Of a stretch of 45,607 nt of DNA, positions 1 through 45,607 are shown one piece after another. The notes under the pieces were generated by a model. It did not search any database. It saw nothing but the letters and a program-made list of their open reading frames with translations, and was not told the origin of the DNA. The DNA lies in IMG/VR virus record IMGVR_UViG_3300018432_000009, positions 1-45,607 of that record; one strand, given 5' to 3'. Made by a program: the position numbers and the translations under genes. The stretch is from a virus. Every line of letters starts with the position of its first letter. Positions within the stretch are counted from its first letter, which is position 1.

Positions 1-122
1 GCAAGCTCACCAAGCCTCAGCTCGAGGAGCTGGCAGCGAAGGAGGGGGCGGACCTCTCTGGGGCAAAGACCAATGCCGACCGGGTCGACGCGATCCGCAA
101 GCATCGGTCCGCGACCAGCTGA
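1..122 (+). CDS. 3' end (partial) of zinc-finger/HeH protein, duplicate of the last gene
   Basis: This is the last ~40 codons of the gene annotated in full at 45193-45606, present again because of the terminal repeat. It encodes the helix-extension-helix-like C-terminal domain and ends at TGA 120-122. It is not a separate gene. On the closed circle the capsid-side gene runs straight into the head-tail connector genes that follow. Confidence 0.9.
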   Translation, partial: KLTKPQLEELAAKEGADLSGAKTNADRVDAIRKHRSATS

Positions 123-123
123 C
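1..123. repeat. Direct terminal repeat, left copy
   Basis: The first 123 bases are identical to the last 123 (45485-45607). The repeat starts and ends inside one gene, so it most simply marks an assembly overlap of a circular or terminally redundant phage genome with a unit length of 45,484 bp. Confidence 0.95.
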
Positions 124-133
124 CAGCTGATCG

Positions 134-550
134 ATGCCTGACGTCGCCGCCACGTACGAGGTAGGGACCCCGGCCGGAACCGTTCGCCTGCTGAGCCAGG
201 ACACGGACGTCGCGGATCCCTACTTCCTCGACACTGAGATCGACGCCTTCCTCACCCTCGAGGCCGGTGACGTGCGCCTGGCGGCGGCGCAGGCGCTCGA
301 CGCGATCGCCTCGTCCGAGGCGCTGATCCTCAAGAAGATCCGGCAGCTCGGCGGCGCGCTGGAGACCGACGGGCCGGCCGTCGCCAAGGCGCTCCGCGAG
401 CATGCCAGGTCGCTGCGCGAGCAGGTAGCACTGTCGGCCGCCGGCGTCGAAGGCGACGTCGCGGGCCTGTTCGACGTCGCCGAGATGATCGTCGACCCGT
501 TCGGTCGGCACGAGCACCTCATCAACGACGCGCTGCGGAGCCAGGCCTGA
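134..550 (+). CDS. Putative head-tail connector (gp6-like adaptor)
   Basis: A 138-residue, mostly helical acidic protein. Its position fits the first connector ring under the portal: it follows the major capsid and zinc-finger genes on the closed circle and precedes the head-closure, gp10-like and tail-terminator genes. The helical segment near residues 35-75 resembles the fold order of gp6/gp15-type adaptors, but no diagnostic motif is visible, so the call rests on gene order, size and helicity. The stop overlaps the next start (TGATG at 548-552). The ATG follows the previous gene by 11 bp. Confidence 0.6.
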   Translation: MPDVAATYEVGTPAGTVRLLSQDTDVADPYFLDTEIDAFLTLEAGDVRLAAAQALDAIASSEALILKKIRQLGGALETDGPAVAKALREHARSLREQVALSAAGVEGDVAGLFDVAEMIVDPFGRHEHLINDALRSQA

Positions 551-957
551 TGCCGCGGGCTCGCTCGCTGATCCACAAGGAGCTCGGCCAGACGCTGCGT
601 CGCAGCTTCTTCACCCGCTCGATCTCGATCGAGGGCTTCACGGCCGGCGTGCCGAGCGCCAGCGGCTACCGGGCGCCGACCCCCGGCGAGGAGCCGGACC
701 TGCGCGCGATCCCGGCGGCGATCGCCCCGGTCAGCCGGCGCGGCAGCGACGAGCGCCGCTTCGAGTCGACCACCATCGCCGAGAGCACCCACGACATCCT
801 GCTGCTCGGCTACTTCCCGCAGATCACGGCGCGGATGCGCGCGGTTGACGACCGCGGCGAGATCTACGACATCCTCAAGCCCGACGTCGACGACCAGCAG
901 ACGCTGACCCGGCTGCAGGCACGCCAGGTGTCGCCCGTGGCGATCGAGGGCCGCTGA
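550..957 (+). CDS. Putative head-closure / head-tail joining protein
   Basis: A 135-residue protein starting at an ATG that overlaps the upstream TGA. Siphoviruses usually place the head-closure protein (gp16/gpFII-type) here, between the connector and the HK97 gp10-like gene. The C-terminal half is predicted beta-rich and ends with a segment like 'DRGEIYDILKPDVDDQ', in keeping with stopper proteins that describe a small beta barrel. Function is inferred from synteny. Confidence 0.5.
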   Translation: MPRARSLIHKELGQTLRRSFFTRSISIEGFTAGVPSASGYRAPTPGEEPDLRAIPAAIAPVSRRGSDERRFESTTIAESTHDILLLGYFPQITARMRAVDDRGEIYDILKPDVDDQQTLTRLQARQVSPVAIEGR

Positions 958-958
958 G

Positions 959-1354
959 GTGCAGATCCGGATCAAGCTGGTCGGCGCTGGCAGGCTGCGC
1001 GATCGCATGCGCGCCCTGGGCGACCGGACGGGCCCCGCGATGGCCACCGCGCTCGAGGCAGCCGCGCTGCCGCTCGAGAACGGCTGGAAGGAAAACGTGC
1101 GGGCCTACCCGCTCGTTCTGACCGGCAGCTACATGCGCAGCATCCACCACGAGACCGGACCGGCGGAGGCCGGCCGCGCCGTGGTGCTGGTCGGCACTGA
1201 CATCGTCGACCCGCCCTATCCGAAGTTCCTCGAGTTCGGCACCAGCCGGATGAGCCCCAAGCCGACCGCCCGCCCGGCGCTCGACGAGCGCGGCGACGAG
1301 ATGCGCCGCGAGTTCGGCTCATCGATGAAGCAGCTGCTGGGGAGCATCGGATGA
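959..1354 (+). CDS. HK97 gp10-like tail completion protein
   Basis: A 131-residue protein with a GTG start one base after the preceding stop. Residues ~85-110 carry the family hallmark 'FLEFGTSRMSPKPTARPAL' (hydrophobic-EFGT-x-xM-x-P-x-P-x-RPA). HK97 gp10-like proteins act at the head-tail or tail-completion interface. The N-terminal half is helical and the C-terminal half packs the EFGT loop. The end overlaps the next ATG by 4 bp. Confidence 0.85.
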   Translation: MQIRIKLVGAGRLRDRMRALGDRTGPAMATALEAAALPLENGWKENVRAYPLVLTGSYMRSIHHETGPAEAGRAVVLVGTDIVDPPYPKFLEFGTSRMSPKPTARPALDERGDEMRREFGSSMKQLLGSIG

Positions 1355-1728
1355 ACGCCGGTCACGAGATCCGCGCCGAGCTCATCACTGATCCGCGGAC
1401 CGCCGGCCAGGTCGGCGATCGCGTCATGCCCAAGACGCGCGATCCGTCGCTCGAGTACCCGCTGATCGTCTACCACCGCATCAGTGGCCCGCGCCGCTAC
1501 AGCCAGGACGGCGACACCGGCCTGCAGAGCCCGCGCTACCAGTTCGACGTCTGGGCCAAGGATCCCGACACCGCCGACGCCGTCGCTGACGCCTTGATCG
1601 AGGTCGTCAGCGGCCGGACCTTCGGTGGAGTGACCTTCACCACTGTCCTCGACGACCGCGACGACCACGAGGCCGACACCGGTCTCTACCGCCGCATCGT
1701 CGACCTCATGCCGCACCTGGAGGAATAG
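1351..1728 (+). CDS. Tail terminator / tail completion protein (DUF3168-like)
   Basis: A 125-residue protein in the canonical slot for the tail terminator, between gp10-like and tube genes. The pattern 'YPLIVYHRISG ... YQFDVWAKDP' matches the DUF3168/gpU-like layout of two strands followed by an F/W-rich strand, then a helix and a further strand. These proteins cap the growing tail tube and dock it to the head. The ATG lies inside the previous reading frame (ATGA overlap). Confidence 0.75.
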   Translation: MNAGHEIRAELITDPRTAGQVGDRVMPKTRDPSLEYPLIVYHRISGPRRYSQDGDTGLQSPRYQFDVWAKDPDTADAVADALIEVVSGRTFGGVTFTTVLDDRDDHEADTGLYRRIVDLMPHLEE

Positions 1729-1734
1729 CTCGCC

Positions 1735-2106
1735 ATGGCCCGCCTCGCTCTCACCGTCCAGGAGCCGCCATCCGCGTATCCGACGCTGCCGCTGGCGGCC
1801 AACGACGCCGACGTCACCTTCACCGCGGCCGGCGCGGCCTTCGCCGACGGGGCGAGCTTTCCGATGACCGGACGCGAGCTGCTGCTGGTCCGCAATCCCA
1901 GCGGCGGCGCCTTGACGGTGACGATCAACTCGGTGTCCGACAGCCGGAAGCGCACGGGCGACATCACCGCCTACAGCATCGGCGCCGGCGAGGTGGCGGC
2001 CTTCTGGCCGAACCGGACCGAGGGCTGGCGCCAGACGACCGGGCTCCTGCACTTCGCGGCCTCGGCTGCGGAGCTCGAGTTCGCCGTCATTCGGCTGCCG
2101 GCATAG
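1735..2106 (+). CDS. Hypothetical beta-rich structural protein
   Basis: A 123-residue protein with a GGAGG ribosome-binding site ahead of its ATG. It is rich in alternating hydrophobic and Ser/Thr residues, suggesting a beta sandwich, with 'LLLVRNPSGGALTVTINS' in the middle and a short hydrophobic C-terminus. Similar small beta proteins in tail modules serve as minor structural or decoration proteins. I do not recognise a specific family and give only the structural inference. Confidence 0.5.
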   Translation: MARLALTVQEPPSAYPTLPLAANDADVTFTAAGAAFADGASFPMTGRELLLVRNPSGGALTVTINSVSDSRKRTGDITAYSIGAGEVAAFWPNRTEGWRQTTGLLHFAASAAELEFAVIRLPA

Positions 2107-2108
2107 CC

Positions 2109-2447
2109 ATGGAGTACCTGGTCACCGACTGGCGCGGGCACCCCAACACGCACTGCCCGTTCTGCCCGTTCGCCATCGTCAGCGACAACGCCGCGGCGCT
2201 GCTCGATCACCACGTCTCCAAGCACCACCCGGTGCAGCTGCGCGAGGCGATGGCGGCCGAGATGTCGAGCGAGCTCGCCGACACTCGCAAGGCCATGAAC
2301 AAGGAGCAGCTCCTCACCTACGCCACCGACGAGCTCGGGATCGAGGGGCTGACGACGCGCACCAACCGCGACCAGATCGAGGCGGCGATCGCCGCGAAGC
2401 ACAGCGAAGCAGCGGCGGGGGCATTGACCCCTCCGAAGGAGAGCTAG
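2109..2447 (+). CDS. C2H2-type zinc-finger / HeH-domain protein
   Basis: A 112-residue protein starting 2 bp after the previous stop. Residues ~16-40 fit C-x2-C-x15-H-x4-H (CPFC ... H ... H), a C2H2-like zinc finger. The C-terminal part around 'MNKEQLLTYATDELGIEGL' then 'TNRDQIEAAI' looks like a HeH/LEM/SAP-type helix-extension-helix domain. The gene at 45193 has the same finger spacing and the same C-terminal domain, so the two are probably paralogues. Its location just before the tail-tube gene suggests a structural or assembly role, but DNA binding is also possible. Confidence 0.6.
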   Translation: MEYLVTDWRGHPNTHCPFCPFAIVSDNAAALLDHHVSKHHPVQLREAMAAEMSSELADTRKAMNKEQLLTYATDELGIEGLTTRTNRDQIEAAIAAKHSEAAAGALTPPKES

Positions 2448-2897
2448 ATGGGCGGTCTCGCCAAGTGGGCCTTCGGGGCTCAGATCCAGATCGGTGACGG
2501 CGCGACCCCCACCGAGGGGTTCACGACCATCGCCGAGGTCCTCGACATCAGCGGGCCGAACCTGACCCGCGACACCGAGGACGTCACCCCGCACGACGCG
2601 GTCGACGGCTACGAGGAGTTCATCGCCACCCTGCGCCGGACCGGCGAGGTGACGTTCGACGTGAACTTCGTGCCAAGCCATGCCACCCACGGCCCCGGCG
2701 CCGGCGGCCTGATCGGCCTCTACGAGAGCGACGAAGCCACCAACTTCCGCCTCGTGCTGGCCGCGAGCATCGGCTACACGTGGGCCTTCGCGGCCTTCGT
2801 GACCGGCATCAACCCGGGCAACCCCGTCACAGGAGCCTCGCGCGCGAGCATCACGCTCAAGCCGACCGGCAAGCCGGTCCTCGCCCCAACCCCCTGA
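2448..2897 (+). CDS. Major tail tube protein
   Basis: A 149-residue protein directly upstream of the tail-assembly chaperones, which is the usual tube position. It has the tube-like order: N-terminal 'GAQIQIGDG' strand, a loop with 'TRDTEDVTPHDAVDGYEEFI' resembling the tail-tube motif D-T-x-H-x-S-x-G-Y-E-x-F, then a beta-rich second half ending in a conserved-looking Gly/Pro tail. An AGGAGA ribosome-binding site precedes the ATG. The tube polymerises around the tape measure. Confidence 0.85.
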   Translation: MGGLAKWAFGAQIQIGDGATPTEGFTTIAEVLDISGPNLTRDTEDVTPHDAVDGYEEFIATLRRTGEVTFDVNFVPSHATHGPGAGGLIGLYESDEATNFRLVLAASIGYTWAFAAFVTGINPGNPVTGASRASITLKPTGKPVLAPTP

Positions 2898-2917
2898 CCC
2901 CCTAGGAGAGCCGCCCC

Positions 2918-3391
2918 ATGGCCACGAAGACCCCGACCCGTCCGGCTGAAGCCAAGCAGCCGGACGAGACCAACCACGCCGACCAGGCAGCCCCACCGAT
3001 CGTCGAGGACGCTGCGACGATCCTGGCTGTCAACGACCGCCAGACCGAGGTCGTCACCGTGCCCGAGTGGGGATTGCGCGTGACGCTCCAGAGCTTGACC
3101 GGCAACGAGCGCGACGACGTTGATGCCTGGGTTCAGGCACACCGTGATGAGAGCGGCAACGTCAAGCAGGCCGGTTTCCGGACGTTCCTGATCTCGAGAA
3201 CGGCGGTCAACTCGAAGGGCGAGCTGCTCTTCACCGAGGCACAGATCGAGGCGCTGGGTCGCAAGAACCATCTGGCGCTGCTGCGACTGGCTGAGGTTGC
3301 TGCCCGGCTCTCGAAGATGAACGAGACCGACGTCGACGAGGCCACGGACGACCTGGGAAAAGGCCAGAGCTCCGCTTCTGGCACAAGCTGA
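2918..3391 (+). CDS. Tail assembly chaperone, short form (gpG-like)
   Basis: A 157-residue protein, AGGAGA ribosome-binding site, located between tube and tape-measure genes as expected for the lambda gpG equivalent. The N-terminal ~35 residues are disordered (Lys/Pro/Glu-rich) and the rest is helical. The last codons read over the heptamer G GGA AAA (3355-3361). In-frame reading gives the short form ending 'GKGQSSASGTS'. A -1 slip gives a longer G-T fusion. Chaperones of this kind coat the tape measure during tail assembly. Confidence 0.85.
   Translation: MATKTPTRPAEAKQPDETNHADQAAPPIVEDAATILAVNDRQTEVVTVPEWGLRVTLQSLTGNERDDVDAWVQAHRDESGNVKQAGFRTFLISRTAVNSKGELLFTEAQIEALGRKNHLALLRLAEVAARLSKMNETDVDEATDDLGKGQSSASGTS
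3355..3361 (+). other. Programmed -1 ribosomal frameshift site (G GGA AAA)
   Basis: The zero-frame codons are CTG-GGA-AAA, so the heptamer is exactly in X XXY YYZ phase (G GGA AAA), a classical -1 slippery sequence and close to the GGGAAAG of lambda G-T. After the slip the reading continues AGG CCA GAG CTC into the open frame that ends at 3699. Confidence 0.85.
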
Positions 3392-3699
3392 CGCTGGCGC
3401 TCGGACACACGAGTGTGCGGGACTGCCAGCGATCGATCAGCAGCGCCGAGTTTGCCCGGTGGCGGGCGTACGACCGCATCTCTCCGATCGGTCCTGAGCG
3501 GGGCGATCTCCACGCCGCCATCGTCGCCGCGGCGGTCTTCAACGCTCGCCGCCGGAAGTCGTCGGACCGCTACGCCGATCCGAAGGACTTCATGCCCAAG
3601 TTCGTGACGCCACGCCGGCAGCTGACGCCCAGCCAGATGTTCGACGCCGTGCGCGTGATGAACGAGGCGCTCGGCGGCAGTTTCGTGGGAAACGCCTGA
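3361..3699 (+). CDS. Tail assembly chaperone, -1 frameshift extension (gpT-like)
   Basis: This frame has no good start of its own before the slip site, but after a -1 shift it reads 'RPELRFWHKLTLALGHTS' and then 'SSAEFARWRAYDRISPIG', the typical W-rich gpT-like sequence. The fusion from 2918 would be about 260 residues (148 before the slip, 112 after). An internal ATG at 3415 could give a 94-residue product, but it would lose the conserved beginning. The gene ends 1 bp before the tape-measure GTG. A parS-like 14-mer (3680-3693) covers its last codons. Confidence 0.8.
   Translation, partial: RPELRFWHKLTLALGHTSVRDCQRSISSAEFARWRAYDRISPIGPERGDLHAAIVAAAVFNARRRKSSDRYADPKDFMPKFVTPRRQLTPSQMFDAVRVMNEALGGSFVGNA
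3680..3693. repeat. parS-like site 1
   Basis: GTTTCGTGGGAAAC, arms GTTTC/GAAAC; reverse complement GTTTCCCACGAAAC. It covers the last codons of the gpT-like frame. Confidence 0.55.
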
Positions 3700-3700
3700 C

Positions 3701-6526
3701 GTGGACGACCAGGCTGTTTGGAGCCTGCTGTTCAAGCTGGAGGGTGAGAATGCCCAGCTGCGCCGCGTCATCGACGACACGAACCGCCGGATCGGTGGGC
3801 TGGAGCGCACCGTCGGTCGCTCGTCGAAGGCGATCGGCGTCAACTTCGAGCAGGTGGGCCGTGGTGCTGCCCAGATGGGGCGCGGCATCAACCAGACGGC
3901 ACAGGGCGTCGATCGCATCGTCACCCGTGTGGCCGCAGCGGGTGTTGGCCTGGCTGCGTTCGCGGTTACGACCGCGGCATCCTTTGAACAGGCTTCGGCT
4001 GGCTTTCGGAAGACCGTCGACGGGACCGCTCAGCAGCTCGACGCGCTCGAGAACGACCTGAAGAACCTGTCTCGCACGACGCCGGTCGCCTTCGAGGAGC
4101 TGGCGGGAATTGCGGCCTCGGGCGGCGCGCTCGGTATCGCTCGCGAGGACCTGCTGGACTTCACCGACATCATCGCGCGCCTGTCGGTGTCTACCGATCT
4201 CACCGCCGATGCGGCCGCGACGGCCTTCGGTCAGCTCTCCAACGTACTGGACATGTCGAGCAGCGACATGCGCCGCTTCGCCGACGCGCTGGTCGCCCTC
4301 GGCAACGACGGAGCGTCGACTGAGTCGCAGATCGTGGAGATGGCCGCCCGATTCGGTGCCGCGGGCAGGCAGGCCGACCTGACCAACGAGCAGATCCTGG
4401 CGCTGGCATCGACCGTCGCGTCGATGGGGATCGAGGTCGAGGCCGGCGGATCGTCACTGAGCCGGCTGTTCAACCAGACCACGCTGAACATCGGCACCGC
4501 CAGCGATGAGGCGATCGCCTTCGCCGATGCGCTCAACGTGTCGCTGGCGGACCTCGCGACGCGCTGGGATCGCGATGCGAATGGCACCTTCATCCAGTTG
4601 CTCGAGCACATCGAGAGCCTGGACAAGTACGCCGCCACCAGCTTCCTCGAAGAGATCGGGATCACCAACGTCCGTGACATCAACGCGATCATGTTGCTCA
4701 GCCAGGGCGTCGAGGAATACCAGCGCCAGCTGGGCGTCGCGACCGACGAGACGGGTGCGCTGAACCGCGAATCGGACGCGTTCTTCAACACCACGCAGGG
4801 CAAGTGGCAGACGACCGTCAACAACGTCCGGTTGGCGGCCGATGTCCTTGGCGGGGAGCTGCTGCCGGTCATCAATGAGGTGATGGACGACTTCGTCGAA
4901 TGGCTGACGCTGCCCGAGAATCAGCGTGGCCTGGAGCGCTTCGCCCGCGACCTTGCCGGCGACGTCCGCGGCCTGGTGAGTGAGATCAGGAACGCTGACT
5001 TTGGCCCTCTGCTGGAGATGCTGAAGGGATCCGCCGCGATCGCCAAGTCGGCCTTCGATGCCTTCCAGGCCCTGCCGGACCCGGTGAAGCAACTCCTGCT
5101 GGCCGCCATCGTGGCCAACAAGGTCACCGGTGGCGGGCTCGGGATGATTGCCGGCGGCCTCGGCAACATCCTGGGTGGCGCGCTGAAGATCGGATTCGGG
5201 CTGCGGGGATCCTCCCCCACCAACCCGATGTGGGTGGCCATGGCGGGCGGCGGGCTTCCCGGCCTGGCGGGCGCGGCCGGCGCAGCTGGTGGCGGCGGCT
5301 TGGGAGGGCTGCTTGGCCGCATCGTGAAGTCAGCGTTCGGGCCCGCATTCGTCGCCGCCATCGGCCTCGAGATCGGAGCAGCCATCGCTGGGCCTGCCTA
5401 CCAGGCGTCCGTTGCGCCGGCGCGCGACTTCGAGCGTCGCCAGGTCGACGAGATCCTGTCCGGTGGCGACGCAGATCGAACGCGCCGGGCAATCGCCGTT
5501 CTCGATGCTGAGATCGCCGATTGGGCGAAGAAGCCGCGCGAGCTCCAAGGCGTCATGCAGGGCTACATCGACACGATCAAGACGCAGCGCGACGAGCTGG
5601 CGGCCTCCCTGCCGAAGACGCCACAGGGTCTGACGGTTCGCAGCATGTCCGACGCTGCCGGCTCCGACCAGGCGCTCCTGCAGCAATTCGGCGGTGCGCT
5701 CGAGAAGCTGAGCACCGGCGAGTTCCTCACCGCCCTCGCGAAGACGACCGAGATGGGTCTGGTCGGCATCGGCACCTCGATCGAGGTCGGTGTCACCAAG
5801 GGGATGGATCCGATCGGCGACAACTTCCGGCGGCTGGCGGAGCGCGCCGACAACCCGCTGGACCCGCCGGTGATGACCGAGATCTCGAACCACATCATCG
5901 GGCTCGAGGAGCTTCAGGCCCAGTACCTGGCCACCGGTGACATCCACCTCGCCGCCAAGGTGCAGGGCAACATCGACGCGCTGCACACCCTGATCGGCAG
6001 CGTCGACACGCAGAATGCAATCGCCGACCGGGCGATCGCAGACGCGGCGGCAGCGGACGTGGCCATGCTCAACTCGGTGGCTGCCCAGACCGTGGCCACC
6101 GCCGATAACGGCGCCAAGCTGCTGGGCGTCTCGGGCGCCGTCGGCGGCGTCAAGGCCAGCGTCGACGCGATGCACAGCACCCTGGCCAGCAAGAACCTCG
6201 GGTCGGTCACCTACAAGGGCGGCGACACCTACATCGCCGGCACCAAGACGTACGGCAGCATCCCGAAGTTTGCCGAGGGCACCTGGGACGTGCCGAACAC
6301 CGGGCTGGCCATGCTGCACGAGGGCGAGATGGTCGTCCCCCGCTTCGACTCGGCCATGTTCCGCGAGATCGCGGCTGGTGGCGGTGGCGGAGATAGCGGC
6401 CGGCGTGGACCCGAGCAGATCCACGTCCACCTCGAGGACAAGCTCAAGGTACGCAGCGTCCGACATATCGGCATGCAGCTGCGCCGACTGGGCGACCTCG
6501 GCCAGCTCGCACCGCAGGAGCGCTGA
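3701..6526 (+). CDS. Tail tape measure protein
   Basis: The second-longest gene (941 residues), GTG start, directly after the chaperones. An N-terminal coiled coil (residues ~10-60) leads into a TP901-type tape-measure region with 'TTAASFEQASAGFRKTV' and 'ASGGALGIAREDLLDF'. A hydrophobic Gly/Ala-rich stretch follows near residues 455-560, suited to membrane insertion during DNA ejection. The C-terminal third has 'PKFAEGTWDVPNTGLAMLHE', a common tape-measure ending. I see no lysozyme or peptidase domain. It sets tail length and is threaded through the tube. Confidence 0.92.
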   Translation: MDDQAVWSLLFKLEGENAQLRRVIDDTNRRIGGLERTVGRSSKAIGVNFEQVGRGAAQMGRGINQTAQGVDRIVTRVAAAGVGLAAFAVTTAASFEQASAGFRKTVDGTAQQLDALENDLKNLSRTTPVAFEELAGIAASGGALGIAREDLLDFTDIIARLSVSTDLTADAAATAFGQLSNVLDMSSSDMRRFADALVALGNDGASTESQIVEMAARFGAAGRQADLTNEQILALASTVASMGIEVEAGGSSLSRLFNQTTLNIGTASDEAIAFADALNVSLADLATRWDRDANGTFIQLLEHIESLDKYAATSFLEEIGITNVRDINAIMLLSQGVEEYQRQLGVATDETGALNRESDAFFNTTQGKWQTTVNNVRLAADVLGGELLPVINEVMDDFVEWLTLPENQRGLERFARDLAGDVRGLVSEIRNADFGPLLEMLKGSAAIAKSAFDAFQALPDPVKQLLLAAIVANKVTGGGLGMIAGGLGNILGGALKIGFGLRGSSPTNPMWVAMAGGGLPGLAGAAGAAGGGGLGGLLGRIVKSAFGPAFVAAIGLEIGAAIAGPAYQASVAPARDFERRQVDEILSGGDADRTRRAIAVLDAEIADWAKKPRELQGVMQGYIDTIKTQRDELAASLPKTPQGLTVRSMSDAAGSDQALLQQFGGALEKLSTGEFLTALAKTTEMGLVGIGTSIEVGVTKGMDPIGDNFRRLAERADNPLDPPVMTEISNHIIGLEELQAQYLATGDIHLAAKVQGNIDALHTLIGSVDTQNAIADRAIADAAAADVAMLNSVAAQTVATADNGAKLLGVSGAVGGVKASVDAMHSTLASKNLGSVTYKGGDTYIAGTKTYGSIPKFAEGTWDVPNTGLAMLHEGEMVVPRFDSAMFREIAAGGGGGDSGRRGPEQIHVHLEDKLKVRSVRHIGMQLRRLGDLGQLAPQER

Positions 6527-6969
6527 TGGTCACCTCCCTTCGACCGGTCACCTACCGCGCCCAGGCCTGGAATGTCGAGGACGCCGACGGTCGCATCTAC
6601 CTCGAGCTGGTGAGCGGCCTGAACGAGACGCCGGAGATGCGGGGCGAGGACCAGCCGACGCTGAGCGGGTCCGGGCGTTTCGCGCGAAACCACGTGCCGG
6701 ACATCCGATCCATCGAGCTGCGGGGCTGGGCGGAGGGCTACGGCACCGACAACCCGGAGCGCGCCGAGCACTTCCGGACCAAGATCAAGCTGATCCAGCT
6801 GTGGTTCGATCCGTCGGTCTTCGGGGAGCTCTCCGTCACCCTCGAGGATGGCACCACGGCGACCATCAACGCCCGCACCGATAACCTGCTGACCGAGCAG
6901 CTGATCGGCTGGAAGGCACGTGTCAGTATCGAGCTGGAGTCGATCGACCCGAACTGGGTCATCGCGTGA
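6526..6969 (+). CDS. Putative distal tail protein (Dit-like)
   Basis: A 147-residue protein starting at an ATG that overlaps the tape-measure TGA. Position right after the tape measure and before the long hub/fibre gene is that of the distal tail protein, which closes the tube and carries the receptor-binding apparatus. The sequence is beta-rich with 'IKLIQLWFDPSVFGELSV' in the middle. The perfect palindrome GTTTCGCGCGAAAC (parS-like) sits at codons 51-55. Function is inferred from order. Confidence 0.6.
   Translation: MVTSLRPVTYRAQAWNVEDADGRIYLELVSGLNETPEMRGEDQPTLSGSGRFARNHVPDIRSIELRGWAEGYGTDNPERAEHFRTKIKLIQLWFDPSVFGELSVTLEDGTTATINARTDNLLTEQLIGWKARVSIELESIDPNWVIA
6677..6690. repeat. parS-like site 2 (perfect palindrome)
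   Basis: GTTTCGCGCGAAAC, a perfect 14-bp palindrome inside the distal tail gene, in a reading frame that encodes R-F-A-R-N. Confidence 0.6.
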
Positions 6970-9900
6970 GCGCGGTCGTCGAGCTCGAGTTCTTTCCCGA
7001 CGGCGACCCCACCGCAACGTCGCTCGGCACCCTGACCGAAGAGGACTGCGAGCGGGTCGAGATCTACGTCCCCCACCGCGGCGTGGGCAGCGGGCTGATC
7101 GAGATCGATCGCCGCAACATCGATCCGGACTGGGTCGTGCCGGGCACCCTGGTGAAGGTGACGTATCCGGTCATCAGCCCCAACCCGGTGTGGGCCTTCT
7201 TCCTCGACGAGGCGGCCTACAAGCTCCTCAACGAGACGGACGACCAGACGATCACCATCGGCGGCGGCGGGCCGCTGAGCGCTCTGCGCGGCGCGCGCCT
7301 GCCCATCCAGCCCACCGCACCCGGCCAGCCCAACCGCGGCGACTTCACCTTCGAGGACGTCTGGACCTGGAAGCACGAGCCGTACGGCGCCATCGCGAAG
7401 CGGATGATCGAGGAGGGACAGAACCAGGACGGCACCCCGCTGCGGCACGTGACGACCGACTTCACCCGGAACCTCGATAGCAGCAGCAACGGCTGGGCCG
7501 AGGTCGCCGACGAGTACGAGACGCCGATCGGGACCGACATCTACGAGGGCTGCCAGGCCATGGAGGACGCCGGCGACTTCCTCCTGGTCGGCACCCCCGA
7601 GCTGCTGATCCACGCCTACGAGAGCTATGGCACGGATCGCACCAGCGCCACCTTCGCCGCCGGCAAGGTGCGCATCACCCCCGAGAACATGCTCACCGAA
7701 GCGGAGCGTCGGGCCCATGGCTTCGGCGCCTGGACGCACCTCATCGGGCGCGACAAGGACGGCGACTACTTCCTGGAGGTGAGCCCGGACTACGACTCGT
7801 CCAAGCCGGCGCGCTACGGCTACATCGACATCACCGAGACCAACGACGACGTCCTGGTCGAGAAGATCGGCGAGTACACCCTGAAGCACCAGCGCGAGGG
7901 CATCGACACGGTTGAGGTCGAGCTCACGCCGGGTGACGACGAGCTCAACGGACGCTACAAGCCGTTCGACCACTACAAGCCCGGTGATCGCATCACGTAC
8001 CACACCGGCACGGGCGACCACGACTACAACAACCGGGCGATGCGAATCCACGGGATGCGGATCGTAGTGGGCGTCGCCGACCAGACCGACAACGCCACGC
8101 TGCTCAGGAGCCTGCACATCGTCCTGGAGCTGAATGCCGGAACCGATGCTGACGGATCCCTCATCTCGCCGTCACGACGGGCCACCTCGTCCAGCGGTGG
8201 CGGAGGCAAGCATCCCCACCCACAGCCGTGTCGGGCGATGGTCACCGGCGCTCCCTTCGCTCACGTCGAAACGCTCGGAGCGAATGCCACCGATGACGGC
8301 ACCAACTACGACTCGGAGGTGGTCGCAGAATCGAAGGTTGAGCGGGTTTCGCTGTCCCTCGCACGATCTGTAGCGGTTGGTCAGTCGATCGTGGTGGGGG
8401 TCGGGCATTCCCATAACGCCGATCCGGTCAACGCCGTGTGGGATGACCGTGGCAACACGTACACGCTGGCAGCGGATCATCGCAAGTCGATCAGCGGTGA
8501 CCAGCCGCACGCCCTGATCTACTTCACCAACGTCACCGTGGCGCTGTCACCGGGCGACAAGATCTATTGGGAGGTTGGCGTCGGCACGTCCTTGCTCACC
8601 ACCCTCGAGACCGACTCGAAGGTCATCGCCGCCGAGCTGTTCAGTGGCACGTTGTCCGCTCCTGCTGAGTCCGGCACCGGCTCTGGCTTCAACGGCGCAC
8701 CATCAGTGGCGGTTGGAGGGACGATCGGCCTGCTGGTCGCCTTCGGCATCAACAAGGGCGGCGCGTCCGGGTTCCCCGACTCGATCACCGGCGGCGGCGA
8801 TTGGACGGCATTCGCCGAGGCCTCGTCCGACCTCACCGAGTCGTTTGTCCAGAACTTCGGTGGCTTCCGCATCAACGACCCTGGTGGCGAAACGTGGAGC
8901 GGAACGATCGACCAGAGTCGCGACTGGGCCATGGTCGGCGCCACTTTCGATACGACCGGCGGTAAGTCCTTCGAGGGCGAGGGGCATCCCGACACCGTCG
9001 GGACCGGCAATCGATGGTCTCGCTGCGGCCACGGTCACGACGTCCATCGCGACACTGCTCCCACGGCCGGCGACGACGAGACGCTCGGCTACCACGTAGG
9101 AAATGTCTGGTGCCAGCTCGACGACCTGGAGACGCCGACGGCAATCGTCGGGGAGTGGCGCCTGGTCGATGCCTCCGCCGGCGCCGCGATCTGGCTCGCG
9201 GGCGGCAGCGGTGTCACCGATCATGGAGCCCTGACCGGGCTCGCGGATGACGACCACCCGCAGTACGCGACCAACGCCGAGTTCGACAACCACGACGCCC
9301 GCCATGCCAACGGCGGCGCCGACGAGCTGGCCATCGAGAGCCTGCCAACGGCGGAGACCGATCCGGCTCTCGTCCTGTCTCCCGACGGGGCGGGCGGTGT
9401 GGAGTTCCGCGCGGAGACGGGCGGCGGCGCGTCGGATCATGGCGCGCTCTCTGGGCTCGGCGATGACGATCATCCGCAGTACGCGACAAACGCGGAGTTC
9501 GACGACCACAGCGCGCGCCATGAGGCGGGTGGCGCGGACGCCCTGACGATCCCGCTGAACGACCTCTCCGACGTCAACACGGCCGGCCAGGCGGACGGGA
9601 ACTTCCTCCAGCGCGCGTCCGGGGTCTGGGTCCCGATCGGCTCGGTCCCGGCCGACAAGGTCTCGCTGGCCGACGCCGGCGGGAACTGGACCGCCACCGA
9701 GCTCGAGGCGCTCGCCGACGAGATCGCCGACGCGATCGTCGTCGCTGGTGGCTCCGGCGTCCCGGGCACGGCGCTGGTTGTCTATCCCACGATCCCGATG
9801 GCCCTCAACTCGACGGCCACCGACGCGGGCACGAACGCCGGCTTCCTGCTCCCGATCGTCATCCCGGCCCCAATGCGCATCGTCTCCCTGCGGGTCCACA

Positions 9901-10265
9901 CCAACACGAGCGCCATCGGCACGAACGAGTGGGGTCTCTTTGACTACGCGGTCGACCCGACCGCGTGCGTGAAACTCGCCGGCGGCTCCGGCGCCCTCAA
10001 CAGCGGCAATCCCTCGTGGTCCGCGATCGCGGCCACCGGAGCGCCGGTCGTGGTCGCCCCGGGTACGTACGCGCTGATCCTCAAGCTGGCGCCTTCGAAC
10101 ACGCCGAGCGTCCGCATCACCGCGACGACCGCGGGGACCGGACTCAAGCGGATCGCGACCTACACCTGGGACAACACGCCGGACCTGACGACAACGTGGG
10201 TCGATAGCGCCAACCTCGTGCACTGCTACCTCCGCGGCGAGTACGCCGGTGGCACCGACTACTAG
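6966..10265 (+). CDS. Tail hub / tail fibre protein with internal repeats
   Basis: The longest gene, 1,099 residues, GTG start inside the previous stop (GTGA). Residues 1 to ~400 resemble a siphovirus baseplate-hub or Gp37-like module ('RGVGSGLIEIDRRNIDPD'). Residues ~420-690 form a Gly/Thr-rich beta region like a bacterial adhesin or carbohydrate-binding domain. Two ~70-residue repeats then start near 751 and 821, each with the fibre motif DHGAL-x-GL-x-DDDHPQY and ending in GGAD-x-L. A final beta domain (~930-1,099) is probably the receptor-binding tip. Its TAG stop overlaps the minus-strand gene's stop at CTAG 10262-10265. Confidence 0.8.
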   Translation: MSAVVELEFFPDGDPTATSLGTLTEEDCERVEIYVPHRGVGSGLIEIDRRNIDPDWVVPGTLVKVTYPVISPNPVWAFFLDEAAYKLLNETDDQTITIGGGGPLSALRGARLPIQPTAPGQPNRGDFTFEDVWTWKHEPYGAIAKRMIEEGQNQDGTPLRHVTTDFTRNLDSSSNGWAEVADEYETPIGTDIYEGCQAMEDAGDFLLVGTPELLIHAYESYGTDRTSATFAAGKVRITPENMLTEAERRAHGFGAWTHLIGRDKDGDYFLEVSPDYDSSKPARYGYIDITETNDDVLVEKIGEYTLKHQREGIDTVEVELTPGDDELNGRYKPFDHYKPGDRITYHTGTGDHDYNNRAMRIHGMRIVVGVADQTDNATLLRSLHIVLELNAGTDADGSLISPSRRATSSSGGGGKHPHPQPCRAMVTGAPFAHVETLGANATDDGTNYDSEVVAESKVERVSLSLARSVAVGQSIVVGVGHSHNADPVNAVWDDRGNTYTLAADHRKSISGDQPHALIYFTNVTVALSPGDKIYWEVGVGTSLLTTLETDSKVIAAELFSGTLSAPAESGTGSGFNGAPSVAVGGTIGLLVAFGINKGGASGFPDSITGGGDWTAFAEASSDLTESFVQNFGGFRINDPGGETWSGTIDQSRDWAMVGATFDTTGGKSFEGEGHPDTVGTGNRWSRCGHGHDVHRDTAPTAGDDETLGYHVGNVWCQLDDLETPTAIVGEWRLVDASAGAAIWLAGGSGVTDHGALTGLADDDHPQYATNAEFDNHDARHANGGADELAIESLPTAETDPALVLSPDGAGGVEFRAETGGGASDHGALSGLGDDDHPQYATNAEFDDHSARHEAGGADALTIPLNDLSDVNTAGQADGNFLQRASGVWVPIGSVPADKVSLADAGGNWTATELEALADEIADAIVVAGGSGVPGTALVVYPTIPMALNSTATDAGTNAGFLLPIVIPAPMRIVSLRVHTNTSAIGTNEWGLFDYAVDPTACVKLAGGSGALNSGNPSWSAIAATGAPVVVAPGTYALILKLAPSNTPSVRITATTAGTGLKRIATYTWDNTPDLTTTWVDSANLVHCYLRGEYAGGTDY

Positions 10266-11086
10266 GGTCGACGCCGGAGCTCGAGCAGCCCCATGAACAG
10301 GTAGTGCGGCAGCCAGTAGGGCGACGCGGCCAGCGACGCCAGCCCGAGCCGTCCCTTCATCGTGAACCACACGGCCAGCACGATGCCGATCGGCACCCAT
10401 AGCGTTCCGAGGATCAGGCCCGGCCCCCAGTCGACGCCGCGTGCACCGATGTGATCGGTGCCTCGGAGCAGCAGCTCCTCCATCCACTCAGGCAGCCAGC
10501 CGGTCAGCAGAGCACCGAGCAGCGACACGCTGGCGATGCCGATGAACGGCCATACCCACTCGCGTCGGTTCCACAGGATCCAGCCGAGCAACGGCAGCAT
10601 CAACGGCCGCGGGACCAGCACCGCCAGCACCAGAAAGGCGAGCGTACCGAGCCGCGAGCGGTGGACTGCAGCCCAAGCGGCAACGAACACGAAGGTCATC
10701 ACGTTGCCGTTGTAGACGTCATCCCAGAACGGCCACGACACTAGCGCCAGCAGCGCGACGGTGCGAGGCAGCGAAGCCAGGGCGACGAAGTGCAGGACTG
10801 TCCAGCCGACGTAGCCGATCGGTGCTAGCAGCCCGAACCCCAGCGCCAGCAATGGCGAGTAACGGAACTGGTACGCCTCGGAGCGATCGTAGAGCCCGCC
10901 GTCGAAGCGGTCGGCGGCCTCGGTGTAGATGCTCCAGTCGAAGCCGCCTTCGAAGCGGATGAGCGCGTAGATGGTGAGGGCCGCCATCACGAGGTTGATC
11001 GTGGCAAGGGCCGTGAGTCCGGCATAGCGACCGAGCCACCATCGCGCTGCCGACGCGGACCTGGTCGCATTCCACCCCGGCCCCAC
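10262..11086 (-). CDS. GT87-like polytopic membrane protein (putative glycosyltransferase)
   Basis: A 274-residue protein, minus strand, GTG start, with about seven to eight hydrophobic segments. After the first segment comes an acidic motif (FDWSIY) and then 'YQFRYSPLLAL'. This Asp-containing loop followed by an F-R-Y-S-P element is typical of GT87 (DUF2029) GT-C mannosyltransferases that use lipid-linked sugars. It is shorter than usual for that family (~400 residues). Placed between the tail fibre and the repressor, a common site for lysogenic-conversion genes, it may alter host surface glycans. It could instead be another polytopic membrane protein. Its stop shares CTAG with the fibre stop. 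Confidence 0.6.
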   Translation of the reverse strand: MGPGWNATRSASAARWWLGRYAGLTALATINLVMAALTIYALIRFEGGFDWSIYTEAADRFDGGLYDRSEAYQFRYSPLLALGFGLLAPIGYVGWTVLHFVALASLPRTVALLALVSWPFWDDVYNGNVMTFVFVAAWAAVHRSRLGTLAFLVLAVLVPRPLMLPLLGWILWNRREWVWPFIGIASVSLLGALLTGWLPEWMEELLLRGTDHIGARGVDWGPGLILGTLWVPIGIVLAVWFTMKGRLGLASLAASPYWLPHYLFMGLLELRRRP

Positions 11087-11201
11087 CAGAGCCTCGCGTA
11101 GCTGGCGACCGACAGGCTGCGAACTGCCCTGTCGAGGTCACCAGTCGAGGGTGTGACCGGCGGAGGCCCAGCGGTGCGGTGGGTCTCGGGAGATTCTCCG
11201 G

Positions 11202-11504
11202 TTATTTCGTCAGGAGTGCGACCACGCCCCACTTCGCGAGGAAGGCGCCGACGATCGCGGCTGGCAGGGCGCCCAGGAACCAGACCATCGATTGGGCCGT
11301 GACGCTCTCGTCGTAGAGCAGCCAGAGCCACAGCGCGCCGCCGGCGAAGAAGCCTCCAATGAAAGCGATCGCCATCAGGCCCGTCGCAACATCGCCGCGG
11401 ACCGTTGCCTGGAGCGAGCTCGTCGGCTGTTGCTGGAGGCTGGCCCCACAGTTGCGACAGAAGCTCCCGTCGGCGAGCTGGCCGCAGTTCGAGCAGTGGC
11501 TCAC
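11202..11504 (-). CDS. Membrane-anchored zinc-ribbon protein
   Basis: A 100-residue protein. I chose the GTG at 11504 because it overlaps the upstream TGA (GTGA) and gives an N-terminus that begins with the zinc ribbon: 'CSNCGQLADGSFCRNCG' (C-x2-C-x10-C-x2-C, residues ~4-20). A polar linker and two hydrophobic helices (~42-65 and ~72-95) follow. This is the layout of bacterial zinc-ribbon membrane proteins of unknown role. It is cotranscribed with the gene upstream and lies 115 bp before the GT87-like gene. Confidence 0.65.
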   Translation of the reverse strand: MSHCSNCGQLADGSFCRNCGASLQQQPTSSLQATVRGDVATGLMAIAFIGGFFAGGALWLWLLYDESVTAQSMVWFLGALPAAIVGAFLAKWGVVALLTK

Positions 11505-11788
11505 CGTCGCACCTCGCCGTCGTAGAGCTGCGTCAGTGTCTCGCCGTCGATCGACCATGCGACCGAGATCCAGCCCGGCATCTCGGGTGTGCCGCCGCCG
11601 TGATCGACAATCCAGGGCTCACCTCGGGGTGATCGGCCCGGTCCGATGCGCGGCTCGCGCGGATGGAAGGTACGGCCGCTCATAGGGTCGTCGACCTCGA
11701 GGTCGTAGAGCGTCGCCATCGGCCAGACGTAGTCGTCCTCCGACATCGCCGACTCCATCAACCAGTTGACCCGCCATCGCTCGTACAT
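11501..11788 (-). CDS. Hypothetical protein, first gene of minus cassette
   Basis: A 95-residue protein. The ATG at 11788 has a strong GGGAGG ribosome-binding site on the minus strand, so I prefer it to longer readings. The N-terminus is 'MYERWRVNWLMESAMSEDDY', with a Trp-rich middle and C-terminus and no recognised family. It overlaps the zinc-ribbon membrane gene by 4 bp, so the two are probably translated together. Function unknown. Confidence 0.55.
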   Translation of the reverse strand: MYERWRVNWLMESAMSEDDYVWPMATLYDLEVDDPMSGRTFHPREPRIGPGRSPRGEPWIVDHGGGTPEMPGWISVAWSIDGETLTQLYDGEVRR

Positions 11789-11973
11789 CTGTGACTCCCT
11801 CCCGTTCGTGACGCCCAAGGTGTCATGAGCGCTGGTTCTAATCCGACGGTCGCGGCCGGAGTGGCCCAGGCGTTCCGGGCCCGCTGAGGAGCGCACGAGG
11901 GCTATGCCCGTGCCCACCGCTGCCTGCGATCACCGCCGGATGCTCGAAGACGCGCTCGAGATGGCCGTCCTCT

Positions 11974-12492
11974 TCACCGCCGCGCTGCCTCCTCTGGCTC
12001 GGCCACGGCTGGCGGAGCTCCGCCGCGTTGTGACCCTCGAGGTTTTGCGTCTGCACGAATGTCCGGTGCGACCTGCAGGCGAGCCGCCAGCTTCGCAAGG
12101 GCCTTCCAGTCGGCGCCGTCCGGGACCTCGCTGAGCTTCGACTCGATCGATTGCAAGCGTTCGAGCATCTCGGCCACCCAAGCCGGTGGCGACGGCGCAC
12201 TGGTGCCCTCCCAGGCCTGTAGCAGCTGCCAGGCCGGCAGCTCGAGGACCTTCGCCACCTTCTGGAGTTCCCCAACGCCGGGGTAGGCACCGCCCTCCCA
12301 CGCATAGATGGTGTTGCGGCTGACCTGAGCGACAGCCGCCAGCCCTTTCGGCCCGTCGACCGACGGAATCCCACGTTCGCGCATCGCCTCTCGAATGAGG
12401 GCGCGCAGTGCGTTGTCGTGCTGCTCGGTGGGGCGTCTCGGCAAGGTGTCCCAAATGGTATTGACACCTGTCCCGCCGTGGTGTACAAACAT
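11974..12492 (-). CDS. Phage repressor (XRE-type HTH, CI-like)
   Basis: A 172-residue protein from ATG 12492. Residues ~24-90 form an XRE-type helix-turn-helix: 'GLAAVAQVSRNTIYAWEGG' followed by 'GVGELQKVAKVLELP'. The C-terminal part has a helical stretch ('WVAEMLERLQSIESKLSEV'), probably for oligomerisation, and a basic/Ala-rich tail. No peptidase (Ser-Lys) domain is visible, so RecA-style self-cleavage is unlikely. It is divergent from a small Cro-like gene only 3 bp away. Readings that start further upstream run across that gene, so I use this start. Likely the immunity repressor. Confidence 0.75.
   Translation of the reverse strand: MFVHHGGTGVNTIWDTLPRRPTEQHDNALRALIREAMRERGIPSVDGPKGLAAVAQVSRNTIYAWEGGAYPGVGELQKVAKVLELPAWQLLQAWEGTSAPSPPAWVAEMLERLQSIESKLSEVPDGADWKALAKLAARLQVAPDIRADAKPRGSQRGGAPPAVAEPEEAARR
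12461..12489 (+). promoter_or_regulatory. Early promoter for the Cro-like gene (leaderless)
   Basis: A perfect -35 box TTGACA (12461-12466), 17-bp spacer and TACAAA (12484-12489). Only 6 bases separate the -10 box from GTG 12496, so transcription would begin at or next to the start codon. It would drive the rightward early genes. Confidence 0.65.
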
Positions 12493-12495
12493 GCC

Positions 12496-12693
12496 GTGAC
12501 AGTTGTACCAACCATTCGGGACACGTGGCGCGGCGAGCTTCGATCGCAGGGGCGATCGCTGAAGTGGCTCGCCAGCGCGACTCAGACCCCCGAAGGAACG
12601 GTCTACGCCTACTCCATGGGCAAGCGAACGCCGCCCGACGAGTGGCTCGAAAAGGCTGCCACGGCAATGGGCCTCGACACGACGAGCGCCTGA
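12496..12693 (+). CDS. Cro-like small HTH protein
   Basis: A 65-residue protein from GTG 12496, immediately after a consensus promoter, with no room for a ribosome-binding site. 'RSLKWLASATQTPEGTVYAY' then 'PDEWLEKAATAMGL' is a compact XRE/Cro-type helix-turn-helix. Opposite orientation and overlapping regulatory DNA with the CI-like repressor suggest the lytic antagonist of the switch. A longer reading upstream to 12418 would cross the promoter and repressor gene, so I reject it. Confidence 0.65.
   Translation: MTVVPTIRDTWRGELRSQGRSLKWLASATQTPEGTVYAYSMGKRTPPDEWLEKAATAMGLDTTSA
12502..12510 (-). promoter_or_regulatory. Candidate repressor promoter, extended -10
   Basis: On the minus strand TG-G-TACAAC reads from 12510 to 12502: an extended -10 element with TG one base before the hexamer. 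It lies 9 bases before ATG 12492 and inside the Cro-like coding region. I see no good -35 box (GCGCCA at the expected distance), so it may need activation. Confidence 0.4.
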
Positions 12694-12764
12694 CACAAGA
12701 CCGAGGCCGCTCCCCTCAATCGCCCGCGAAGACGAACAGGGAACGGCCTCAGACGGAGGTCATG

Positions 12765-13250
12765 ATGACACACACCGCCCCATCGGTGAACGGATCCAGC
12801 CGGAGCGCCGGCGGCCGTTTCACCAACCAGGTGGCCGAGCTCGAGGAGCTGGTCACCGAGATCCAGGCCCGCATCGACGAGCAGCTCGCCGATCACACCG
12901 ACGAGAGCCGTGCCATCCACACCGAGGTTGGCCGCGACGCCGTCGAGGACACCGCCTTCGCCCGGGCCATCGCCAATGCCCGGCACCAGGTCGACCACGG
13001 CACCCGGGGCCAGCAGCTCGACGCCGTCGCCCGTGTTGCTGCCGTTCACCTGCGCGACGAAGCCGCCGAGGAATCATTCCTGGCCGCCCTGCTCGGCGCG
13101 CTCGGGGTCCACAACATCGCCGCCCATGACCTGCGGAGGCTGGTGCATCGCAACGTCGGCGCGCTGACCGCCGGCGCACCCGTCGAGCTCGACGAGCCGC
13201 TGCCCATCCCGGCGCCGCTGATCGAGCGCCAGCAGGCGGTGCGGGCATGA
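12765..13250 (+). CDS. Hypothetical early protein
   Basis: A 161-residue protein. GGAGG at 12755-12759 gives 5-base spacing to ATG 12765; ATG 12762 is too close. A Ser/Gly-rich N-terminus leads into helical, acidic sequence with a coiled-coil-like segment ('VAELEELVTEIQARIDEQLA'). No family recognised. It is the first gene after the Cro-like gene and starts a long chain of overlapping early genes. Confidence 0.6.
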   Translation: MTHTAPSVNGSSRSAGGRFTNQVAELEELVTEIQARIDEQLADHTDESRAIHTEVGRDAVEDTAFARAIANARHQVDHGTRGQQLDAVARVAAVHLRDEAAEESFLAALLGALGVHNIAAHDLRRLVHRNVGALTAGAPVELDEPLPIPAPLIERQQAVRA

Positions 13251-13405
13251 CCGCGCTGCTGCAGCGCATCGAGGAGCGGCGTGCGGATCCTCGCGACCAG
13301 CGCCAGGCGCCGCCGCTCCAGGAGTGGCGCCGGCGCGCGCTCGAGCAGCGCGATCGCCTCGGCAACGTGGCCGTGGTCGATCGAACCGGGACGGTCGCGG
13401 CATGA
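13247..13405 (+). CDS. Small basic hypothetical protein
   Basis: A 52-residue protein held between two ATGA overlaps, which is the best evidence that it is real. It is rich in Arg, Gln and Leu ('LLQRIEERRADPRDQRQA') and probably one long helix. Function unknown. Confidence 0.55.
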   Translation: MTALLQRIEERRADPRDQRQAPPLQEWRRRALEQRDRLGNVAVVDRTGTVAA

Positions 13406-13740
13406 CCGTTTCCCGCGAAACCCCGGTCGAGACGCGGATCCTGCTTCGCGACCGTCCGTTCAGTGCCCGCGAGATTGCGCATCGCATGGATCCGGCCGGC
13501 TACGCCCAGGGCGTTGCTGCCGGCCACGAGGACGCGCTGGCCCATCTCGAGCCGATGATTCGCGACTGCGTCGGCGAGCTGCTCTTCGCCCGCCAGCGTC
13601 GCGACCAGAGCCACCGCGAGTCGACCGACCTCCGCGTGTGGACCGAGGCCGCCGAACGCGAGCGCGGCCACCTGCAGCGGCTGCTCTTCATTCGTCGAGT
13701 TCTCAAGGCCATTGCGCCCCTCAAGGCCGGTGCACGATGA
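13402..13740 (+). CDS. Hypothetical early protein
   Basis: A 112-residue protein from ATG 13402 (ATGA overlap upstream; longer readings add only shadow sequence). It is largely helical with a long Arg/Glu-rich helix near the C-terminus. Codons 3-7 (GTT TCC CGC GAA ACC) contain the parS-like 14-mer GTTTCCCGCGAAAC. Function unknown. Confidence 0.6.
   Translation: MTVSRETPVETRILLRDRPFSAREIAHRMDPAGYAQGVAAGHEDALAHLEPMIRDCVGELLFARQRRDQSHRESTDLRVWTEAAERERGHLQRLLFIRRVLKAIAPLKAGAR
13408..13421. repeat. parS-like site 3
   Basis: GTTTCCCGCGAAAC, identical to the known parS core GTTTCACGTGAAAC at 12 of 14 positions. It lies in codons 3-7 of an early gene. Confidence 0.6.
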
Positions 13741-13928
13741 GCGCCGCCGCCACCCGCCGCGCCACCCCGCGCGTGATCCAGGCGATGCCGCTGCCGTCGG
13801 TCGACCGGGCCGATCGCCGCCGCCGAGCAGCCGGTGGCCTCGCCGCTGTCGGCTTCGTTCTCGCCATCGCTCTGCTCAATGGCCTGGTGCCGCGGGTGGC
13901 GGATGCGATCTCGGCGGTGCTGCCATGA
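13737..13928 (+). CDS. Small single-pass membrane protein
   Basis: A 63-residue protein, ATGA overlap on both sides. A basic N-terminal part (~33 residues) precedes one hydrophobic helix ('GGLAAVGFVLAIALLNGLVP'), suggesting the N-terminus lies in the cytoplasm. Function unknown. Confidence 0.55.
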   Translation: MSAAATRRATPRVIQAMPLPSVDRADRRRRAAGGLAAVGFVLAIALLNGLVPRVADAISAVLP

Positions 13929-14347
13929 CGCTCGAGCGCGAGCGCGCCGCCCTGCTCGAGCACGTGGCCGCCGACAACGGCGACGGGCCGAAGGAGTATT
14001 GCGACCGCCACGGCGGGTACGTCGACGAGGGGCGCACCCAGCCCTACGGCTCGCGTTCCGGCTACCGCATCTGCGACGGCTGCGCGGACGAGGGTCGCCG
14101 CCAAGTCGCATCGCGCGAGTCGTACCACTCGTGCGGCTACCTCGACAGCTTCCACGTCGACGGGCGCTGCCCGAAGGAGCTCGGCCACGACGGTGCTCGG
14201 GCCAAGGCAGGCGAGGAGCGCGCGATCTGTGGCGAGACGCACGACGTCACCGCGGGCGCCGGCTGCTGGGACGTCGGCACCTGCTGGCTGACGCCCGACC
14301 ACGACGGCGACTGCGACTTCCAGGTCAACGCGCCGGGTGAAGCGTGA
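13925..14347 (+). CDS. Cys/His-rich zinc-binding protein
   Basis: A 140-residue protein with at least eight Cys and several His: 'EYCDRHGGYVDEGRTQPYGS', 'YRICDGCADEG', a His-Ser-Cys pair, and 'CGETHDVTAGAGCWDVGTC'. The spacing suggests two or more zinc sites but matches no family I know. Overlaps both neighbours by 4 and 1 bp in the early operon. Confidence 0.6.
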   Translation: MTLERERAALLEHVAADNGDGPKEYCDRHGGYVDEGRTQPYGSRSGYRICDGCADEGRRQVASRESYHSCGYLDSFHVDGRCPKELGHDGARAKAGEERAICGETHDVTAGAGCWDVGTCWLTPDHDGDCDFQVNAPGEA

Positions 14348-14499
14348 TGGCCCCGATCGGCAAGCATGACCCGCGCATCTGCGCCTGCTTCAAGTGCAAC
14401 GACCCGTGTGGTCCGGCCATGGCCAACGACGCGCTGTGCGGGACCTGCCGCGCGGCACGTGACGCCGGCGAGCCGTGCCATCCCGAGGCGGTGCTCTGA
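14347..14499 (+). CDS. Small zinc-finger protein
   Basis: A 50-residue protein, TGATG overlap at both ends. Cys pattern C-x-C-x3-C-x4-C, then C-x2-C and a final C-H pair suggests a zinc-stabilised mini-protein. Function unknown. Confidence 0.5.
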   Translation: MAPIGKHDPRICACFKCNDPCGPAMANDALCGTCRAARDAGEPCHPEAVL

Positions 14500-15455
14500 T
14501 GGCCAAGGTCATCAACATCCCCCGCCGCGCGCCGGCGGCCGCGCGCAAGGACGAGGGCGGCAACCGCTTCTACGAATGGACCGGCCGCGGTCCGACTGAG
14601 CAGTTCTACTCGGTCACCACCATGATCGGCATGGGCGTGCCGAAGTACGGCCTGCCGCCGTGGTACGCCCGGATGGCCGCCGAGCTGGCGTACGCCGACG
14701 TCGAGCAGCGCGGCAAGCGCGCCCTCAAGCACTGGGCCCGCCAGGGCGCTCTGTGGGTGAAGCAGCAGCGCGCCGACGGCGCCAAGCTGGCCCGCATCGA
14801 CGAGTCGCCGCAGGGCCTGGCGCTGCGCTGGCTCAAGGGCGCAGCCGAGCGGGCACGCGACGCCGCCGCCGACAAGGGCTCCGCCGTGCACGAGGCCAGC
14901 GAGGACCTCGTCAAGGAGCTCGCGCGCGAGGGAGCCCGGCTGTACATCGCCGGCGACCTGCCGGCCTTCGACGAGCGGATCGATCCGCACATGGCCAGCT
15001 TCATCCGCTGGGTCAACGATTTCCGGCCCCGCTTCCTGTCGGCCGAGGCGACGGTCTTCAACCGCACCGAGTCGTACGCCGGCACCTGCGACGCCTTCCT
15101 CGAGATCTGGTACCGCGGCCGCTGGATGCGGCTGGCGGTCGACTACAAGAGCGGCAACCGCATCTACGCCGAGGTTGCCATGCAGGTCATGGCCTATGCC
15201 CGCGGCGAGTTCGTGGGCGGTGCCGACGGTGTCACCGAGTTCCCGGTCCCGGAGGTCGAGGGCACCGCCGTGCTGCACCTGACCCCGAAGGGCTACGACT
15301 TCAAGTTCCTGCGCTTCGACGACGCCATCTGGCGCGCGTTCCTGATCGCGCGGGAGAACTTCCGCTGGGTGATCGAGACCTCGAAGACCGCGATCGGCGA
15401 GGCCATCCCCCAGGACCTGGAGGACGCGCTGGCCGCGTCCGTGGAGGCGATCTGA
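14499..15455 (+). CDS. PD-(D/E)XK nuclease, Cas4/RecB-like
   Basis: A 318-residue protein from ATG 14499 (TGATG overlap). The C-terminal half carries the nuclease signature: 'SYAGTCDAFLEI' (Asp ~198), 'RLAVDYKSGNRIY' (D-x-K, ~211-219) and then 'AMQVMAYARGE' (Q-x3-Y type motif IV). An upstream His-containing helix ('KGSAVHEASEDLV') is typical of the PDDEXK_1/Cas4-like group. No Cys cluster for an iron-sulphur site is obvious. Next to the directionality factor and SSB it probably processes DNA ends in recombination or replication. Confidence 0.8.
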   Translation: MAKVINIPRRAPAAARKDEGGNRFYEWTGRGPTEQFYSVTTMIGMGVPKYGLPPWYARMAAELAYADVEQRGKRALKHWARQGALWVKQQRADGAKLARIDESPQGLALRWLKGAAERARDAAADKGSAVHEASEDLVKELAREGARLYIAGDLPAFDERIDPHMASFIRWVNDFRPRFLSAEATVFNRTESYAGTCDAFLEIWYRGRWMRLAVDYKSGNRIYAEVAMQVMAYARGEFVGGADGVTEFPVPEVEGTAVLHLTPKGYDFKFLRFDDAIWRAFLIARENFRWVIETSKTAIGEAIPQDLEDALAASVEAI

Positions 15456-16936
15456 TGCCCATCCTCGATCTCCAGAAGCGCCTGCGCGAGCTCGGGCGCA
15501 TCCGCACCGGCGAGAAGGTCGCCGGATCCAACGGGCCTCGTCCGTCGAAACTCGATCGCTTCCGGCTGACCAGCGGCTCGCAAACCCTGATCGAAGCGGC
15601 TGCCGAGGCCTACGGCAGCGACAAGCGCGGCGTGCGGCCGTGGACCAACCCGTTCGACAACAGCCAGGAGTACGAGGTCGTCGTGGCGGCCGAGACGCTC
15701 CGCATCGTGGTGCCGCCTGGCCAGAGCCTGAGCCAGTGGTGGGAGATGTGGACCGGCGGCGGCTGCGCCCGGCGCTGCGACGGTGAGCGCGAGTCGATCA
15801 CCGACAAGCCGTGCCTGTGCCCGCCGGTCGGCAAGGAGCGCGCCGAGGCGGCCGCCAAGGGCCGTGCCTGCAAGCCGACCACGCGCGTGTCGGTGATCCT
15901 GCCCGACCTGCCCGACATCGGCACCTGGCGCCTCGAGTCGCACGGCTTCAACGCCGCGGTCGAGCTGGCCGGCATGGCCGACATCCTCGAGGGGGCGACG
16001 CGCCAGGGCCGAATGATCCCGGCCAAGATGCGTCTCGACCAGCGCACCGTGAAGCGCCAGGGCGAGGCGACCCGCAACTTCGCGGTGCCGGTGATCGAGG
16101 TCGACCACGCTGCTGCGCGCATGCTGCTGGCCGCCGCCGAGGACGGTGAGGCTCTGGCTCTGCCTGGTGGACTCATCCCCCCGCAGCTGGGCACCAGCGC
16201 GCCGATGCCGGTCGATACGGCCATCAAGCCCGCTACGGCGGTGGAGGATCCGCCGGCCGGGGCCGAGGCTACTAAGCCGCGCGGGGCGCGGACACGGAGC
16301 TCGCGGGCGGCGCCGGCCGCTGACAGCGCAAACGGGCAGGGCAACGCACCTGCGCCGGCGCCGGCCTGCGGGCACCCGCCCGCGAAGCACGAGGTCCGCG
16401 ACAGCGGTGTGTGGTGCACCGACTGCGGCGAGCAGATCGCCGAGCGGGCGGCCGCGCCAGCGCGCAGCCGGGCCCGCAAGAAGCAGGGCGACCCCGGCTA
16501 CTGGTCTGATCGCGTCCACGCCGTATCCGGCGAACGGGGCATCGACTCCGACGCCGAACTGCGACTGGTGGCCGCCGCGATGCTCGGCGCGGATCCGGCG
16601 ACGCTGGCGTTGCCAGACGACGATCCGGCGCGCTTCAGCAAGAAGAACCTGGTCGATGGCCAGTGGGAGCTGGTCGACGGGCTCCTGCGCGCGCTGCCTA
16701 CTCGTGGCAAGGACCTCGACGCCGACCTCGACGCCATCGGCCGCTGGGTCTACCCGCAGGCCACCGCCAAGGGCATCACCGACTGGGGCGACATCAACGT
16801 CCTGGCCGGCGCCGCCACCGGCCACGCCGATGCCGATGACCTCTCGGTCGCCGAGTGGGTCGCCTTCTCCATCCGTCTCAGCGCCGGCGAGTACGACGCC
16901 GCGCCCCAACTCGCCACTGCAGGAGCCGCCTCATGA
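15455..16936 (+). CDS. Recombination directionality factor (phiC31 gp3-like) with C-terminal extension
   Basis: A 493-residue protein, ATG overlapping the nuclease TGA. Residues 1 to ~235 follow the phiC31 gp3-like family closely: 'MPILDLQKRLRELGRIRTGE', 'SKLDRFRLTSGSQTLIEAAA', 'SQWWEMWTGGGCARRCDG', 'CKPTTRVSVILPDLPDIGTW' and a final 'RNFAVPVIEV'. In phiC31 gp3 switches the serine integrase from integration to excision. Its partner here is the serine integrase at 31672, 16 kb away. Beyond the family's usual ~245 residues come a Pro/Ala linker, a zinc ribbon (CGHPPAKHEV ... WCTDCG, ~304-330) and a helical domain to the end. Confidence 0.8.
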   Translation: MPILDLQKRLRELGRIRTGEKVAGSNGPRPSKLDRFRLTSGSQTLIEAAAEAYGSDKRGVRPWTNPFDNSQEYEVVVAAETLRIVVPPGQSLSQWWEMWTGGGCARRCDGERESITDKPCLCPPVGKERAEAAAKGRACKPTTRVSVILPDLPDIGTWRLESHGFNAAVELAGMADILEGATRQGRMIPAKMRLDQRTVKRQGEATRNFAVPVIEVDHAAARMLLAAAEDGEALALPGGLIPPQLGTSAPMPVDTAIKPATAVEDPPAGAEATKPRGARTRSSRAAPAADSANGQGNAPAPAPACGHPPAKHEVRDSGVWCTDCGEQIAERAAAPARSRARKKQGDPGYWSDRVHAVSGERGIDSDAELRLVAAAMLGADPATLALPDDDPARFSKKNLVDGQWELVDGLLRALPTRGKDLDADLDAIGRWVYPQATAKGITDWGDINVLAGAATGHADADDLSVAEWVAFSIRLSAGEYDAAPQLATAGAAS

Positions 16937-17424
16937 CCCTCAACCGACTGTCCGTGATCGGGAACCTGGGCGCCGATCCCGAGCTTCGCTACACGCCCAG
17001 CGGCAAGGCCGTCGCAGACCTCCGCATCGCCGTCAACAACGGCGTCAAGCAGCCCGACGGCTCCTGGAGCGACGACACGCTGTGGATCAACGCCGCGGTG
17101 TGGGAGCAGGCCGCCGAGCGCCTCGCCGAGCAGCTGCGCAAGGGCAACAAGGTGTACGCCGAGGGCCAGCTCATGCGGCGCGACTACACCACCAACGACG
17201 GCCGAGCAGGGACCTCGCTGGAGCTCCGCTTCGCCCGGGTGTTCAGCCTCGAGCGCCGGGCGCGTGACGACGAGGTCGCCGACGATCCGGACATGGACGT
17301 CGGGGCGCCCGGCGCTGCAGCTGCGCCGGTCCGGCCTCGCGGTGCGCCTGCCCGACCCCGTGGCGGCGCCGCCACTGCCACCGCGGTCAAGGAGGACGTC
17401 GATGTCGACGACATCCCCTTCTAA
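16933..17424 (+). CDS. ssb: Single-stranded DNA-binding protein
   Basis: A 163-residue protein with a complete SSB OB fold in residues 1-110 ('LNRLSVIGNLGADPELRYTP', 'VNNGVKQPDGSWSDDTLWIN', 'KGNKVYAEGQLMRRDYTTND'). A Pro/Ala/Arg-rich linker then leads to an acidic tip ending DVDDIPF, the canonical SSB tail that recruits partner proteins. It would coat single strands in phage replication and recombination. Confidence 0.95.
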   Translation: MTLNRLSVIGNLGADPELRYTPSGKAVADLRIAVNNGVKQPDGSWSDDTLWINAAVWEQAAERLAEQLRKGNKVYAEGQLMRRDYTTNDGRAGTSLELRFARVFSLERRARDDEVADDPDMDVGAPGAAAAPVRPRGAPARPRGGAATATAVKEDVDVDDIPF

Positions 17425-17439
17425 GCCGCCATTCGATTC

Positions 17440-17473
17440 GGCCGACCCGGGGCCCTCCGTCTCCGGGTCGGCC
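17440..17473 (+). other. Strong stem-loop after ssb
   Basis: GGCCGACCCGG (17440-17450) and CCGGGTCGGCC (17463-17473) form a perfect 11-bp stem with a 12-base loop in the 63-bp gap between ssb and the next gene. No T-run follows, so it is either a factor-dependent or partial terminator, or an mRNA processing or stability element. Confidence 0.6.
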
Positions 17474-17487
17474 GTGGAGCTCGCGCG

Positions 17488-18006
17488 ATGACCAACGCCG
17501 CCGAGACGTTCGCCGAGCTCGACGCGCAGTACGTGCCGAGCCAGGCGATCGAGAAGGTCGCACGTGCCCTCATCAACCGCCACGACCGCTTCCGGCCGCT
17601 CGACGAGCTGCGCATCGTCTACCTCGAGCGGCTCGGCGAGCCGGCCGGGGAGGGCGAGGGGATGCTCGCCAAGTGCATGAAGGCCACCGGCCCATGGCCT
17701 GACGTCGCCCACGTCGACCTGGTCATCTGGATCTGGAGTGACGTCTGGAAGCGACTGAGCCCGACGCAGCGCGAGGCGCTCACCGCCCACGAGCTGTGCC
17801 ACCCGTTCATCACCGAGAAGGGCACGCTGAAGCTGCTCAAGCACGACCTCGAGGAGTTCAGCTGGGTCGCCCGCCACTACGGCCCGTGGCTGGCCGACGT
17901 CGCGATCTTCGAGCGTCAGCTGCGCGAGTTCCAGGACGAGCACGCCGGCAGCAACGTCGTCGACATGAAGCGGCCGCGCCACAAGGCGCCGCGGGTGGAG
18001 ATGTGA
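17488..18006 (+). CDS. Putative phage metallopeptidase (HExxH)
   Basis: A 172-residue protein with 'LTAHELCHPFI' near residues 97-107: the H-E-x-x-H zinc-metallopeptidase motif. The preceding 'HVDLVIWIWSDVWKRLSPTQ' and following 'WVARHYGPWL' match the layout of the putative phage metallopeptidase family often found near SSB or recombination genes. No signal peptide, so it acts in the cytoplasm. The real substrate is unknown. Confidence 0.75.
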   Translation: MTNAAETFAELDAQYVPSQAIEKVARALINRHDRFRPLDELRIVYLERLGEPAGEGEGMLAKCMKATGPWPDVAHVDLVIWIWSDVWKRLSPTQREALTAHELCHPFITEKGTLKLLKHDLEEFSWVARHYGPWLADVAIFERQLREFQDEHAGSNVVDMKRPRHKAPRVEM

Positions 18007-18122
18007 AGGTCCCGGCGCCGTGGCTGCATCGCGTCTGGTTGCTGGTCGTCGGCTGCGGCGTCTGCAGGGGCCGGCGCTGGGTACACCTGAGCTTCTGCCA
18101 GCACGGATGGCGGACAGCATGA
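18003..18122 (+). CDS. Small Cys-rich protein
   Basis: A 39-residue product from GTG 18003, with a GTGA overlap at the start and an ATGA overlap at the end. It has a short hydrophobic segment and three Cys plus His residues ('VGCGVCRGRRW', 'FCQHGW'). Support is mainly the phased overlaps. Function unknown. Confidence 0.45.
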   Translation: MKVPAPWLHRVWLLVVGCGVCRGRRWVHLSFCQHGWRTA

Positions 18123-18388
18123 CCATCGACGGCATCGCCGCCGGCGTCGCGACCCGGGCCCGAGCCCGCGGGGCGCGCCGGCCAGTGGGCTACCAGGTCG
18201 CGATCGACAACGGCTGGTACTGGGCCGCCCGCAGCGGCACGGTCCCCCACCTGGTGCCGCCCAACGGCGATCGCGCCATGTGCGGCGCCGAGCTGCCGCG
18301 CGACGACCGCCAGCGGGTGACGACCGGCATCGCCGAGCGCGGCTGCCGGCGCTGTTTCAGCCACGCCGGGATCGAGACGAGTCAATGA
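18119..18388 (+). CDS. Small protein with zinc-finger-like C-terminus
   Basis: An 89-residue protein, ATGA overlaps at both ends. 'MCGAEL' is followed ~27 residues later by 'RGCRRCFSHAG', giving C ... C-x2-C-x2-H. This arrangement is common in small actinophage proteins ('HLVPPNG ... ALCGAEL'). Function unknown. Confidence 0.6.
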   Translation: MTIDGIAAGVATRARARGARRPVGYQVAIDNGWYWAARSGTVPHLVPPNGDRAMCGAELPRDDRQRVTTGIAERGCRRCFSHAGIETSQ

Positions 18389-18792
18389 CGACACCCGCCG
18401 GACCCCCCCCTGCGGCATGGGTCTGCTCGCGATGCGGAGCGACCGCCGGCGTCGAGGTCGACGAGAGCTTCGCGCAGATCGACGAGCGCTATGCGACCGG
18501 CCACTGCGTGGTGTGCACGCCATGGCCACGGCCGAAGAAGCTCGAGGTCGCGCGCCGGGTCGACGGGCAGTCGGTCACGACGATCCAGCCGCCACGCAAG
18601 ACGGTGCAGCTGGTCCGACGCGACGTCTGGAAGCCAGCGATCGTCAAGGAGCGCAACGCCCGGCAGCGCCGCTCGAAGCTGGCGCGCGAGCTCGGCGACG
18701 GCAAGGTCAAGCCGCCCAACCTGGACGAGGCCCGCGCAGCCCGCGATCACAACCTCGACGGCTTCCTGCGGGTCGGGGACGGCGAGCGATGA
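18385..18792 (+). CDS. Zinc-ribbon protein with basic C-terminal half
   Basis: A 135-residue protein, ATGA overlaps at both ends. 'WVCSRCG' and 'HCVVCTPW' ~24 residues apart form a C-x2-C pair and a C-x2-C pair (four-Cys ribbon, residues ~12-46). A long Lys/Arg-rich part follows ('KPAIVKERNARQRRSKLARE'), suggesting nucleic-acid binding. Function unknown. Confidence 0.6.
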   Translation: MTTPAGPPPAAWVCSRCGATAGVEVDESFAQIDERYATGHCVVCTPWPRPKKLEVARRVDGQSVTTIQPPRKTVQLVRRDVWKPAIVKERNARQRRSKLARELGDGKVKPPNLDEARAARDHNLDGFLRVGDGER

Positions 18793-19109
18793 TCGCACCG
18801 GCCTTCCTGCCGCTGACCTGCGACCGCTGCAAGCGGTTCATCGCGCCCGGCGAGTCGTACATCGTCACGCCCGACGTCGCCGGCGTCGGCGCCGACGTCG
18901 TCAGCTGCCGGAACTGCGACCCCGACTTCGAGGGCGCGCGAGCTGGCTGCGCGACCTGCGGCGAGGATCTCGACAACGGCGGGAGCGTCTACCACTCGAG
19001 CTGCATGCCCGACCATGTCGACTGCTCGAAGTGCTTTGAGCCCGTCGAGGCCGACAGGCTCAAGGACCTGCTCTGTGCCAAGTGCACGCCGGCGAAGGCC
19101 GCCGAATGA
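18789..19109 (+). CDS. Multi-zinc-ribbon (LIM-like) protein
   Basis: A 106-residue protein with six C-x2-C-type pairs or partners: 'CDRCKRF', 'CRNCD', 'CATCGEDL', 'SSCMPDHVDCSKCFEP' and 'LLCAKCTP'. The order and the C-x2-C ... H-x2-C ... C-x2-C ... C-x2-C spacing of the second half is like a LIM domain. LIM-like folds are usually protein-binding, not enzymatic. ATGA overlaps on both sides. Confidence 0.6.
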   Translation: MIAPAFLPLTCDRCKRFIAPGESYIVTPDVAGVGADVVSCRNCDPDFEGARAGCATCGEDLDNGGSVYHSSCMPDHVDCSKCFEPVEADRLKDLLCAKCTPAKAAE

Positions 19110-19588
19110 CCACCGAGCTGCGCCAGCTGTACGTCGAGGCGCTGATCGCCAGCGTCTCCGTCAGTCCGTCGATCGAGCTGTTCGACCGGATCGAGCGGCT
19201 GCCAGCGGCACGGCCGCCGGCGGATCGATCGATGGCGGGGCAGAGTGGAGCGCGAGCTCCTGTATCCGGTCCCGTTGATCCGTCGGCGGCTGCGTTCCCC
19301 CGCTGTCGCTACTGTCAGCGCGCTTTCAAGCGCATCCCGACGGTGCACGAGCGCTGGTGCCTCCAGAACCCCGATCGCGAGCGCTGGGATCCCCAGCCGG
19401 TCAACCTCGGCGGAGGCGCGCCGCCCGACCACGTCGACTCGTACCTGTGCGAGCGCTGCCAGGAGCCGTTCCCGACGCGCCAGGCGCTGGCCGAGCATCG
19501 CCGCAGCCATCCCCCGATCCCGGTGGTGCCGGAACCGATGCCGCGCGCGTCGCAGACGCTGCCAACCGCCGTCTCGAGGCTCGGCTGA
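19106..19588 (+). CDS. C2H2 zinc-finger protein
   Basis: A 160-residue protein from ATG 19106. A first finger-like unit 'CRYCQRAFKRIPTVHERWC' (C-x2-C-x11-H-x3-C) is followed by a classical C2H2 finger 'CERCQEPFPTRQALAEHRRS' ending in H (C-x2-C-x12-H-x4-H, residues ~115-136). Well-formed C2H2 fingers are uncommon in phages and suggest DNA or RNA binding. Overlaps both neighbours. Confidence 0.65.
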   Translation: MTTELRQLYVEALIASVSVSPSIELFDRIERLPAARPPADRSMAGQSGARAPVSGPVDPSAAAFPRCRYCQRAFKRIPTVHERWCLQNPDRERWDPQPVNLGGGAPPDHVDSYLCERCQEPFPTRQALAEHRRSHPPIPVVPEPMPRASQTLPTAVSRLG

Positions 19589-20292
19589 TGCCGCCCACCG
19601 CGCACAGCCTCGGTCACTGCACCTGCCGCAGCCACGTCGATCGACCGTGGAACCGGCCCGAGCACTGGACGTCGGCCGAGGTCGAGTACCTGTGCACCTG
19701 GTTCGGGCTGCGGTCCGATGCCACCATCGCCAGGCGGCTCGGTCGCAGCGTGGTCGGCATCCGGCTCAAGGCCAAGCGGCTGCGACTGAAGAAGAAGGAC
19801 GCCGGCTACACCGCCCGCGAGCTCGGCCGTCAGCTGGGCGTCGACGCAACCACCATCGTCGATCGCTGGATCCGCCGCGGCCTGCTGAGATCGACGCGGT
19901 CGTACCCGGTCGGGCTCAACCGCGTGCAGCTCGTCCAGCACTCCGAGGTCGAGCGCTTCATCGCCGAGCACGGTGAGCAGATCGACCACACCAAGGTGCC
20001 GGCCGACTCCGTCTTCGCTGCCCAGGTGGCCGCCAACCGCTGGTACAGCCTGCCGCAGCTTCACCGCCTGACCGGGCGCATGAACCTCGGCACCGAGCTG
20101 CTGGCCGGCCGCCTGGTCGGCCGCAAGAAGAGCGACGACCCCGGCTCGCACTGGATGGTGCCCGACTCGGAGATCCCGAAGATCCGGCGACTGCCGCCGG
20201 CCCATGCCGCCGAAAGCCTGTTCCGGCGCGAGCAGGTACTCCGAGTCCGGCGCGAACGTCGCCGGCGCCAAGCCGAGGCCGTGGCCTCGTAA
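19588..20292 (+). CDS. HTH DNA-binding protein (SANT/MerR-like)
   Basis: A 234-residue protein, ATG overlapping the previous TGA. The first part contains a SANT/Myb-like helical unit ('HWTSAEVEYLCTWFGL', 'DATIARRLGRSVVGIRLKAK') and then a MerR/excise-like HTH ('YTARELGRQLGVDATTIVDR' then 'WIRRGLLRSTRS'). A further HTH-like unit may lie at 'YSLPQLHRLTGRMNLGTELL'. The C-terminus is very basic. Likely a phage transcriptional or replication regulator. Confidence 0.65.
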   Translation: MPPTAHSLGHCTCRSHVDRPWNRPEHWTSAEVEYLCTWFGLRSDATIARRLGRSVVGIRLKAKRLRLKKKDAGYTARELGRQLGVDATTIVDRWIRRGLLRSTRSYPVGLNRVQLVQHSEVERFIAEHGEQIDHTKVPADSVFAAQVAANRWYSLPQLHRLTGRMNLGTELLAGRLVGRKKSDDPGSHWMVPDSEIPKIRRLPPAHAAESLFRREQVLRVRRERRRRQAEAVAS

Positions 20293-20324
20293 ACCAACCG
20301 CCCCACAGATAGGAGACCGCCCCA

Positions 20325-20501
20325 ATGAACGCCACCACGACCCCGACCGACGAGAAGGCGACCCAGCGCGTCGAGCGCAACCGCCGGATCGTGGCCCTCC
20401 ATGCCGAGGGCAAGAGCGAGCGGGAGATCGCCCGCGAGCTGGGCTGCTCGCGCACCACCGTCTGGACCGTGCTCCAGGTGGCGAAGGGCCTCGAGGCATG
20501 A
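20325..20501 (+). CDS. Small HTH protein (resolvase-type)
   Basis: A 58-residue protein with an AGGAG ribosome-binding site (20311-20315) 9 bases before ATG 20325. Its core 'NRRIVALHAEGKSEREIARE' continuing 'LGCSRTTVWTVL' is the C-terminal HTH of the resolvase/homeodomain type. It overlaps the next ATG by 4 bp. Probably a regulator or DNA-binding accessory factor. Confidence 0.65.
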   Translation: MNATTTPTDEKATQRVERNRRIVALHAEGKSEREIARELGCSRTTVWTVLQVAKGLEA

Positions 20502-20890
20502 ACACCTTCACCGAGGTCGCTTACTACGACGCTCGAGACCGCGAGATCCGGGAGCTTTCGCTCCCCATCAACCGCTTCGAGGTCGAGATCCTCATCTCGC
20601 CGCTTCGCCACCTCATCGAGGAGTCGGCCGAGGCGATCGACAAACTGCCTCAGTTCGTGGTCGAGCAGACGCTGCGTCCGATCCGTGACCTGTACGACCG
20701 TCTCGAGGCGTGTCGCGAGCAGTTCATCGCGGACGAGACGGTGAAGGCCGAGCGCGAGTCGGAGATCCGCGCCGAGCGCGAGTCGGAGATCCGCGCCGAG
20801 GTCGACCGTGACGACGCGACGCCAGCCGACGGCACACCCGGTGCAGTCGCCGCGGCGGTCAATGCCGACGGCGACGAGATCCCGTTCTGA
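20498..20890 (+). CDS. Coiled-coil protein with SSB-like C-terminal tip
   Basis: A 130-residue protein. The middle is helical with a duplicated 8-residue unit (AERESEIR twice, ~residues 86-101). A flexible Ala/Asp-rich linker follows, and the last residues are DGDEIPF, very like the SSB tail DVDDIPF encoded at 17424. It may bind proteins that normally recognise the SSB tip. It overlaps parB by 1 bp. Function otherwise unknown. Confidence 0.6.
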   Translation: MNTFTEVAYYDARDREIRELSLPINRFEVEILISPLRHLIEESAEAIDKLPQFVVEQTLRPIRDLYDRLEACREQFIADETVKAERESEIRAERESEIRAEVDRDDATPADGTPGAVAAAVNADGDEIPF

Positions 20891-22383
20891 TGGGCGCCAC
20901 CGCCACCATTCCCCGCGAAAAGTCGGCCGAAACCAACGGCGCGGCGCCGACCTGGAAGCCGGAGCTGCATGACGTGCCGCTCGACGCGATCGACGTCGGC
21001 TCCAATGTGCGCACCGACGTCGCCGGCCTCGACGAGCTGGCCGAGTCGATCCGCAGCGTCGGGATCCTGCAGCCCATCCGCGTCGAGGAGAGCGGCGCCG
21101 GTCGCTACGCGCTGGTGTACGGCCAGCGGCGCCTGGCCGCGGCACGCGAGGCCGGATTGCAGACGATCCCCGCCCTCGTTGACGGGAAGAACCGGACCGG
21201 CACCGTGCTGGTCACCACGCAGCTGGTCGAGAATCTCCAGCGCCACGACCTCAACCCCCTCGAGGAGGCGGCCGGCCTGCGGCTGCTGCTCGACACTGAG
21301 CCGAAGCTCAACCAGGCGGCGCTGGCCAAGCGCATCGGACGCTCGGCGCCGTACGTGTCGAACTCGCTGCGATTGCTCAAGGTGCCGGAGTCGATCAAGG
21401 AGGCCCTGCGCGACGGCCGTCTGAGCGGCACCCACGCCCGAGCGATCGCGTCCCTGCCGCCTGACGAGGCGACGGAGCTCGGCCGGCGCGCGCAGCAGGA
21501 GAAGCTCAGCACCCACGCACTCGAGGCCGAGGTCAGCCGGGCCCAGCAGCGGGCTATGGACGAGGACCGCCGGCGTGACACAGCGGCCAACCGCGACAAG
21601 GAGCTCGTTGCCGGCTGGCTCGCTCAGCTGCTCAAGAAGAAGGCCGACCCCACGACCACCACCCTGGTCGGCTGGGCCGGGACTCCGAGCGATGGCCTCG
21701 AGGCACTGGCCAAGCTGGGGTGGAAGAAGACGAAGTCGGCTTCCCGCGGCCGCGACACGACCTGGACCGATCGCGCCGCCGGCATCTGTGACTGCAACGC
21801 CTACGAGCTGAGCTACAGCCTCACCTACATGAGCGGCCACGAGACGTACAAGCCAAACCTCAAGCCGGCCTGCATCTCCAAGAAGCACCAGGAGGCGGCT
21901 CGGAAGGTCGAGCGTGAGGCCGTCGAGAAGCAGCAGCGTGAGGCGCGTGAGGCGCGGGACGCTGCGTTCGCCGAGCGACAGGCGATCATCGGTCCGCTGG
22001 CCGCAGCCATGACCCCGGCCCTGCCACCAGAGAAGGCAAAGCTCGTGCTGTACACGCTGCTCGCCGGCGACCGTTACGGCAACGGCTTCCACGAGGCGAG
22101 AAGCTGGGCCGAGGACCAGACCGGTGTCGGTCTCGGGTACGGCAACTGGCGGGACGCCGCCTGGAAGCTGATCGACAACCTGGAGCACGGCTCGGCGCTC
22201 GTGAAGATCGGCGAGATCATCGCATCGCGCATCGTGGAGCGGGCCGACGCCGGGGACGGTGGTCTCGCTCGAGCGGCGATCGACGCGTTGGCCGCAGCCG
22301 CTCAACCGACCGCTGACCCGCAGGCCGACGGATCGCTCGAGCCGGCGAAGAGGCCGGCCGCCAAGAAGGCGGCGACGTCGTGA
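20890..22383 (+). CDS. parB: ParB-like DNA-binding protein
   Basis: A 497-residue protein, ATG overlapping the upstream TGA. The N-terminal ParB/Srx domain contains 'NVRTDVAGLDELAESIRSVG', 'ILQPIRVEE' and the CTP-binding-type motif 'YGQRRLAAAREAG' (~residues 77-89). 'TTQLVENLQRHDLNPLEEA' and the HTH 'QAALAKRIGRSAPYVSNSLR' (~142-161) follow, so both nucleotide-sensing and DNA-recognition parts are present. The C-terminal ~250 residues are a lineage-specific Lys/Glu-rich extension. No ParA partner is visible. One of seven parS-like 14-mers lies in codons 7-11 of this gene. Confidence 0.85.
   Translation: MGATATIPREKSAETNGAAPTWKPELHDVPLDAIDVGSNVRTDVAGLDELAESIRSVGILQPIRVEESGAGRYALVYGQRRLAAAREAGLQTIPALVDGKNRTGTVLVTTQLVENLQRHDLNPLEEAAGLRLLLDTEPKLNQAALAKRIGRSAPYVSNSLRLLKVPESIKEALRDGRLSGTHARAIASLPPDEATELGRRAQQEKLSTHALEAEVSRAQQRAMDEDRRRDTAANRDKELVAGWLAQLLKKKADPTTTTLVGWAGTPSDGLEALAKLGWKKTKSASRGRDTTWTDRAAGICDCNAYELSYSLTYMSGHETYKPNLKPACISKKHQEAARKVEREAVEKQQREAREARDAAFAERQAIIGPLAAAMTPALPPEKAKLVLYTLLAGDRYGNGFHEARSWAEDQTGVGLGYGNWRDAAWKLIDNLEHGSALVKIGEIIASRIVERADAGDGGLARAAIDALAAAAQPTADPQADGSLEPAKRPAAKKAATS
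20908..20921. repeat. parS-like site 4, inside parB
   Basis: ATTCCCCGCGAAAA, in codons 7-11 of the ParB-like gene. Chromosomal parS sites are often in or near parB. Confidence 0.55.
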
Positions 22384-22829
22384 GCGACACCTGGCTCCGT
22401 GGCGACTGGATGCAGACGTTCACCGGAGCGCGCTTCTATCCGCTCGATCCCCGCCCCGAGGAGATTGATCCGGCGGACATCGCCCATGCGCTGTCGCTGC
22501 TGTGTCGGTACGGAGGTCACGTCGACCGGTTCTACTCGGTCGCCGAGCACTGCGTCCTGATGTCGGAGGCCGTCGCCCCGGAGAACGCGCTGGCGGCGCT
22601 CCTCCATGACGCGACCGAGGCGTACGTCTGCGACGTGCCCCGCCCGCTGAAACGACAGCTGGCCGGCTACCGCGAGATCGAGGACAAAGGTGTGGTGGGC
22701 AATCGTCTGCCGCTTCGATCTCGACAACACTCAGCTGCCCGCCGAGGTCAAGGAGGCGGACAACCGGATCCTGCTCACCGAGCGGGATGCCCTCATGCCG
22801 AACACCCGCTACTCCTGGGAGGTCGATGA
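22380..22829 (+). CDS. HD-domain phosphohydrolase (YfbR-like), N-terminal part before a frameshift
   Basis: GTG start inside the ParB stop. Residues 1-103 are a clear YfbR-type 5'-nucleotidase start: 'DPADIAHALSLLCRYGGHV', 'YSVAEHCVLMSEAV' and the metal-binding 'ALLHDATEAYVCDVPRPLKR'. After 'REIEDK' (22688) this frame becomes unrelated low-quality sequence and stops at 22829. The rest of the family sequence continues in the +1 frame. As read, the product would lack the last metal-binding Asp and be inactive. Confidence 0.7.
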   Translation: MSDTWLRGDWMQTFTGARFYPLDPRPEEIDPADIAHALSLLCRYGGHVDRFYSVAEHCVLMSEAVAPENALAALLHDATEAYVCDVPRPLKRQLAGYREIEDKGVVGNRLPLRSRQHSAARRGQGGGQPDPAHRAGCPHAEHPLLLGGR

Positions 22830-23235
22830 CCTCGAGCCCCTCCCGGTGGAGGTTCAGGGATGGGCACCGGACGTGGCTGAGCGGCGCTACCTCGACGCCC
22901 TTTGCCCGACTCGGCGTGTTGTCGGAGGCCACGACATGAGGCCGCTCCGCGAGCGCCTCGGGCCCGGCGCCGCCCGCCGGCGATTGAAGAAGATCGCTCG
23001 CCGCCGCGAGGACCTCGACAAGGCGCCCCAGCCGCCCCAGGAGCCGCGCGATCGCGTGCACGAGCAGAAGACCGCGGCGCGGATCCGGAAGCGCCGCGCT
23101 GAGGCCGTACGGCGGCGCCACGACGATCCGGTCGAGGCCGCGCGCGCCATCCGGATGCTCGGCCTGCCGCGCATCGTCAAGCCGCCGGCAAAGGCACCTG
23201 CCAAGCGGCGGACTCGGAAGAAGGTCGCGGCATGA
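22690..23235 (+). CDS. HD-domain phosphohydrolase, C-terminal part after a frameshift, with basic tail
   Basis: This frame resumes the YfbR-like protein: 'VWWAIVCRFDL', then 'LPAEVKEADNRILLTERDAL', which holds the missing catalytic Asp. Skipping one G at 22689 (AAAGGTG) joins the two parts into a continuous 284-residue protein. That suggests a one-base insertion, a sequencing error or, less likely, programmed +1 shifting. After residue ~185 of the joined protein comes a basic Arg/Lys-rich tail ending 'KAPAKRRTRKKVAA', which may be an extra domain or a fused small gene. Confidence 0.6.
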   Translation: MWWAIVCRFDLDNTQLPAEVKEADNRILLTERDALMPNTRYSWEVDDLEPLPVEVQGWAPDVAERRYLDALCPTRRVVGGHDMRPLRERLGPGAARRRLKKIARRREDLDKAPQPPQEPRDRVHEQKTAARIRKRRAEAVRRRHDDPVEAARAIRMLGLPRIVKPPAKAPAKRRTRKKVAA

Positions 23236-23345
23236 CCGACCTGCTGCTGGCCGTCCTGATCGGGCTGATGGTGATCGACGTCATCCTCACCGCGGCCAAC
23301 CTGTCCCTGCGGCTCGCCGAGCGCGAGGACGACGTCGATGGCTGA
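23232..23345 (+). CDS. Small single-pass membrane protein
   Basis: A 37-residue product, ATGA overlap with the previous gene and 8-bp overlap with the next. It is one hydrophobic helix ('LLLAVLIGLMVIDVILTAA') with an acidic C-terminus. Too short for family assignment. The phased overlaps support it. Confidence 0.5.
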   Translation: MTDLLLAVLIGLMVIDVILTAANLSLRLAEREDDVDG

Positions 23346-23634
23346 CCTCGGCCCGCTGGCAACGGCGCTCCAGGGCGCCCTCGACGCCCGGGATGGCCGG
23401 ATCGACTGGTCCGGGGCGTACGACCACGGGCAGCCGCCCAGCGTCGAGCAGATCGCACGGAGCATGGCACCCCGTCTCGAGAAGCTGTTGGTGGAGATCA
23501 TCAACGACCTCGACGAGGAGGAGCCCTTCCTCGACGGCAAGATCGATGACGTCGACCTGTTCGACGCATCACCCCGCAACGTGGCCCGGCGCATCGTCGA
23601 GCGGTTGGCTGGGAAGGATCCGGCCGATGGCTGA
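23338..23634 (+). CDS. Hypothetical acidic protein
   Basis: A 98-residue acidic protein with a conserved-looking helical core ('SVEQIARSMAPRLEKLLVEI') and an Asp/Glu-rich loop. It overlaps the ATPase gene by 8 bp and probably works with it. No family recognised. Confidence 0.6.
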   Translation: MADLGPLATALQGALDARDGRIDWSGAYDHGQPPSVEQIARSMAPRLEKLLVEIINDLDEEEPFLDGKIDDVDLFDASPRNVARRIVERLAGKDPADG

Positions 23635-25375
23635 GCGCCGCCTCCGCATCTCCGACGACCTGGCGCTGCCGCTCGAGTTCGCCACCGAGGGGGTGGCGGT
23701 CATCGGCAAGCGCGGCAGCGGCAAGAGCAATACCGAGGCCCGCTTCGTCGAGCTGCTCTACGAGGCCGCGGTGCCGTTCGCCGTGGTCGACCCCAAGGGC
23801 GACTGGTACGGCATCAAGTCGTCCCGCGACGGCAAGACCCCCGGCCTGTCGGTGCCGGTGTTCGGCGGCCTGTACGGCGACTTCCCGCTCGACGAGCGGA
23901 CCGGTGCGCGGATCGCCGACCTGCTGGTCGACGAGATGCTGTCGGCCGTCCTCGACGTCTCACACCTGTCCAAGACCGGCGGCCTGCCGACCTTCCTCAC
24001 CGCGTTCTGCAACCAGCTCATGCACCGCCACCAGCTCGAGCCGCACGTCCGCACGGTCATCCTCGAGGAGGCCCATCGCTACATCCCGCAGAGCGTGACG
24101 GCCAAGTCGGCGGCGCTCAAGGAGGCTGCCGCTTCCCTCCTCCTGGAGGGGCGAGCGTTCGGCCTCGGCTGTTGGGCGGCCACCCAGCGCCCGGCGCGGC
24201 TCCACAAGGATGTCCTCGAAGAGGTCGGCACGGCGATCATTCACGCGATCGGCGTGAGCGCCACCAACGACAAGCGCACGATCGCCGGCTGGGTCGATCA
24301 CCACGACATGAGCAAAGAGATCGTGGACTCGCTGACCGTCCTGCGGCCAGGCGAGGCGTGGGTGCTCATCCCCCAGGACGGGCTCGTGAAGCGCGTGCAG
24401 ATGCAGCGTCGGACGACATTCGACTCGGCCGCGACGCCGAAGGTCGGCCAGGCCCCCCGCCGGCCGTCGACCATGGCTGACGTCGACCAGGCGGCCATCA
24501 CCCGCGCGCTCACCGACGTGATCGAGCGAGCGAAGCGTGACGACCCGAAGGAGCTGCAGAAGCGGATCGGCGAGCTCGAGCGCGAGCTGGCAGCCAAGCC
24601 GGCCGAGCAGGTCGTCCAGGAGATCGTCAAGGAGATCGAGGTCCCGGTCCTCAACGGCGAGGTCGAGACGCTGCTCGAGGTCGTTGGTCAGTTCCGGATG
24701 ATCGGCGAGAAGATCGCCGACGTCGGCGATCGGGTCGTTGCCGCGATCGACCGTGTCACCAACGCGAAGGCCGTGCCTGCCCGCTCCGCGCCGCCGGTGC
24801 GGCCGGTCGCCGATGTGCAGCGCCGCCCTGTGCCGGAATCGCGGCCGGCGCCCGTGCAGGCCGTCTCAGCGCCTCGGCCGACCGAGGGCGAGACCCGCCT
24901 CAAGGCCGGCGCGCGCCGGATGCTGGTGGCGCTGGCGCAGGTCCATCCGCGGCCGCTGTCACGTCAGCAGCTGAGCTTCCTGGCCGACGTCAAGATCGGC
25001 GGCACCTTCACCGATTACCTGCGCTCGATCGTCGAGGCCGGCTACGCCTTCGAGACCGGCGCCAAGGAGATCGCGCTCACCGACGCCGGCGTCGACCAGG
25101 TGCGCGACCAGGTCGGGGCCGGCGCGCCCGGCCGCGATGAGCTGATCGCCCTCTACTCGCCGCGGCTGAAGGCCGGCGCGCGGCGGATGCTCGAGGTCCT
25201 GCTCGATCGCCATCCGGACACGCTGGCGCGGGCCGAACTGTCCGAGCTGGCTGACGTGCGCATCGGCGGCACGTTCACCGACTACCTCCGCTCGCTGACC
25301 AGCAACCGGCTGGCGGCCGAGGACGTCGGCGGCATCGGACTCTCCGACGAGCTGTTCCTCGGGGAGGGCCGCTGA
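23627..25375 (+). CDS. HerA/DUF87-like ATPase with tandem winged-helix domains
   Basis: A 582-residue protein from ATG 23627. The first ~290 residues form a HerA-type P-loop ATPase: Walker A 'GKRGSGKS' (27-34), 'FAVVDPKGDWYGI', Walker B-type 'VILEEAHRYIP' (~143-153), and 'GCWAATQRPARLHKDV' as the sensor/arginine region. A coiled coil follows (~300-370), then two copies of a winged-helix unit starting 'LKAGARRML' (~425 and ~514), each with 'GGTFTDYLRS'. It is likely a DNA-translocating or DNA-remodelling motor. Confidence 0.75.
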   Translation: MAERRLRISDDLALPLEFATEGVAVIGKRGSGKSNTEARFVELLYEAAVPFAVVDPKGDWYGIKSSRDGKTPGLSVPVFGGLYGDFPLDERTGARIADLLVDEMLSAVLDVSHLSKTGGLPTFLTAFCNQLMHRHQLEPHVRTVILEEAHRYIPQSVTAKSAALKEAAASLLLEGRAFGLGCWAATQRPARLHKDVLEEVGTAIIHAIGVSATNDKRTIAGWVDHHDMSKEIVDSLTVLRPGEAWVLIPQDGLVKRVQMQRRTTFDSAATPKVGQAPRRPSTMADVDQAAITRALTDVIERAKRDDPKELQKRIGELERELAAKPAEQVVQEIVKEIEVPVLNGEVETLLEVVGQFRMIGEKIADVGDRVVAAIDRVTNAKAVPARSAPPVRPVADVQRRPVPESRPAPVQAVSAPRPTEGETRLKAGARRMLVALAQVHPRPLSRQQLSFLADVKIGGTFTDYLRSIVEAGYAFETGAKEIALTDAGVDQVRDQVGAGAPGRDELIALYSPRLKAGARRMLEVLLDRHPDTLARAELSELADVRIGGTFTDYLRSLTSNRLAAEDVGGIGLSDELFLGEGR

Positions 25376-25378
25376 GCG

Positions 25379-25615
25379 ATGCCTCTCCTGCTGCCCGAGG
25401 TCTCCGCGACCTACGCCTGCCCGTGCGTCGTCTCACACCCCCCACCGCCCAACGATCGCATGCCGTGCGGCTTCGCCGTCGACCATCCCTTCGAGCTCTG
25501 CGACGTGTGCCGGTCGTACGACCGTCGGCGTGACGAGGATCCGCGGCCGGTCATGGAGCGCGGCGAGCTGCGACGTCGTGGCCAGGCGCCGCGCGTTCTG
25601 GAGATCCCGTTCTGA
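25379..25615 (+). CDS. Cys-rich protein with IPF C-terminus
   Basis: A 78-residue protein starting 3 bp after the ATPase stop. 'YACPCVVSHPPPP', 'MPCGFAVDH' and 'LCDVCRSY' supply Cys/His ligands for a zinc site. The C-terminus is RVLEIPF, the third protein in this genome to end [D/E]IPF like SSB. TGATG overlap with the next gene. Function unknown. Confidence 0.55.
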   Translation: MPLLLPEVSATYACPCVVSHPPPPNDRMPCGFAVDHPFELCDVCRSYDRRRDEDPRPVMERGELRRRGQAPRVLEIPF

Positions 25616-26010
25616 TGGGCGCCGATGGCCACGTCCAGATGATCCCGGTCGGCCGGATCCCGGAGCAGTTCGCCGACCTCGATCCGACGCGGCTCAACTG
25701 GTCGAGACGCGACCTGTACGGCACCGAGGTCTGGTGGAGCTACTGGGACACCGAGGGTCGCGGCGAACTGTGGGACGTCGAGTTCTGGGAGGTACCGCGC
25801 CGCATCGAGAACCTCCAGGAAGAACTCCGGCGCCGAGACGCCGGCGAGCCCGCGCGGTACGAGCGAGGCAGATCGTCCGACCTCCTCAACGCTGACCTGC
25901 AGCGCCTCGGCAACAACCACACTGCCGAGCAGCTCGCCGAGGCGACGCGGTACGACGAGCTGCACGCCTGGCTCGAAGCCAACGCCGATGACTGGCAGGT
26001 GTGGACCTGA
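25615..26010 (+). CDS. Hypothetical protein
   Basis: A 131-residue acidic, Trp-rich protein ('YGTEVWWSYWDTEGRGELWD') with a C-terminal helical half. TGATG overlaps with both neighbours. No family recognised. Confidence 0.6.
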   Translation: MGADGHVQMIPVGRIPEQFADLDPTRLNWSRRDLYGTEVWWSYWDTEGRGELWDVEFWEVPRRIENLQEELRRRDAGEPARYERGRSSDLLNADLQRLGNNHTAEQLAEATRYDELHAWLEANADDWQVWT

Positions 26011-26219
26011 TGACCGCCCCACCCGCCACCGTGTCCCGCGCCATCGACTCGGCCCTGCGCTTGATCGAGCGCGAGGCCTCGCTGCGCGACGCAGCACGGT
26101 CCGAGGAGCTGATCCCCGGGCCTGACCACCAGCAGGAGGCGGCCCGCCTCTTCCGACGCGCCAGCGCGGTGCGACGGCAGAGGATGGCGCTGCTCGAGCG
26201 ATGCGGCCTGACGCGCTAG
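26010..26219 (+). CDS. Small helical hypothetical protein
   Basis: A 69-residue protein from ATG 26010 (TGATG overlap). A GTG nine bases upstream is less likely. It is Arg/Ala-rich and probably all helical. It ends directly before the RepA-like gene. Confidence 0.55.
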   Translation: MTAPPATVSRAIDSALRLIEREASLRDAARSEELIPGPDHQQEAARLFRRASAVRRQRMALLERCGLTR

Positions 26220-27491
26220 ATGTCCACGCCCGAGCAGCCCTCGATCCCCGTGCGCCCGCGACGCCGGCGACCGACGGCCGCTGCACCGCCGGCGGAGACG
26301 AACGGCATCCACCCGCCCGAGGAGCCGCTGGACTTCTCGACGCCGGACGACCTGCGCCGCCTGACGCGCGCGATCGAGGAGCTGCATGCGTCGACGCGAG
26401 CGATGCAGCTGCCGCCGATCCGGGTCGAGTGGGAGCCGGGGCAGGAGGATGCCAGCCGGATCGACCCCGAGAAGCTGGCGCTGCAGGCCCACGCCACCGA
26501 CCTCCTGGCCGACTACGAGGGCTACGTGGCCGGGCCGATCCCCGACGTGGTGGCCGACATCCGGGCGCCGGCGGATCCCGATGCCTGGATGATCGAGGGC
26601 TTCTGCCGCCCGGGCACGCTGGTCATGGTGGCCGGGTCGGCCGGCGTCGCCAAGAGCTGGATCATCCGCCAGCTGGCGATCTCGGGATCGACGGGGCAGG
26701 ACCTGTTCCTGGACCGCTACCCGATCACGCGTCGGCTGAACGTGCTGGTGGTCGACGAGGACAACGGCGCCAACGAGGAGTGGCGGCGCGACGAGAAGCT
26801 GCTCGCCTTCCTCGACCTGCCGCGCGACCGGCTGGGCAGCTATCGCCGCATCAGCCTGGCCGGCGTGCTGCTCGACCAGGAGGCCTGGCAGCGCTGGCTG
26901 CGCGGCGCCATCCGGACCTGGGACATCGACCTGGTCATCCTCGACCCGATCTCCGAGATGTACGCCGGCAAGGAGCTGCGCGAGGATCCCGCATTCCGCT
27001 CGGTGCTGAGCTTCCTGAAGAAGCTGAAGGTCGACTTCCCGGCCACCACCACCGTTGCCGTGCACCACACCCGCAAGCGCGACGCGAAGGACAAGGGCCC
27101 GGCCGGTCTCGAGGAGCTCCGCGGCCAGTGGGGCCAGACGCCGGACGTGGTGGCCATGGTGAGCTCGCTGGCCGATCGCCGCAGCCGCTGGGAGATCTTC
27201 AAGCGCGCACCGCACTCGATGCTCTACCTCGAGCAGGCCGAATCGGGCGGCATGACCACCGTGGCCGACAGCTCGACGGCGGTCGACATGCGCATGGCCA
27301 CCGACCACAAGGTGCTGGCCGCGATCGACGCCGGCGCGAGCACCGTCAAGGAGATCCAGCTGGCCTCTGGCCTGTCCTCCTCGGGCACCTACAAGACCCT
27401 GGAGCGGCTCCACGGAGCCGGCCTCATCACCCGCCGACCGCCCTACGAACGGCTGGTCGACCCCACCGACGACCCACTGGAGGAATCATGA
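26220..27491 (+). CDS. RepA-like RecA-fold ATPase (AAA_25), putative replicative helicase or loader
   Basis: A 423-residue protein starting one base after the previous stop. An N-terminal Pro/Arg-rich segment precedes a RecA-type core: Walker A 'GSAGVAKS' (~139-146), 'VLVVDEDNGANEEWRRDEKL', Walker B 'DLVILDPISEMYAG' (~238) and 'TTVAVHHTRKRDAKDKG' (~279-295), the set seen in RSF1010 RepA-type hexameric helicases and related AAA_25 proteins. The C-terminal ~60 residues form a winged helix ('STVKEIQLASGLSSSGTYKT'). Iteron-like repeats and a hairpin start 3 bp past its stop, so it probably acts at that origin. Confidence 0.75.
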   Translation: MSTPEQPSIPVRPRRRRPTAAAPPAETNGIHPPEEPLDFSTPDDLRRLTRAIEELHASTRAMQLPPIRVEWEPGQEDASRIDPEKLALQAHATDLLADYEGYVAGPIPDVVADIRAPADPDAWMIEGFCRPGTLVMVAGSAGVAKSWIIRQLAISGSTGQDLFLDRYPITRRLNVLVVDEDNGANEEWRRDEKLLAFLDLPRDRLGSYRRISLAGVLLDQEAWQRWLRGAIRTWDIDLVILDPISEMYAGKELREDPAFRSVLSFLKKLKVDFPATTTVAVHHTRKRDAKDKGPAGLEELRGQWGQTPDVVAMVSSLADRRSRWEIFKRAPHSMLYLEQAESGGMTTVADSSTAVDMRMATDHKVLAAIDAGASTVKEIQLASGLSSSGTYKTLERLHGAGLITRRPPYERLVDPTDDPLEES

Positions 27492-27748
27492 CGCCGTGGA
27501 ATAACCGTGGAAAATCCGTGGAATCGCCACTCTTCCACGGAGGGCTCTCTCTTACAGAGAGCCCGATGAGTGGAACGTGGAATCCGGCCGTGGACGTGGA
27601 ACGTGGAGAGAATCGGCGTGGAGCCGACCCCGAGCCACCTACCACCGACGAGCCCCTGGCTGAGCCGATCGAGATCGTCGAGGTCACCCCGGACGCCATC
27701 GCTGTCGACGGGGCGGACGACGAGCCGGCGGAGGGCGACGATGCCTGA
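27488..27748 (+). CDS. Small acidic protein over the iteron region
   Basis: An 86-residue reading frame, ATGA overlap at the start and 8-bp overlap at the end. The N-terminal ~45 residues are encoded by the iteron and hairpin DNA and look unstructured. The C-terminal half is strongly acidic ('LAEPIEIVEVTPDAIAVDGA' and then D/E-rich). A start at ATG 27566 is also possible. Coding is less certain here because repeated DNA constrains the sequence. Confidence 0.45.
   Translation: MTPWNNRGKSVESPLFHGGLSLTESPMSGTWNPAVDVERGENRRGADPEPPTTDEPLAEPIEIVEVTPDAIAVDGADDEPAEGDDA
27494..27623. other. Candidate replication origin with iterons and hairpin
   Basis: CCGTGGAA occurs at 27494, 27505 and 27516 with exact 11-bp spacing, and inverted (TTCCACGG) at 27533-27540. 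A perfect hairpin GGGCTCTCT-cttac-AGAGAGCCC (27542-27564) follows. Five more CGTGGA-core units lie at 27575, 27588, 27594, 27601 and 27616. The cluster adjoins the RepA-like ATPase and contains AT-rich spacers, the usual make-up of an iteron origin. Host initiator boxes (TTATNCACA) were not seen. Confidence 0.65.
27542..27564. repeat. Hairpin inside the candidate origin
   Basis: Perfect 9-bp inverted repeat GGGCTCTCT / AGAGAGCCC with a 5-base loop (CTTAC). It separates the left iteron group from the right one. Confidence 0.7.
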
Positions 27749-28367
27749 GCATCCGCTGGCCGATCCCATTCGGCGTGGCACGGTCCGGCTGGCCCGGCTG
27801 CTGTTCGGCGATGACGGGCTGTTCGGGATGCCGCCCGCCGCCGAGCAGCCGGTGGCCGACGCCGCGGCCCCTCCAGCCCGTGACCAGTCCGAGGCCGAGC
27901 TCGACTCGCACGAAGCATTGCGCCGCAGCCCGTTGCACGAGTGCGGTGCGGACTGTCCGCTGCCGAGGTCGATGGTCGAGCGGTTCGATCGCTACGAGGT
28001 CGATGGTCTCAGCGCCGCCGAGATGCGACGCCGCGAGAACATGAACCCGGCGCCCGGCGACCGGCGGCCGCGCTCGGTGATCCGTGGCGACGGGTCGATG
28101 GTCGTCGTGCGCGACGTTGGGCGTGTCCCGAACATGGGCAGCGAGAACATCGAGTCGTTCCGGATCCCGCCGTGGGTAGTCGAGGCGATCCGGCCCGGAG
28201 GCCGGAACGAGGTCGAGCGGATGGCTCGCCTCGTCATCAGGGCCTACGTTCGCGGCTTCGGCGTCGGCCGCCACACCGAGGCACCGCCTAACCCGACGGC
28301 CGCCGTCGATGACCTTGTTCCGGGCGCTCGGTTGGGTCCGATCGACATCCCCGAGGCGCACCTGTGA
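27741..28367 (+). CDS. Hypothetical protein
   Basis: A 208-residue protein with an 8-bp overlap upstream. It has an Ala/Pro-rich linker, a Cys/His pair region ('PLHECGADCPLP'), a predicted helical unit ('MVERFDRYEVDGLSAAEMRR') and a C-terminal alpha/beta part ('PPWVVEAIRPGGRNEVERMA'). No family recognised. Confidence 0.55.
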   Translation: MPEHPLADPIRRGTVRLARLLFGDDGLFGMPPAAEQPVADAAAPPARDQSEAELDSHEALRRSPLHECGADCPLPRSMVERFDRYEVDGLSAAEMRRRENMNPAPGDRRPRSVIRGDGSMVVVRDVGRVPNMGSENIESFRIPPWVVEAIRPGGRNEVERMARLVIRAYVRGFGVGRHTEAPPNPTAAVDDLVPGARLGPIDIPEAHL

Positions 28368-28609
28368 TGGTCGAGCAGGATCCTGCGTCCCTCGCAGAGC
28401 TCGATGCTCAGCGAGACCAGGAGCCCACCACGGCGCCCGCCACGTCCACCGCCGACACCTGGGCGAACGAGCCGCTGACCCTGACGCGCGGCGAGCTGCG
28501 CGAGGGCATCGCCGCGGTCTTCTACCGTTCCATGCCGGCGTGGGACGCCGACGGCCAGGAGCGCATCGACCGCGCCACTGATCGCGTGCTCGAGGCGGTG
28601 GGGCGATGA
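28367..28609 (+). CDS. Hypothetical protein
   Basis: An 80-residue protein from ATG 28367 (TGATG overlap; GTG 28364 adds one residue). An acidic, disordered N-terminus leads to a helical domain ('TRGELREGIAAVFYRSMPAW'). Unknown function. Confidence 0.55.
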   Translation: MVEQDPASLAELDAQRDQEPTTAPATSTADTWANEPLTLTRGELREGIAAVFYRSMPAWDADGQERIDRATDRVLEAVGR

Positions 28610-28749
28610 GCAGCTCGCCGCATCGGTTCCGGAAGGGCGTCGAGCGCTGCCTGCACTGCGGCCTGACTCGTGCCGAGGCCCGCGCGCTGGCGGCGCTGTG
28701 GGCCCGCAAGAACGTGCAGACGCCCGCGCGGCCGACGGTGCCGCGATGA
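28606..28749 (+). CDS. Small basic protein with one Cys-His-Cys site
   Basis: A 47-residue product with ATGA overlaps at both ends. 'RCLHCGLTRAEARALAALWA' gives a C-x2-C pair then a helix. Many phages encode similar mini-proteins. Function unknown. Confidence 0.5.
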   Translation: MSSSPHRFRKGVERCLHCGLTRAEARALAALWARKNVQTPARPTVPR

Positions 28750-29219
28750 GCGATCGAGACTTCGTCGTCACGGGCCTCGTCGTGGCTGCGCTGGGAGTCC
28801 TGTTGCTCGTGACCGGCGATCCGGCCGGGGCGCTGATCTTGTGCGCCTCCACGACGCAGAGCCGCCACCCGTATCGACCAGACCCGCAGGCGCTGGCTGA
28901 CGCGTCGATGACGCCGGAGGCGGCGCTCCAGGTGCGCGTCGTGGGGCTGGCCCGGGCGCACGGCTGGACGGCCTATCACACCAACGACAGCCGGCGATCG
29001 GAGGCCGGCTTCCCCGACCTGGTGCTGGTGCGGCCGCCGCGGGTGTTGTTCGTGGAGCTCAAGGTCGGGCATCGCCAGCTGACGGTTGACCAGCAACGCT
29101 GGATGCGTTTGCTGGAGGGCTGCACCGAGGTCGGCGCCTTCGTCCTGCGCGGCCGCCTGGACGGCGTCGACGACCTGACCGGCTTCGAGGGCGTGCTGCG
29201 CCGGCGGGGTGCGGCGTGA
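28746..29219 (+). CDS. VRR-NUC domain nuclease with hydrophobic N-terminus
   Basis: A 157-residue protein from ATG 28746. The C-terminal ~100 residues are a VRR-NUC (PD-(D/E)XK) domain: 'YHTNDSRRSEAGFPDLVLVR' gives the catalytic Asp (~90), and 'VLFVELKVGHRQLTVDQQRW' gives E-x-K (~103-105), the helix and the Q. Such nucleases are often structure-specific for Holliday or flap junctions. Unusually the first ~40 residues contain a transmembrane-like helix ('GLVVAALGVLLLVTGDPAGA'). The ATG at 28911 (residue ~56) would give a soluble nuclease only, so the first part may be a separate fused membrane gene. Confidence 0.75.
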   Translation: MSDRDFVVTGLVVAALGVLLLVTGDPAGALILCASTTQSRHPYRPDPQALADASMTPEAALQVRVVGLARAHGWTAYHTNDSRRSEAGFPDLVLVRPPRVLFVELKVGHRQLTVDQQRWMRLLEGCTEVGAFVLRGRLDGVDDLTGFEGVLRRRGAA

Positions 29220-29404
29220 TGCTGATGCGCTACGGGCACCAGCTGCGCGAGGTCCCGCTCGACCGCGAGGCGGCCCGGGCCTGGGACCGGCTCCTTGCCG
29301 GCGGACCGTGCGCCTTCGGTGGCTGCCATGAGCCGGGTGCGCGGACGGTCCGCCGCTGGCGGCTCTGCGACCTGCATGCGACCAGGCTGGAGGCAGCGTC
29401 GTGA
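29219..29404 (+). CDS. Small zinc-finger-like protein
   Basis: A 61-residue protein from ATG 29219 (TGATG overlap). 'CAFGGCHEPGARTVRRWRLC' and a following Asp-Leu-His give C-x4-C-H ... C-x2-H, a pattern seen in many small zinc-binding proteins of actinophages. GTGA overlap with the next gene. Confidence 0.55.
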   Translation: MLMRYGHQLREVPLDREAARAWDRLLAGGPCAFGGCHEPGARTVRRWRLCDLHATRLEAAS

Positions 29405-29877
29405 ACCCCCGCCTCGCCATCCTCGGCTTGCTCGTTGGCTTCTGGCTGGGCGCGTACCTGGTGGCCGGCTGGACCGGCGTGGCAGTCATGGCCGTGGCCG
29501 GCGCGCTCGGCGAGCTGGTCCTCTTCCGGCACGCGGTGGCCGAGCTGGTCAGGGAGCGCGTCGCCGGCGTCGCCTTCACTGTCCAGGTCTGGCTGCTGCG
29601 GGCCTCGGTGCGCCGGCGGATCCGCCGCTACCAGCGCGAGCTCACCGAGATGCGCGAGGCCGAGCGGACCATTTCGCGGGGAATGGCCCCTGATCCGGCC
29701 GAGGTTCGGACGCGCCGCGGCCCGTGCCACACGCCCGGCTGCGGCCATCCGAAGCGGGCGCACGCCGAGCCGATCGGGCCGGACGGCCACTGCCAGGTCC
29801 TCGGCTGCCCGTGCATGGGTTGGGATCCGATGACCGCCGCGGAGTGGTCCGCGGTCTACGGCTGGCCGACGCGATGA
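29401..29877 (+). CDS. Membrane protein with C-terminal Cys-rich domain
   Basis: A 158-residue protein, GTG start in a GTGA overlap. Two hydrophobic helices (~5-23 and ~25-45, 'GVAVMAVAGALGELVLF') are followed by an amphipathic Arg-rich helix and a Cys/His-rich tail ('GPCHTPGCGHPKRAHA', 'CQVLGCPCMGWDP'), similar to the 'CxxxGCxHxxxxH' units in phage zinc proteins. The parS-like element 29671-29684 lies in codons 91-95. Function unknown. Confidence 0.55.
   Translation: MNPRLAILGLLVGFWLGAYLVAGWTGVAVMAVAGALGELVLFRHAVAELVRERVAGVAFTVQVWLLRASVRRRIRRYQRELTEMREAERTISRGMAPDPAEVRTRRGPCHTPGCGHPKRAHAEPIGPDGHCQVLGCPCMGWDPMTAAEWSAVYGWPTR
29671..29684. repeat. parS-like site 5
   Basis: ATTTCGCGGGGAAT; its reverse complement ATTCCCCGCGAAAT differs from site 4 only in the last base. 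Confidence 0.55.
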
Positions 29878-30059
29878 GCAGCTTCAGCTTCGTGTGCACC
29901 CACGCCCGGCCCGACGAGAACGGCGCTCACGACATCGACGACGCGATGAGCGCCGATCCACCCGTGCTCTTCTGTCGGCGCTGTGGGGAGGCGGTCAACC
30001 TCGCCGATGCGCTCGAGCAGACCGGCCGAAATCCCGACGGTCCGGGCGACAAGCGATGA
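29874..30059 (+). CDS. Small zinc-ribbon protein
   Basis: A 61-residue protein, ATGA overlaps on both sides. 'VCTHARPDENGAHD' and 'LFCRRCGEAVNLADAL' give a C ... H and C-x2-C pattern. Function unknown. Confidence 0.55.
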   Translation: MSSFSFVCTHARPDENGAHDIDDAMSADPPVLFCRRCGEAVNLADALEQTGRNPDGPGDKR

Positions 30060-30280
30060 GCGACACCCACGTGGCCAAGCCGAACCGTCGGCCGATCCGC
30101 GGCCTGGCCGAGCTGGTGAACGGTGGCACCTGCCCGCACTCGGGGAAGGTGCGCTACCTCGACGAGCGGACGGCGCAGCGCGCGCTGGCGCAGATCGCCG
30201 TGCAGGATCCCGAGCGCGATCGCCTCAGCACGTACCGCTGCCGCTGCGGTGACTGGCACGTGGGGCACCGCGACCGATGA
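30056..30280 (+). CDS. Small protein with C-x-C / H-x2-H motif
   Basis: A 74-residue basic protein, ATGA overlaps both ends. It contains 'CPHSGKVRYLDERTAQRALA' and ends 'YRCRCGDWHVGHRDR'. The 'C-P-x-S-G-K-x-x-Y ... A ... A ... Y-x-C ... C-x-x-W-H-x-[GT]-x' layout is a recurrent small phage zinc protein, function unknown. Confidence 0.6.
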   Translation: MSDTHVAKPNRRPIRGLAELVNGGTCPHSGKVRYLDERTAQRALAQIAVQDPERDRLSTYRCRCGDWHVGHRDR

Positions 30281-30480
30281 GCGACGACCTGCGCACCAAC
30301 CCGCTGCTGGTCGCCCTGGTCGACGTCGCCGCCGCGGTGGCCGAGCGGAAGCGTCGCGCCCGGACCGAGCGGCGGTCTACCATGCGGGTCGTTGGCCAGC
30401 CTGACGGAAGCGTGGAACCGCGCCGAGGCCATGAAGCCGCTCGAGTGGCGGATCATGGGCGTCGTGTGCGGTCCGCGTGA
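30277..30480 (+). CDS. Small basic hypothetical protein
   Basis: A 67-residue frame with an ATGA overlap upstream. The first ~38 residues look real (helix 'LLVALVDVAAAVAERKRRAR'), but the rest is Arg/Gly-rich and overlaps the next gene by about 50 bp, so the end may not be the natural one. Confidence 0.4.
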   Translation: MSDDLRTNPLLVALVDVAAAVAERKRRARTERRSTMRVVGQPDGSVEPRRGHEAARVADHGRRVRSA

Positions 30481-30634
30481 GGTCGATCCGATGATCCGAT
30501 TGGCGACGACCTGGGTGGCGTGGGCGCGCGGCCCGAACGCTGGGCTGGAGCGCGGCGAGGGCGAGAGCGCCATCCAGGCGCTGCTGGATCTGAGCAACAA
30601 GCTCGAGCGGTTGCGGAGCGACCCGAATGGCTGA
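30431..30634 (+). CDS. Small hypothetical protein
   Basis: A 67-residue protein from ATG 30431; a TTG at 30392 would add 13 residues ('MASLTEAWNRAEA'), which also look plausible. 'LATTWVAWARGPNA' and 'ALLDLSNKLERLR' suggest two helices. It overlaps the following gene by 8 bp. Function unknown. Confidence 0.45.
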   Translation: MKPLEWRIMGVVCGPREVDPMIRLATTWVAWARGPNAGLERGEGESAIQALLDLSNKLERLRSDPNG

Positions 30635-30815
30635 CACGCGCGGGATCCTGGACCTCGATCCGACCTGGTTCGACGAGCACCCGGAGGAGTGGCAGGGCGC
30701 TGTCGACGAGATCGCCTCGATGGGCACGACGGGCGAGGAGGCGGCAGCCGGCATGTACGCCATGGCAGCTGCTATCCGTGACGCGGTCGAGGCAACGGGC
30801 GGGGTGCTCCGATGA
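30627..30815 (+). CDS. Small acidic hypothetical protein, last of the early run
   Basis: A 62-residue protein, helical and acidic ('FDEHPEEWQGAVDEIASMGT'). It ends 5 bp before the stop of the convergent HicB-like gene, leaving no room for a terminator. Function unknown. Confidence 0.5.
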   Translation: MADTRGILDLDPTWFDEHPEEWQGAVDEIASMGTTGEEAAAGMYAMAAAIRDAVEATGGVLR

Positions 30816-30820
30816 CCAGG

Positions 30821-31369
30821 TCAGCCGGCCGCGCGATCCTCCGCCGGCGCTCTGGCCACGATCGCCATGTCGGGCCGGTCGGTCGCGCCGCGCAGGACGG
30901 CTTCCTCCATCTCGTCGAGGTCGAGCATCGGGATCGCGGCCTTGGCCAGCTGGCCGGCGCGCTGGAAGCTGATGCCCATCATGGCCCCGATGTCACGCAG
31001 CGAGTAGCCGTCGTCGACGAGCCGATGGACCGCGGCCGCGTTCACCGCGGCGGCCTGTCCCTGCAGGAGTTCCAGCTCGACCCGGCGCCGGCGGGCGCGC
31101 TCCACCAGCTCGCGCACCGGCTCCTCGAGCCTGGCCACGACGTGGACATCGAAGCTGGCCGGGTCGACGTCGAGCATCAGGGCGGTCACGTCGCGCGCCA
31201 TGTCCTCGGCCTGGTCGAGCCGGCGCACCTGGGTGAACACGCGCGGCAGGTCGTCGGCCTTGACCAGCCAGGCCGACCCGTCGCGTTCGGCGCTGAAGTG
31301 ATACAGCGGGCGGGCGGGAGCCGCCGCCGGATCCCGCTTGATCTCGCCCCACTTCTTGTGGCCGCTCAT
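30821..31369 (-). CDS. HicB-like antitoxin
   Basis: A 182-residue minus-strand protein. ATG 31369 has GGAGG five bases upstream; ATG 31384 is an alternative. The N-terminal ~75 residues ('LYHFSAERDGSAWLVKADDL' and on to 'FDVHVVARL') look like the HicB degraded RNase-H-like fold. The C-terminal region has an HTH ('GYSLRDIGAMMGISFQRAGQ'). It follows the HicA-like gene by a 2-bp gap or overlap, depending on start. HicB binds and blocks HicA and represses its own promoter. Longer than typical HicB (~100-150). Confidence 0.65.
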   Translation of the reverse strand: MSGHKKWGEIKRDPAAAPARPLYHFSAERDGSAWLVKADDLPRVFTQVRRLDQAEDMARDVTALMLDVDPASFDVHVVARLEEPVRELVERARRRRVELELLQGQAAAVNAAAVHRLVDDGYSLRDIGAMMGISFQRAGQLAKAAIPMLDLDEMEEAVLRGATDRPDMAIVARAPAEDRAAG

Positions 31370-31371
31370 CG

Positions 31372-31590
31372 TCACCTCCACCATCGCTTGCCGAGCTCCC
31401 CCTCCAGCGCCGCGAAGATCTCGAAGCTGACCTTCGGTCCGATGACCCTGTGGCGCGGGATCGGGAACGTCGTGTTGCCGAGCCTGAACTTGTCGTGGGG
31501 CCCGGTGCTGCCGATCAGATCGAAGTCCTTGCCGGCTTTGCGGGCTGCCTTCCGGATCTTCCGGATGAGGTCTTCTCGCTTGTGTTCCAT
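31372..31590 (-). CDS. HicA-like toxin (putative mRNA interferase)
   Basis: A 72-residue basic protein with the HicA dsRBD-like layout: a first helix ('KREDLIRKIRKAARKAG'), then 'IGSTGPHDKFRLGNTTFPIP' with the likely catalytic His at 32, then 'RHRV' and a last helix. HicA toxins cleave mRNA. Toxin first, antitoxin second is the usual order. ATG 31590 sits 6 bases after a -10 box, so its mRNA is probably leaderless. It may stabilise the prophage or act in phage exclusion. Confidence 0.65.
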   Translation of the reverse strand: MEHKREDLIRKIRKAARKAGKDFDLIGSTGPHDKFRLGNTTFPIPRHRVIGPKVSFEIFAALEGELGKRWWR

Positions 31591-31596
31591 GACCGT

Positions 31597-31626
31597 AGTC
31601 TACACCGCTAGACACCGTCAAGTCAA
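31597..31626 (-). promoter_or_regulatory. HicAB promoter with TAGAC boxes
   Basis: On the minus strand: -35 TTGACT (31626-31621), 18-bp spacer, -10 TAGACT (31602-31597), then 6 bases to ATG 31590. GTCTA (31598-31602) and TAGAC (31609-31613) form an inverted repeat over the -10 region. CTAGACA also recurs at 31608-31614 and 31632-31638. Likely the HicB autoregulation site. Confidence 0.6.
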
Positions 31627-31671
31627 GCCCACTAGACAGAACGGCGGTGCTGTCGCGCACCGGGTTCCAGC

Positions 31672-33171
31672 ATGACCCTGCCCCGCTCCCTCGACGACCT
31701 GCGAGGCCTCCGCGCCGCGCGCTGGATCCGCGAGTCGACGTCGGGCCAGTTCGACGCCTTCGGGCCCGACGCCCAGCGCGAGCAGCAGGACCGCGCCATC
31801 GAACGCTGCGGCCTCGTCGACACCGGGCTCGCCTGGCAGGTCGCGCACTCGGGGCGGACGGTCGGCTCGACGTCGCAGTTCGCCGAGATGATGGCGGCCG
31901 CCGGCGGGCAGTACGACGTCCTGGTGGTCGGCTACGTCAGCCGCTTCGCGCGTGATCTTCGGACGGCGGTCAACGCCCGCCACGACCTCCATCTCGCCGG
32001 CGCCGCGTTGCTCTTCGCCGACGAGCGGATTCTCAGCAGCGACGAGGAGTCATGGGATGCCTGGGCACGAGAGGCCGTCGAGGCCGAGAGCTACAGCCGG
32101 AAGCTCGCCAGACGGATCCGTGAAGGCTACGCTGCCAAGCGTCGTCGTTTGGGGGAGCCTGGAGGTCGGCCTCCGTTCGGCTTCGTGCGGACGGGGAAGC
32201 CACCAGCACTCGAGTGGAGCGGCGACCTGCGCGTGCGGCGCGTATTCGATCTCTCAGCGTCAGGGCAGAGTGATCGTCGGGTGGGGTCCGACGTCGGCCT
32301 ACCGCTCGATACCGTCCGCGGGATCCTGACCAACCCGATCTATGTCGGCCAGCTGCGCGACGGCACGCCGGCGGCGGTCGCTCCGGTCGTCGACGTCGCG
32401 ACCTGGGACGCGGTGCAGCGGATCCGCGCCAGCCGGCGTACGCGAGGCGGCAAGCCCGAGACGGTCCGCACCTACGCACTGCCGATGCTGCGCTGCGCGG
32501 CGTGTGATGCGCGGCTGATCGGCGACGTCGGTCGTTACCGGCACCGCAAGCCGTGCGCGGCGTTCACCGCGGCGCGCCGGCGGACCGCGTTCCGCAACCG
32601 CCTGGTGCGATCGCTGGGCACGTCGTACCCGCAGGAGCTGTACGAGGGCGCGCTCGGCGAGGCGCTCGTGAAGGCCGTGCTGCAGCCGGCCACCATGGTG
32701 GCCGCCGCCGAGATTCATCGCGCGGCCACGCCCGAGCCGGACCGGCTGGCACTGCGTCGTGTAACGGCTGAGCGCGATCGTGCCCTGACCCGTTACCGCC
32801 GCGATCGCGATGTCGTGGCGCTCGAGGCGACGATGGCCCGGCTGGATGCGCAGGAGTTATCACTTGTGAGCATCACATCTGACGAGCCGGCACCGTGGTC
32901 CGGAGTCGCGGACGAGCTGCGCGACCTGGTCGGGCTGTGGAGCCAGGCGGAGCCGGCCGAACGCCGGCGGATCGCTGAGCTGCTGTTCGCCGAGGTCCAC
33001 GCGCTGGGCTGTCGCGAGATGATCGCCACACCCTCCAGCCACGCGATTACACTCGGGGTGATGGATGGGGTTCAATCCGTGACTGTGGTCGGGGCGAGAG
33101 GGTTCGGCCCCGTCACCGTCACGTTCCGAACCCCACCCCGCACGCCGCTCCGTATCGCGAGGATCGCCTAG
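31672..33171 (+). CDS. int: Large serine integrase
   Basis: A 499-residue serine recombinase. The resolvase domain has 'ARWIRESTSGQFDAFGPDAQ' with catalytic Ser22 and 'GYVSRFARDLRTAVNARHDL'. The recombinase domain follows ('KLARRIREGYAAKRRRLGEP' and on), then a zinc ribbon start ('LRCAACDARLIGDVGRYRH') and a coiled coil (~360-440). It would integrate the phage by recombining attP with attB, and the gp3-like factor at 15455 would reverse that. The start ATG 31672 lies 81 bp from the HicA start on the other strand. attP was not identified with confidence. Confidence 0.9.
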   Translation: MTLPRSLDDLRGLRAARWIRESTSGQFDAFGPDAQREQQDRAIERCGLVDTGLAWQVAHSGRTVGSTSQFAEMMAAAGGQYDVLVVGYVSRFARDLRTAVNARHDLHLAGAALLFADERILSSDEESWDAWAREAVEAESYSRKLARRIREGYAAKRRRLGEPGGRPPFGFVRTGKPPALEWSGDLRVRRVFDLSASGQSDRRVGSDVGLPLDTVRGILTNPIYVGQLRDGTPAAVAPVVDVATWDAVQRIRASRRTRGGKPETVRTYALPMLRCAACDARLIGDVGRYRHRKPCAAFTAARRRTAFRNRLVRSLGTSYPQELYEGALGEALVKAVLQPATMVAAAEIHRAATPEPDRLALRRVTAERDRALTRYRRDRDVVALEATMARLDAQELSLVSITSDEPAPWSGVADELRDLVGLWSQAEPAERRRIAELLFAEVHALGCREMIATPSSHAITLGVMDGVQSVTVVGARGFGPVTVTFRTPPRTPLRIARIA

Positions 33172-33174
33172 CCC

Positions 33175-33516
33175 GTGACGTCGCGCTCGAGCTCCCGCCC
33201 TGGAGGCCAGACACCGCGCCATCGCCGCGGTGGTCGACTCTCCCCCACCAACGGGTCGGTGACGCGCGACGACATCGAAGCCATCCACGCCGAGTTCTTG
33301 CGAGGAACGACGGGTCTCTTCACGGGTGAGCAGCTCGACGCGATCACCGAGCACCTGGTCTACATCAAGGGCGCGATCGAGGACTACCGCCACCCGCCGG
33401 CGGCCCGTCGAAAGATGCGGCGCCGGTGGGAGGCGCGCAAGGCCCGGGCACCGCGTGAGGCGTCGTCGCGCGAGGCGCCGGCGATGCTGACTCCGAGGGC
33501 GACTGCCGCCGCGTAG
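33175..33516 (+). CDS. Small hypothetical protein after integrase
   Basis: A 113-residue frame from GTG 33175, 3 bp past the integrase stop; GTG 33259 would start at 'MTRDDIEAIHAEF' and skip a low-complexity Arg/Ser/Gly part. The core 'GEQLDAITEHLVYIKGAIED' is helical and the end is basic. A 7-bp inverted repeat (CACCGCG / CGCGGTG, 33212-33232) lies in the first part. Function unknown. Confidence 0.45.
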   Translation: MTSRSSSRPGGQTPRHRRGGRLSPTNGSVTRDDIEAIHAEFLRGTTGLFTGEQLDAITEHLVYIKGAIEDYRHPPAARRKMRRRWEARKARAPREASSREAPAMLTPRATAAA

Positions 33517-33519
33517 CGC

Positions 33520-33550
33520 ATACCGGGGGTATCGGGCTCGGCCATAGCCT
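33520..33550 (+). promoter_or_regulatory. Phage-specific promoter, copy A (palindrome plus -10)
   Basis: The palindrome ATACCGGGGGTAT (33520-33532) is followed after exactly 12 bp by TAGCCT (33545-33550) and after 7 more by ATG 33558. The same palindrome, spacing and start distance occur at 42251. No standard -35 box is present; the palindrome probably binds an activator or forms part of a non-standard -35. Confidence 0.65.
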
Positions 33551-33557
33551 GCCCGGC

Positions 33558-33593
33558 ATGCAGCGCTTGCTCCGTCCCCGATGCGCTCGGTAA
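33558..33593 (+). CDS. Possible 11-residue leader peptide
   Basis: ATG 33558 begins 7 bases after the -10 box of copy A and reads MQRLLRPRCAR then TAA, one base before the GTG of the next gene. If transcription begins at this ATG the leader would be translated first and the membrane gene reached by coupling, which fits the lack of a ribosome-binding site for that GTG. Confidence 0.35.
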   Translation: MQRLLRPRCAR

Positions 33594-33594
33594 C

Positions 33595-33906
33595 GTGCCC
33601 GACTGGTTCCTGCAGCTGCTCGAGGGACTCGGCAGCGCCGCAGGCTGGACCGTCGCCGTCGCCCTCCTGCTCCTCGTCCTCGCCGCCCTCGTCCATGGCG
33701 ATCTCGTGCCCGGCTGGATCCATAAGCGCGAGATCGCGCGCGGCGACAAGCTCGAGACGCGGCTAGATGCAGACACAGCCAAGACCGAGGCCGCCGCGGC
33801 TGCTACCGGCATTGCTCGCGACGCCGCACTCGCCGTCGTCACTGAGGTTCGCCGCATCCAGCTCGCAGCCCGCCGTGGCGATGGTGGTCCCGATGAATCC
33901 GATTGA
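33595..33906 (+). CDS. Membrane protein, first gene of the lysis/packaging operon
   Basis: A 103-residue protein, GTG start. An N-terminal hydrophobic helix ('GWTVAVALLLLVLAALVHG', ~17-35) is followed by a charged alanine-rich helical half with coiled-coil character. Size and layout are in keeping with a class III holin or spanin-like protein, but it could be any small membrane protein. It is placed four genes before the endolysin. Confidence 0.5.
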   Translation: MPDWFLQLLEGLGSAAGWTVAVALLLLVLAALVHGDLVPGWIHKREIARGDKLETRLDADTAKTEAAAAATGIARDAALAVVTEVRRIQLAARRGDGGPDESD

Positions 33907-34081
33907 GCGGCTCATCGCCTGGCTATCGGATCCGCGCGGCGATCGCCGGCGGGCGCAGGAGCGCCGGATCGCGTCGACCGATCACGTGATCCGCAAGCAC
34001 GACGCCGCCGAGCGTGTGGCCATGCGCCAGATCCGTCGGGCCCAGGAGGTCGTCGGACCCCTCGTCGAGCGGATGCACTGA
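33893..34081 (+). CDS. Small basic helical protein
   Basis: A 62-residue protein from ATG 33893, overlapping the previous gene by 14 bp. Arg-rich helical sequence ('DRRRAQERRIASTDHVIRKH'). Function unknown. Confidence 0.5.
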   Translation: MNPIERLIAWLSDPRGDRRRAQERRIASTDHVIRKHDAAERVAMRQIRRAQEVVGPLVERMH

Positions 34082-34473
34082 TGTCGGAGATCAACTGGGT
34101 CGAGGTCGGGACCAACGTCGCCATCGGGCTCGAGGTCCTGGCCGCCATGGTCCTCGTCTGGTTCAACTTCCGCGAGTCGCGCTTCCTCGAGGACAAGGTA
34201 CGACCGCTGCTGCACGTCGACGAGGACCTGCCGCTGTTCGATGCGCTGGCTGCCCGCGCGAAGTACGTCACCGCCGTCGGCATCTACCTGATCGTCCTGA
34301 CCGGCCTCGGTCAGGCGGGTTACAGCGTGGCGGAGGTCTTCCCACCGATTCGAGCGATCAATGGCCTGCTGTTCCTGGGGCTGATCGCAGGCCCGTGGAT
34401 CATCGGCCGCGCACTGCGTAACCAGGCCGACGTCAAGGCGGAGAACGAGTCCGAGCCGGAGGCGGTGGCGTGA
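34081..34473 (+). CDS. Three-helix membrane protein, holin candidate
   Basis: A 130-residue protein, ATG overlapping the previous stop by one base. Three hydrophobic helices: ~11-28 ('NVAIGLEVLAAMVLVWF'), ~62-80 ('YVTAVGIYLIVLTGLGQAG') and ~92-110. The C-terminus is charged. Three segments next to the endolysin fit a class I holin, though the protein at 35927 is an equally good candidate. Confidence 0.45.
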   Translation: MSEINWVEVGTNVAIGLEVLAAMVLVWFNFRESRFLEDKVRPLLHVDEDLPLFDALAARAKYVTAVGIYLIVLTGLGQAGYSVAEVFPPIRAINGLLFLGLIAGPWIIGRALRNQADVKAENESEPEAVA

Positions 34474-34685
34474 CCGAGTTCGAGGTCGCTGGCGAGAACG
34501 GCCATCGCGTGCGCGTCTTGGCCGAGGACGAGGTGGAAGCCTTTGAGACCGCCATCACGGTCGACCCCGACATCGAGATGGGCGGCGCCTACCCGGCCGC
34601 GGACCTGCCGATCGGCTGGGACGGTGGCGACGCCGAGGATGCCGAGGCGCTGGGCCAGTCGATCGACAACGGCGACCACGTCTGA
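34470..34685 (+). CDS. Small acidic hypothetical protein
   Basis: A 71-residue acidic protein, GTGA overlap with the upstream gene and TGATG overlap with the endolysin. No motif recognised. Confidence 0.5.
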   Translation: MTEFEVAGENGHRVRVLAEDEVEAFETAITVDPDIEMGGAYPAADLPIGWDGGDAEDAEALGQSIDNGDHV

Positions 34686-35704
34686 TGCTGGTCGTCGAGC
34701 AGCCCACCATCTTCGGCATCCCACAGACGGCGGTCACCGGCTGGGCGCCCAGGGGCGCGGCATGGCACTGGTCGGGGGGCGGCGAGGGTCGCGTCGGCTG
34801 GGACGGCACCGTGCGTCACCTGATCGCCACGCGGGCCACCGTCAATGCCTCGTATCACGGCGGGTTCTGGCACGAGCACGCGGCGGACGCTCGCTGCCGG
34901 ACGGTCATCCAGTGGGTGGTGCCGACCTCGAAGGCGGCGCACTCGATCGCGCCGTCGCAGGTCTTCCAGCTCAACCCCGACAAGCCCACGGCGCTGCAGC
35001 AGGCGCGCTTCGCGATCGTGCGCGCCATCCTCGCCCGCGACAACGACCCCAACGCCGACTGCCTGGCCGTCGCCTTCGCCGGCATGCCGGCCGGCCTCGA
35101 GCGGGCGCTGGCCTGCCCGGTCTTCCGCGCCGACGTGCAGCAGCTCGCTCGCTCGCTGGTCGCGCATCCCACCGTCGTCGACCGGCCGCACTTCGGGCAC
35201 GGCTGGATCCAGCCCATCACCAGGTACGAGATGGACGTCGCGACCGACTTCATCTCGCTGCTCTACGGGGCGTCAGCGCCCACGTCACAGGAGGACGACA
35301 TGCCCGTCATCAAGCCCGTCGAGCAGCGCTGGATGACCGGCGTGGGCGACACCCTCGCCTCGAGCGCCGCCACGTCGGTGGCTCCCGGCGGCCAGTTCTG
35401 GACCGCTGGCCCTGGCGCTGGCGATCGGAAGTTCTTCACCGTCGCCGAGGAGGTGCGCTCGGTCGGTGAATCGGCCGATGGCCAGTGGCGCCTGATCCCC
35501 TACGGCGCCGAGTACGTCTGGATGCACCGCAACAACCTGCGACCGGTCGACGGCACGCGCCGTCCGGCCGCGGGCTTCGGGCTGCCCGAGACGACAACGA
35601 TCGTGAAGGAGGTCCCGACCGGGATCACCCTCGAGCAGCTGCAGCAGGCGTTCTTCACCGGCCGTGACAAGGCGGCCGCCGCAGCGAAGGAGGTCCAGCC
35701 ATGA
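34685..35704 (+). CDS. Endolysin, N-acetylmuramoyl-L-alanine amidase
   Basis: A 339-residue protein, ATG overlapping the previous TGA. The N-terminal ~200 residues are an Amidase_2-type domain: 'AWHWSGGGEGRVGWDG' (zinc His28), 'VNASYHGGFWHEH', 'SKAAHSIAPSQVFQLNPDKP' and 'HFGHGWIQP' supply further ligands and the active site. A second part (~205-300) is beta-rich, probably cell-wall binding, followed by a helical end. It would cut the amide bond between muramic acid and the stem peptide at lysis. Confidence 0.85.
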   Translation: MLVVEQPTIFGIPQTAVTGWAPRGAAWHWSGGGEGRVGWDGTVRHLIATRATVNASYHGGFWHEHAADARCRTVIQWVVPTSKAAHSIAPSQVFQLNPDKPTALQQARFAIVRAILARDNDPNADCLAVAFAGMPAGLERALACPVFRADVQQLARSLVAHPTVVDRPHFGHGWIQPITRYEMDVATDFISLLYGASAPTSQEDDMPVIKPVEQRWMTGVGDTLASSAATSVAPGGQFWTAGPGAGDRKFFTVAEEVRSVGESADGQWRLIPYGAEYVWMHRNNLRPVDGTRRPAAGFGLPETTTIVKEVPTGITLEQLQQAFFTGRDKAAAAAKEVQP

Positions 35705-35925
35705 AGCCATCTGTCGGCCGCATCGTCCACTACCGCACCAGGGCCAACGGCCCCTGTCTGATGGCAGGAGTCGTCAAGGTCCACCCCACCGGCAACGTCA
35801 ACCTGACCGTCTTCGACGAGGACGGCGATACGGACGCGCGCCACGGCGTCGGCGAGGCCCCGCCCGACGAACAGATCCCGGCCGGCGGCCTCTGGCACTG
35901 GCCCGAACGAATCGAGGAGAGCTGA
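35701..35925 (+). CDS. Small phage protein (V-G-R-I-V-H-Y type)
   Basis: A 74-residue protein, ATGA overlap with the endolysin. 'PSVGRIVHYRTRANGPCLMA', 'VNLTVFDEDG' and the ending 'GLWHWPERIE' make up a family of small beta-rich proteins common in tailed phages of many hosts and often near endolysin. Function unknown. Confidence 0.65.
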   Translation: MKPSVGRIVHYRTRANGPCLMAGVVKVHPTGNVNLTVFDEDGDTDARHGVGEAPPDEQIPAGGLWHWPERIEES

Positions 35926-35926
35926 C

Positions 35927-36304
35927 ATGGACTTCAACCTGCCCGGGCTGCTGACGGCGCCCGAGATCACGCAGTGGGCGGCGGGCATCGCGCTCGTCGT
36001 GGCCATCTTCCAGCAGCTCAGCTGGATCCCGATCCCCGAAGGCTCGCGCACCCGCGCGTGGGCGGTGACGCTGCTCTCCGCCGGCGTGGTCGTGCTCACC
36101 AGCGGCGGGATTCCGACCGCTGACCTGGGCTCGTTCGTCCTGGCCGAGGTCATGACCTGGGCAAGCCTGGCGGCCGCATCGTTGGGCCTCAATCGAGCCG
36201 GCACCTACACGGCGCAGACGATCCAGGAGAAGACCGAGGCCGCCGAACCGTCCGGTGCGGCCGACACGGAGCCCACCACCAACACCCGTGGCGACGCTCC
36301 GTGA
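35927..36304 (+). CDS. Membrane protein, holin candidate
   Basis: A 125-residue protein one base after the previous stop. Three hydrophobic segments: ~17-30 ('AAGIALVVAIFQQLSWIPI'), ~43-58 ('AWAVTLLSAGVVVLTSGG') and ~68-86. The tail is charged and disordered. Right after the endolysin this is the most holin-like gene by position. Proof would need a membrane-permeabilisation assay. Confidence 0.55.
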   Translation: MDFNLPGLLTAPEITQWAAGIALVVAIFQQLSWIPIPEGSRTRAWAVTLLSAGVVVLTSGGIPTADLGSFVLAEVMTWASLAAASLGLNRAGTYTAQTIQEKTEAAEPSGAADTEPTTNTRGDAP

Positions 36305-36333
36305 GCGTCCATTGATCCGCGCGGAGTAACCGA

Positions 36334-37203
36334 GTGACCACAAGCACTCGCACGCCCGCGCAGGCGGCAGGAGCCGGGGCTCGGGGCGGAGCCCCGGCAT
36401 CGCCGCACCCGTCGAAGTCGTCGTCGCAGCCAGGCGTCGCCGTCGAGCGAGAGACGTCGGGCGGCACCAAGCCGCGCAGCCGGACCAAAGCGGGTACCGG
36501 GTCGACGACTGCGGCCCTTGCCGCACGGAAGGCCCAGGTCGGCATCTTCAAGCCGCTGGTGCACTGCGGCGCGCACGTCCGGCAATGCCCGACCTGCTCC
36601 ACCCCGAAGAAGCCCGTCCACTGGAAGGGCTGCCCGCACGCGCATGACACGGCGGCCTGTCGAGACGGGGCGCACCTGTGCAAGCTCGGCAAGGGCTGGG
36701 GCACCGATCACGTCGGCTCCGGCCACTGCAAGCTGGCCGGCCACGGCGGCAGCTCGCCCAACGGGAAGCGCCATGCGGCCAAGGAGGCAGCCACGAAGGC
36801 GCTCGAGCGACTCGGCCAGCCGGCCGGATCCGGATCACCGCTGCAGCTGCTCGAGCAGGCGGTGCGCTACGCCCAGGGCAACCTCGAGGCCTCGGCGGCG
36901 CTGCTCGTCGAGATCGCCAAGGCCGATGGCCCGAAGGAGCCGGATCGCCTGGTCATCGACGCCGCGCGCGAGATCTTCACCGCGGCCATCCGGCTCGCCG
37001 GGCGGGTCGGCAAGGAGGCTGCCGACGCTCACATCGCCGAGCGGCGGGCGACGATCGACGAGATGATCGTCAGCCTGCTCGAGCGGGTCCTGCTGGCCGG
37101 CCTCGACGAGCTGGGGCTCAGCGACGACCAGCGGGAAACCGCGCTGTCACGTATGCACCGGGAGCTGGTTGCGGTACTGCCCGAACCATCCGAGCTCAGC
37201 TGA
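36334..37203 (+). CDS. Terminase small subunit-like protein with zinc motif
   Basis: A 289-residue protein, GTG start, upstream of terL. The N-terminal ~70 residues are disordered. Then 'CGAHVRQCPTCSTPKKPVHW' and the hallmark 'CKLGKGWGTDHVGSGHCKLA' followed by GHGG, a C-x-GWGTDH-x-G-x-G-x-CKL-x-GHGG motif typical of small terminases of this phage group. Helices follow for oligomerisation. It would bind the packaging site and hand DNA to the large subunit. The extra Cys pairs before the motif are unusual. Confidence 0.8.
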   Translation: MTTSTRTPAQAAGAGARGGAPASPHPSKSSSQPGVAVERETSGGTKPRSRTKAGTGSTTAALAARKAQVGIFKPLVHCGAHVRQCPTCSTPKKPVHWKGCPHAHDTAACRDGAHLCKLGKGWGTDHVGSGHCKLAGHGGSSPNGKRHAAKEAATKALERLGQPAGSGSPLQLLEQAVRYAQGNLEASAALLVEIAKADGPKEPDRLVIDAAREIFTAAIRLAGRVGKEAADAHIAERRATIDEMIVSLLERVLLAGLDELGLSDDQRETALSRMHRELVAVLPEPSELS

Positions 37204-38783
37204 TGGTCGTACCGGCCCTGAGCCCCGGCAGTGCGTCGATCGTCGAGCGCCTGGCCGCCCGCCTGGATCCAGCACCCAGCCCGTATACCGCCGATCCGGT
37301 CGGCTGGGTGCAGAACCGCCTCCTCGAGTTCATCTGGTCGAAGCAGCGCGCCATCCTCGAGTCGGTCGTTCGCAACCCGCGCACCGGCGTGCCGGCCTGC
37401 CACGACTCGGGCAAGAGCTTCATCGCGGCGCGCGCCGCGGCGTGGTGGCTCGACACCCATCGCGCCGGCGAGGCTTTTGTCGTCACCACGGCGCCGACCT
37501 TCAGCCAGGTGCGGGCGATCTTGTGGCGCGAGATCGGAAAGGCGCATCGCAAGGGCCAGCTCAGCGGCCGCGTCAACCAGACCGAGTGGCTGATCGATCG
37601 CACCGGCCGCCACTACACCTCGGCCGCGCCGCAGGAGGAGCTGGTGGCCATCGGCCGCAAGCCGTCCGAGTACGACCAGGCCGCCTTCCAGGGGATCCAC
37701 GCTCGCTACGTGCTGGTCATCATCGACGAGGCCGACGGCGTCGCCGGCGAGCTGTTCGACGCGGCCGAGACGCTGGCCACCAACGAGCACGCGCGGATCC
37801 TGGCCATCGGCAACCCGGTCGACCCGACGTCGGCCTTCGCCAGCGCCGTGCGGCTGCCGGCGACGATCGACCCTGACTCGGGGGCAGCCGACGAGTTCGA
37901 TTCGCCGTCGGGCTGGCACGTCGTCCGGATCGACGGATACGACACGCCGAACTTCACGAAGGAGCCGGTGCCCGACGAGCTGCGCGACATGCTCCTCTCG
38001 CCGGCGTGGGTCGAGTCGATGGTCACCAAGTTCGGCGCCGGCTCATCGTGGGTCGTCGGCCGGATCCGTGGCCGTCACCCGATCGACTCCGAGGACGGTG
38101 TGATCCCCGGCTCCAAGATCCGCGCCTGCCGCCACCTCGACGACGACGGCACCCCATTTCCCGCGGAAAGCCTGTGGGACGCGGAGCAGCTGCTGCCGAT
38201 CGAGCTCGGCGTCGACGTCGGCGCCGGCGGCGACCAGAGCGTGGTGCGCGAGCGGCGCGGGATCCGGACCGGCCGCGTCTGGCGGCAGCGATCGCCAGAC
38301 ACCATGGACCTGGTCGACCTAGTGCTGGCCGCGATCCTGGTCACCGGTGCCACGGCGGTCAAGATCGACACGGTCGGCATCGGCAAGGGCGCCGGTGATC
38401 GCCTCGAGCAGCTGCGCCGGCAGGGCCGCCACACCGCACGAATCATCCCGGTCAACGTCGGCGAGCGGGCGCTGGCGCCGGCCCAGTACGTCCGCCTGCG
38501 CGACCAGATCTGGTGGGAGGTCGGCCGCGGGCTGATCGAGGATGGGGCGCTCGACTTGTCCGAGCTCGACGAGGAGACGTTCACCGACCTCACCGCCCCG
38601 CGGCTGATGCCACCGGATGCAGCCAACCGGATCCAGGTCGAGCCCAAGAAGGAGACCCGCAAGCGCATCGGTCGATCGCCCGACGATGCCGACGCGTGGC
38701 TGCTCGCCTACCTCGCCATTCGCCCACAGCCCCAGGAGGGATACGTCGTGCACGACCAGCAGGTCCGAGTGAGCCCGTACTGA
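37203..38783 (+). CDS. terL: Terminase large subunit
   Basis: A 526-residue protein, ATG overlapping the previous TGA. The ATPase domain has Walker A-like 'ACHDSGKS' (~65-72) and Walker B 'VLVIIDEADGV' (~170-180). The nuclease domain begins 'IELGVDVGAGGDQSVV' (~332-347) and has a later Asp pair in 'SPDDADAWLLAYLA' (~492). It powers DNA packaging into the prohead and cuts the concatemer. The parS-like ATTTCCCGCGGAAA (38156-38169) lies in its coding sequence. Confidence 0.92.
   Translation: MVVPALSPGSASIVERLAARLDPAPSPYTADPVGWVQNRLLEFIWSKQRAILESVVRNPRTGVPACHDSGKSFIAARAAAWWLDTHRAGEAFVVTTAPTFSQVRAILWREIGKAHRKGQLSGRVNQTEWLIDRTGRHYTSAAPQEELVAIGRKPSEYDQAAFQGIHARYVLVIIDEADGVAGELFDAAETLATNEHARILAIGNPVDPTSAFASAVRLPATIDPDSGAADEFDSPSGWHVVRIDGYDTPNFTKEPVPDELRDMLLSPAWVESMVTKFGAGSSWVVGRIRGRHPIDSEDGVIPGSKIRACRHLDDDGTPFPAESLWDAEQLLPIELGVDVGAGGDQSVVRERRGIRTGRVWRQRSPDTMDLVDLVLAAILVTGATAVKIDTVGIGKGAGDRLEQLRRQGRHTARIIPVNVGERALAPAQYVRLRDQIWWEVGRGLIEDGALDLSELDEETFTDLTAPRLMPPDAANRIQVEPKKETRKRIGRSPDDADAWLLAYLAIRPQPQEGYVVHDQQVRVSPY
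38156..38169. repeat. parS-like site 6
   Basis: ATTTCCCGCGGAAA inside terL, in a third codon phase (encodes P-F-P-A-E). Confidence 0.55.
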
Positions 38784-39115
38784 TGGGCCGCAACGACACG
38801 ACCACGCAAAAAGACGAGGGCGGCTGGGTATCGCTCAGCCTGCAGGAGTTCCGTGAAGCCGGTCTCCTTCAGCGGGTAAACCGTGAGTTCTTCTGGCCCT
38901 TGGGCCTGGCGCTCACTATCACAGCTCGGAATCTCGAGGAGCCCGTCGAAGGCGGCGTGCCGGGAGTTGACTGGAAGGTCGACTGGTCGAACGCTCATCT
39001 GACGGTGATGGCCACCGAGCCTCCCGACTCGATCGAGTCGTCACCCGACCAGAGAGACCTCAGTGCCGAGGCGAGTGCGTGGATTGCGAACCGTCAGAAG
39101 GAGCTCCGGTCGTGA
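38783..39115 (+). CDS. Hypothetical protein between terminase and portal
   Basis: A 110-residue protein, TGATG and GTGA overlaps. 'GWVSLSLQEFREAGLLQRVN' and 'REFFWPLGLALTI' are typical of a small protein found near terminase or portal in many phages. Function unknown. Confidence 0.6.
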   Translation: MGRNDTTTQKDEGGWVSLSLQEFREAGLLQRVNREFFWPLGLALTITARNLEEPVEGGVPGVDWKVDWSNAHLTVMATEPPDSIESSPDQRDLSAEASAWIANRQKELRS

Positions 39116-40812
39116 CGCTCGTCGATCGTTACGGCAACCCGATCGCCAGCGGCTATGGCGACCTGCGCGAGGCGATCGCGCAGCGCGACGCGTCCCTCGA
39201 GCTGCTTAGCGAGCGTCTAGCGGAGCTCGAGCTCGCCATGGACGACGACGGTTGGCTCCCGCTCGACGGTTGGACGGCGGTGGAGTTCAGCCGCGACGGC
39301 CTCGATCGCCTCATCCGGCTGGCCCGGCTGTCGTACCTCAAGAACCCGCTCATCAACCACGCGGTCAGCATCCAGGCGCACTACGTCTTCGGCCAGGGCG
39401 TCAACGTGCGCGGCAAGCGCGACCTGGTCAACGACGCCATCCAGACCTTCTGGGACGATCGCGGCAACCGCAAGTCACTGACTCGCCAGCAGGCGCTGAC
39501 GATGAAGGAGGTCGAGCTCCAGGTTGCCGGCAACGTCGCGCTGTCCCTCTTCCCGAGCCGGGTGAGCGGCCGCGTCAAGATCCGGACCGTACCGATCGAG
39601 GAGATCCGCGAGGTCATCCGCAACCCCGACGACGCCCAGGAGCCGTGGTTCTACAAGCGCGTGTGGCGTGAGCGCCGGCTGAACAACGGCGTCTTCCAGG
39701 AGCCTGTCCAGCGCACCGCCTACTACCCCGATTGGGGCTTCCGGCCACGGCGCATGCCGGGAACGCTCGACGGCAACCCGATCCACTGGGGATCGCCGAT
39801 CTACCACGTCAAGGTCGGCGGCTTCGACTCGTGGGCGTTCGGTGTGCCGGAGGTCTACTCGGCGCTCGACTGGGCCCGGGCGGTCAAGGAGGACCTCGAG
39901 GACTACCTGACCATCCGGAAGGCGCTGGCGCGGTTCGTCTGGCGCCTGAAGACCCCGGGCGGCGCCGCCGGCGTGGCCGCGGCCAAGGATCGGCTGGGCA
40001 CCACGGTCGGCTCGGGGTCGTACCTCGAGACCAATCCCCCGCCGCTCGCGGGCTCGACCTTCATCGGCGCGCAGGAACAGCGCGATCCGGTCACTGGTCG
40101 GACGATCGCGGGCGTCGACATGGAGCCGATCCGGACCGCCGGCGCGACGCCATCGCTCAACGAGGGTCGCCGCGTTGGGCTCATGGTCGCGGCCGGCACC
40201 GGGATCCCGGAGACGATGCTGTTCGGCGATGCCGACGTCGGCAACCTGGCCACCGCCAAGACGCTCGACCGGCCGACCGAGCTGCAGATGATGAACCGCC
40301 AAGCGCTATGGCGCGACGTTTTCAACGACCTCGCCGACTTCGTGATCGACAGCTCGGTGCGGTCGACGCGGGGCGTCCTGAAGGGCTCGATCGTCCGCGA
40401 CCAGGAGACCGAGGAGGAGATCGTCACGCTGGCGGCCGACGATACCAACGAGGATCCCGAGCTGCGCGGCGAGCCGATGGATCGCCAGGTCGACATCGAC
40501 TTCCCGGCGCTGCTCGAGCGCGACATCGGCGCGCGCATCGACGCGATCGTCACCGCCGCCACGCTCGACGGCAAGTCGAAGGCTCGAACGATCGACGACA
40601 AGAACCTCGTCAAGATGCTGCTCACCGCGCTCGGCGAGGACGACGTCGACGAGATGGTCGAGACGATCATGTCGGTGGCCGAGGAGCAGGAGACCGAGCA
40701 GGCGACGCGAGCCAGCGAGGATCGCACGCAAGCTGAGGCGACGGAGCGCCTGGCCGAGGCTGTCCACGATCTGCGCGAGGCGGTGCGGCCGGTCTTCCCA
40801 AATGCCGCCTGA
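39112..40812 (+). CDS. Portal protein
   Basis: A 566-residue protein from GTG 39112 (GTGA overlap). After an N-terminal coiled coil it has 'RLIRLARLSYLKNPLINHAV', 'GVPEVYSALDWARAVKEDLE' and 'MMVNR'-type 'LQMMNRQALWRDVFNDLADF', the usual SPP1/HK97-type portal sequence order. The C-terminus is a long helical crown. The dodecameric portal forms the packaging and ejection channel. A GTG 33 bases upstream is possible, but the overlap favours 39112. Confidence 0.9.
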   Translation: MTLVDRYGNPIASGYGDLREAIAQRDASLELLSERLAELELAMDDDGWLPLDGWTAVEFSRDGLDRLIRLARLSYLKNPLINHAVSIQAHYVFGQGVNVRGKRDLVNDAIQTFWDDRGNRKSLTRQQALTMKEVELQVAGNVALSLFPSRVSGRVKIRTVPIEEIREVIRNPDDAQEPWFYKRVWRERRLNNGVFQEPVQRTAYYPDWGFRPRRMPGTLDGNPIHWGSPIYHVKVGGFDSWAFGVPEVYSALDWARAVKEDLEDYLTIRKALARFVWRLKTPGGAAGVAAAKDRLGTTVGSGSYLETNPPPLAGSTFIGAQEQRDPVTGRTIAGVDMEPIRTAGATPSLNEGRRVGLMVAAGTGIPETMLFGDADVGNLATAKTLDRPTELQMMNRQALWRDVFNDLADFVIDSSVRSTRGVLKGSIVRDQETEEEIVTLAADDTNEDPELRGEPMDRQVDIDFPALLERDIGARIDAIVTAATLDGKSKARTIDDKNLVKMLLTALGEDDVDEMVETIMSVAEEQETEQATRASEDRTQAEATERLAEAVHDLREAVRPVFPNAA

Positions 40813-41641
40813 GCTGCTCGAGGCGATCGACCTCGTCGGGGCCGCGGCCGCGGATCTTCGCGAAGCAGACCTGCGCATCCGGAAGCGGCGCACGCTGCGC
40901 TCGATCGAGCGCCGCCTCGAGCGCGACCTGGCCAAGGCGTGGCGCGTCCAGGGGAAGGACTTCCTGCGCCGGTTCGCCACCCTCGAGTCGAAGTTCAAGA
41001 CCGAGGCGCTGCGCGAGGCGGTCAGCCCCGAGGACTGGGAAGCGCTGTTCACGGAGTCGGCGCTGGCGACGCTCAGCGTGCTACGTGAGCCGCTGTCGCT
41101 GGCGGCGGCCGCTTCGCTGCGGCTCGGCGCGCGTCACGCGATCGCGGACCTGGCCGCCGACCTGACGTTCGCCCTCGCCGACCCGGAGGCGGTCGCCTAC
41201 CTCGCGGACGTCGGGGCAACGCGGGTCGCGGGCATCAACGAGGTGACCCGCGATCGCCTTCGCACGCTCCTCGCTGATGCGCGCGCGGGCGGGTGGAGCT
41301 ACGACCGCACCGCTGCGGAGATCCGGCGCACGTTCGTCGGCTTCGGGACGCCAGCGCCGCAGCAGCACATCCGATCGCGTGCCCACCTGGTGGCTGTGAC
41401 CGAGACCGGTGACGCCTACGAAGCGTCCCGGCGGATGATGGCGAACCGGCTGGCGTCGGCCGGCCTGCAGCTGGAGAAGGCGTGGCTGGCGGTGGGCGAT
41501 GCGCGAACCGATGCCGACTGCCTGGCCAACGACTCGCAGGGTTGGATCGCGGTCGACGGCGTCTTCACCAGCGGTCACGAACAGCCGACGGCGCACCCGG
41601 CCTGTCGCTGCACCACCGAGTACCGGCGGAAGCCGAGCTAG
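40802..41641 (+). CDS. MuF-like minor capsid / head morphogenesis protein
   Basis: A 279-residue protein, overlapping the portal by 11 bp. A helical N-terminus is followed by the MuF/SPP1 gp7 domain: 'RAHLVAVTETGDAYEASRRM', 'KAWLAVGDARTDADCLANDS' and 'HEQPTAHPACRCTTEYR'. These proteins associate with portal and enter the prohead; some carry toxins or help DNA ejection. No extra effector domain is seen. Its TAG stop overlaps the minus-strand gene's TAG at CTAG 41638-41641. Confidence 0.85.
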   Translation: MPPELLEAIDLVGAAAADLREADLRIRKRRTLRSIERRLERDLAKAWRVQGKDFLRRFATLESKFKTEALREAVSPEDWEALFTESALATLSVLREPLSLAAAASLRLGARHAIADLAADLTFALADPEAVAYLADVGATRVAGINEVTRDRLRTLLADARAGGWSYDRTAAEIRRTFVGFGTPAPQQHIRSRAHLVAVTETGDAYEASRRMMANRLASAGLQLEKAWLAVGDARTDADCLANDSQGWIAVDGVFTSGHEQPTAHPACRCTTEYRRKPS

Positions 41642-42204
41642 CTCTCCGCGGCGACCGCCAGCACGGCGGTCATCCGGTTGACGATGAAAGGATCCCGGTC
41701 GTGCCGGGCGAGCGCTTCGGCTTCGACGTTGGTCATCCACTCGCCGCTGCGTCCCGCAGTGCGCTGCTCGGCGCGCCATCGTCGAAGCCAGGTCTCATAG
41801 TCAGTCGGCCAGATCAGTTTCAGTCGGGCAGCATTCGACCGCCGCCGCTGGCAGCGATCGCAGAGCCACCAGATCTCGCCGCCGATAACCTCCGACTCCA
41901 TGTCGACGCGGGGTCGCTGGCTGCTGCAGACCCAGCAGGTCGCGTTGCCGCGCCTCATCAGCTCGGACGCCTGGTCGAGTCGGCTGGCGGCCCGGCCGAC
42001 AAAGTCGGTGAATGCCTCGCGGGCGGTGGCGCCGCTGCCGGTGAGCTCGAAGTGCGGCGCGTCGTTGATGCCGACCTCGGCGCGGATCCGCCAGCCCGGC
42101 GACTCGTCGATCGTCAGCTGCGCGAGCGACTCCGCGGAGTGTTCGAAGAGCTCGTCGAGCTGTTCACGTAGCCAACGGCGATCGTCCGATTCTGGCTCTG
42201 TCAC
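41638..42204 (-). CDS. Minus-strand zinc-binding protein inside the head module
   Basis: A 188-residue protein from GTG 42204, the only minus-strand gene among the head genes. The N-terminus is acidic helical ('LREQLDELFEHSAESLAQL'), followed by a beta region and then a four-Cys zinc ribbon ('CWVCSSQRPRV' ... 'WWLCDRCQRRR', ~105-145) and a helical end. No family recognised. Position, own promoter-like DNA and shared CTAG stop are those of a moron expressed from the prophage. Confidence 0.6.
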   Translation of the reverse strand: MTEPESDDRRWLREQLDELFEHSAESLAQLTIDESPGWRIRAEVGINDAPHFELTGSGATAREAFTDFVGRAASRLDQASELMRRGNATCWVCSSQRPRVDMESEVIGGEIWWLCDRCQRRRSNAARLKLIWPTDYETWLRRWRAEQRTAGRSGEWMTNVEAEALARHDRDPFIVNRMTAVLAVAAES

Positions 42205-42210
42205 GACCCG

Positions 42211-42216
42211 ATTGTC
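42211..42216 (-). promoter_or_regulatory. Candidate -10 box for minus-strand zinc gene
   Basis: Minus-strand GACAAT lies 6 bases before GTG 42204, the same distance as in the cro-like and HicA promoters, so transcription may be leaderless. No convincing -35 box. Confidence 0.35.
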
Positions 42217-42250
42217 GCACTCCTGCAGGGTGCTTTGAGCGGCTCTACGA

Positions 42251-42281
42251 ATACCGGGGGTATGACGGCCTCGGTTAGCGT
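42251..42281 (+). promoter_or_regulatory. Phage-specific promoter, copy B (palindrome plus -10)
   Basis: ATACCGGGGGTAT (42251-42263), then exactly 12 bp, TAGCGT (42276-42281), then 7 bases to ATG 42289. It matches copy A at 33520 in palindrome, both spacings and a leaderless start. It would drive protease/scaffold, capsid, connector and tail genes. Confidence 0.65.
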
Positions 42282-42288
42282 CCGCCCG

Positions 42289-43686
42289 ATGTTCGAACGG
42301 CTCGCAGAGCTCTTCCGGTCCGATCCCAAGGCAGCCGAACGCGCCCTGCGCGAGGCGGAGCTCAGCCACAACCAGCTGCACAGCTCGCTGCGTGACGCGC
42401 TGAAGGCATCGCTCACCGCCGCTGGCATCGACAAGGTCTACACCTGGCCGAAGGACGTATACGACGACCGCGTCGTGTACGAGGTCGAGATGCCGACCGG
42501 CACCCGCCTGTTCCAGCGCAGCTACACGGTCAACGAGGCCGGCGTCGTGACCCTCGGCGACGACGCCATCGAGGTCAAGCAGCAAACCGTCTACACGCCG
42601 ATCACGCCGGTAACCGAGTCCGGTGACCCGGCCCCTGCACCCGCTGATGGCGATCCGGCCCCGATCGTTTCGGCTGTCGAGGCCGCGTTCGTCGGCGACG
42701 TCATTCCGCTGATCGAGAAGAGCGTCCGCAAGGACGGCACGGTGCCGCTGAAGATCATCCAGCCGGGTTGGGGATCGAGCGGCTTCTACGACGCCAAGGT
42801 GCTCGAGCGCGACGGGGCGAAGGCGTTCCCGAAGGGCACCAAGATGTACTGGAACCACCCGACAGTGACCGAGGAGTCGGAGCGGCCGGAGCGCGATCTG
42901 CGCGATCTGGCGGCCACCCTGGTCAGCGACGCGCACTACGCCAAGGAGGGCCCGGGCGGCCCCGGCCTGTACGCCGACGCGAAGGTCGTCTCCACCTACC
43001 GCGAGACCGTCGAGGAGCTCGCACCCCACATCGGCACCAGCATCCGCACCCACGGATCCGCCACGCATGGCACTGCCGAAGGCAAGAGCGGCCCGATCGT
43101 CGAGGCCCTCCTCCCAGCATCGCAGTCGACCTCGGTCGACTTCGTGACCATCCCAGGCGCTGGCGGCCAGGTCCTCCAGCTGTTCGAGGCGGCCCGAGGT
43201 GGCCGCGAGATCAACCCGAAGCCAACTCAGGAGGATCCCCCCGTGGTAGACGAGCTCAGCGAGGCCGTGCGCCAGCGTCTGGAGACGCAGGACACGGAGA
43301 TCGCCAGGCTCCGCGAGGGCCAGCTCTTCCGTGAGGCCCGGGACGTCGCGACCGCCGCCATCGAGCGATACGACATCCCGGACGTCACGCGAGCTCGCCT
43401 GGTCGAGTCCCTGGCAAAGAACCCGCCCGTCGTCGAGGAGACCAAGGCGCTGGACGTCGCGGCCTTCACGACGCGATGCACAGAGGCGGTAACGGCCGAG
43501 GTCGAGTACCTCGCCAAGGCCGCCGGCATCGGCGATGGCCAGGTGCGCGACATGGGCGGTGCCCTTGGTGGCGGCGAGCCGGTCAGCGAGGCCGATGCCG
43601 AAGCGGAGCTCGCGGGGATCTTCCAGACCGGCTTCGGTCTGAGCGAGAGCGCCGCGAAGGCTGCTGCCGGCGGAAGGGAGCACTGA
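42289..43686 (+). CDS. Capsid maturation protease with scaffold domain
   Basis: A 465-residue protein; I chose ATG 42289 because it is placed 7 bases after copy B's -10 box. The central domain ('LKIIQPGWGSSGFYDAKVLE', 'GTKMYWNHPTVTEES', 'GPGLYADAKVVSTYRETVEE', 'GTSIRTHGSATHG') matches a family of phage proheads proteases with a likely catalytic His at ~190 in WNHP and a Ser further on. A Glu/Arg-rich helical C-terminus (~315-400) looks like scaffold. It builds the prohead and is then degraded. Confidence 0.75.
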   Translation: MFERLAELFRSDPKAAERALREAELSHNQLHSSLRDALKASLTAAGIDKVYTWPKDVYDDRVVYEVEMPTGTRLFQRSYTVNEAGVVTLGDDAIEVKQQTVYTPITPVTESGDPAPAPADGDPAPIVSAVEAAFVGDVIPLIEKSVRKDGTVPLKIIQPGWGSSGFYDAKVLERDGAKAFPKGTKMYWNHPTVTEESERPERDLRDLAATLVSDAHYAKEGPGGPGLYADAKVVSTYRETVEELAPHIGTSIRTHGSATHGTAEGKSGPIVEALLPASQSTSVDFVTIPGAGGQVLQLFEAARGGREINPKPTQEDPPVVDELSEAVRQRLETQDTEIARLREGQLFREARDVATAAIERYDIPDVTRARLVESLAKNPPVVEETKALDVAAFTTRCTEAVTAEVEYLAKAAGIGDGQVRDMGGALGGGEPVSEADAEAELAGIFQTGFGLSESAAKAAAGGREH

Positions 43687-43687
43687 C

Positions 43688-44041
43688 GTGTCCAAGAACG
43701 AAGTCTTCGACGACGCCGACGACCTCTCCCTCGTAGCCACCGACCCGGCAACGCCGGCGTCGGGTGACCCGGTCCTCGTCGGGCAGATCCCGGGCGTTGC
43801 CCAGACCAACGAGCGGGCCGACGGCACGACCTCGATCACGATGAAGGGTGCCCACCGGCTGTCGGTCAAGGGCATCGACGGCAGCGGCAACGTCGCGGTG
43901 GCCGCCGGCGACATCCTCTACTACACCGCCGCCGACACGCCGAAGCTGTCGAAGAAGGCCACCGGCGTGCGCTTCGGCTACGCCCTCGCGGCCGTCGTTT
44001 CCGGGGCAACCACGACGATCCGCGTGAAGGTGGGCTACTGA
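43688..44041 (+). CDS. DUF2190-like capsid decoration protein
   Basis: A 117-residue beta-rich protein, GTG start, between protease and major capsid genes as usual for DUF2190/gpD-type head-stabilising proteins. 'RLSVKGIDGSGNVAVAAGDI' then 'LYYTAADTPKLSKKATGVRF' and 'GYALAAVVSGATTTIRVKVG' match the family pattern. TGATG overlap with the capsid gene. Confidence 0.8.
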   Translation: MSKNEVFDDADDLSLVATDPATPASGDPVLVGQIPGVAQTNERADGTTSITMKGAHRLSVKGIDGSGNVAVAAGDILYYTAADTPKLSKKATGVRFGYALAAVVSGATTTIRVKVGY

Positions 44042-45189
44042 TGGACATGCTCGAACTCCTCGACTCCATGCGTGCCCAGGAGGCCGACGTCTCGCGCCTC
44101 TTCGGCGGCGACGGTCGCTCCGTGCGCGGCCGCAAGGGGCCGCGCTACCACCAGCAGCTGCTCGAGGCCACGCGACTCGTCGCCGGCGTCATCAGCGGCC
44201 GGCGCAGCTTCCAGGTCTTCAAGGAGGCGATGTCGACCGACGACTTCCCCCTCCTGTTCGGAGACATCCTCGATCGACAGATGCTCGCGTCGTATCGCGA
44301 GGCGCCGTCGACCTACCAGCAGTGGGTGAAGATCAGCCGCAACGTGCCGGACTTCCGGAACGTCAAGCGCTTCGCCCTCGAGGGCGGCGACAGCACCCTC
44401 GACGAAGTGCCCCAGCTGACCGAGTACCCGCAGACCTCGCTCGACGAGGCCAAGTACGAGTACGCGGTCAAGAAGTACGGTCGCCGGATCGACTTCAGCT
44501 GGGAGGCGCAGGTCAATCAGGACGTCGACTTCCTGCGCGAGATCCCGAACATCCTCGGCCGCGCTGCCCGGCGCACCGAGCGCAAGTTCGCCTCGGGGCT
44601 GCGACTCGACGTCAACGGCCCCCACGCCAGCCTCTACACGGTGGGCTTCGGCAACATCGTGACCGGCAACCCGGTGCTGTCGGTGGCGGCCCTCGAGACG
44701 GCGCTCAACCTGCTCCGCAACCAGACCGACGCCGGCGGCGAGCCGATCGTCTTCGAGGAAGCGGTCCTGGTCGTTCCGCCGGCGCTCGAGATCACGGCCA
44801 ACCGGATCATCGAGACGACCGAGTACCGGACGGTGGTCGGCGGCATCACCCAGATCATCAAGGGCACCGGCCTCGGCGGGCGGCTCTCGGTGGCGGTGGA
44901 TCCGTACCAGCCGATAGTGGCCAGCACGGCCAACGGGGCGACCACCTGGGCGGTCTTCGCCAGCCCGACCGACGGGCGGCCGGCGCTCGAGATGGGCTTC
45001 CTGGCCGGCCACAACGAGCCCGAGATCCGGCTGAAGAGCCCGAACTCGCAGCGCGTGGGTGGCGGTGACGTCAACCCGCTGGACGGTGACTTCGACACCG
45101 ACGGCGTGGCCTACCGCGTCCGCCACGTCCTGGGCGGCACCCGGATCGACCCGAACGCGACCGTCGCGTCCAACGGATCGGGGTCCTGA
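44041..45189 (+). CDS. Major capsid protein (HK97-fold, Mu gpT-like)
   Basis: A 382-residue protein, ATG overlapping the previous TGA. Sequence features of the encapsulin/Mu-type capsid group include 'LLFGDILDRQMLASYREAPS', 'DEAKYEYAVKKYGRRIDFSW', a bent-helix region 'NPVLSVAALETALNLLRNQT', and a P-domain strand 'EAVLVVPPALEITANRII'. It lacks a long N-terminal delta domain, in keeping with a separate scaffold. Confidence 0.88.
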   Translation: MDMLELLDSMRAQEADVSRLFGGDGRSVRGRKGPRYHQQLLEATRLVAGVISGRRSFQVFKEAMSTDDFPLLFGDILDRQMLASYREAPSTYQQWVKISRNVPDFRNVKRFALEGGDSTLDEVPQLTEYPQTSLDEAKYEYAVKKYGRRIDFSWEAQVNQDVDFLREIPNILGRAARRTERKFASGLRLDVNGPHASLYTVGFGNIVTGNPVLSVAALETALNLLRNQTDAGGEPIVFEEAVLVVPPALEITANRIIETTEYRTVVGGITQIIKGTGLGGRLSVAVDPYQPIVASTANGATTWAVFASPTDGRPALEMGFLAGHNEPEIRLKSPNSQRVGGGDVNPLDGDFDTDGVAYRVRHVLGGTRIDPNATVASNGSGS

Positions 45190-45192
45190 GCC

Positions 45193-45606
45193 ATGACAGC
45201 TAGCGAGAAGTGCAAGCTGTGCGGTGCCCGGTTCGATGTGCCGGGCGCCGTCGGCGACCTCGACGACCACATGAAGAACTTCCACCCGGGCAAGTCGAAG
45301 TCGGACAAGGCACCCGACACCGACCTGCCGACGCCCGACGAGGCGGTGGAAGCTCTTCGATCGGCGATCGACCAGATCAGCACGCTCGAGACCGAGAACG
45401 CTGAGCTGCGCGCCGAGATCGAGCAGCTGAAGGGTTCCGACAAGGACGACGATTCCGCGGGAAACGTCACCGACGAGGAGCTCCGCAAGCTCACCAAGCC
45501 TCAGCTCGAGGAGCTGGCAGCGAAGGAGGGGGCGGACCTCTCTGGGGCAAAGACCAATGCCGACCGGGTCGACGCGATCCGCAAGCATCGGTCCGCGACC
45601 AGCTGA
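45193..45606 (+). CDS. C2H2-type zinc-finger / coiled-coil / HeH-domain protein
   Basis: A 137-residue protein starting 3 bp after the capsid stop. Residues ~7-31 match C-x2-C-x15-H-x4-H (CKLC ... H ... H). A Glu-rich coiled coil follows (~60-80: 'ISTLETENAELRAEIEQLKG'), then a HeH/SAP-like end ('LTKPQLEELAAKEG'). The gene at 2109 shares both end domains with identical finger spacing. It contains the parS-like ATTCCGCGGGAAAC (45452-45465). Its role beside capsid and connector genes is unknown. Confidence 0.7.
   Translation: MTASEKCKLCGARFDVPGAVGDLDDHMKNFHPGKSKSDKAPDTDLPTPDEAVEALRSAIDQISTLETENAELRAEIEQLKGSDKDDDSAGNVTDEELRKLTKPQLEELAAKEGADLSGAKTNADRVDAIRKHRSATS
45452..45465. repeat. parS-like site 7
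   Basis: ATTCCGCGGGAAAC; reverse complement GTTTCCCGCGGAAT. Inside the last gene. Confidence 0.55.
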
Positions 45607-45607
45607 C
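45485..45607. repeat. Direct terminal repeat, right copy
   Basis: Identical to bases 1-123; see left copy. It overlaps the 3' end of the last gene. Confidence 0.95.

Follow-up and report, generated by a model that had tools for sequence, protein, structure and literature searches.

Iteron plasmids such as P1 and R6K, which use Rep_3 initiators, carry direct repeats spaced approximately one or two helical turns apart beside the rep gene. In the SaPI/PICI elements, the C-terminal domain of the Rep protein recognizes iterons located directly 3′ of its own gene, and the origin consists of two iteron sets that flank a middle element (PMC7581432, PMC6092414). Plasmid RSF1010 divides the work between two proteins, RepC binding the iterons and RepA unwinding the DNA, and its origin contains both iterons and the hairpins ssiA and ssiB (PMC4234260). 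The alpha protein of P4 binds its origin repeats through a winged helix, and the archaeal plasmid pRN1 encodes ORF904, a protein with a C-terminal winged helix, its origin being a stem-loop 3′ of the gene (PMC4234260).

The DNA analyzed here (the window) is the whole of a 45.6-kb virus record from a temperate tailed phage, which encodes a tape measure, a portal, head proteins, a terminase, and a serine integrase. Immediately after a helicase gene lies a cluster of repeats of approximately 130 bp which, with a probability of about 0.68, serves as the replication origin of this phage and is bound by the helicase's own C-terminal helix-turn-helix (HTH) domain. The features of the region are as follows.

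26220..27491, plus strand: gene for an RSF1010 RepA-type (AAA_25) helicase/ATPase of 423 aa (Pfam AAA_25, 1.6e-21)
27303..27440, plus strand: C-terminal HTH/winged-helix-like domain of the helicase, aa 362-407, the proposed iteron binder (weak Pfam matches, AF2 model)
27484..27613, no strand: 130-bp stretch ranking second in the phage for AT content (GC 0.55, mean 0.70); possible melting region
27488..27748, plus strand: 86-aa ORF whose ATGA start overlaps the helicase stop (judged by GC at codon positions)
27494..27523, plus strand: three direct iterons, CCGTGGAA, at 27494, 27505, and 27516, in exact 11-bp steps
27533..27540, minus strand: inverted iteron
27542..27564, no strand: perfect 9-bp hairpin, GGGCTCTCT-CTTAC-AGAGAGCCC, with a 5-nt loop
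27576..27622, plus strand: second set of five CGTGGA units at 27576, 27589, 27595, 27602, and 27617, irregularly spaced
27741..28367, plus strand: next gene of the operon, 208 aa, no PHROG match

Elsewhere in the window, a 660-aa ATPase (23393-25375) matches the PHROGs terminase large subunit (3.8e-15) and Pfam HerA, and a separate terminase candidate is found at 36678-38783 (phrog_2, 1.7e-23).

Within 27494-27622, the cluster comprises eight CGTGGA units in direct orientation, one in inverted orientation, and a hairpin with a perfect 9-bp stem. The original prediction of three CCGTGGAA units at exactly 11 bp, an inverted copy, a perfect 9-bp hairpin, and five more CGTGGA units is borne out in each of these elements, and the cluster does adjoin the RepA-like gene; the distance had been put at 3 bp, whereas the helicase stop ends at 27491 and 2 bp separate it from the first unit. 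CCGTGGAA occurs five times in the window, where 1.15 occurrences are expected, a number reached in none of 100 shuffles, and nowhere else in the 45.6 kb do three copies of a 7-mer follow one another at a constant interval of 9-23 bp. None of 40 shuffles produced three copies of an 8-mer spaced by 11 bp, and the six copies of CGTGGAA within 300 bp 3′ of the helicase gene were matched by none of 300. Across the window as a whole, CGTGGA by itself shows no enrichment (38 versus 39.5 expected), and its density of nine in 128 bp is slightly greater than that of the best 6-mer cluster of the shuffles (eight). The signal is carried by the regular spacing and the local clustering.

Missed in the first reading of the sequence was a further perfect inverted repeat of 9 bp, made up of units 3 and 4 (27515-27541, 9-nt loop), which ends directly before the hairpin at 27542-27564. 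As a result of this pairing, two of the only six perfect hairpins of at least 9 bp in the window stand side by side in the cluster. The hairpins of the cluster are stable by computation; no T-tract follows the one at 27542-27564, which is therefore not a typical terminator, and Rfam and tRNA scans gave no match. The AT-rich stretch coincides with the first iteron set and not with the interval between the sets. The 130 bp with the highest AT content in the phage (31514-31643) are found directly before the serine integrase gene (31672), and could be an attachment site. GC skew, which had been put forward as a check on the origin, gave no clear backing to one: the curve dips only slightly near 27.5 kb, to a local minimum, while the window minimum falls at 44.7 kb; it makes no origin-like turn and speaks neither for nor against an origin.

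Two relatives of the helicase are found in IMG/VR, L001 (52% identical) and L002 (47%). Further searches of IMG/VR, with an alignment or with single queries, returned only the same two contigs, and two genome-collection scans revealed no cellular relatives. Both show the same layout: three units spaced by 11 bp, then one in inverted orientation, a perfect hairpin, and additional units. In L002, the cluster occupies the same place 3′ of the helicase gene and, as in the window, its first unit begins 6 nt downstream of the ATG in an ATGA overlap. Its word is different, with three GGCGGAA at 11 bp followed by inverted TTCC units and more units, as is the stem of its hairpin, GGTCCCCCC-CCTTTA-GGGGGGACC (9-bp stem, 6-nt loop), which stands between the unit sets; the layout is kept. 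No repeats are found 3′ of the L001 helicase gene; a whole-contig scan located the cluster approximately 14 kb from that gene (L126 2086-2240, minus strand), a separation that fits what is expected of a movable DNA site. There, CGTGGAC, CGTGGAC, and CGTAGAC follow one another at exact 11-bp steps, succeeded by an inverted unit, the hairpin GGTGGACCC-TAATA-GGGTCCACC at the same place in the layout, and more units. Nine near-matches fall within 170 bp, the next best place in 39 kb having five. The cluster is flanked on one side by an HNH-like ORF that partly covers it and on the other by a terminase-small-like ORF, both named by eye from their translations. The same phage possesses a tandem array of TGGCGT hexamers (L126 6488-6540), which is unrelated to the iterons.

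In both the window and L001, 58-59 bp separate the first unit from the centre of the hairpin; in L002, the distance is about 77 bp. The HTH of L001 is 57% identical to that of the window and its cluster keeps the word CGTGGA, while the HTH of L002 is 37% identical and its cluster uses another word; since IMG/VR contains just three members of the helicase family, HTH and motif are linked by three data points, and coevolution of the two is thus unproven. An iteron-type origin beside a RepA-like ATPase, as originally predicted, is still the best reading, and sequence comparison now backs it, since the layout is conserved in both relatives, the motif has changed in one, and the site has moved in the other.

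Similar arrangements recur in other phages. In exact scans of IMG/VR, 9 stretches contained GTGGAA-type triplets with 11-bp spacing; for GCGGAA, triplets were present in 102 stretches (69 sequence groups) when spaced at 11 bp and in 5 when spaced at 13 bp. Several of the GCGGAA triplets immediately follow the 3′ end of a phage helicase gene, and three helicase types are represented; the helicases near triplets include AAA_25 (the L030 family, L034, L072, and L002), VapE (L007, L013, and L054), and D5/DUF5906 (L022, L045, L073, and L093). As a raw count, a helicase was recognized within 3 kb in only 13 of the 69 GCGGAA groups, with ten query proteins drawn mostly from the triplet set itself. 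The fullest parallel is the L030 family, with CTAATGCGGAA at 11 bp, an inverted unit, a 12-bp stem-loop, and a second iteron set. Six named phages were chosen by protein similarity to L030, L034, and L072, and not by their repeats. In three of them, a significant cluster of repeats follows immediately 3′ of the AAA_25 gene, and the word differs from phage to phage: GTTCCCA in RHph_Y3_1, GACTGGC in Mae-Yong1326-1, and ATCTCCG in isolate ctjtQ328. Repeats are absent from that position in the other three, namely Wolbachia WO, RHph_X2_26, and Mae-JY30. The helicase of ctjtQ328 is 52.6% identical to that of L030, so that helicase and 3′ position are kept and the word is changed.

Several further arrays were noted in the course of these scans. 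A candidate origin in Microcystis phage Mae-Yong1326-1 (L122) is a perfect 23-bp stem accompanied by GACTGGCGCAA units; it lies 3′ of the AAA_25 gene, some 210-270 bases beyond the stop of the helicase at 2637. Arrays of CGTGGAA are found just past the 3′ ends of VapE-type helicase genes (L013 5866-6396 and L007 2946-4295, both minus strand), which suggests that VapE phages have the same kind of origin. Long regular CATTCGTGGAA arrays at 11 bp are located at L010 1322-1415 and L014 11168-11228 (minus strand); these two arrays share a contig, and no helicase was recognized near them. In L063, L087, and L099, GCGGAA triplets follow 167 bp after a gene whose C-terminus is identical in the three contigs; its product, which had no Pfam match when tested in L087, is possibly an unrecognized initiator.

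With regard to the protein, the AAA_25 match of the helicase scores 77 bits against a cut-off of 27 bits, and the best solved relative of a profile built from eight phage AAA_25 helicases is RSF1010 RepA (1g8y, 4.6e-25). P0001 had no match in the PDB or among plasmids. No fused primase domain was recognized in the 423-aa helicase, and Pfam revealed neither a D5/DUF927/VapE domain nor a Rep_3 domain; the protein is an ATPase. The description "RepA-like" thus holds in the sense of an RSF1010 RepA/AAA_25 helicase of RecA fold, not in that of an iteron-binding plasmid initiator of the Rep_3 type. Residues 362-407 give weak matches to MarR_2, TrmB, and IclR, all below the Pfam cut-offs, and the AF2 model of the C-terminal domain reveals a three-helix HTH core (pLDDT 74.5); the model of the whole protein was discarded (pLDDT 45). 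Foldseek returned no match to the HTH domain at E ≤ 0.001, and HTH/winged-helix domains were among its top matches. The likely binder of the iterons is this HTH, fused to the helicase.

We therefore propose the following course of events. The 130-bp cluster would be the cis-acting DNA site of the origin. The AAA_25 helicase, produced from the gene directly upstream, would use its C-terminal HTH to bind the phased CGTGGA(A) iterons and assemble there on one face of the helix. It would then melt the AT-rich first iteron set and load itself as a ring. The hairpin between the iteron sets, exposed when the strands part, may act as a priming or loading site in the manner of ssiA and ssiB of RSF1010.

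The main rival to this proposal retains the site as an origin, with a separate small HTH protein binding the iterons and then recruiting the RepA-type helicase. RSF1010, where iteron binding falls to RepC and RepA is confined to unwinding (PMC4234260, PMC8965321), is a precedent, and several unannotated small proteins are encoded near the cluster; we nevertheless judge it unlikely, if worth keeping in mind, given that the helicase possesses a C-terminal HTH which both relatives have kept, and that the clusters adjoin helicases of three types. Among the neighboring proteins scanned (a subset of the small ORFs), neither a separate RepC iteron binder nor a RepB′-like primase was recognized.

The phage that encodes the serine integrase also encodes a ParB-like protein (20890-22383; HTH_ParB 2e-23, ParB_N 2.6e-16), a 45% identical relative of which is present in the phage of L002, with none found in that of L001. 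As the window and L002 both encode ParB, another possible binder of the repeats, the latter might constitute a centromere (parS), for which there is a mycobacteriophage precedent (PMC7157519). However, the 39-kb record of L001 has the same type of cluster and no ParB_N match, as is also true for two further iteron-bearing records, although all of these may be incomplete; moreover, the serine integrase means that the window phage does not require plasmid maintenance. A centromere is, in our opinion, improbable.

The origin proposal must also be weighed against the ORF overlapping the helicase stop (ATGA), which runs through the repeats in the window and in L002. Together with the stable hairpins, it could indicate that the segment works as mRNA or protein, be it a coupled leader, an attenuator, or a repeat-containing small protein. 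GC by codon position in 27488-27622 is 0.60/0.56/0.58, compared with about 0.70/0.50/0.90 in genes; this non-coding-like composition upholds the extent originally given to the element. The repeat half of the ORF has no codon signature, whereas the second half (27623-27745) has one (0.85/0.46/0.88), and the start of a small gene may lie within the second iteron set or beyond it. The 86-aa product has no Pfam or PHROG match, and the peptide was rejected as a conserved gene, being absent from the relatives in a search without a positive control. A coding repeat or attenuator was likewise rejected, on the codon signature and the relocation of the L001 element by some 14 kb, and the main hairpin lacks a T-tract; a role as mRNA or protein is accordingly quite improbable. 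Operators and the arm sites of excisionases and integrases typically consist of short direct and inverted repeats, but a regulatory site for a repressor, excisionase, or integrase in place of an origin is the least probable explanation of all, as the cluster is part of an operon whose genes share one strand, the integrase gene is 4 kb away, clusters of this kind are found again next to replicative helicases, and no promoter-like site was found within 27200-28000 (a weak test for this type of genome).

Counted against the origin reading are the sub-cut-off HTH matches and the fold search without a significant match, the three of six named phages without repeats, the GC skew, the ParB gene, the three-member family behind the link of HTH and motif, and the 13 of 69 GCGGAA groups as the only ones with a recognized helicase within 3 kb. 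More tentatively, and at somewhat less than even odds, AAA_25 helicases with a C-terminal HTH may represent widespread and undescribed self-recruiting phage initiators, each with its own 11-bp-phased iterons beside a priming or loading hairpin, in which the site is movable and the word can be swapped with the HTH, a GGAA-cored 11-bp site being common to the otherwise unrelated VapE and D5 helicases. No paper linking AAA_25 or vapE to iterons was found in the literature, from which subscription journals were mostly excluded. If true, one protein in full-size phages does the two-protein job of RSF1010, finding as well as unwinding the origin. A rule for recognizing origins in the many environmental phages for which none is known (3′ of a helicase, phased repeats, hairpin, second set) would follow, the published statement (2018) that a helicase followed by two iteron sets is exclusive to PICIs would be contradicted, and natural pairs of HTH and DNA word would become usable for orthogonal replicons in laboratory strains.

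By comparison with the known systems, the cluster shares with the iteron plasmids P1 and R6K the phased direct repeats beside the gene for a replication protein; their Rep_3 initiators, unlike the present helicase, are not ATPases. The original appeal to iteron plasmids is thus sound for the iterons but not for a classical iteron plasmid; because the likely binder is an HTH fused to the helicase, the closest model is the self-loading helicase with a 3′ origin of the SaPIs and PICIs. As in the SaPI/PICI Rep-ori system, and in SCCmec Cch2 with its putative origin, two sets of iterons lie directly 3′ of the helicase gene, a position found in the window (at 2 bp) and L002, but not in L001. Here, however, the helicase is of the RepA/AAA_25 and not the SaPI Rep/D5-related class, the sets are separated by a hairpin instead of by an AT-rich stretch alone, and the carrier has a full complement of phage head and tail genes. 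The helicase was tested for its class and does not belong to that of the PICIs, which sets the cluster apart from the PICI type. With RSF1010 oriV and its RepA-RepB′-RepC proteins it has in common a homologous helicase domain (1g8y), including the RecA-fold ATPase domain of the RepA (AAA_25) family, and iterons plus hairpins; RSF1010 differs in having RepC as a separate binder where the HTH is here fused to the helicase, and no RepB′-like primase was identified in the present case. P4 alpha and pRN1 ORF904 likewise carry a winged-helix origin-binding domain on the helicase (predicted in ours), but their helicases are of other types, fused to primases (SF3 in pRN1), and pRN1 has no iterons. The present system would work like the SaPI/P4/pRN1 group but has the helicase type of RSF1010; it is a variant, and not a member of the PICIs.

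What the first reader, a model, noticed from the sequence alone, without database searches (positions are those of the whole stretch)
30821..31671. HicAB-like module next to the integrase with a leaderless promoter and TAGAC boxes
Toxin and antitoxin face away from the integrase; the 81-bp gap holds a TTGACT-18-TAGACT promoter with ATG 6 bases on, and three TAGAC/GTCTA boxes. The same gap precedes int, so HicB binding may also control integrase. The antitoxin is longer than usual.
Basis: partly seen in the sequence, partly recalled or inferred. Interest (0 to 1): 0.52.

Follow-up and report, generated by a model that had tools for sequence, protein, structure and literature searches.

The report
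Phage HicAB toxin-antitoxin with conserved operator-promoter
A bacterial virus, probably of Chloroflexota, carries a HicAB-type toxin-antitoxin pair whose switch, two matching repeats lying over the promoter of a toxin gene that seems to start right at its own RNA start, is also found in front of distant relatives of the pair in other phages and bacteria.

Summary
In detail: hicA (72 aa) and hicB (182 aa) lie divergently beside a serine integrase, with an 81-bp gap holding TTGACT-18-TAGACT and ATG 6 nt on. The three boxes are better read as four half-sites forming two operators, TGTCTA-N6-TTGACT and TGTCTA-N6-TAGACT, whose right halves are the -35 and -10 hexamers. Fold predictions, the invariant toxin histidine and PHROG profiles make this a HicAB module with a helix-turn-helix antitoxin. 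The same operator-on-promoter layout precedes relatives' hicA in 22 of 27 design and 12 of 23 held-out representatives (p<=0.01 each); the two operators' spacings match within a locus and their letters covary. So the leaderless-type, probably HicB-autoregulated promoter is a family trait. hicB has a strong Shine-Dalgarno; hicA has none. Integrase control is not supported: 0 of 49 related integrase loci have hicAB beside them, and the closest lacks it, with the usual small gene directly upstream of int. HicAB is inserted cargo. The antitoxin's length is ordinary for its kind. A known kind of system; the conserved operator-promoter was not found described in the open-access searches made.

The parts
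31372..31590 (-). hicA-like toxin gene, 72 aa, ATG start, in-frame stop TAG 12 nt upstream
   Evidence: phrog_353 toxin 4e-7, Pfam HicA_toxin sub-threshold; AF2 pLDDT 94, HicA chains Z 6.2-7.4; His32 invariant 29 of 29
30821..31369 (-). hicB-like antitoxin gene, 182 aa: N-terminal HicB domain (about 20-84), long helix, C-terminal helix-turn-helix (about 121-143), tail predicted with low confidence
   Evidence: phrog_8245 HicB-like antitoxin 4.4e-20; AF2 pLDDT 86; VIA matches
31621..31638 (-). distal operator: TGTCTA-N6-TTGACT; right half is the -35 hexamer
31597..31614 (-). proximal operator: TGTCTA-N6-TAGACT; right half is the -10 hexamer
31597..31626 (-). promoter TTGACT-18-TAGACT, expected RNA start at or next to the A of the hicA ATG (31590)
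   Evidence: only promoter-like site in 28000-34000; TAGACT begins 12 nt before ATG in most relatives; no RNA data
31370..31382 (-). Shine-Dalgarno of hicB (GGAGGTGA) inside the end of hicA
   Evidence: duplex energy -10.6 against -3.0 kcal/mol for hicA
31672..33171 (+). large serine integrase, 499 aa; neighbour, not part of the module
   Evidence: Resolvase 4.1e-12, phrog_95 integrase 1.4e-31; relatives in 22 of 400 Chloroflexota genomes
30415..31668 (.). stretch absent from the closest relative L148: two small ORFs, hicB, hicA and most of the gap
   Evidence: local alignments end at 30414 and resume at 31669; adjacent in L148 at 1496/1497

Best explanation
This is a type II HicAB toxin-antitoxin module carried as inserted cargo by a phage with an integrase, probably of a Chloroflexota host. 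The hicA-hicB mRNA starts at or next to the A of the hicA ATG, so the toxin is translated from a leaderless start, while HicB is translated from a Shine-Dalgarno start inside the end of hicA. HicB neutralises HicA with its N-terminal domain, and through its C-terminal helix-turn-helix binds two spaced palindromes whose right halves are the -35 and -10 hexamers, which shuts off its own promoter. Free HicA would be an RNA-cleaving toxin acting through His32, set free when HicB is lost (prophage loss, stress, infection). Shown here by computation: gene pair, folds, histidine, operator layout and its conservation, Shine-Dalgarno contrast, absence of the module from related integrase loci. Inferred: the leaderless RNA start, HicB binding, repression, toxicity, neutralisation and biological role.
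For: PHROG profiles; predicted folds and closest solved chains; catalytic-type His invariant in 29 of 29 and aligned with His31 of the proven phage toxin Adephagia gp91, 36% identity over 69 residues; hicA directly before hicB in 45 of 73 loci, window included and its copy L001 left out; operator-promoter layout in 22 of 27 design and 12 of 23 held-out representatives and in 3 of 4 further viral loci; equal spacing of the two operators in 19 of 22 and 11 of 12; covarying half-sites; strong Shine-Dalgarno only for hicB.
Against: Pfam HicA_toxin stays below its cut-off and NCBIfam gives nothing. Foldseek finds no match at E <= 0.001 and all VIA Z are under 8. 11 of 23 held-out regions fail the layout test, 5 of 27 design regions fail, and one Olsenella/Atopobiaceae group lacks the layout. 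hicA was not found next to hicB in 28 of 73 loci by my ORF and profile limits. No expression, binding or toxicity data.
Confidence: 0.85

Rival explanations
1. One reading: HicB bound to the gap is a two-way switch that represses both hicAB and the divergent integrase, tying integration to the state of the toxin-antitoxin pair.
For: The operators lie 34-75 bp upstream of the int ATG and are palindromic, so bound HicB could block a promoter or read-through in that direction.
Against: No promoter-like site on the + strand in the gap. Layout identical where no such integrase is near. 0 of 49 related integrase loci carry hicAB; L148 shows int joined to an upstream gene without it.
Confidence: 0.08
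2. The boxes belong to the integrase: they are part of attP or of an int regulator site, and lie before hicA by accident.
For: The gap lies next to int, where attP commonly sits (recalled), and holds a further perfect 6-6-6 palindrome at 31645-31662.
Against: The boxes keep their place before hicA in relatives from two phyla without this integrase; they fall within the stretch absent from L148.
Confidence: 0.02
3. The pair is no longer a toxin-antitoxin system: HicB has become a plain self-limiting phage regulator and HicA is an inactive or non-toxic RNA-binding remnant.
For: HicA lies below the Pfam cut-off and is 23-41% identical to its aligned relatives; several phage genomes annotate only one partner nearby.
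Against: Histidine, G38 and P45-R46-H47 of the family are kept; both frames intact; the gene pair and its promoter are conserved together.
Confidence: 0.05

Closest known systems
Adephagia gp91/gp90 HicAB-like system of a mycobacteriophage (PMC11373665, passages read)
   Same: Phage-borne pair; HicA 36% identical over 69 residues with the same histidine; toxicity and neutralisation shown there; a leaderless transcript is predicted there for gp90
   Different: There the antitoxin is first, 65 aa and without a DNA-binding domain, and each gene has its own promoter; here the toxin is first and HicB is 182 aa with a helix-turn-helix
HicA/HicB-like pairs of Gordonia phages Santhid and Jojo24
   Same: Same gene order, HicB of 197 and 194 aa, leaderless-type promoter with the same operators
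   Different: Operator spacing 7 instead of 6 (for Santhid); no integrase beside the pair; HicA 29% identical
Yersinia pestis HicA3-HicB3 (PMC11594946, passages read)
   Same: Two inverted-repeat operators at the hicA promoter, the main one over the -10
   Different: Its HicB has a ribbon-helix-helix domain and the two genes are 174 bp apart; here both hexamers are built into operators, the genes nearly touch, and hicB has a helix-turn-helix
Escherichia coli HicAB and class 3 of the Gerdes classification (PMC10865869, PMC11594946, passages read)
   Same: hicA-hicB operon with an HTH antitoxin and operator-based autoregulation
   Different: E. coli has a second promoter whose transcript yields antitoxin only; here one promoter is seen and the contrast is leaderless toxin against Shine-Dalgarno-led antitoxin

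Membership tests
HicA toxin | small dsRBD-like fold | tested here: met
   AF2 pLDDT 94; 1whz Z 7.7 and HicA chains 6g26_F 7.4, 5yrz_B 7.0, 6hpb_A 6.6, 4p78_C 6.2, 4c26 4.5
HicA toxin | conserved catalytic histidine | tested here: met
   His32 invariant in 29 of 29 aligned; aligned with Adephagia gp91 His31
HicA toxin | match to a family profile | tested here: inconclusive
   phrog_353 'toxin' 4e-7; Pfam HicA_toxin 15.2 bits against a cut-off of 27; NCBIfam none
HicA toxin | toxic RNase activity | not testable with these tools
   needs expression
HicB antitoxin | N-terminal partial RNase H fold | tested here: met
   strand-strand-strand-helix-strand in AF2; 1wv8 Z 7.6 and HicB chains Z 5.2-5.8; all Z under 8; phrog_8245 4.4e-20
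[quoted passage not shown]
   helices 124-131 and 135-143; DeoR operator-binding domain 7bhy_C Z 6.8, rmsd 1.7 over 47
HicB antitoxin | neutralises cognate HicA | not testable with these tools
   needs co-expression; no complex was modelled
HicAB module | hicA followed closely by hicB in one operon | tested here: met
   2 bases between the hicA stop and the hicB ATG; pair adjacent in 45 of 73 loci
HicAB module | HicB binds palindromic operators at its promoter | tested here: inconclusive
   operators inferred from conservation, equal spacing and covariation; no binding data
Leaderless gene | -10 just before the start codon and no Shine-Dalgarno | tested here: met
   TAGACT begins 12 nt before ATG; duplex energy -3.0 kcal/mol
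Leaderless gene | RNA 5' end at the start codon | not testable with these tools
   needs 5'-end mapping

The most novel reading that the evidence does not exclude
In a HicAB family spanning Actinomycetota, Chloroflexota and their phages, one mRNA carries a leaderless toxin and a Shine-Dalgarno-led antitoxin, so that the toxin:antitoxin ratio is set by the mode of translation initiation and any block of Shine-Dalgarno initiation tips the balance to toxin. The paired operators evolve as matched sets together with the HicB recognition helix: S-N-Q-R with GCCTA, S-H-Q-R mostly with GGCTA, other residues with GT[C/A].
Probability: 0.2. Interest if true: 0.6.

Novelty: new member of a known kind. 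Interest (0 to 1): 0.4.

Why it matters
It turns one unnamed phage module into a family-level prediction that can be tested directly: operators laid over both the -35 and the -10 of a leaderless-type toxin promoter, matched spacing, and a few recognition-helix residues that seem to go with operator letters. If right, it suggests how toxin-first HicAB operons without a second promoter could keep antitoxin in excess. It also warns against reading integrase control into a shared gap.

Tried and rejected
Single-protein scans of viral contigs with HicB, HicA and the integrase found no confirmed relative; alignments did. phmmer against PDB gave only designed proteins at chance level for HicB and nothing for HicA. 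Global enrichment of TAGAC in the window: none. No tRNA in the window. A + strand promoter for int in the gap: none by the scan. Shared regulation of int: rejected as unsupported. A strict one-to-one code between recognition helix and half-site: rejected, because L031 and L109 carry S-H-Q-R with GTC half-sites. The association is hand-scored on 31 loci (30 of the 34 representatives with p<=0.01, plus L050 with p 0.045; L024, L036, L082, L121 left out) and is not corrected for kinship.

Rows dropped before counts: one search left out L001 (copy of the window) and L017, L021, L022, L035 (truncated or doubtful hicA); one search kept 27 representatives of 41 upstream regions; one search dropped 4 copies of design loci and 3 near-copies from 30, leaving 23. 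Start codons were chosen by rule from profile matches and some may be wrong. For L183 I used a start 9 nt inside the ORF and it failed (0.364 of shuffles as good); with the ORF start the TAGACT lies 13 nt upstream, by eye only. In one search the hicB start with the best Shine-Dalgarno was picked first, which favours hicB; the last start before the domain gives 30 of 33.

Papers: PMC11594946, PMC10865869 and PMC11373665 were read as passages found by terms; PMC3898074, PMC8485053, PMC7319586 and all others were seen only in search listings with the start of the abstract. That the operator-promoter was not found in print rests on searches of the open-access library only. That attP often sits beside int, and that HicA toxins cleave RNA, are recalled or from those passages.

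Full report
What is there. The window is an IMG/VR virus record of 45607 bases with tape measure, terminase, portal, head and ParB-like genes. hicA (31590-31372) and hicB (31369-30821) run leftward; the large serine integrase (31672-33171) runs rightward. A stop codon inside the -10 hexamer closes the hicA frame upstream, so the ATG at 31590 is the first possible start.

The proteins. HicB matches phrog_8245 HicB-like antitoxin (4.4e-20) and HicA matches phrog_353 toxin (4e-7). Pfam HicA_toxin is reached only below its cut-off, 15.2 of 27 bits, and NCBIfam gives nothing for either. With 47 aligned HicB and 29 aligned HicA, AF2 gives mean pLDDT 86 and 94. The HicA model is closest to 1whz (Z 7.7) and to HicA chains (Z 6.2-7.4, with an NMR model at 4.5). 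The HicB model pairs a HicB-type N-domain (1wv8 Z 7.6, HicB chains 5.2-5.8) with a helix-turn-helix like the operator-binding domain of DeoR (Z 6.8). Foldseek's own E-values were weak, none at 0.001 or below, and all Z are below 8, so the folds are read together with the sequence evidence. The HicA histidine is invariant in 29 of 29 and aligns with His31 of Adephagia gp91, a toxin shown in M. smegmatis to be neutralised by gp90 (PMC11373665, passages).

The operator-promoter. TTGACT-18-TAGACT is the only promoter-like site in 28000-34000. The gap holds two 18-nt repeats 24 nt apart, each TGTCTA-N6-TWGACT on the hicA strand, so that their right halves are the -35 and the -10. Relatives of HicB were fetched from viral contigs (11 loci), genome contigs (56 loci) and phage records, and the 90 bases before their hicA were read. 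A rule, [AGTMWA N4-9 TWGACT] twice at limited distances from the start codon, was met with p<=0.01 against 200 dinucleotide shuffles each in 22 of 27 non-redundant regions. Because the rule was drawn from these, it was frozen and applied to loci found later in 400 Chloroflexota and 396 Actinomycetota genomes: 12 of 23 non-redundant regions pass. Of the 11 that fail, 8 (L088, L089, L090, L094, L110, L117, L122, L123) have a weak, truncated or doubtful hicA call; L113 and L120 reach p 0.03 and 0.035; L105 fails outright, like the Olsenella/Atopobiaceae group of the design set. Three of four further viral loci pass. In the window 0 of 3000 shuffles match the gap, and no start-like triplet elsewhere comes near.

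Two features that a chance cluster would not give. First, the inner spacing of the two operators agrees within a locus: 19 of 22 design and 11 of 12 held-out loci that pass, with 5/5, 7/7 and 8/8 as well as 6/6 (values). Second, the letters move together: GTCTA here, GCCTA in L020 and L076, GGCTA in L077 and L079-L082. The residue after the serine of the recognition helix goes with them (N with GCC in 3 of 3 against 0 of 28; H with GGC in 5 of 7 against 0 of 24; 31 hand-scored loci, kinship not corrected), with L031 and L109 as exceptions.

Translation. The hicB start has GGAGG 5 nt upstream, duplex energy -10.6 kcal/mol, against -3.0 for hicA. Over 33 passing loci hicB reaches -4 or stronger in 30 at the last start before the domain, and hicA in 12; several of those 12 owe it to G-runs in the operator spacer, upstream of the expected RNA start (inference). 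A leaderless toxin and a Shine-Dalgarno-led antitoxin on one mRNA is therefore the expected arrangement. M. tuberculosis toxin-antitoxin transcripts are reported as predominantly leaderless (PMC8485053, start of abstract in a listing).

The integrase. Relatives of the integrase occur in 22 of 400 Chloroflexota genomes at E<=1e-30 and in 0 of 392 Actinomycetota genomes (the tool notes that an empty answer without a positive control shows nothing). This points to a Chloroflexota host. In 20 genome loci (up to about 1.5 kb of flank) and 29 viral loci (up to 4 kb, some cut by contig ends) none carries hicAB near int; L174 and L178 show only weak matches to the HTH part. In the closest, L148, whose first 154 integrase residues are 92% identical, a small gene leads straight into int. 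The window has its homologue at 30277 and then 1254 extra bases with two small ORFs and hicAB before int. A small ORF of this sort ends near the int start in at least 21 of 48 integrase loci by a crude motif that misses L148 itself. HicAB is thus cargo placed between int and its usual upstream gene. Nothing shows that HicB controls int, and nothing excludes it.

Verdict. A HicAB module with an HTH antitoxin (class 3 of Gerdes, PMC10865869, passages), whose two promoter hexamers are built into two presumed HicB operators. Two operators, one over the -10, are known for Y. pestis HicB3 (PMC11594946, passages). The leaderless, double-hexamer arrangement conserved over two phyla was not met in the searches made.

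Noticed in passing
window 30277-30480 (+); L148 1372-1470 and other integrase loci L134-L182: A small, unnamed gene (core like DPLVxALAxAIREIAxRR) ends at or overlaps the start of related serine integrases in at least 21 of 48 loci; no PHROG match for the window copy. A candidate partner of the integrase, perhaps a directionality or regulatory factor.
   Followed up: partly
window 31645-31662: Perfect 6-6-6 inverted repeat CGGTGC-TGTCGC-GCACCG ending 9 nt before the int ATG; an attP arm, an RNA hairpin or chance.
   Followed up: no
window 30392-30634 and 30627-30815 (+): Two small ORFs inside the stretch absent from L148, with no PHROG match and no match in the other loci held.
   Followed up: partly
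window 3701-6523 and 44041-45186: Tail genes lie at the left end and major head genes at the right end, as if the record were a permuted, nearly whole genome though classed linear.
   Followed up: no
window 23393-25375 and 36678-38783: Two separate ORFs match terminase large subunit families (phrog_2666 3.8e-15; phrog_2 1.7e-23); the first may be a helicase-like ATPase instead.
   Followed up: no
L025 5010-5522 (+) and 5895-6338 (-): One Chloroflexi contig carries two hicB-like genes of this family facing each other about 370 bp apart.
   Followed up: no
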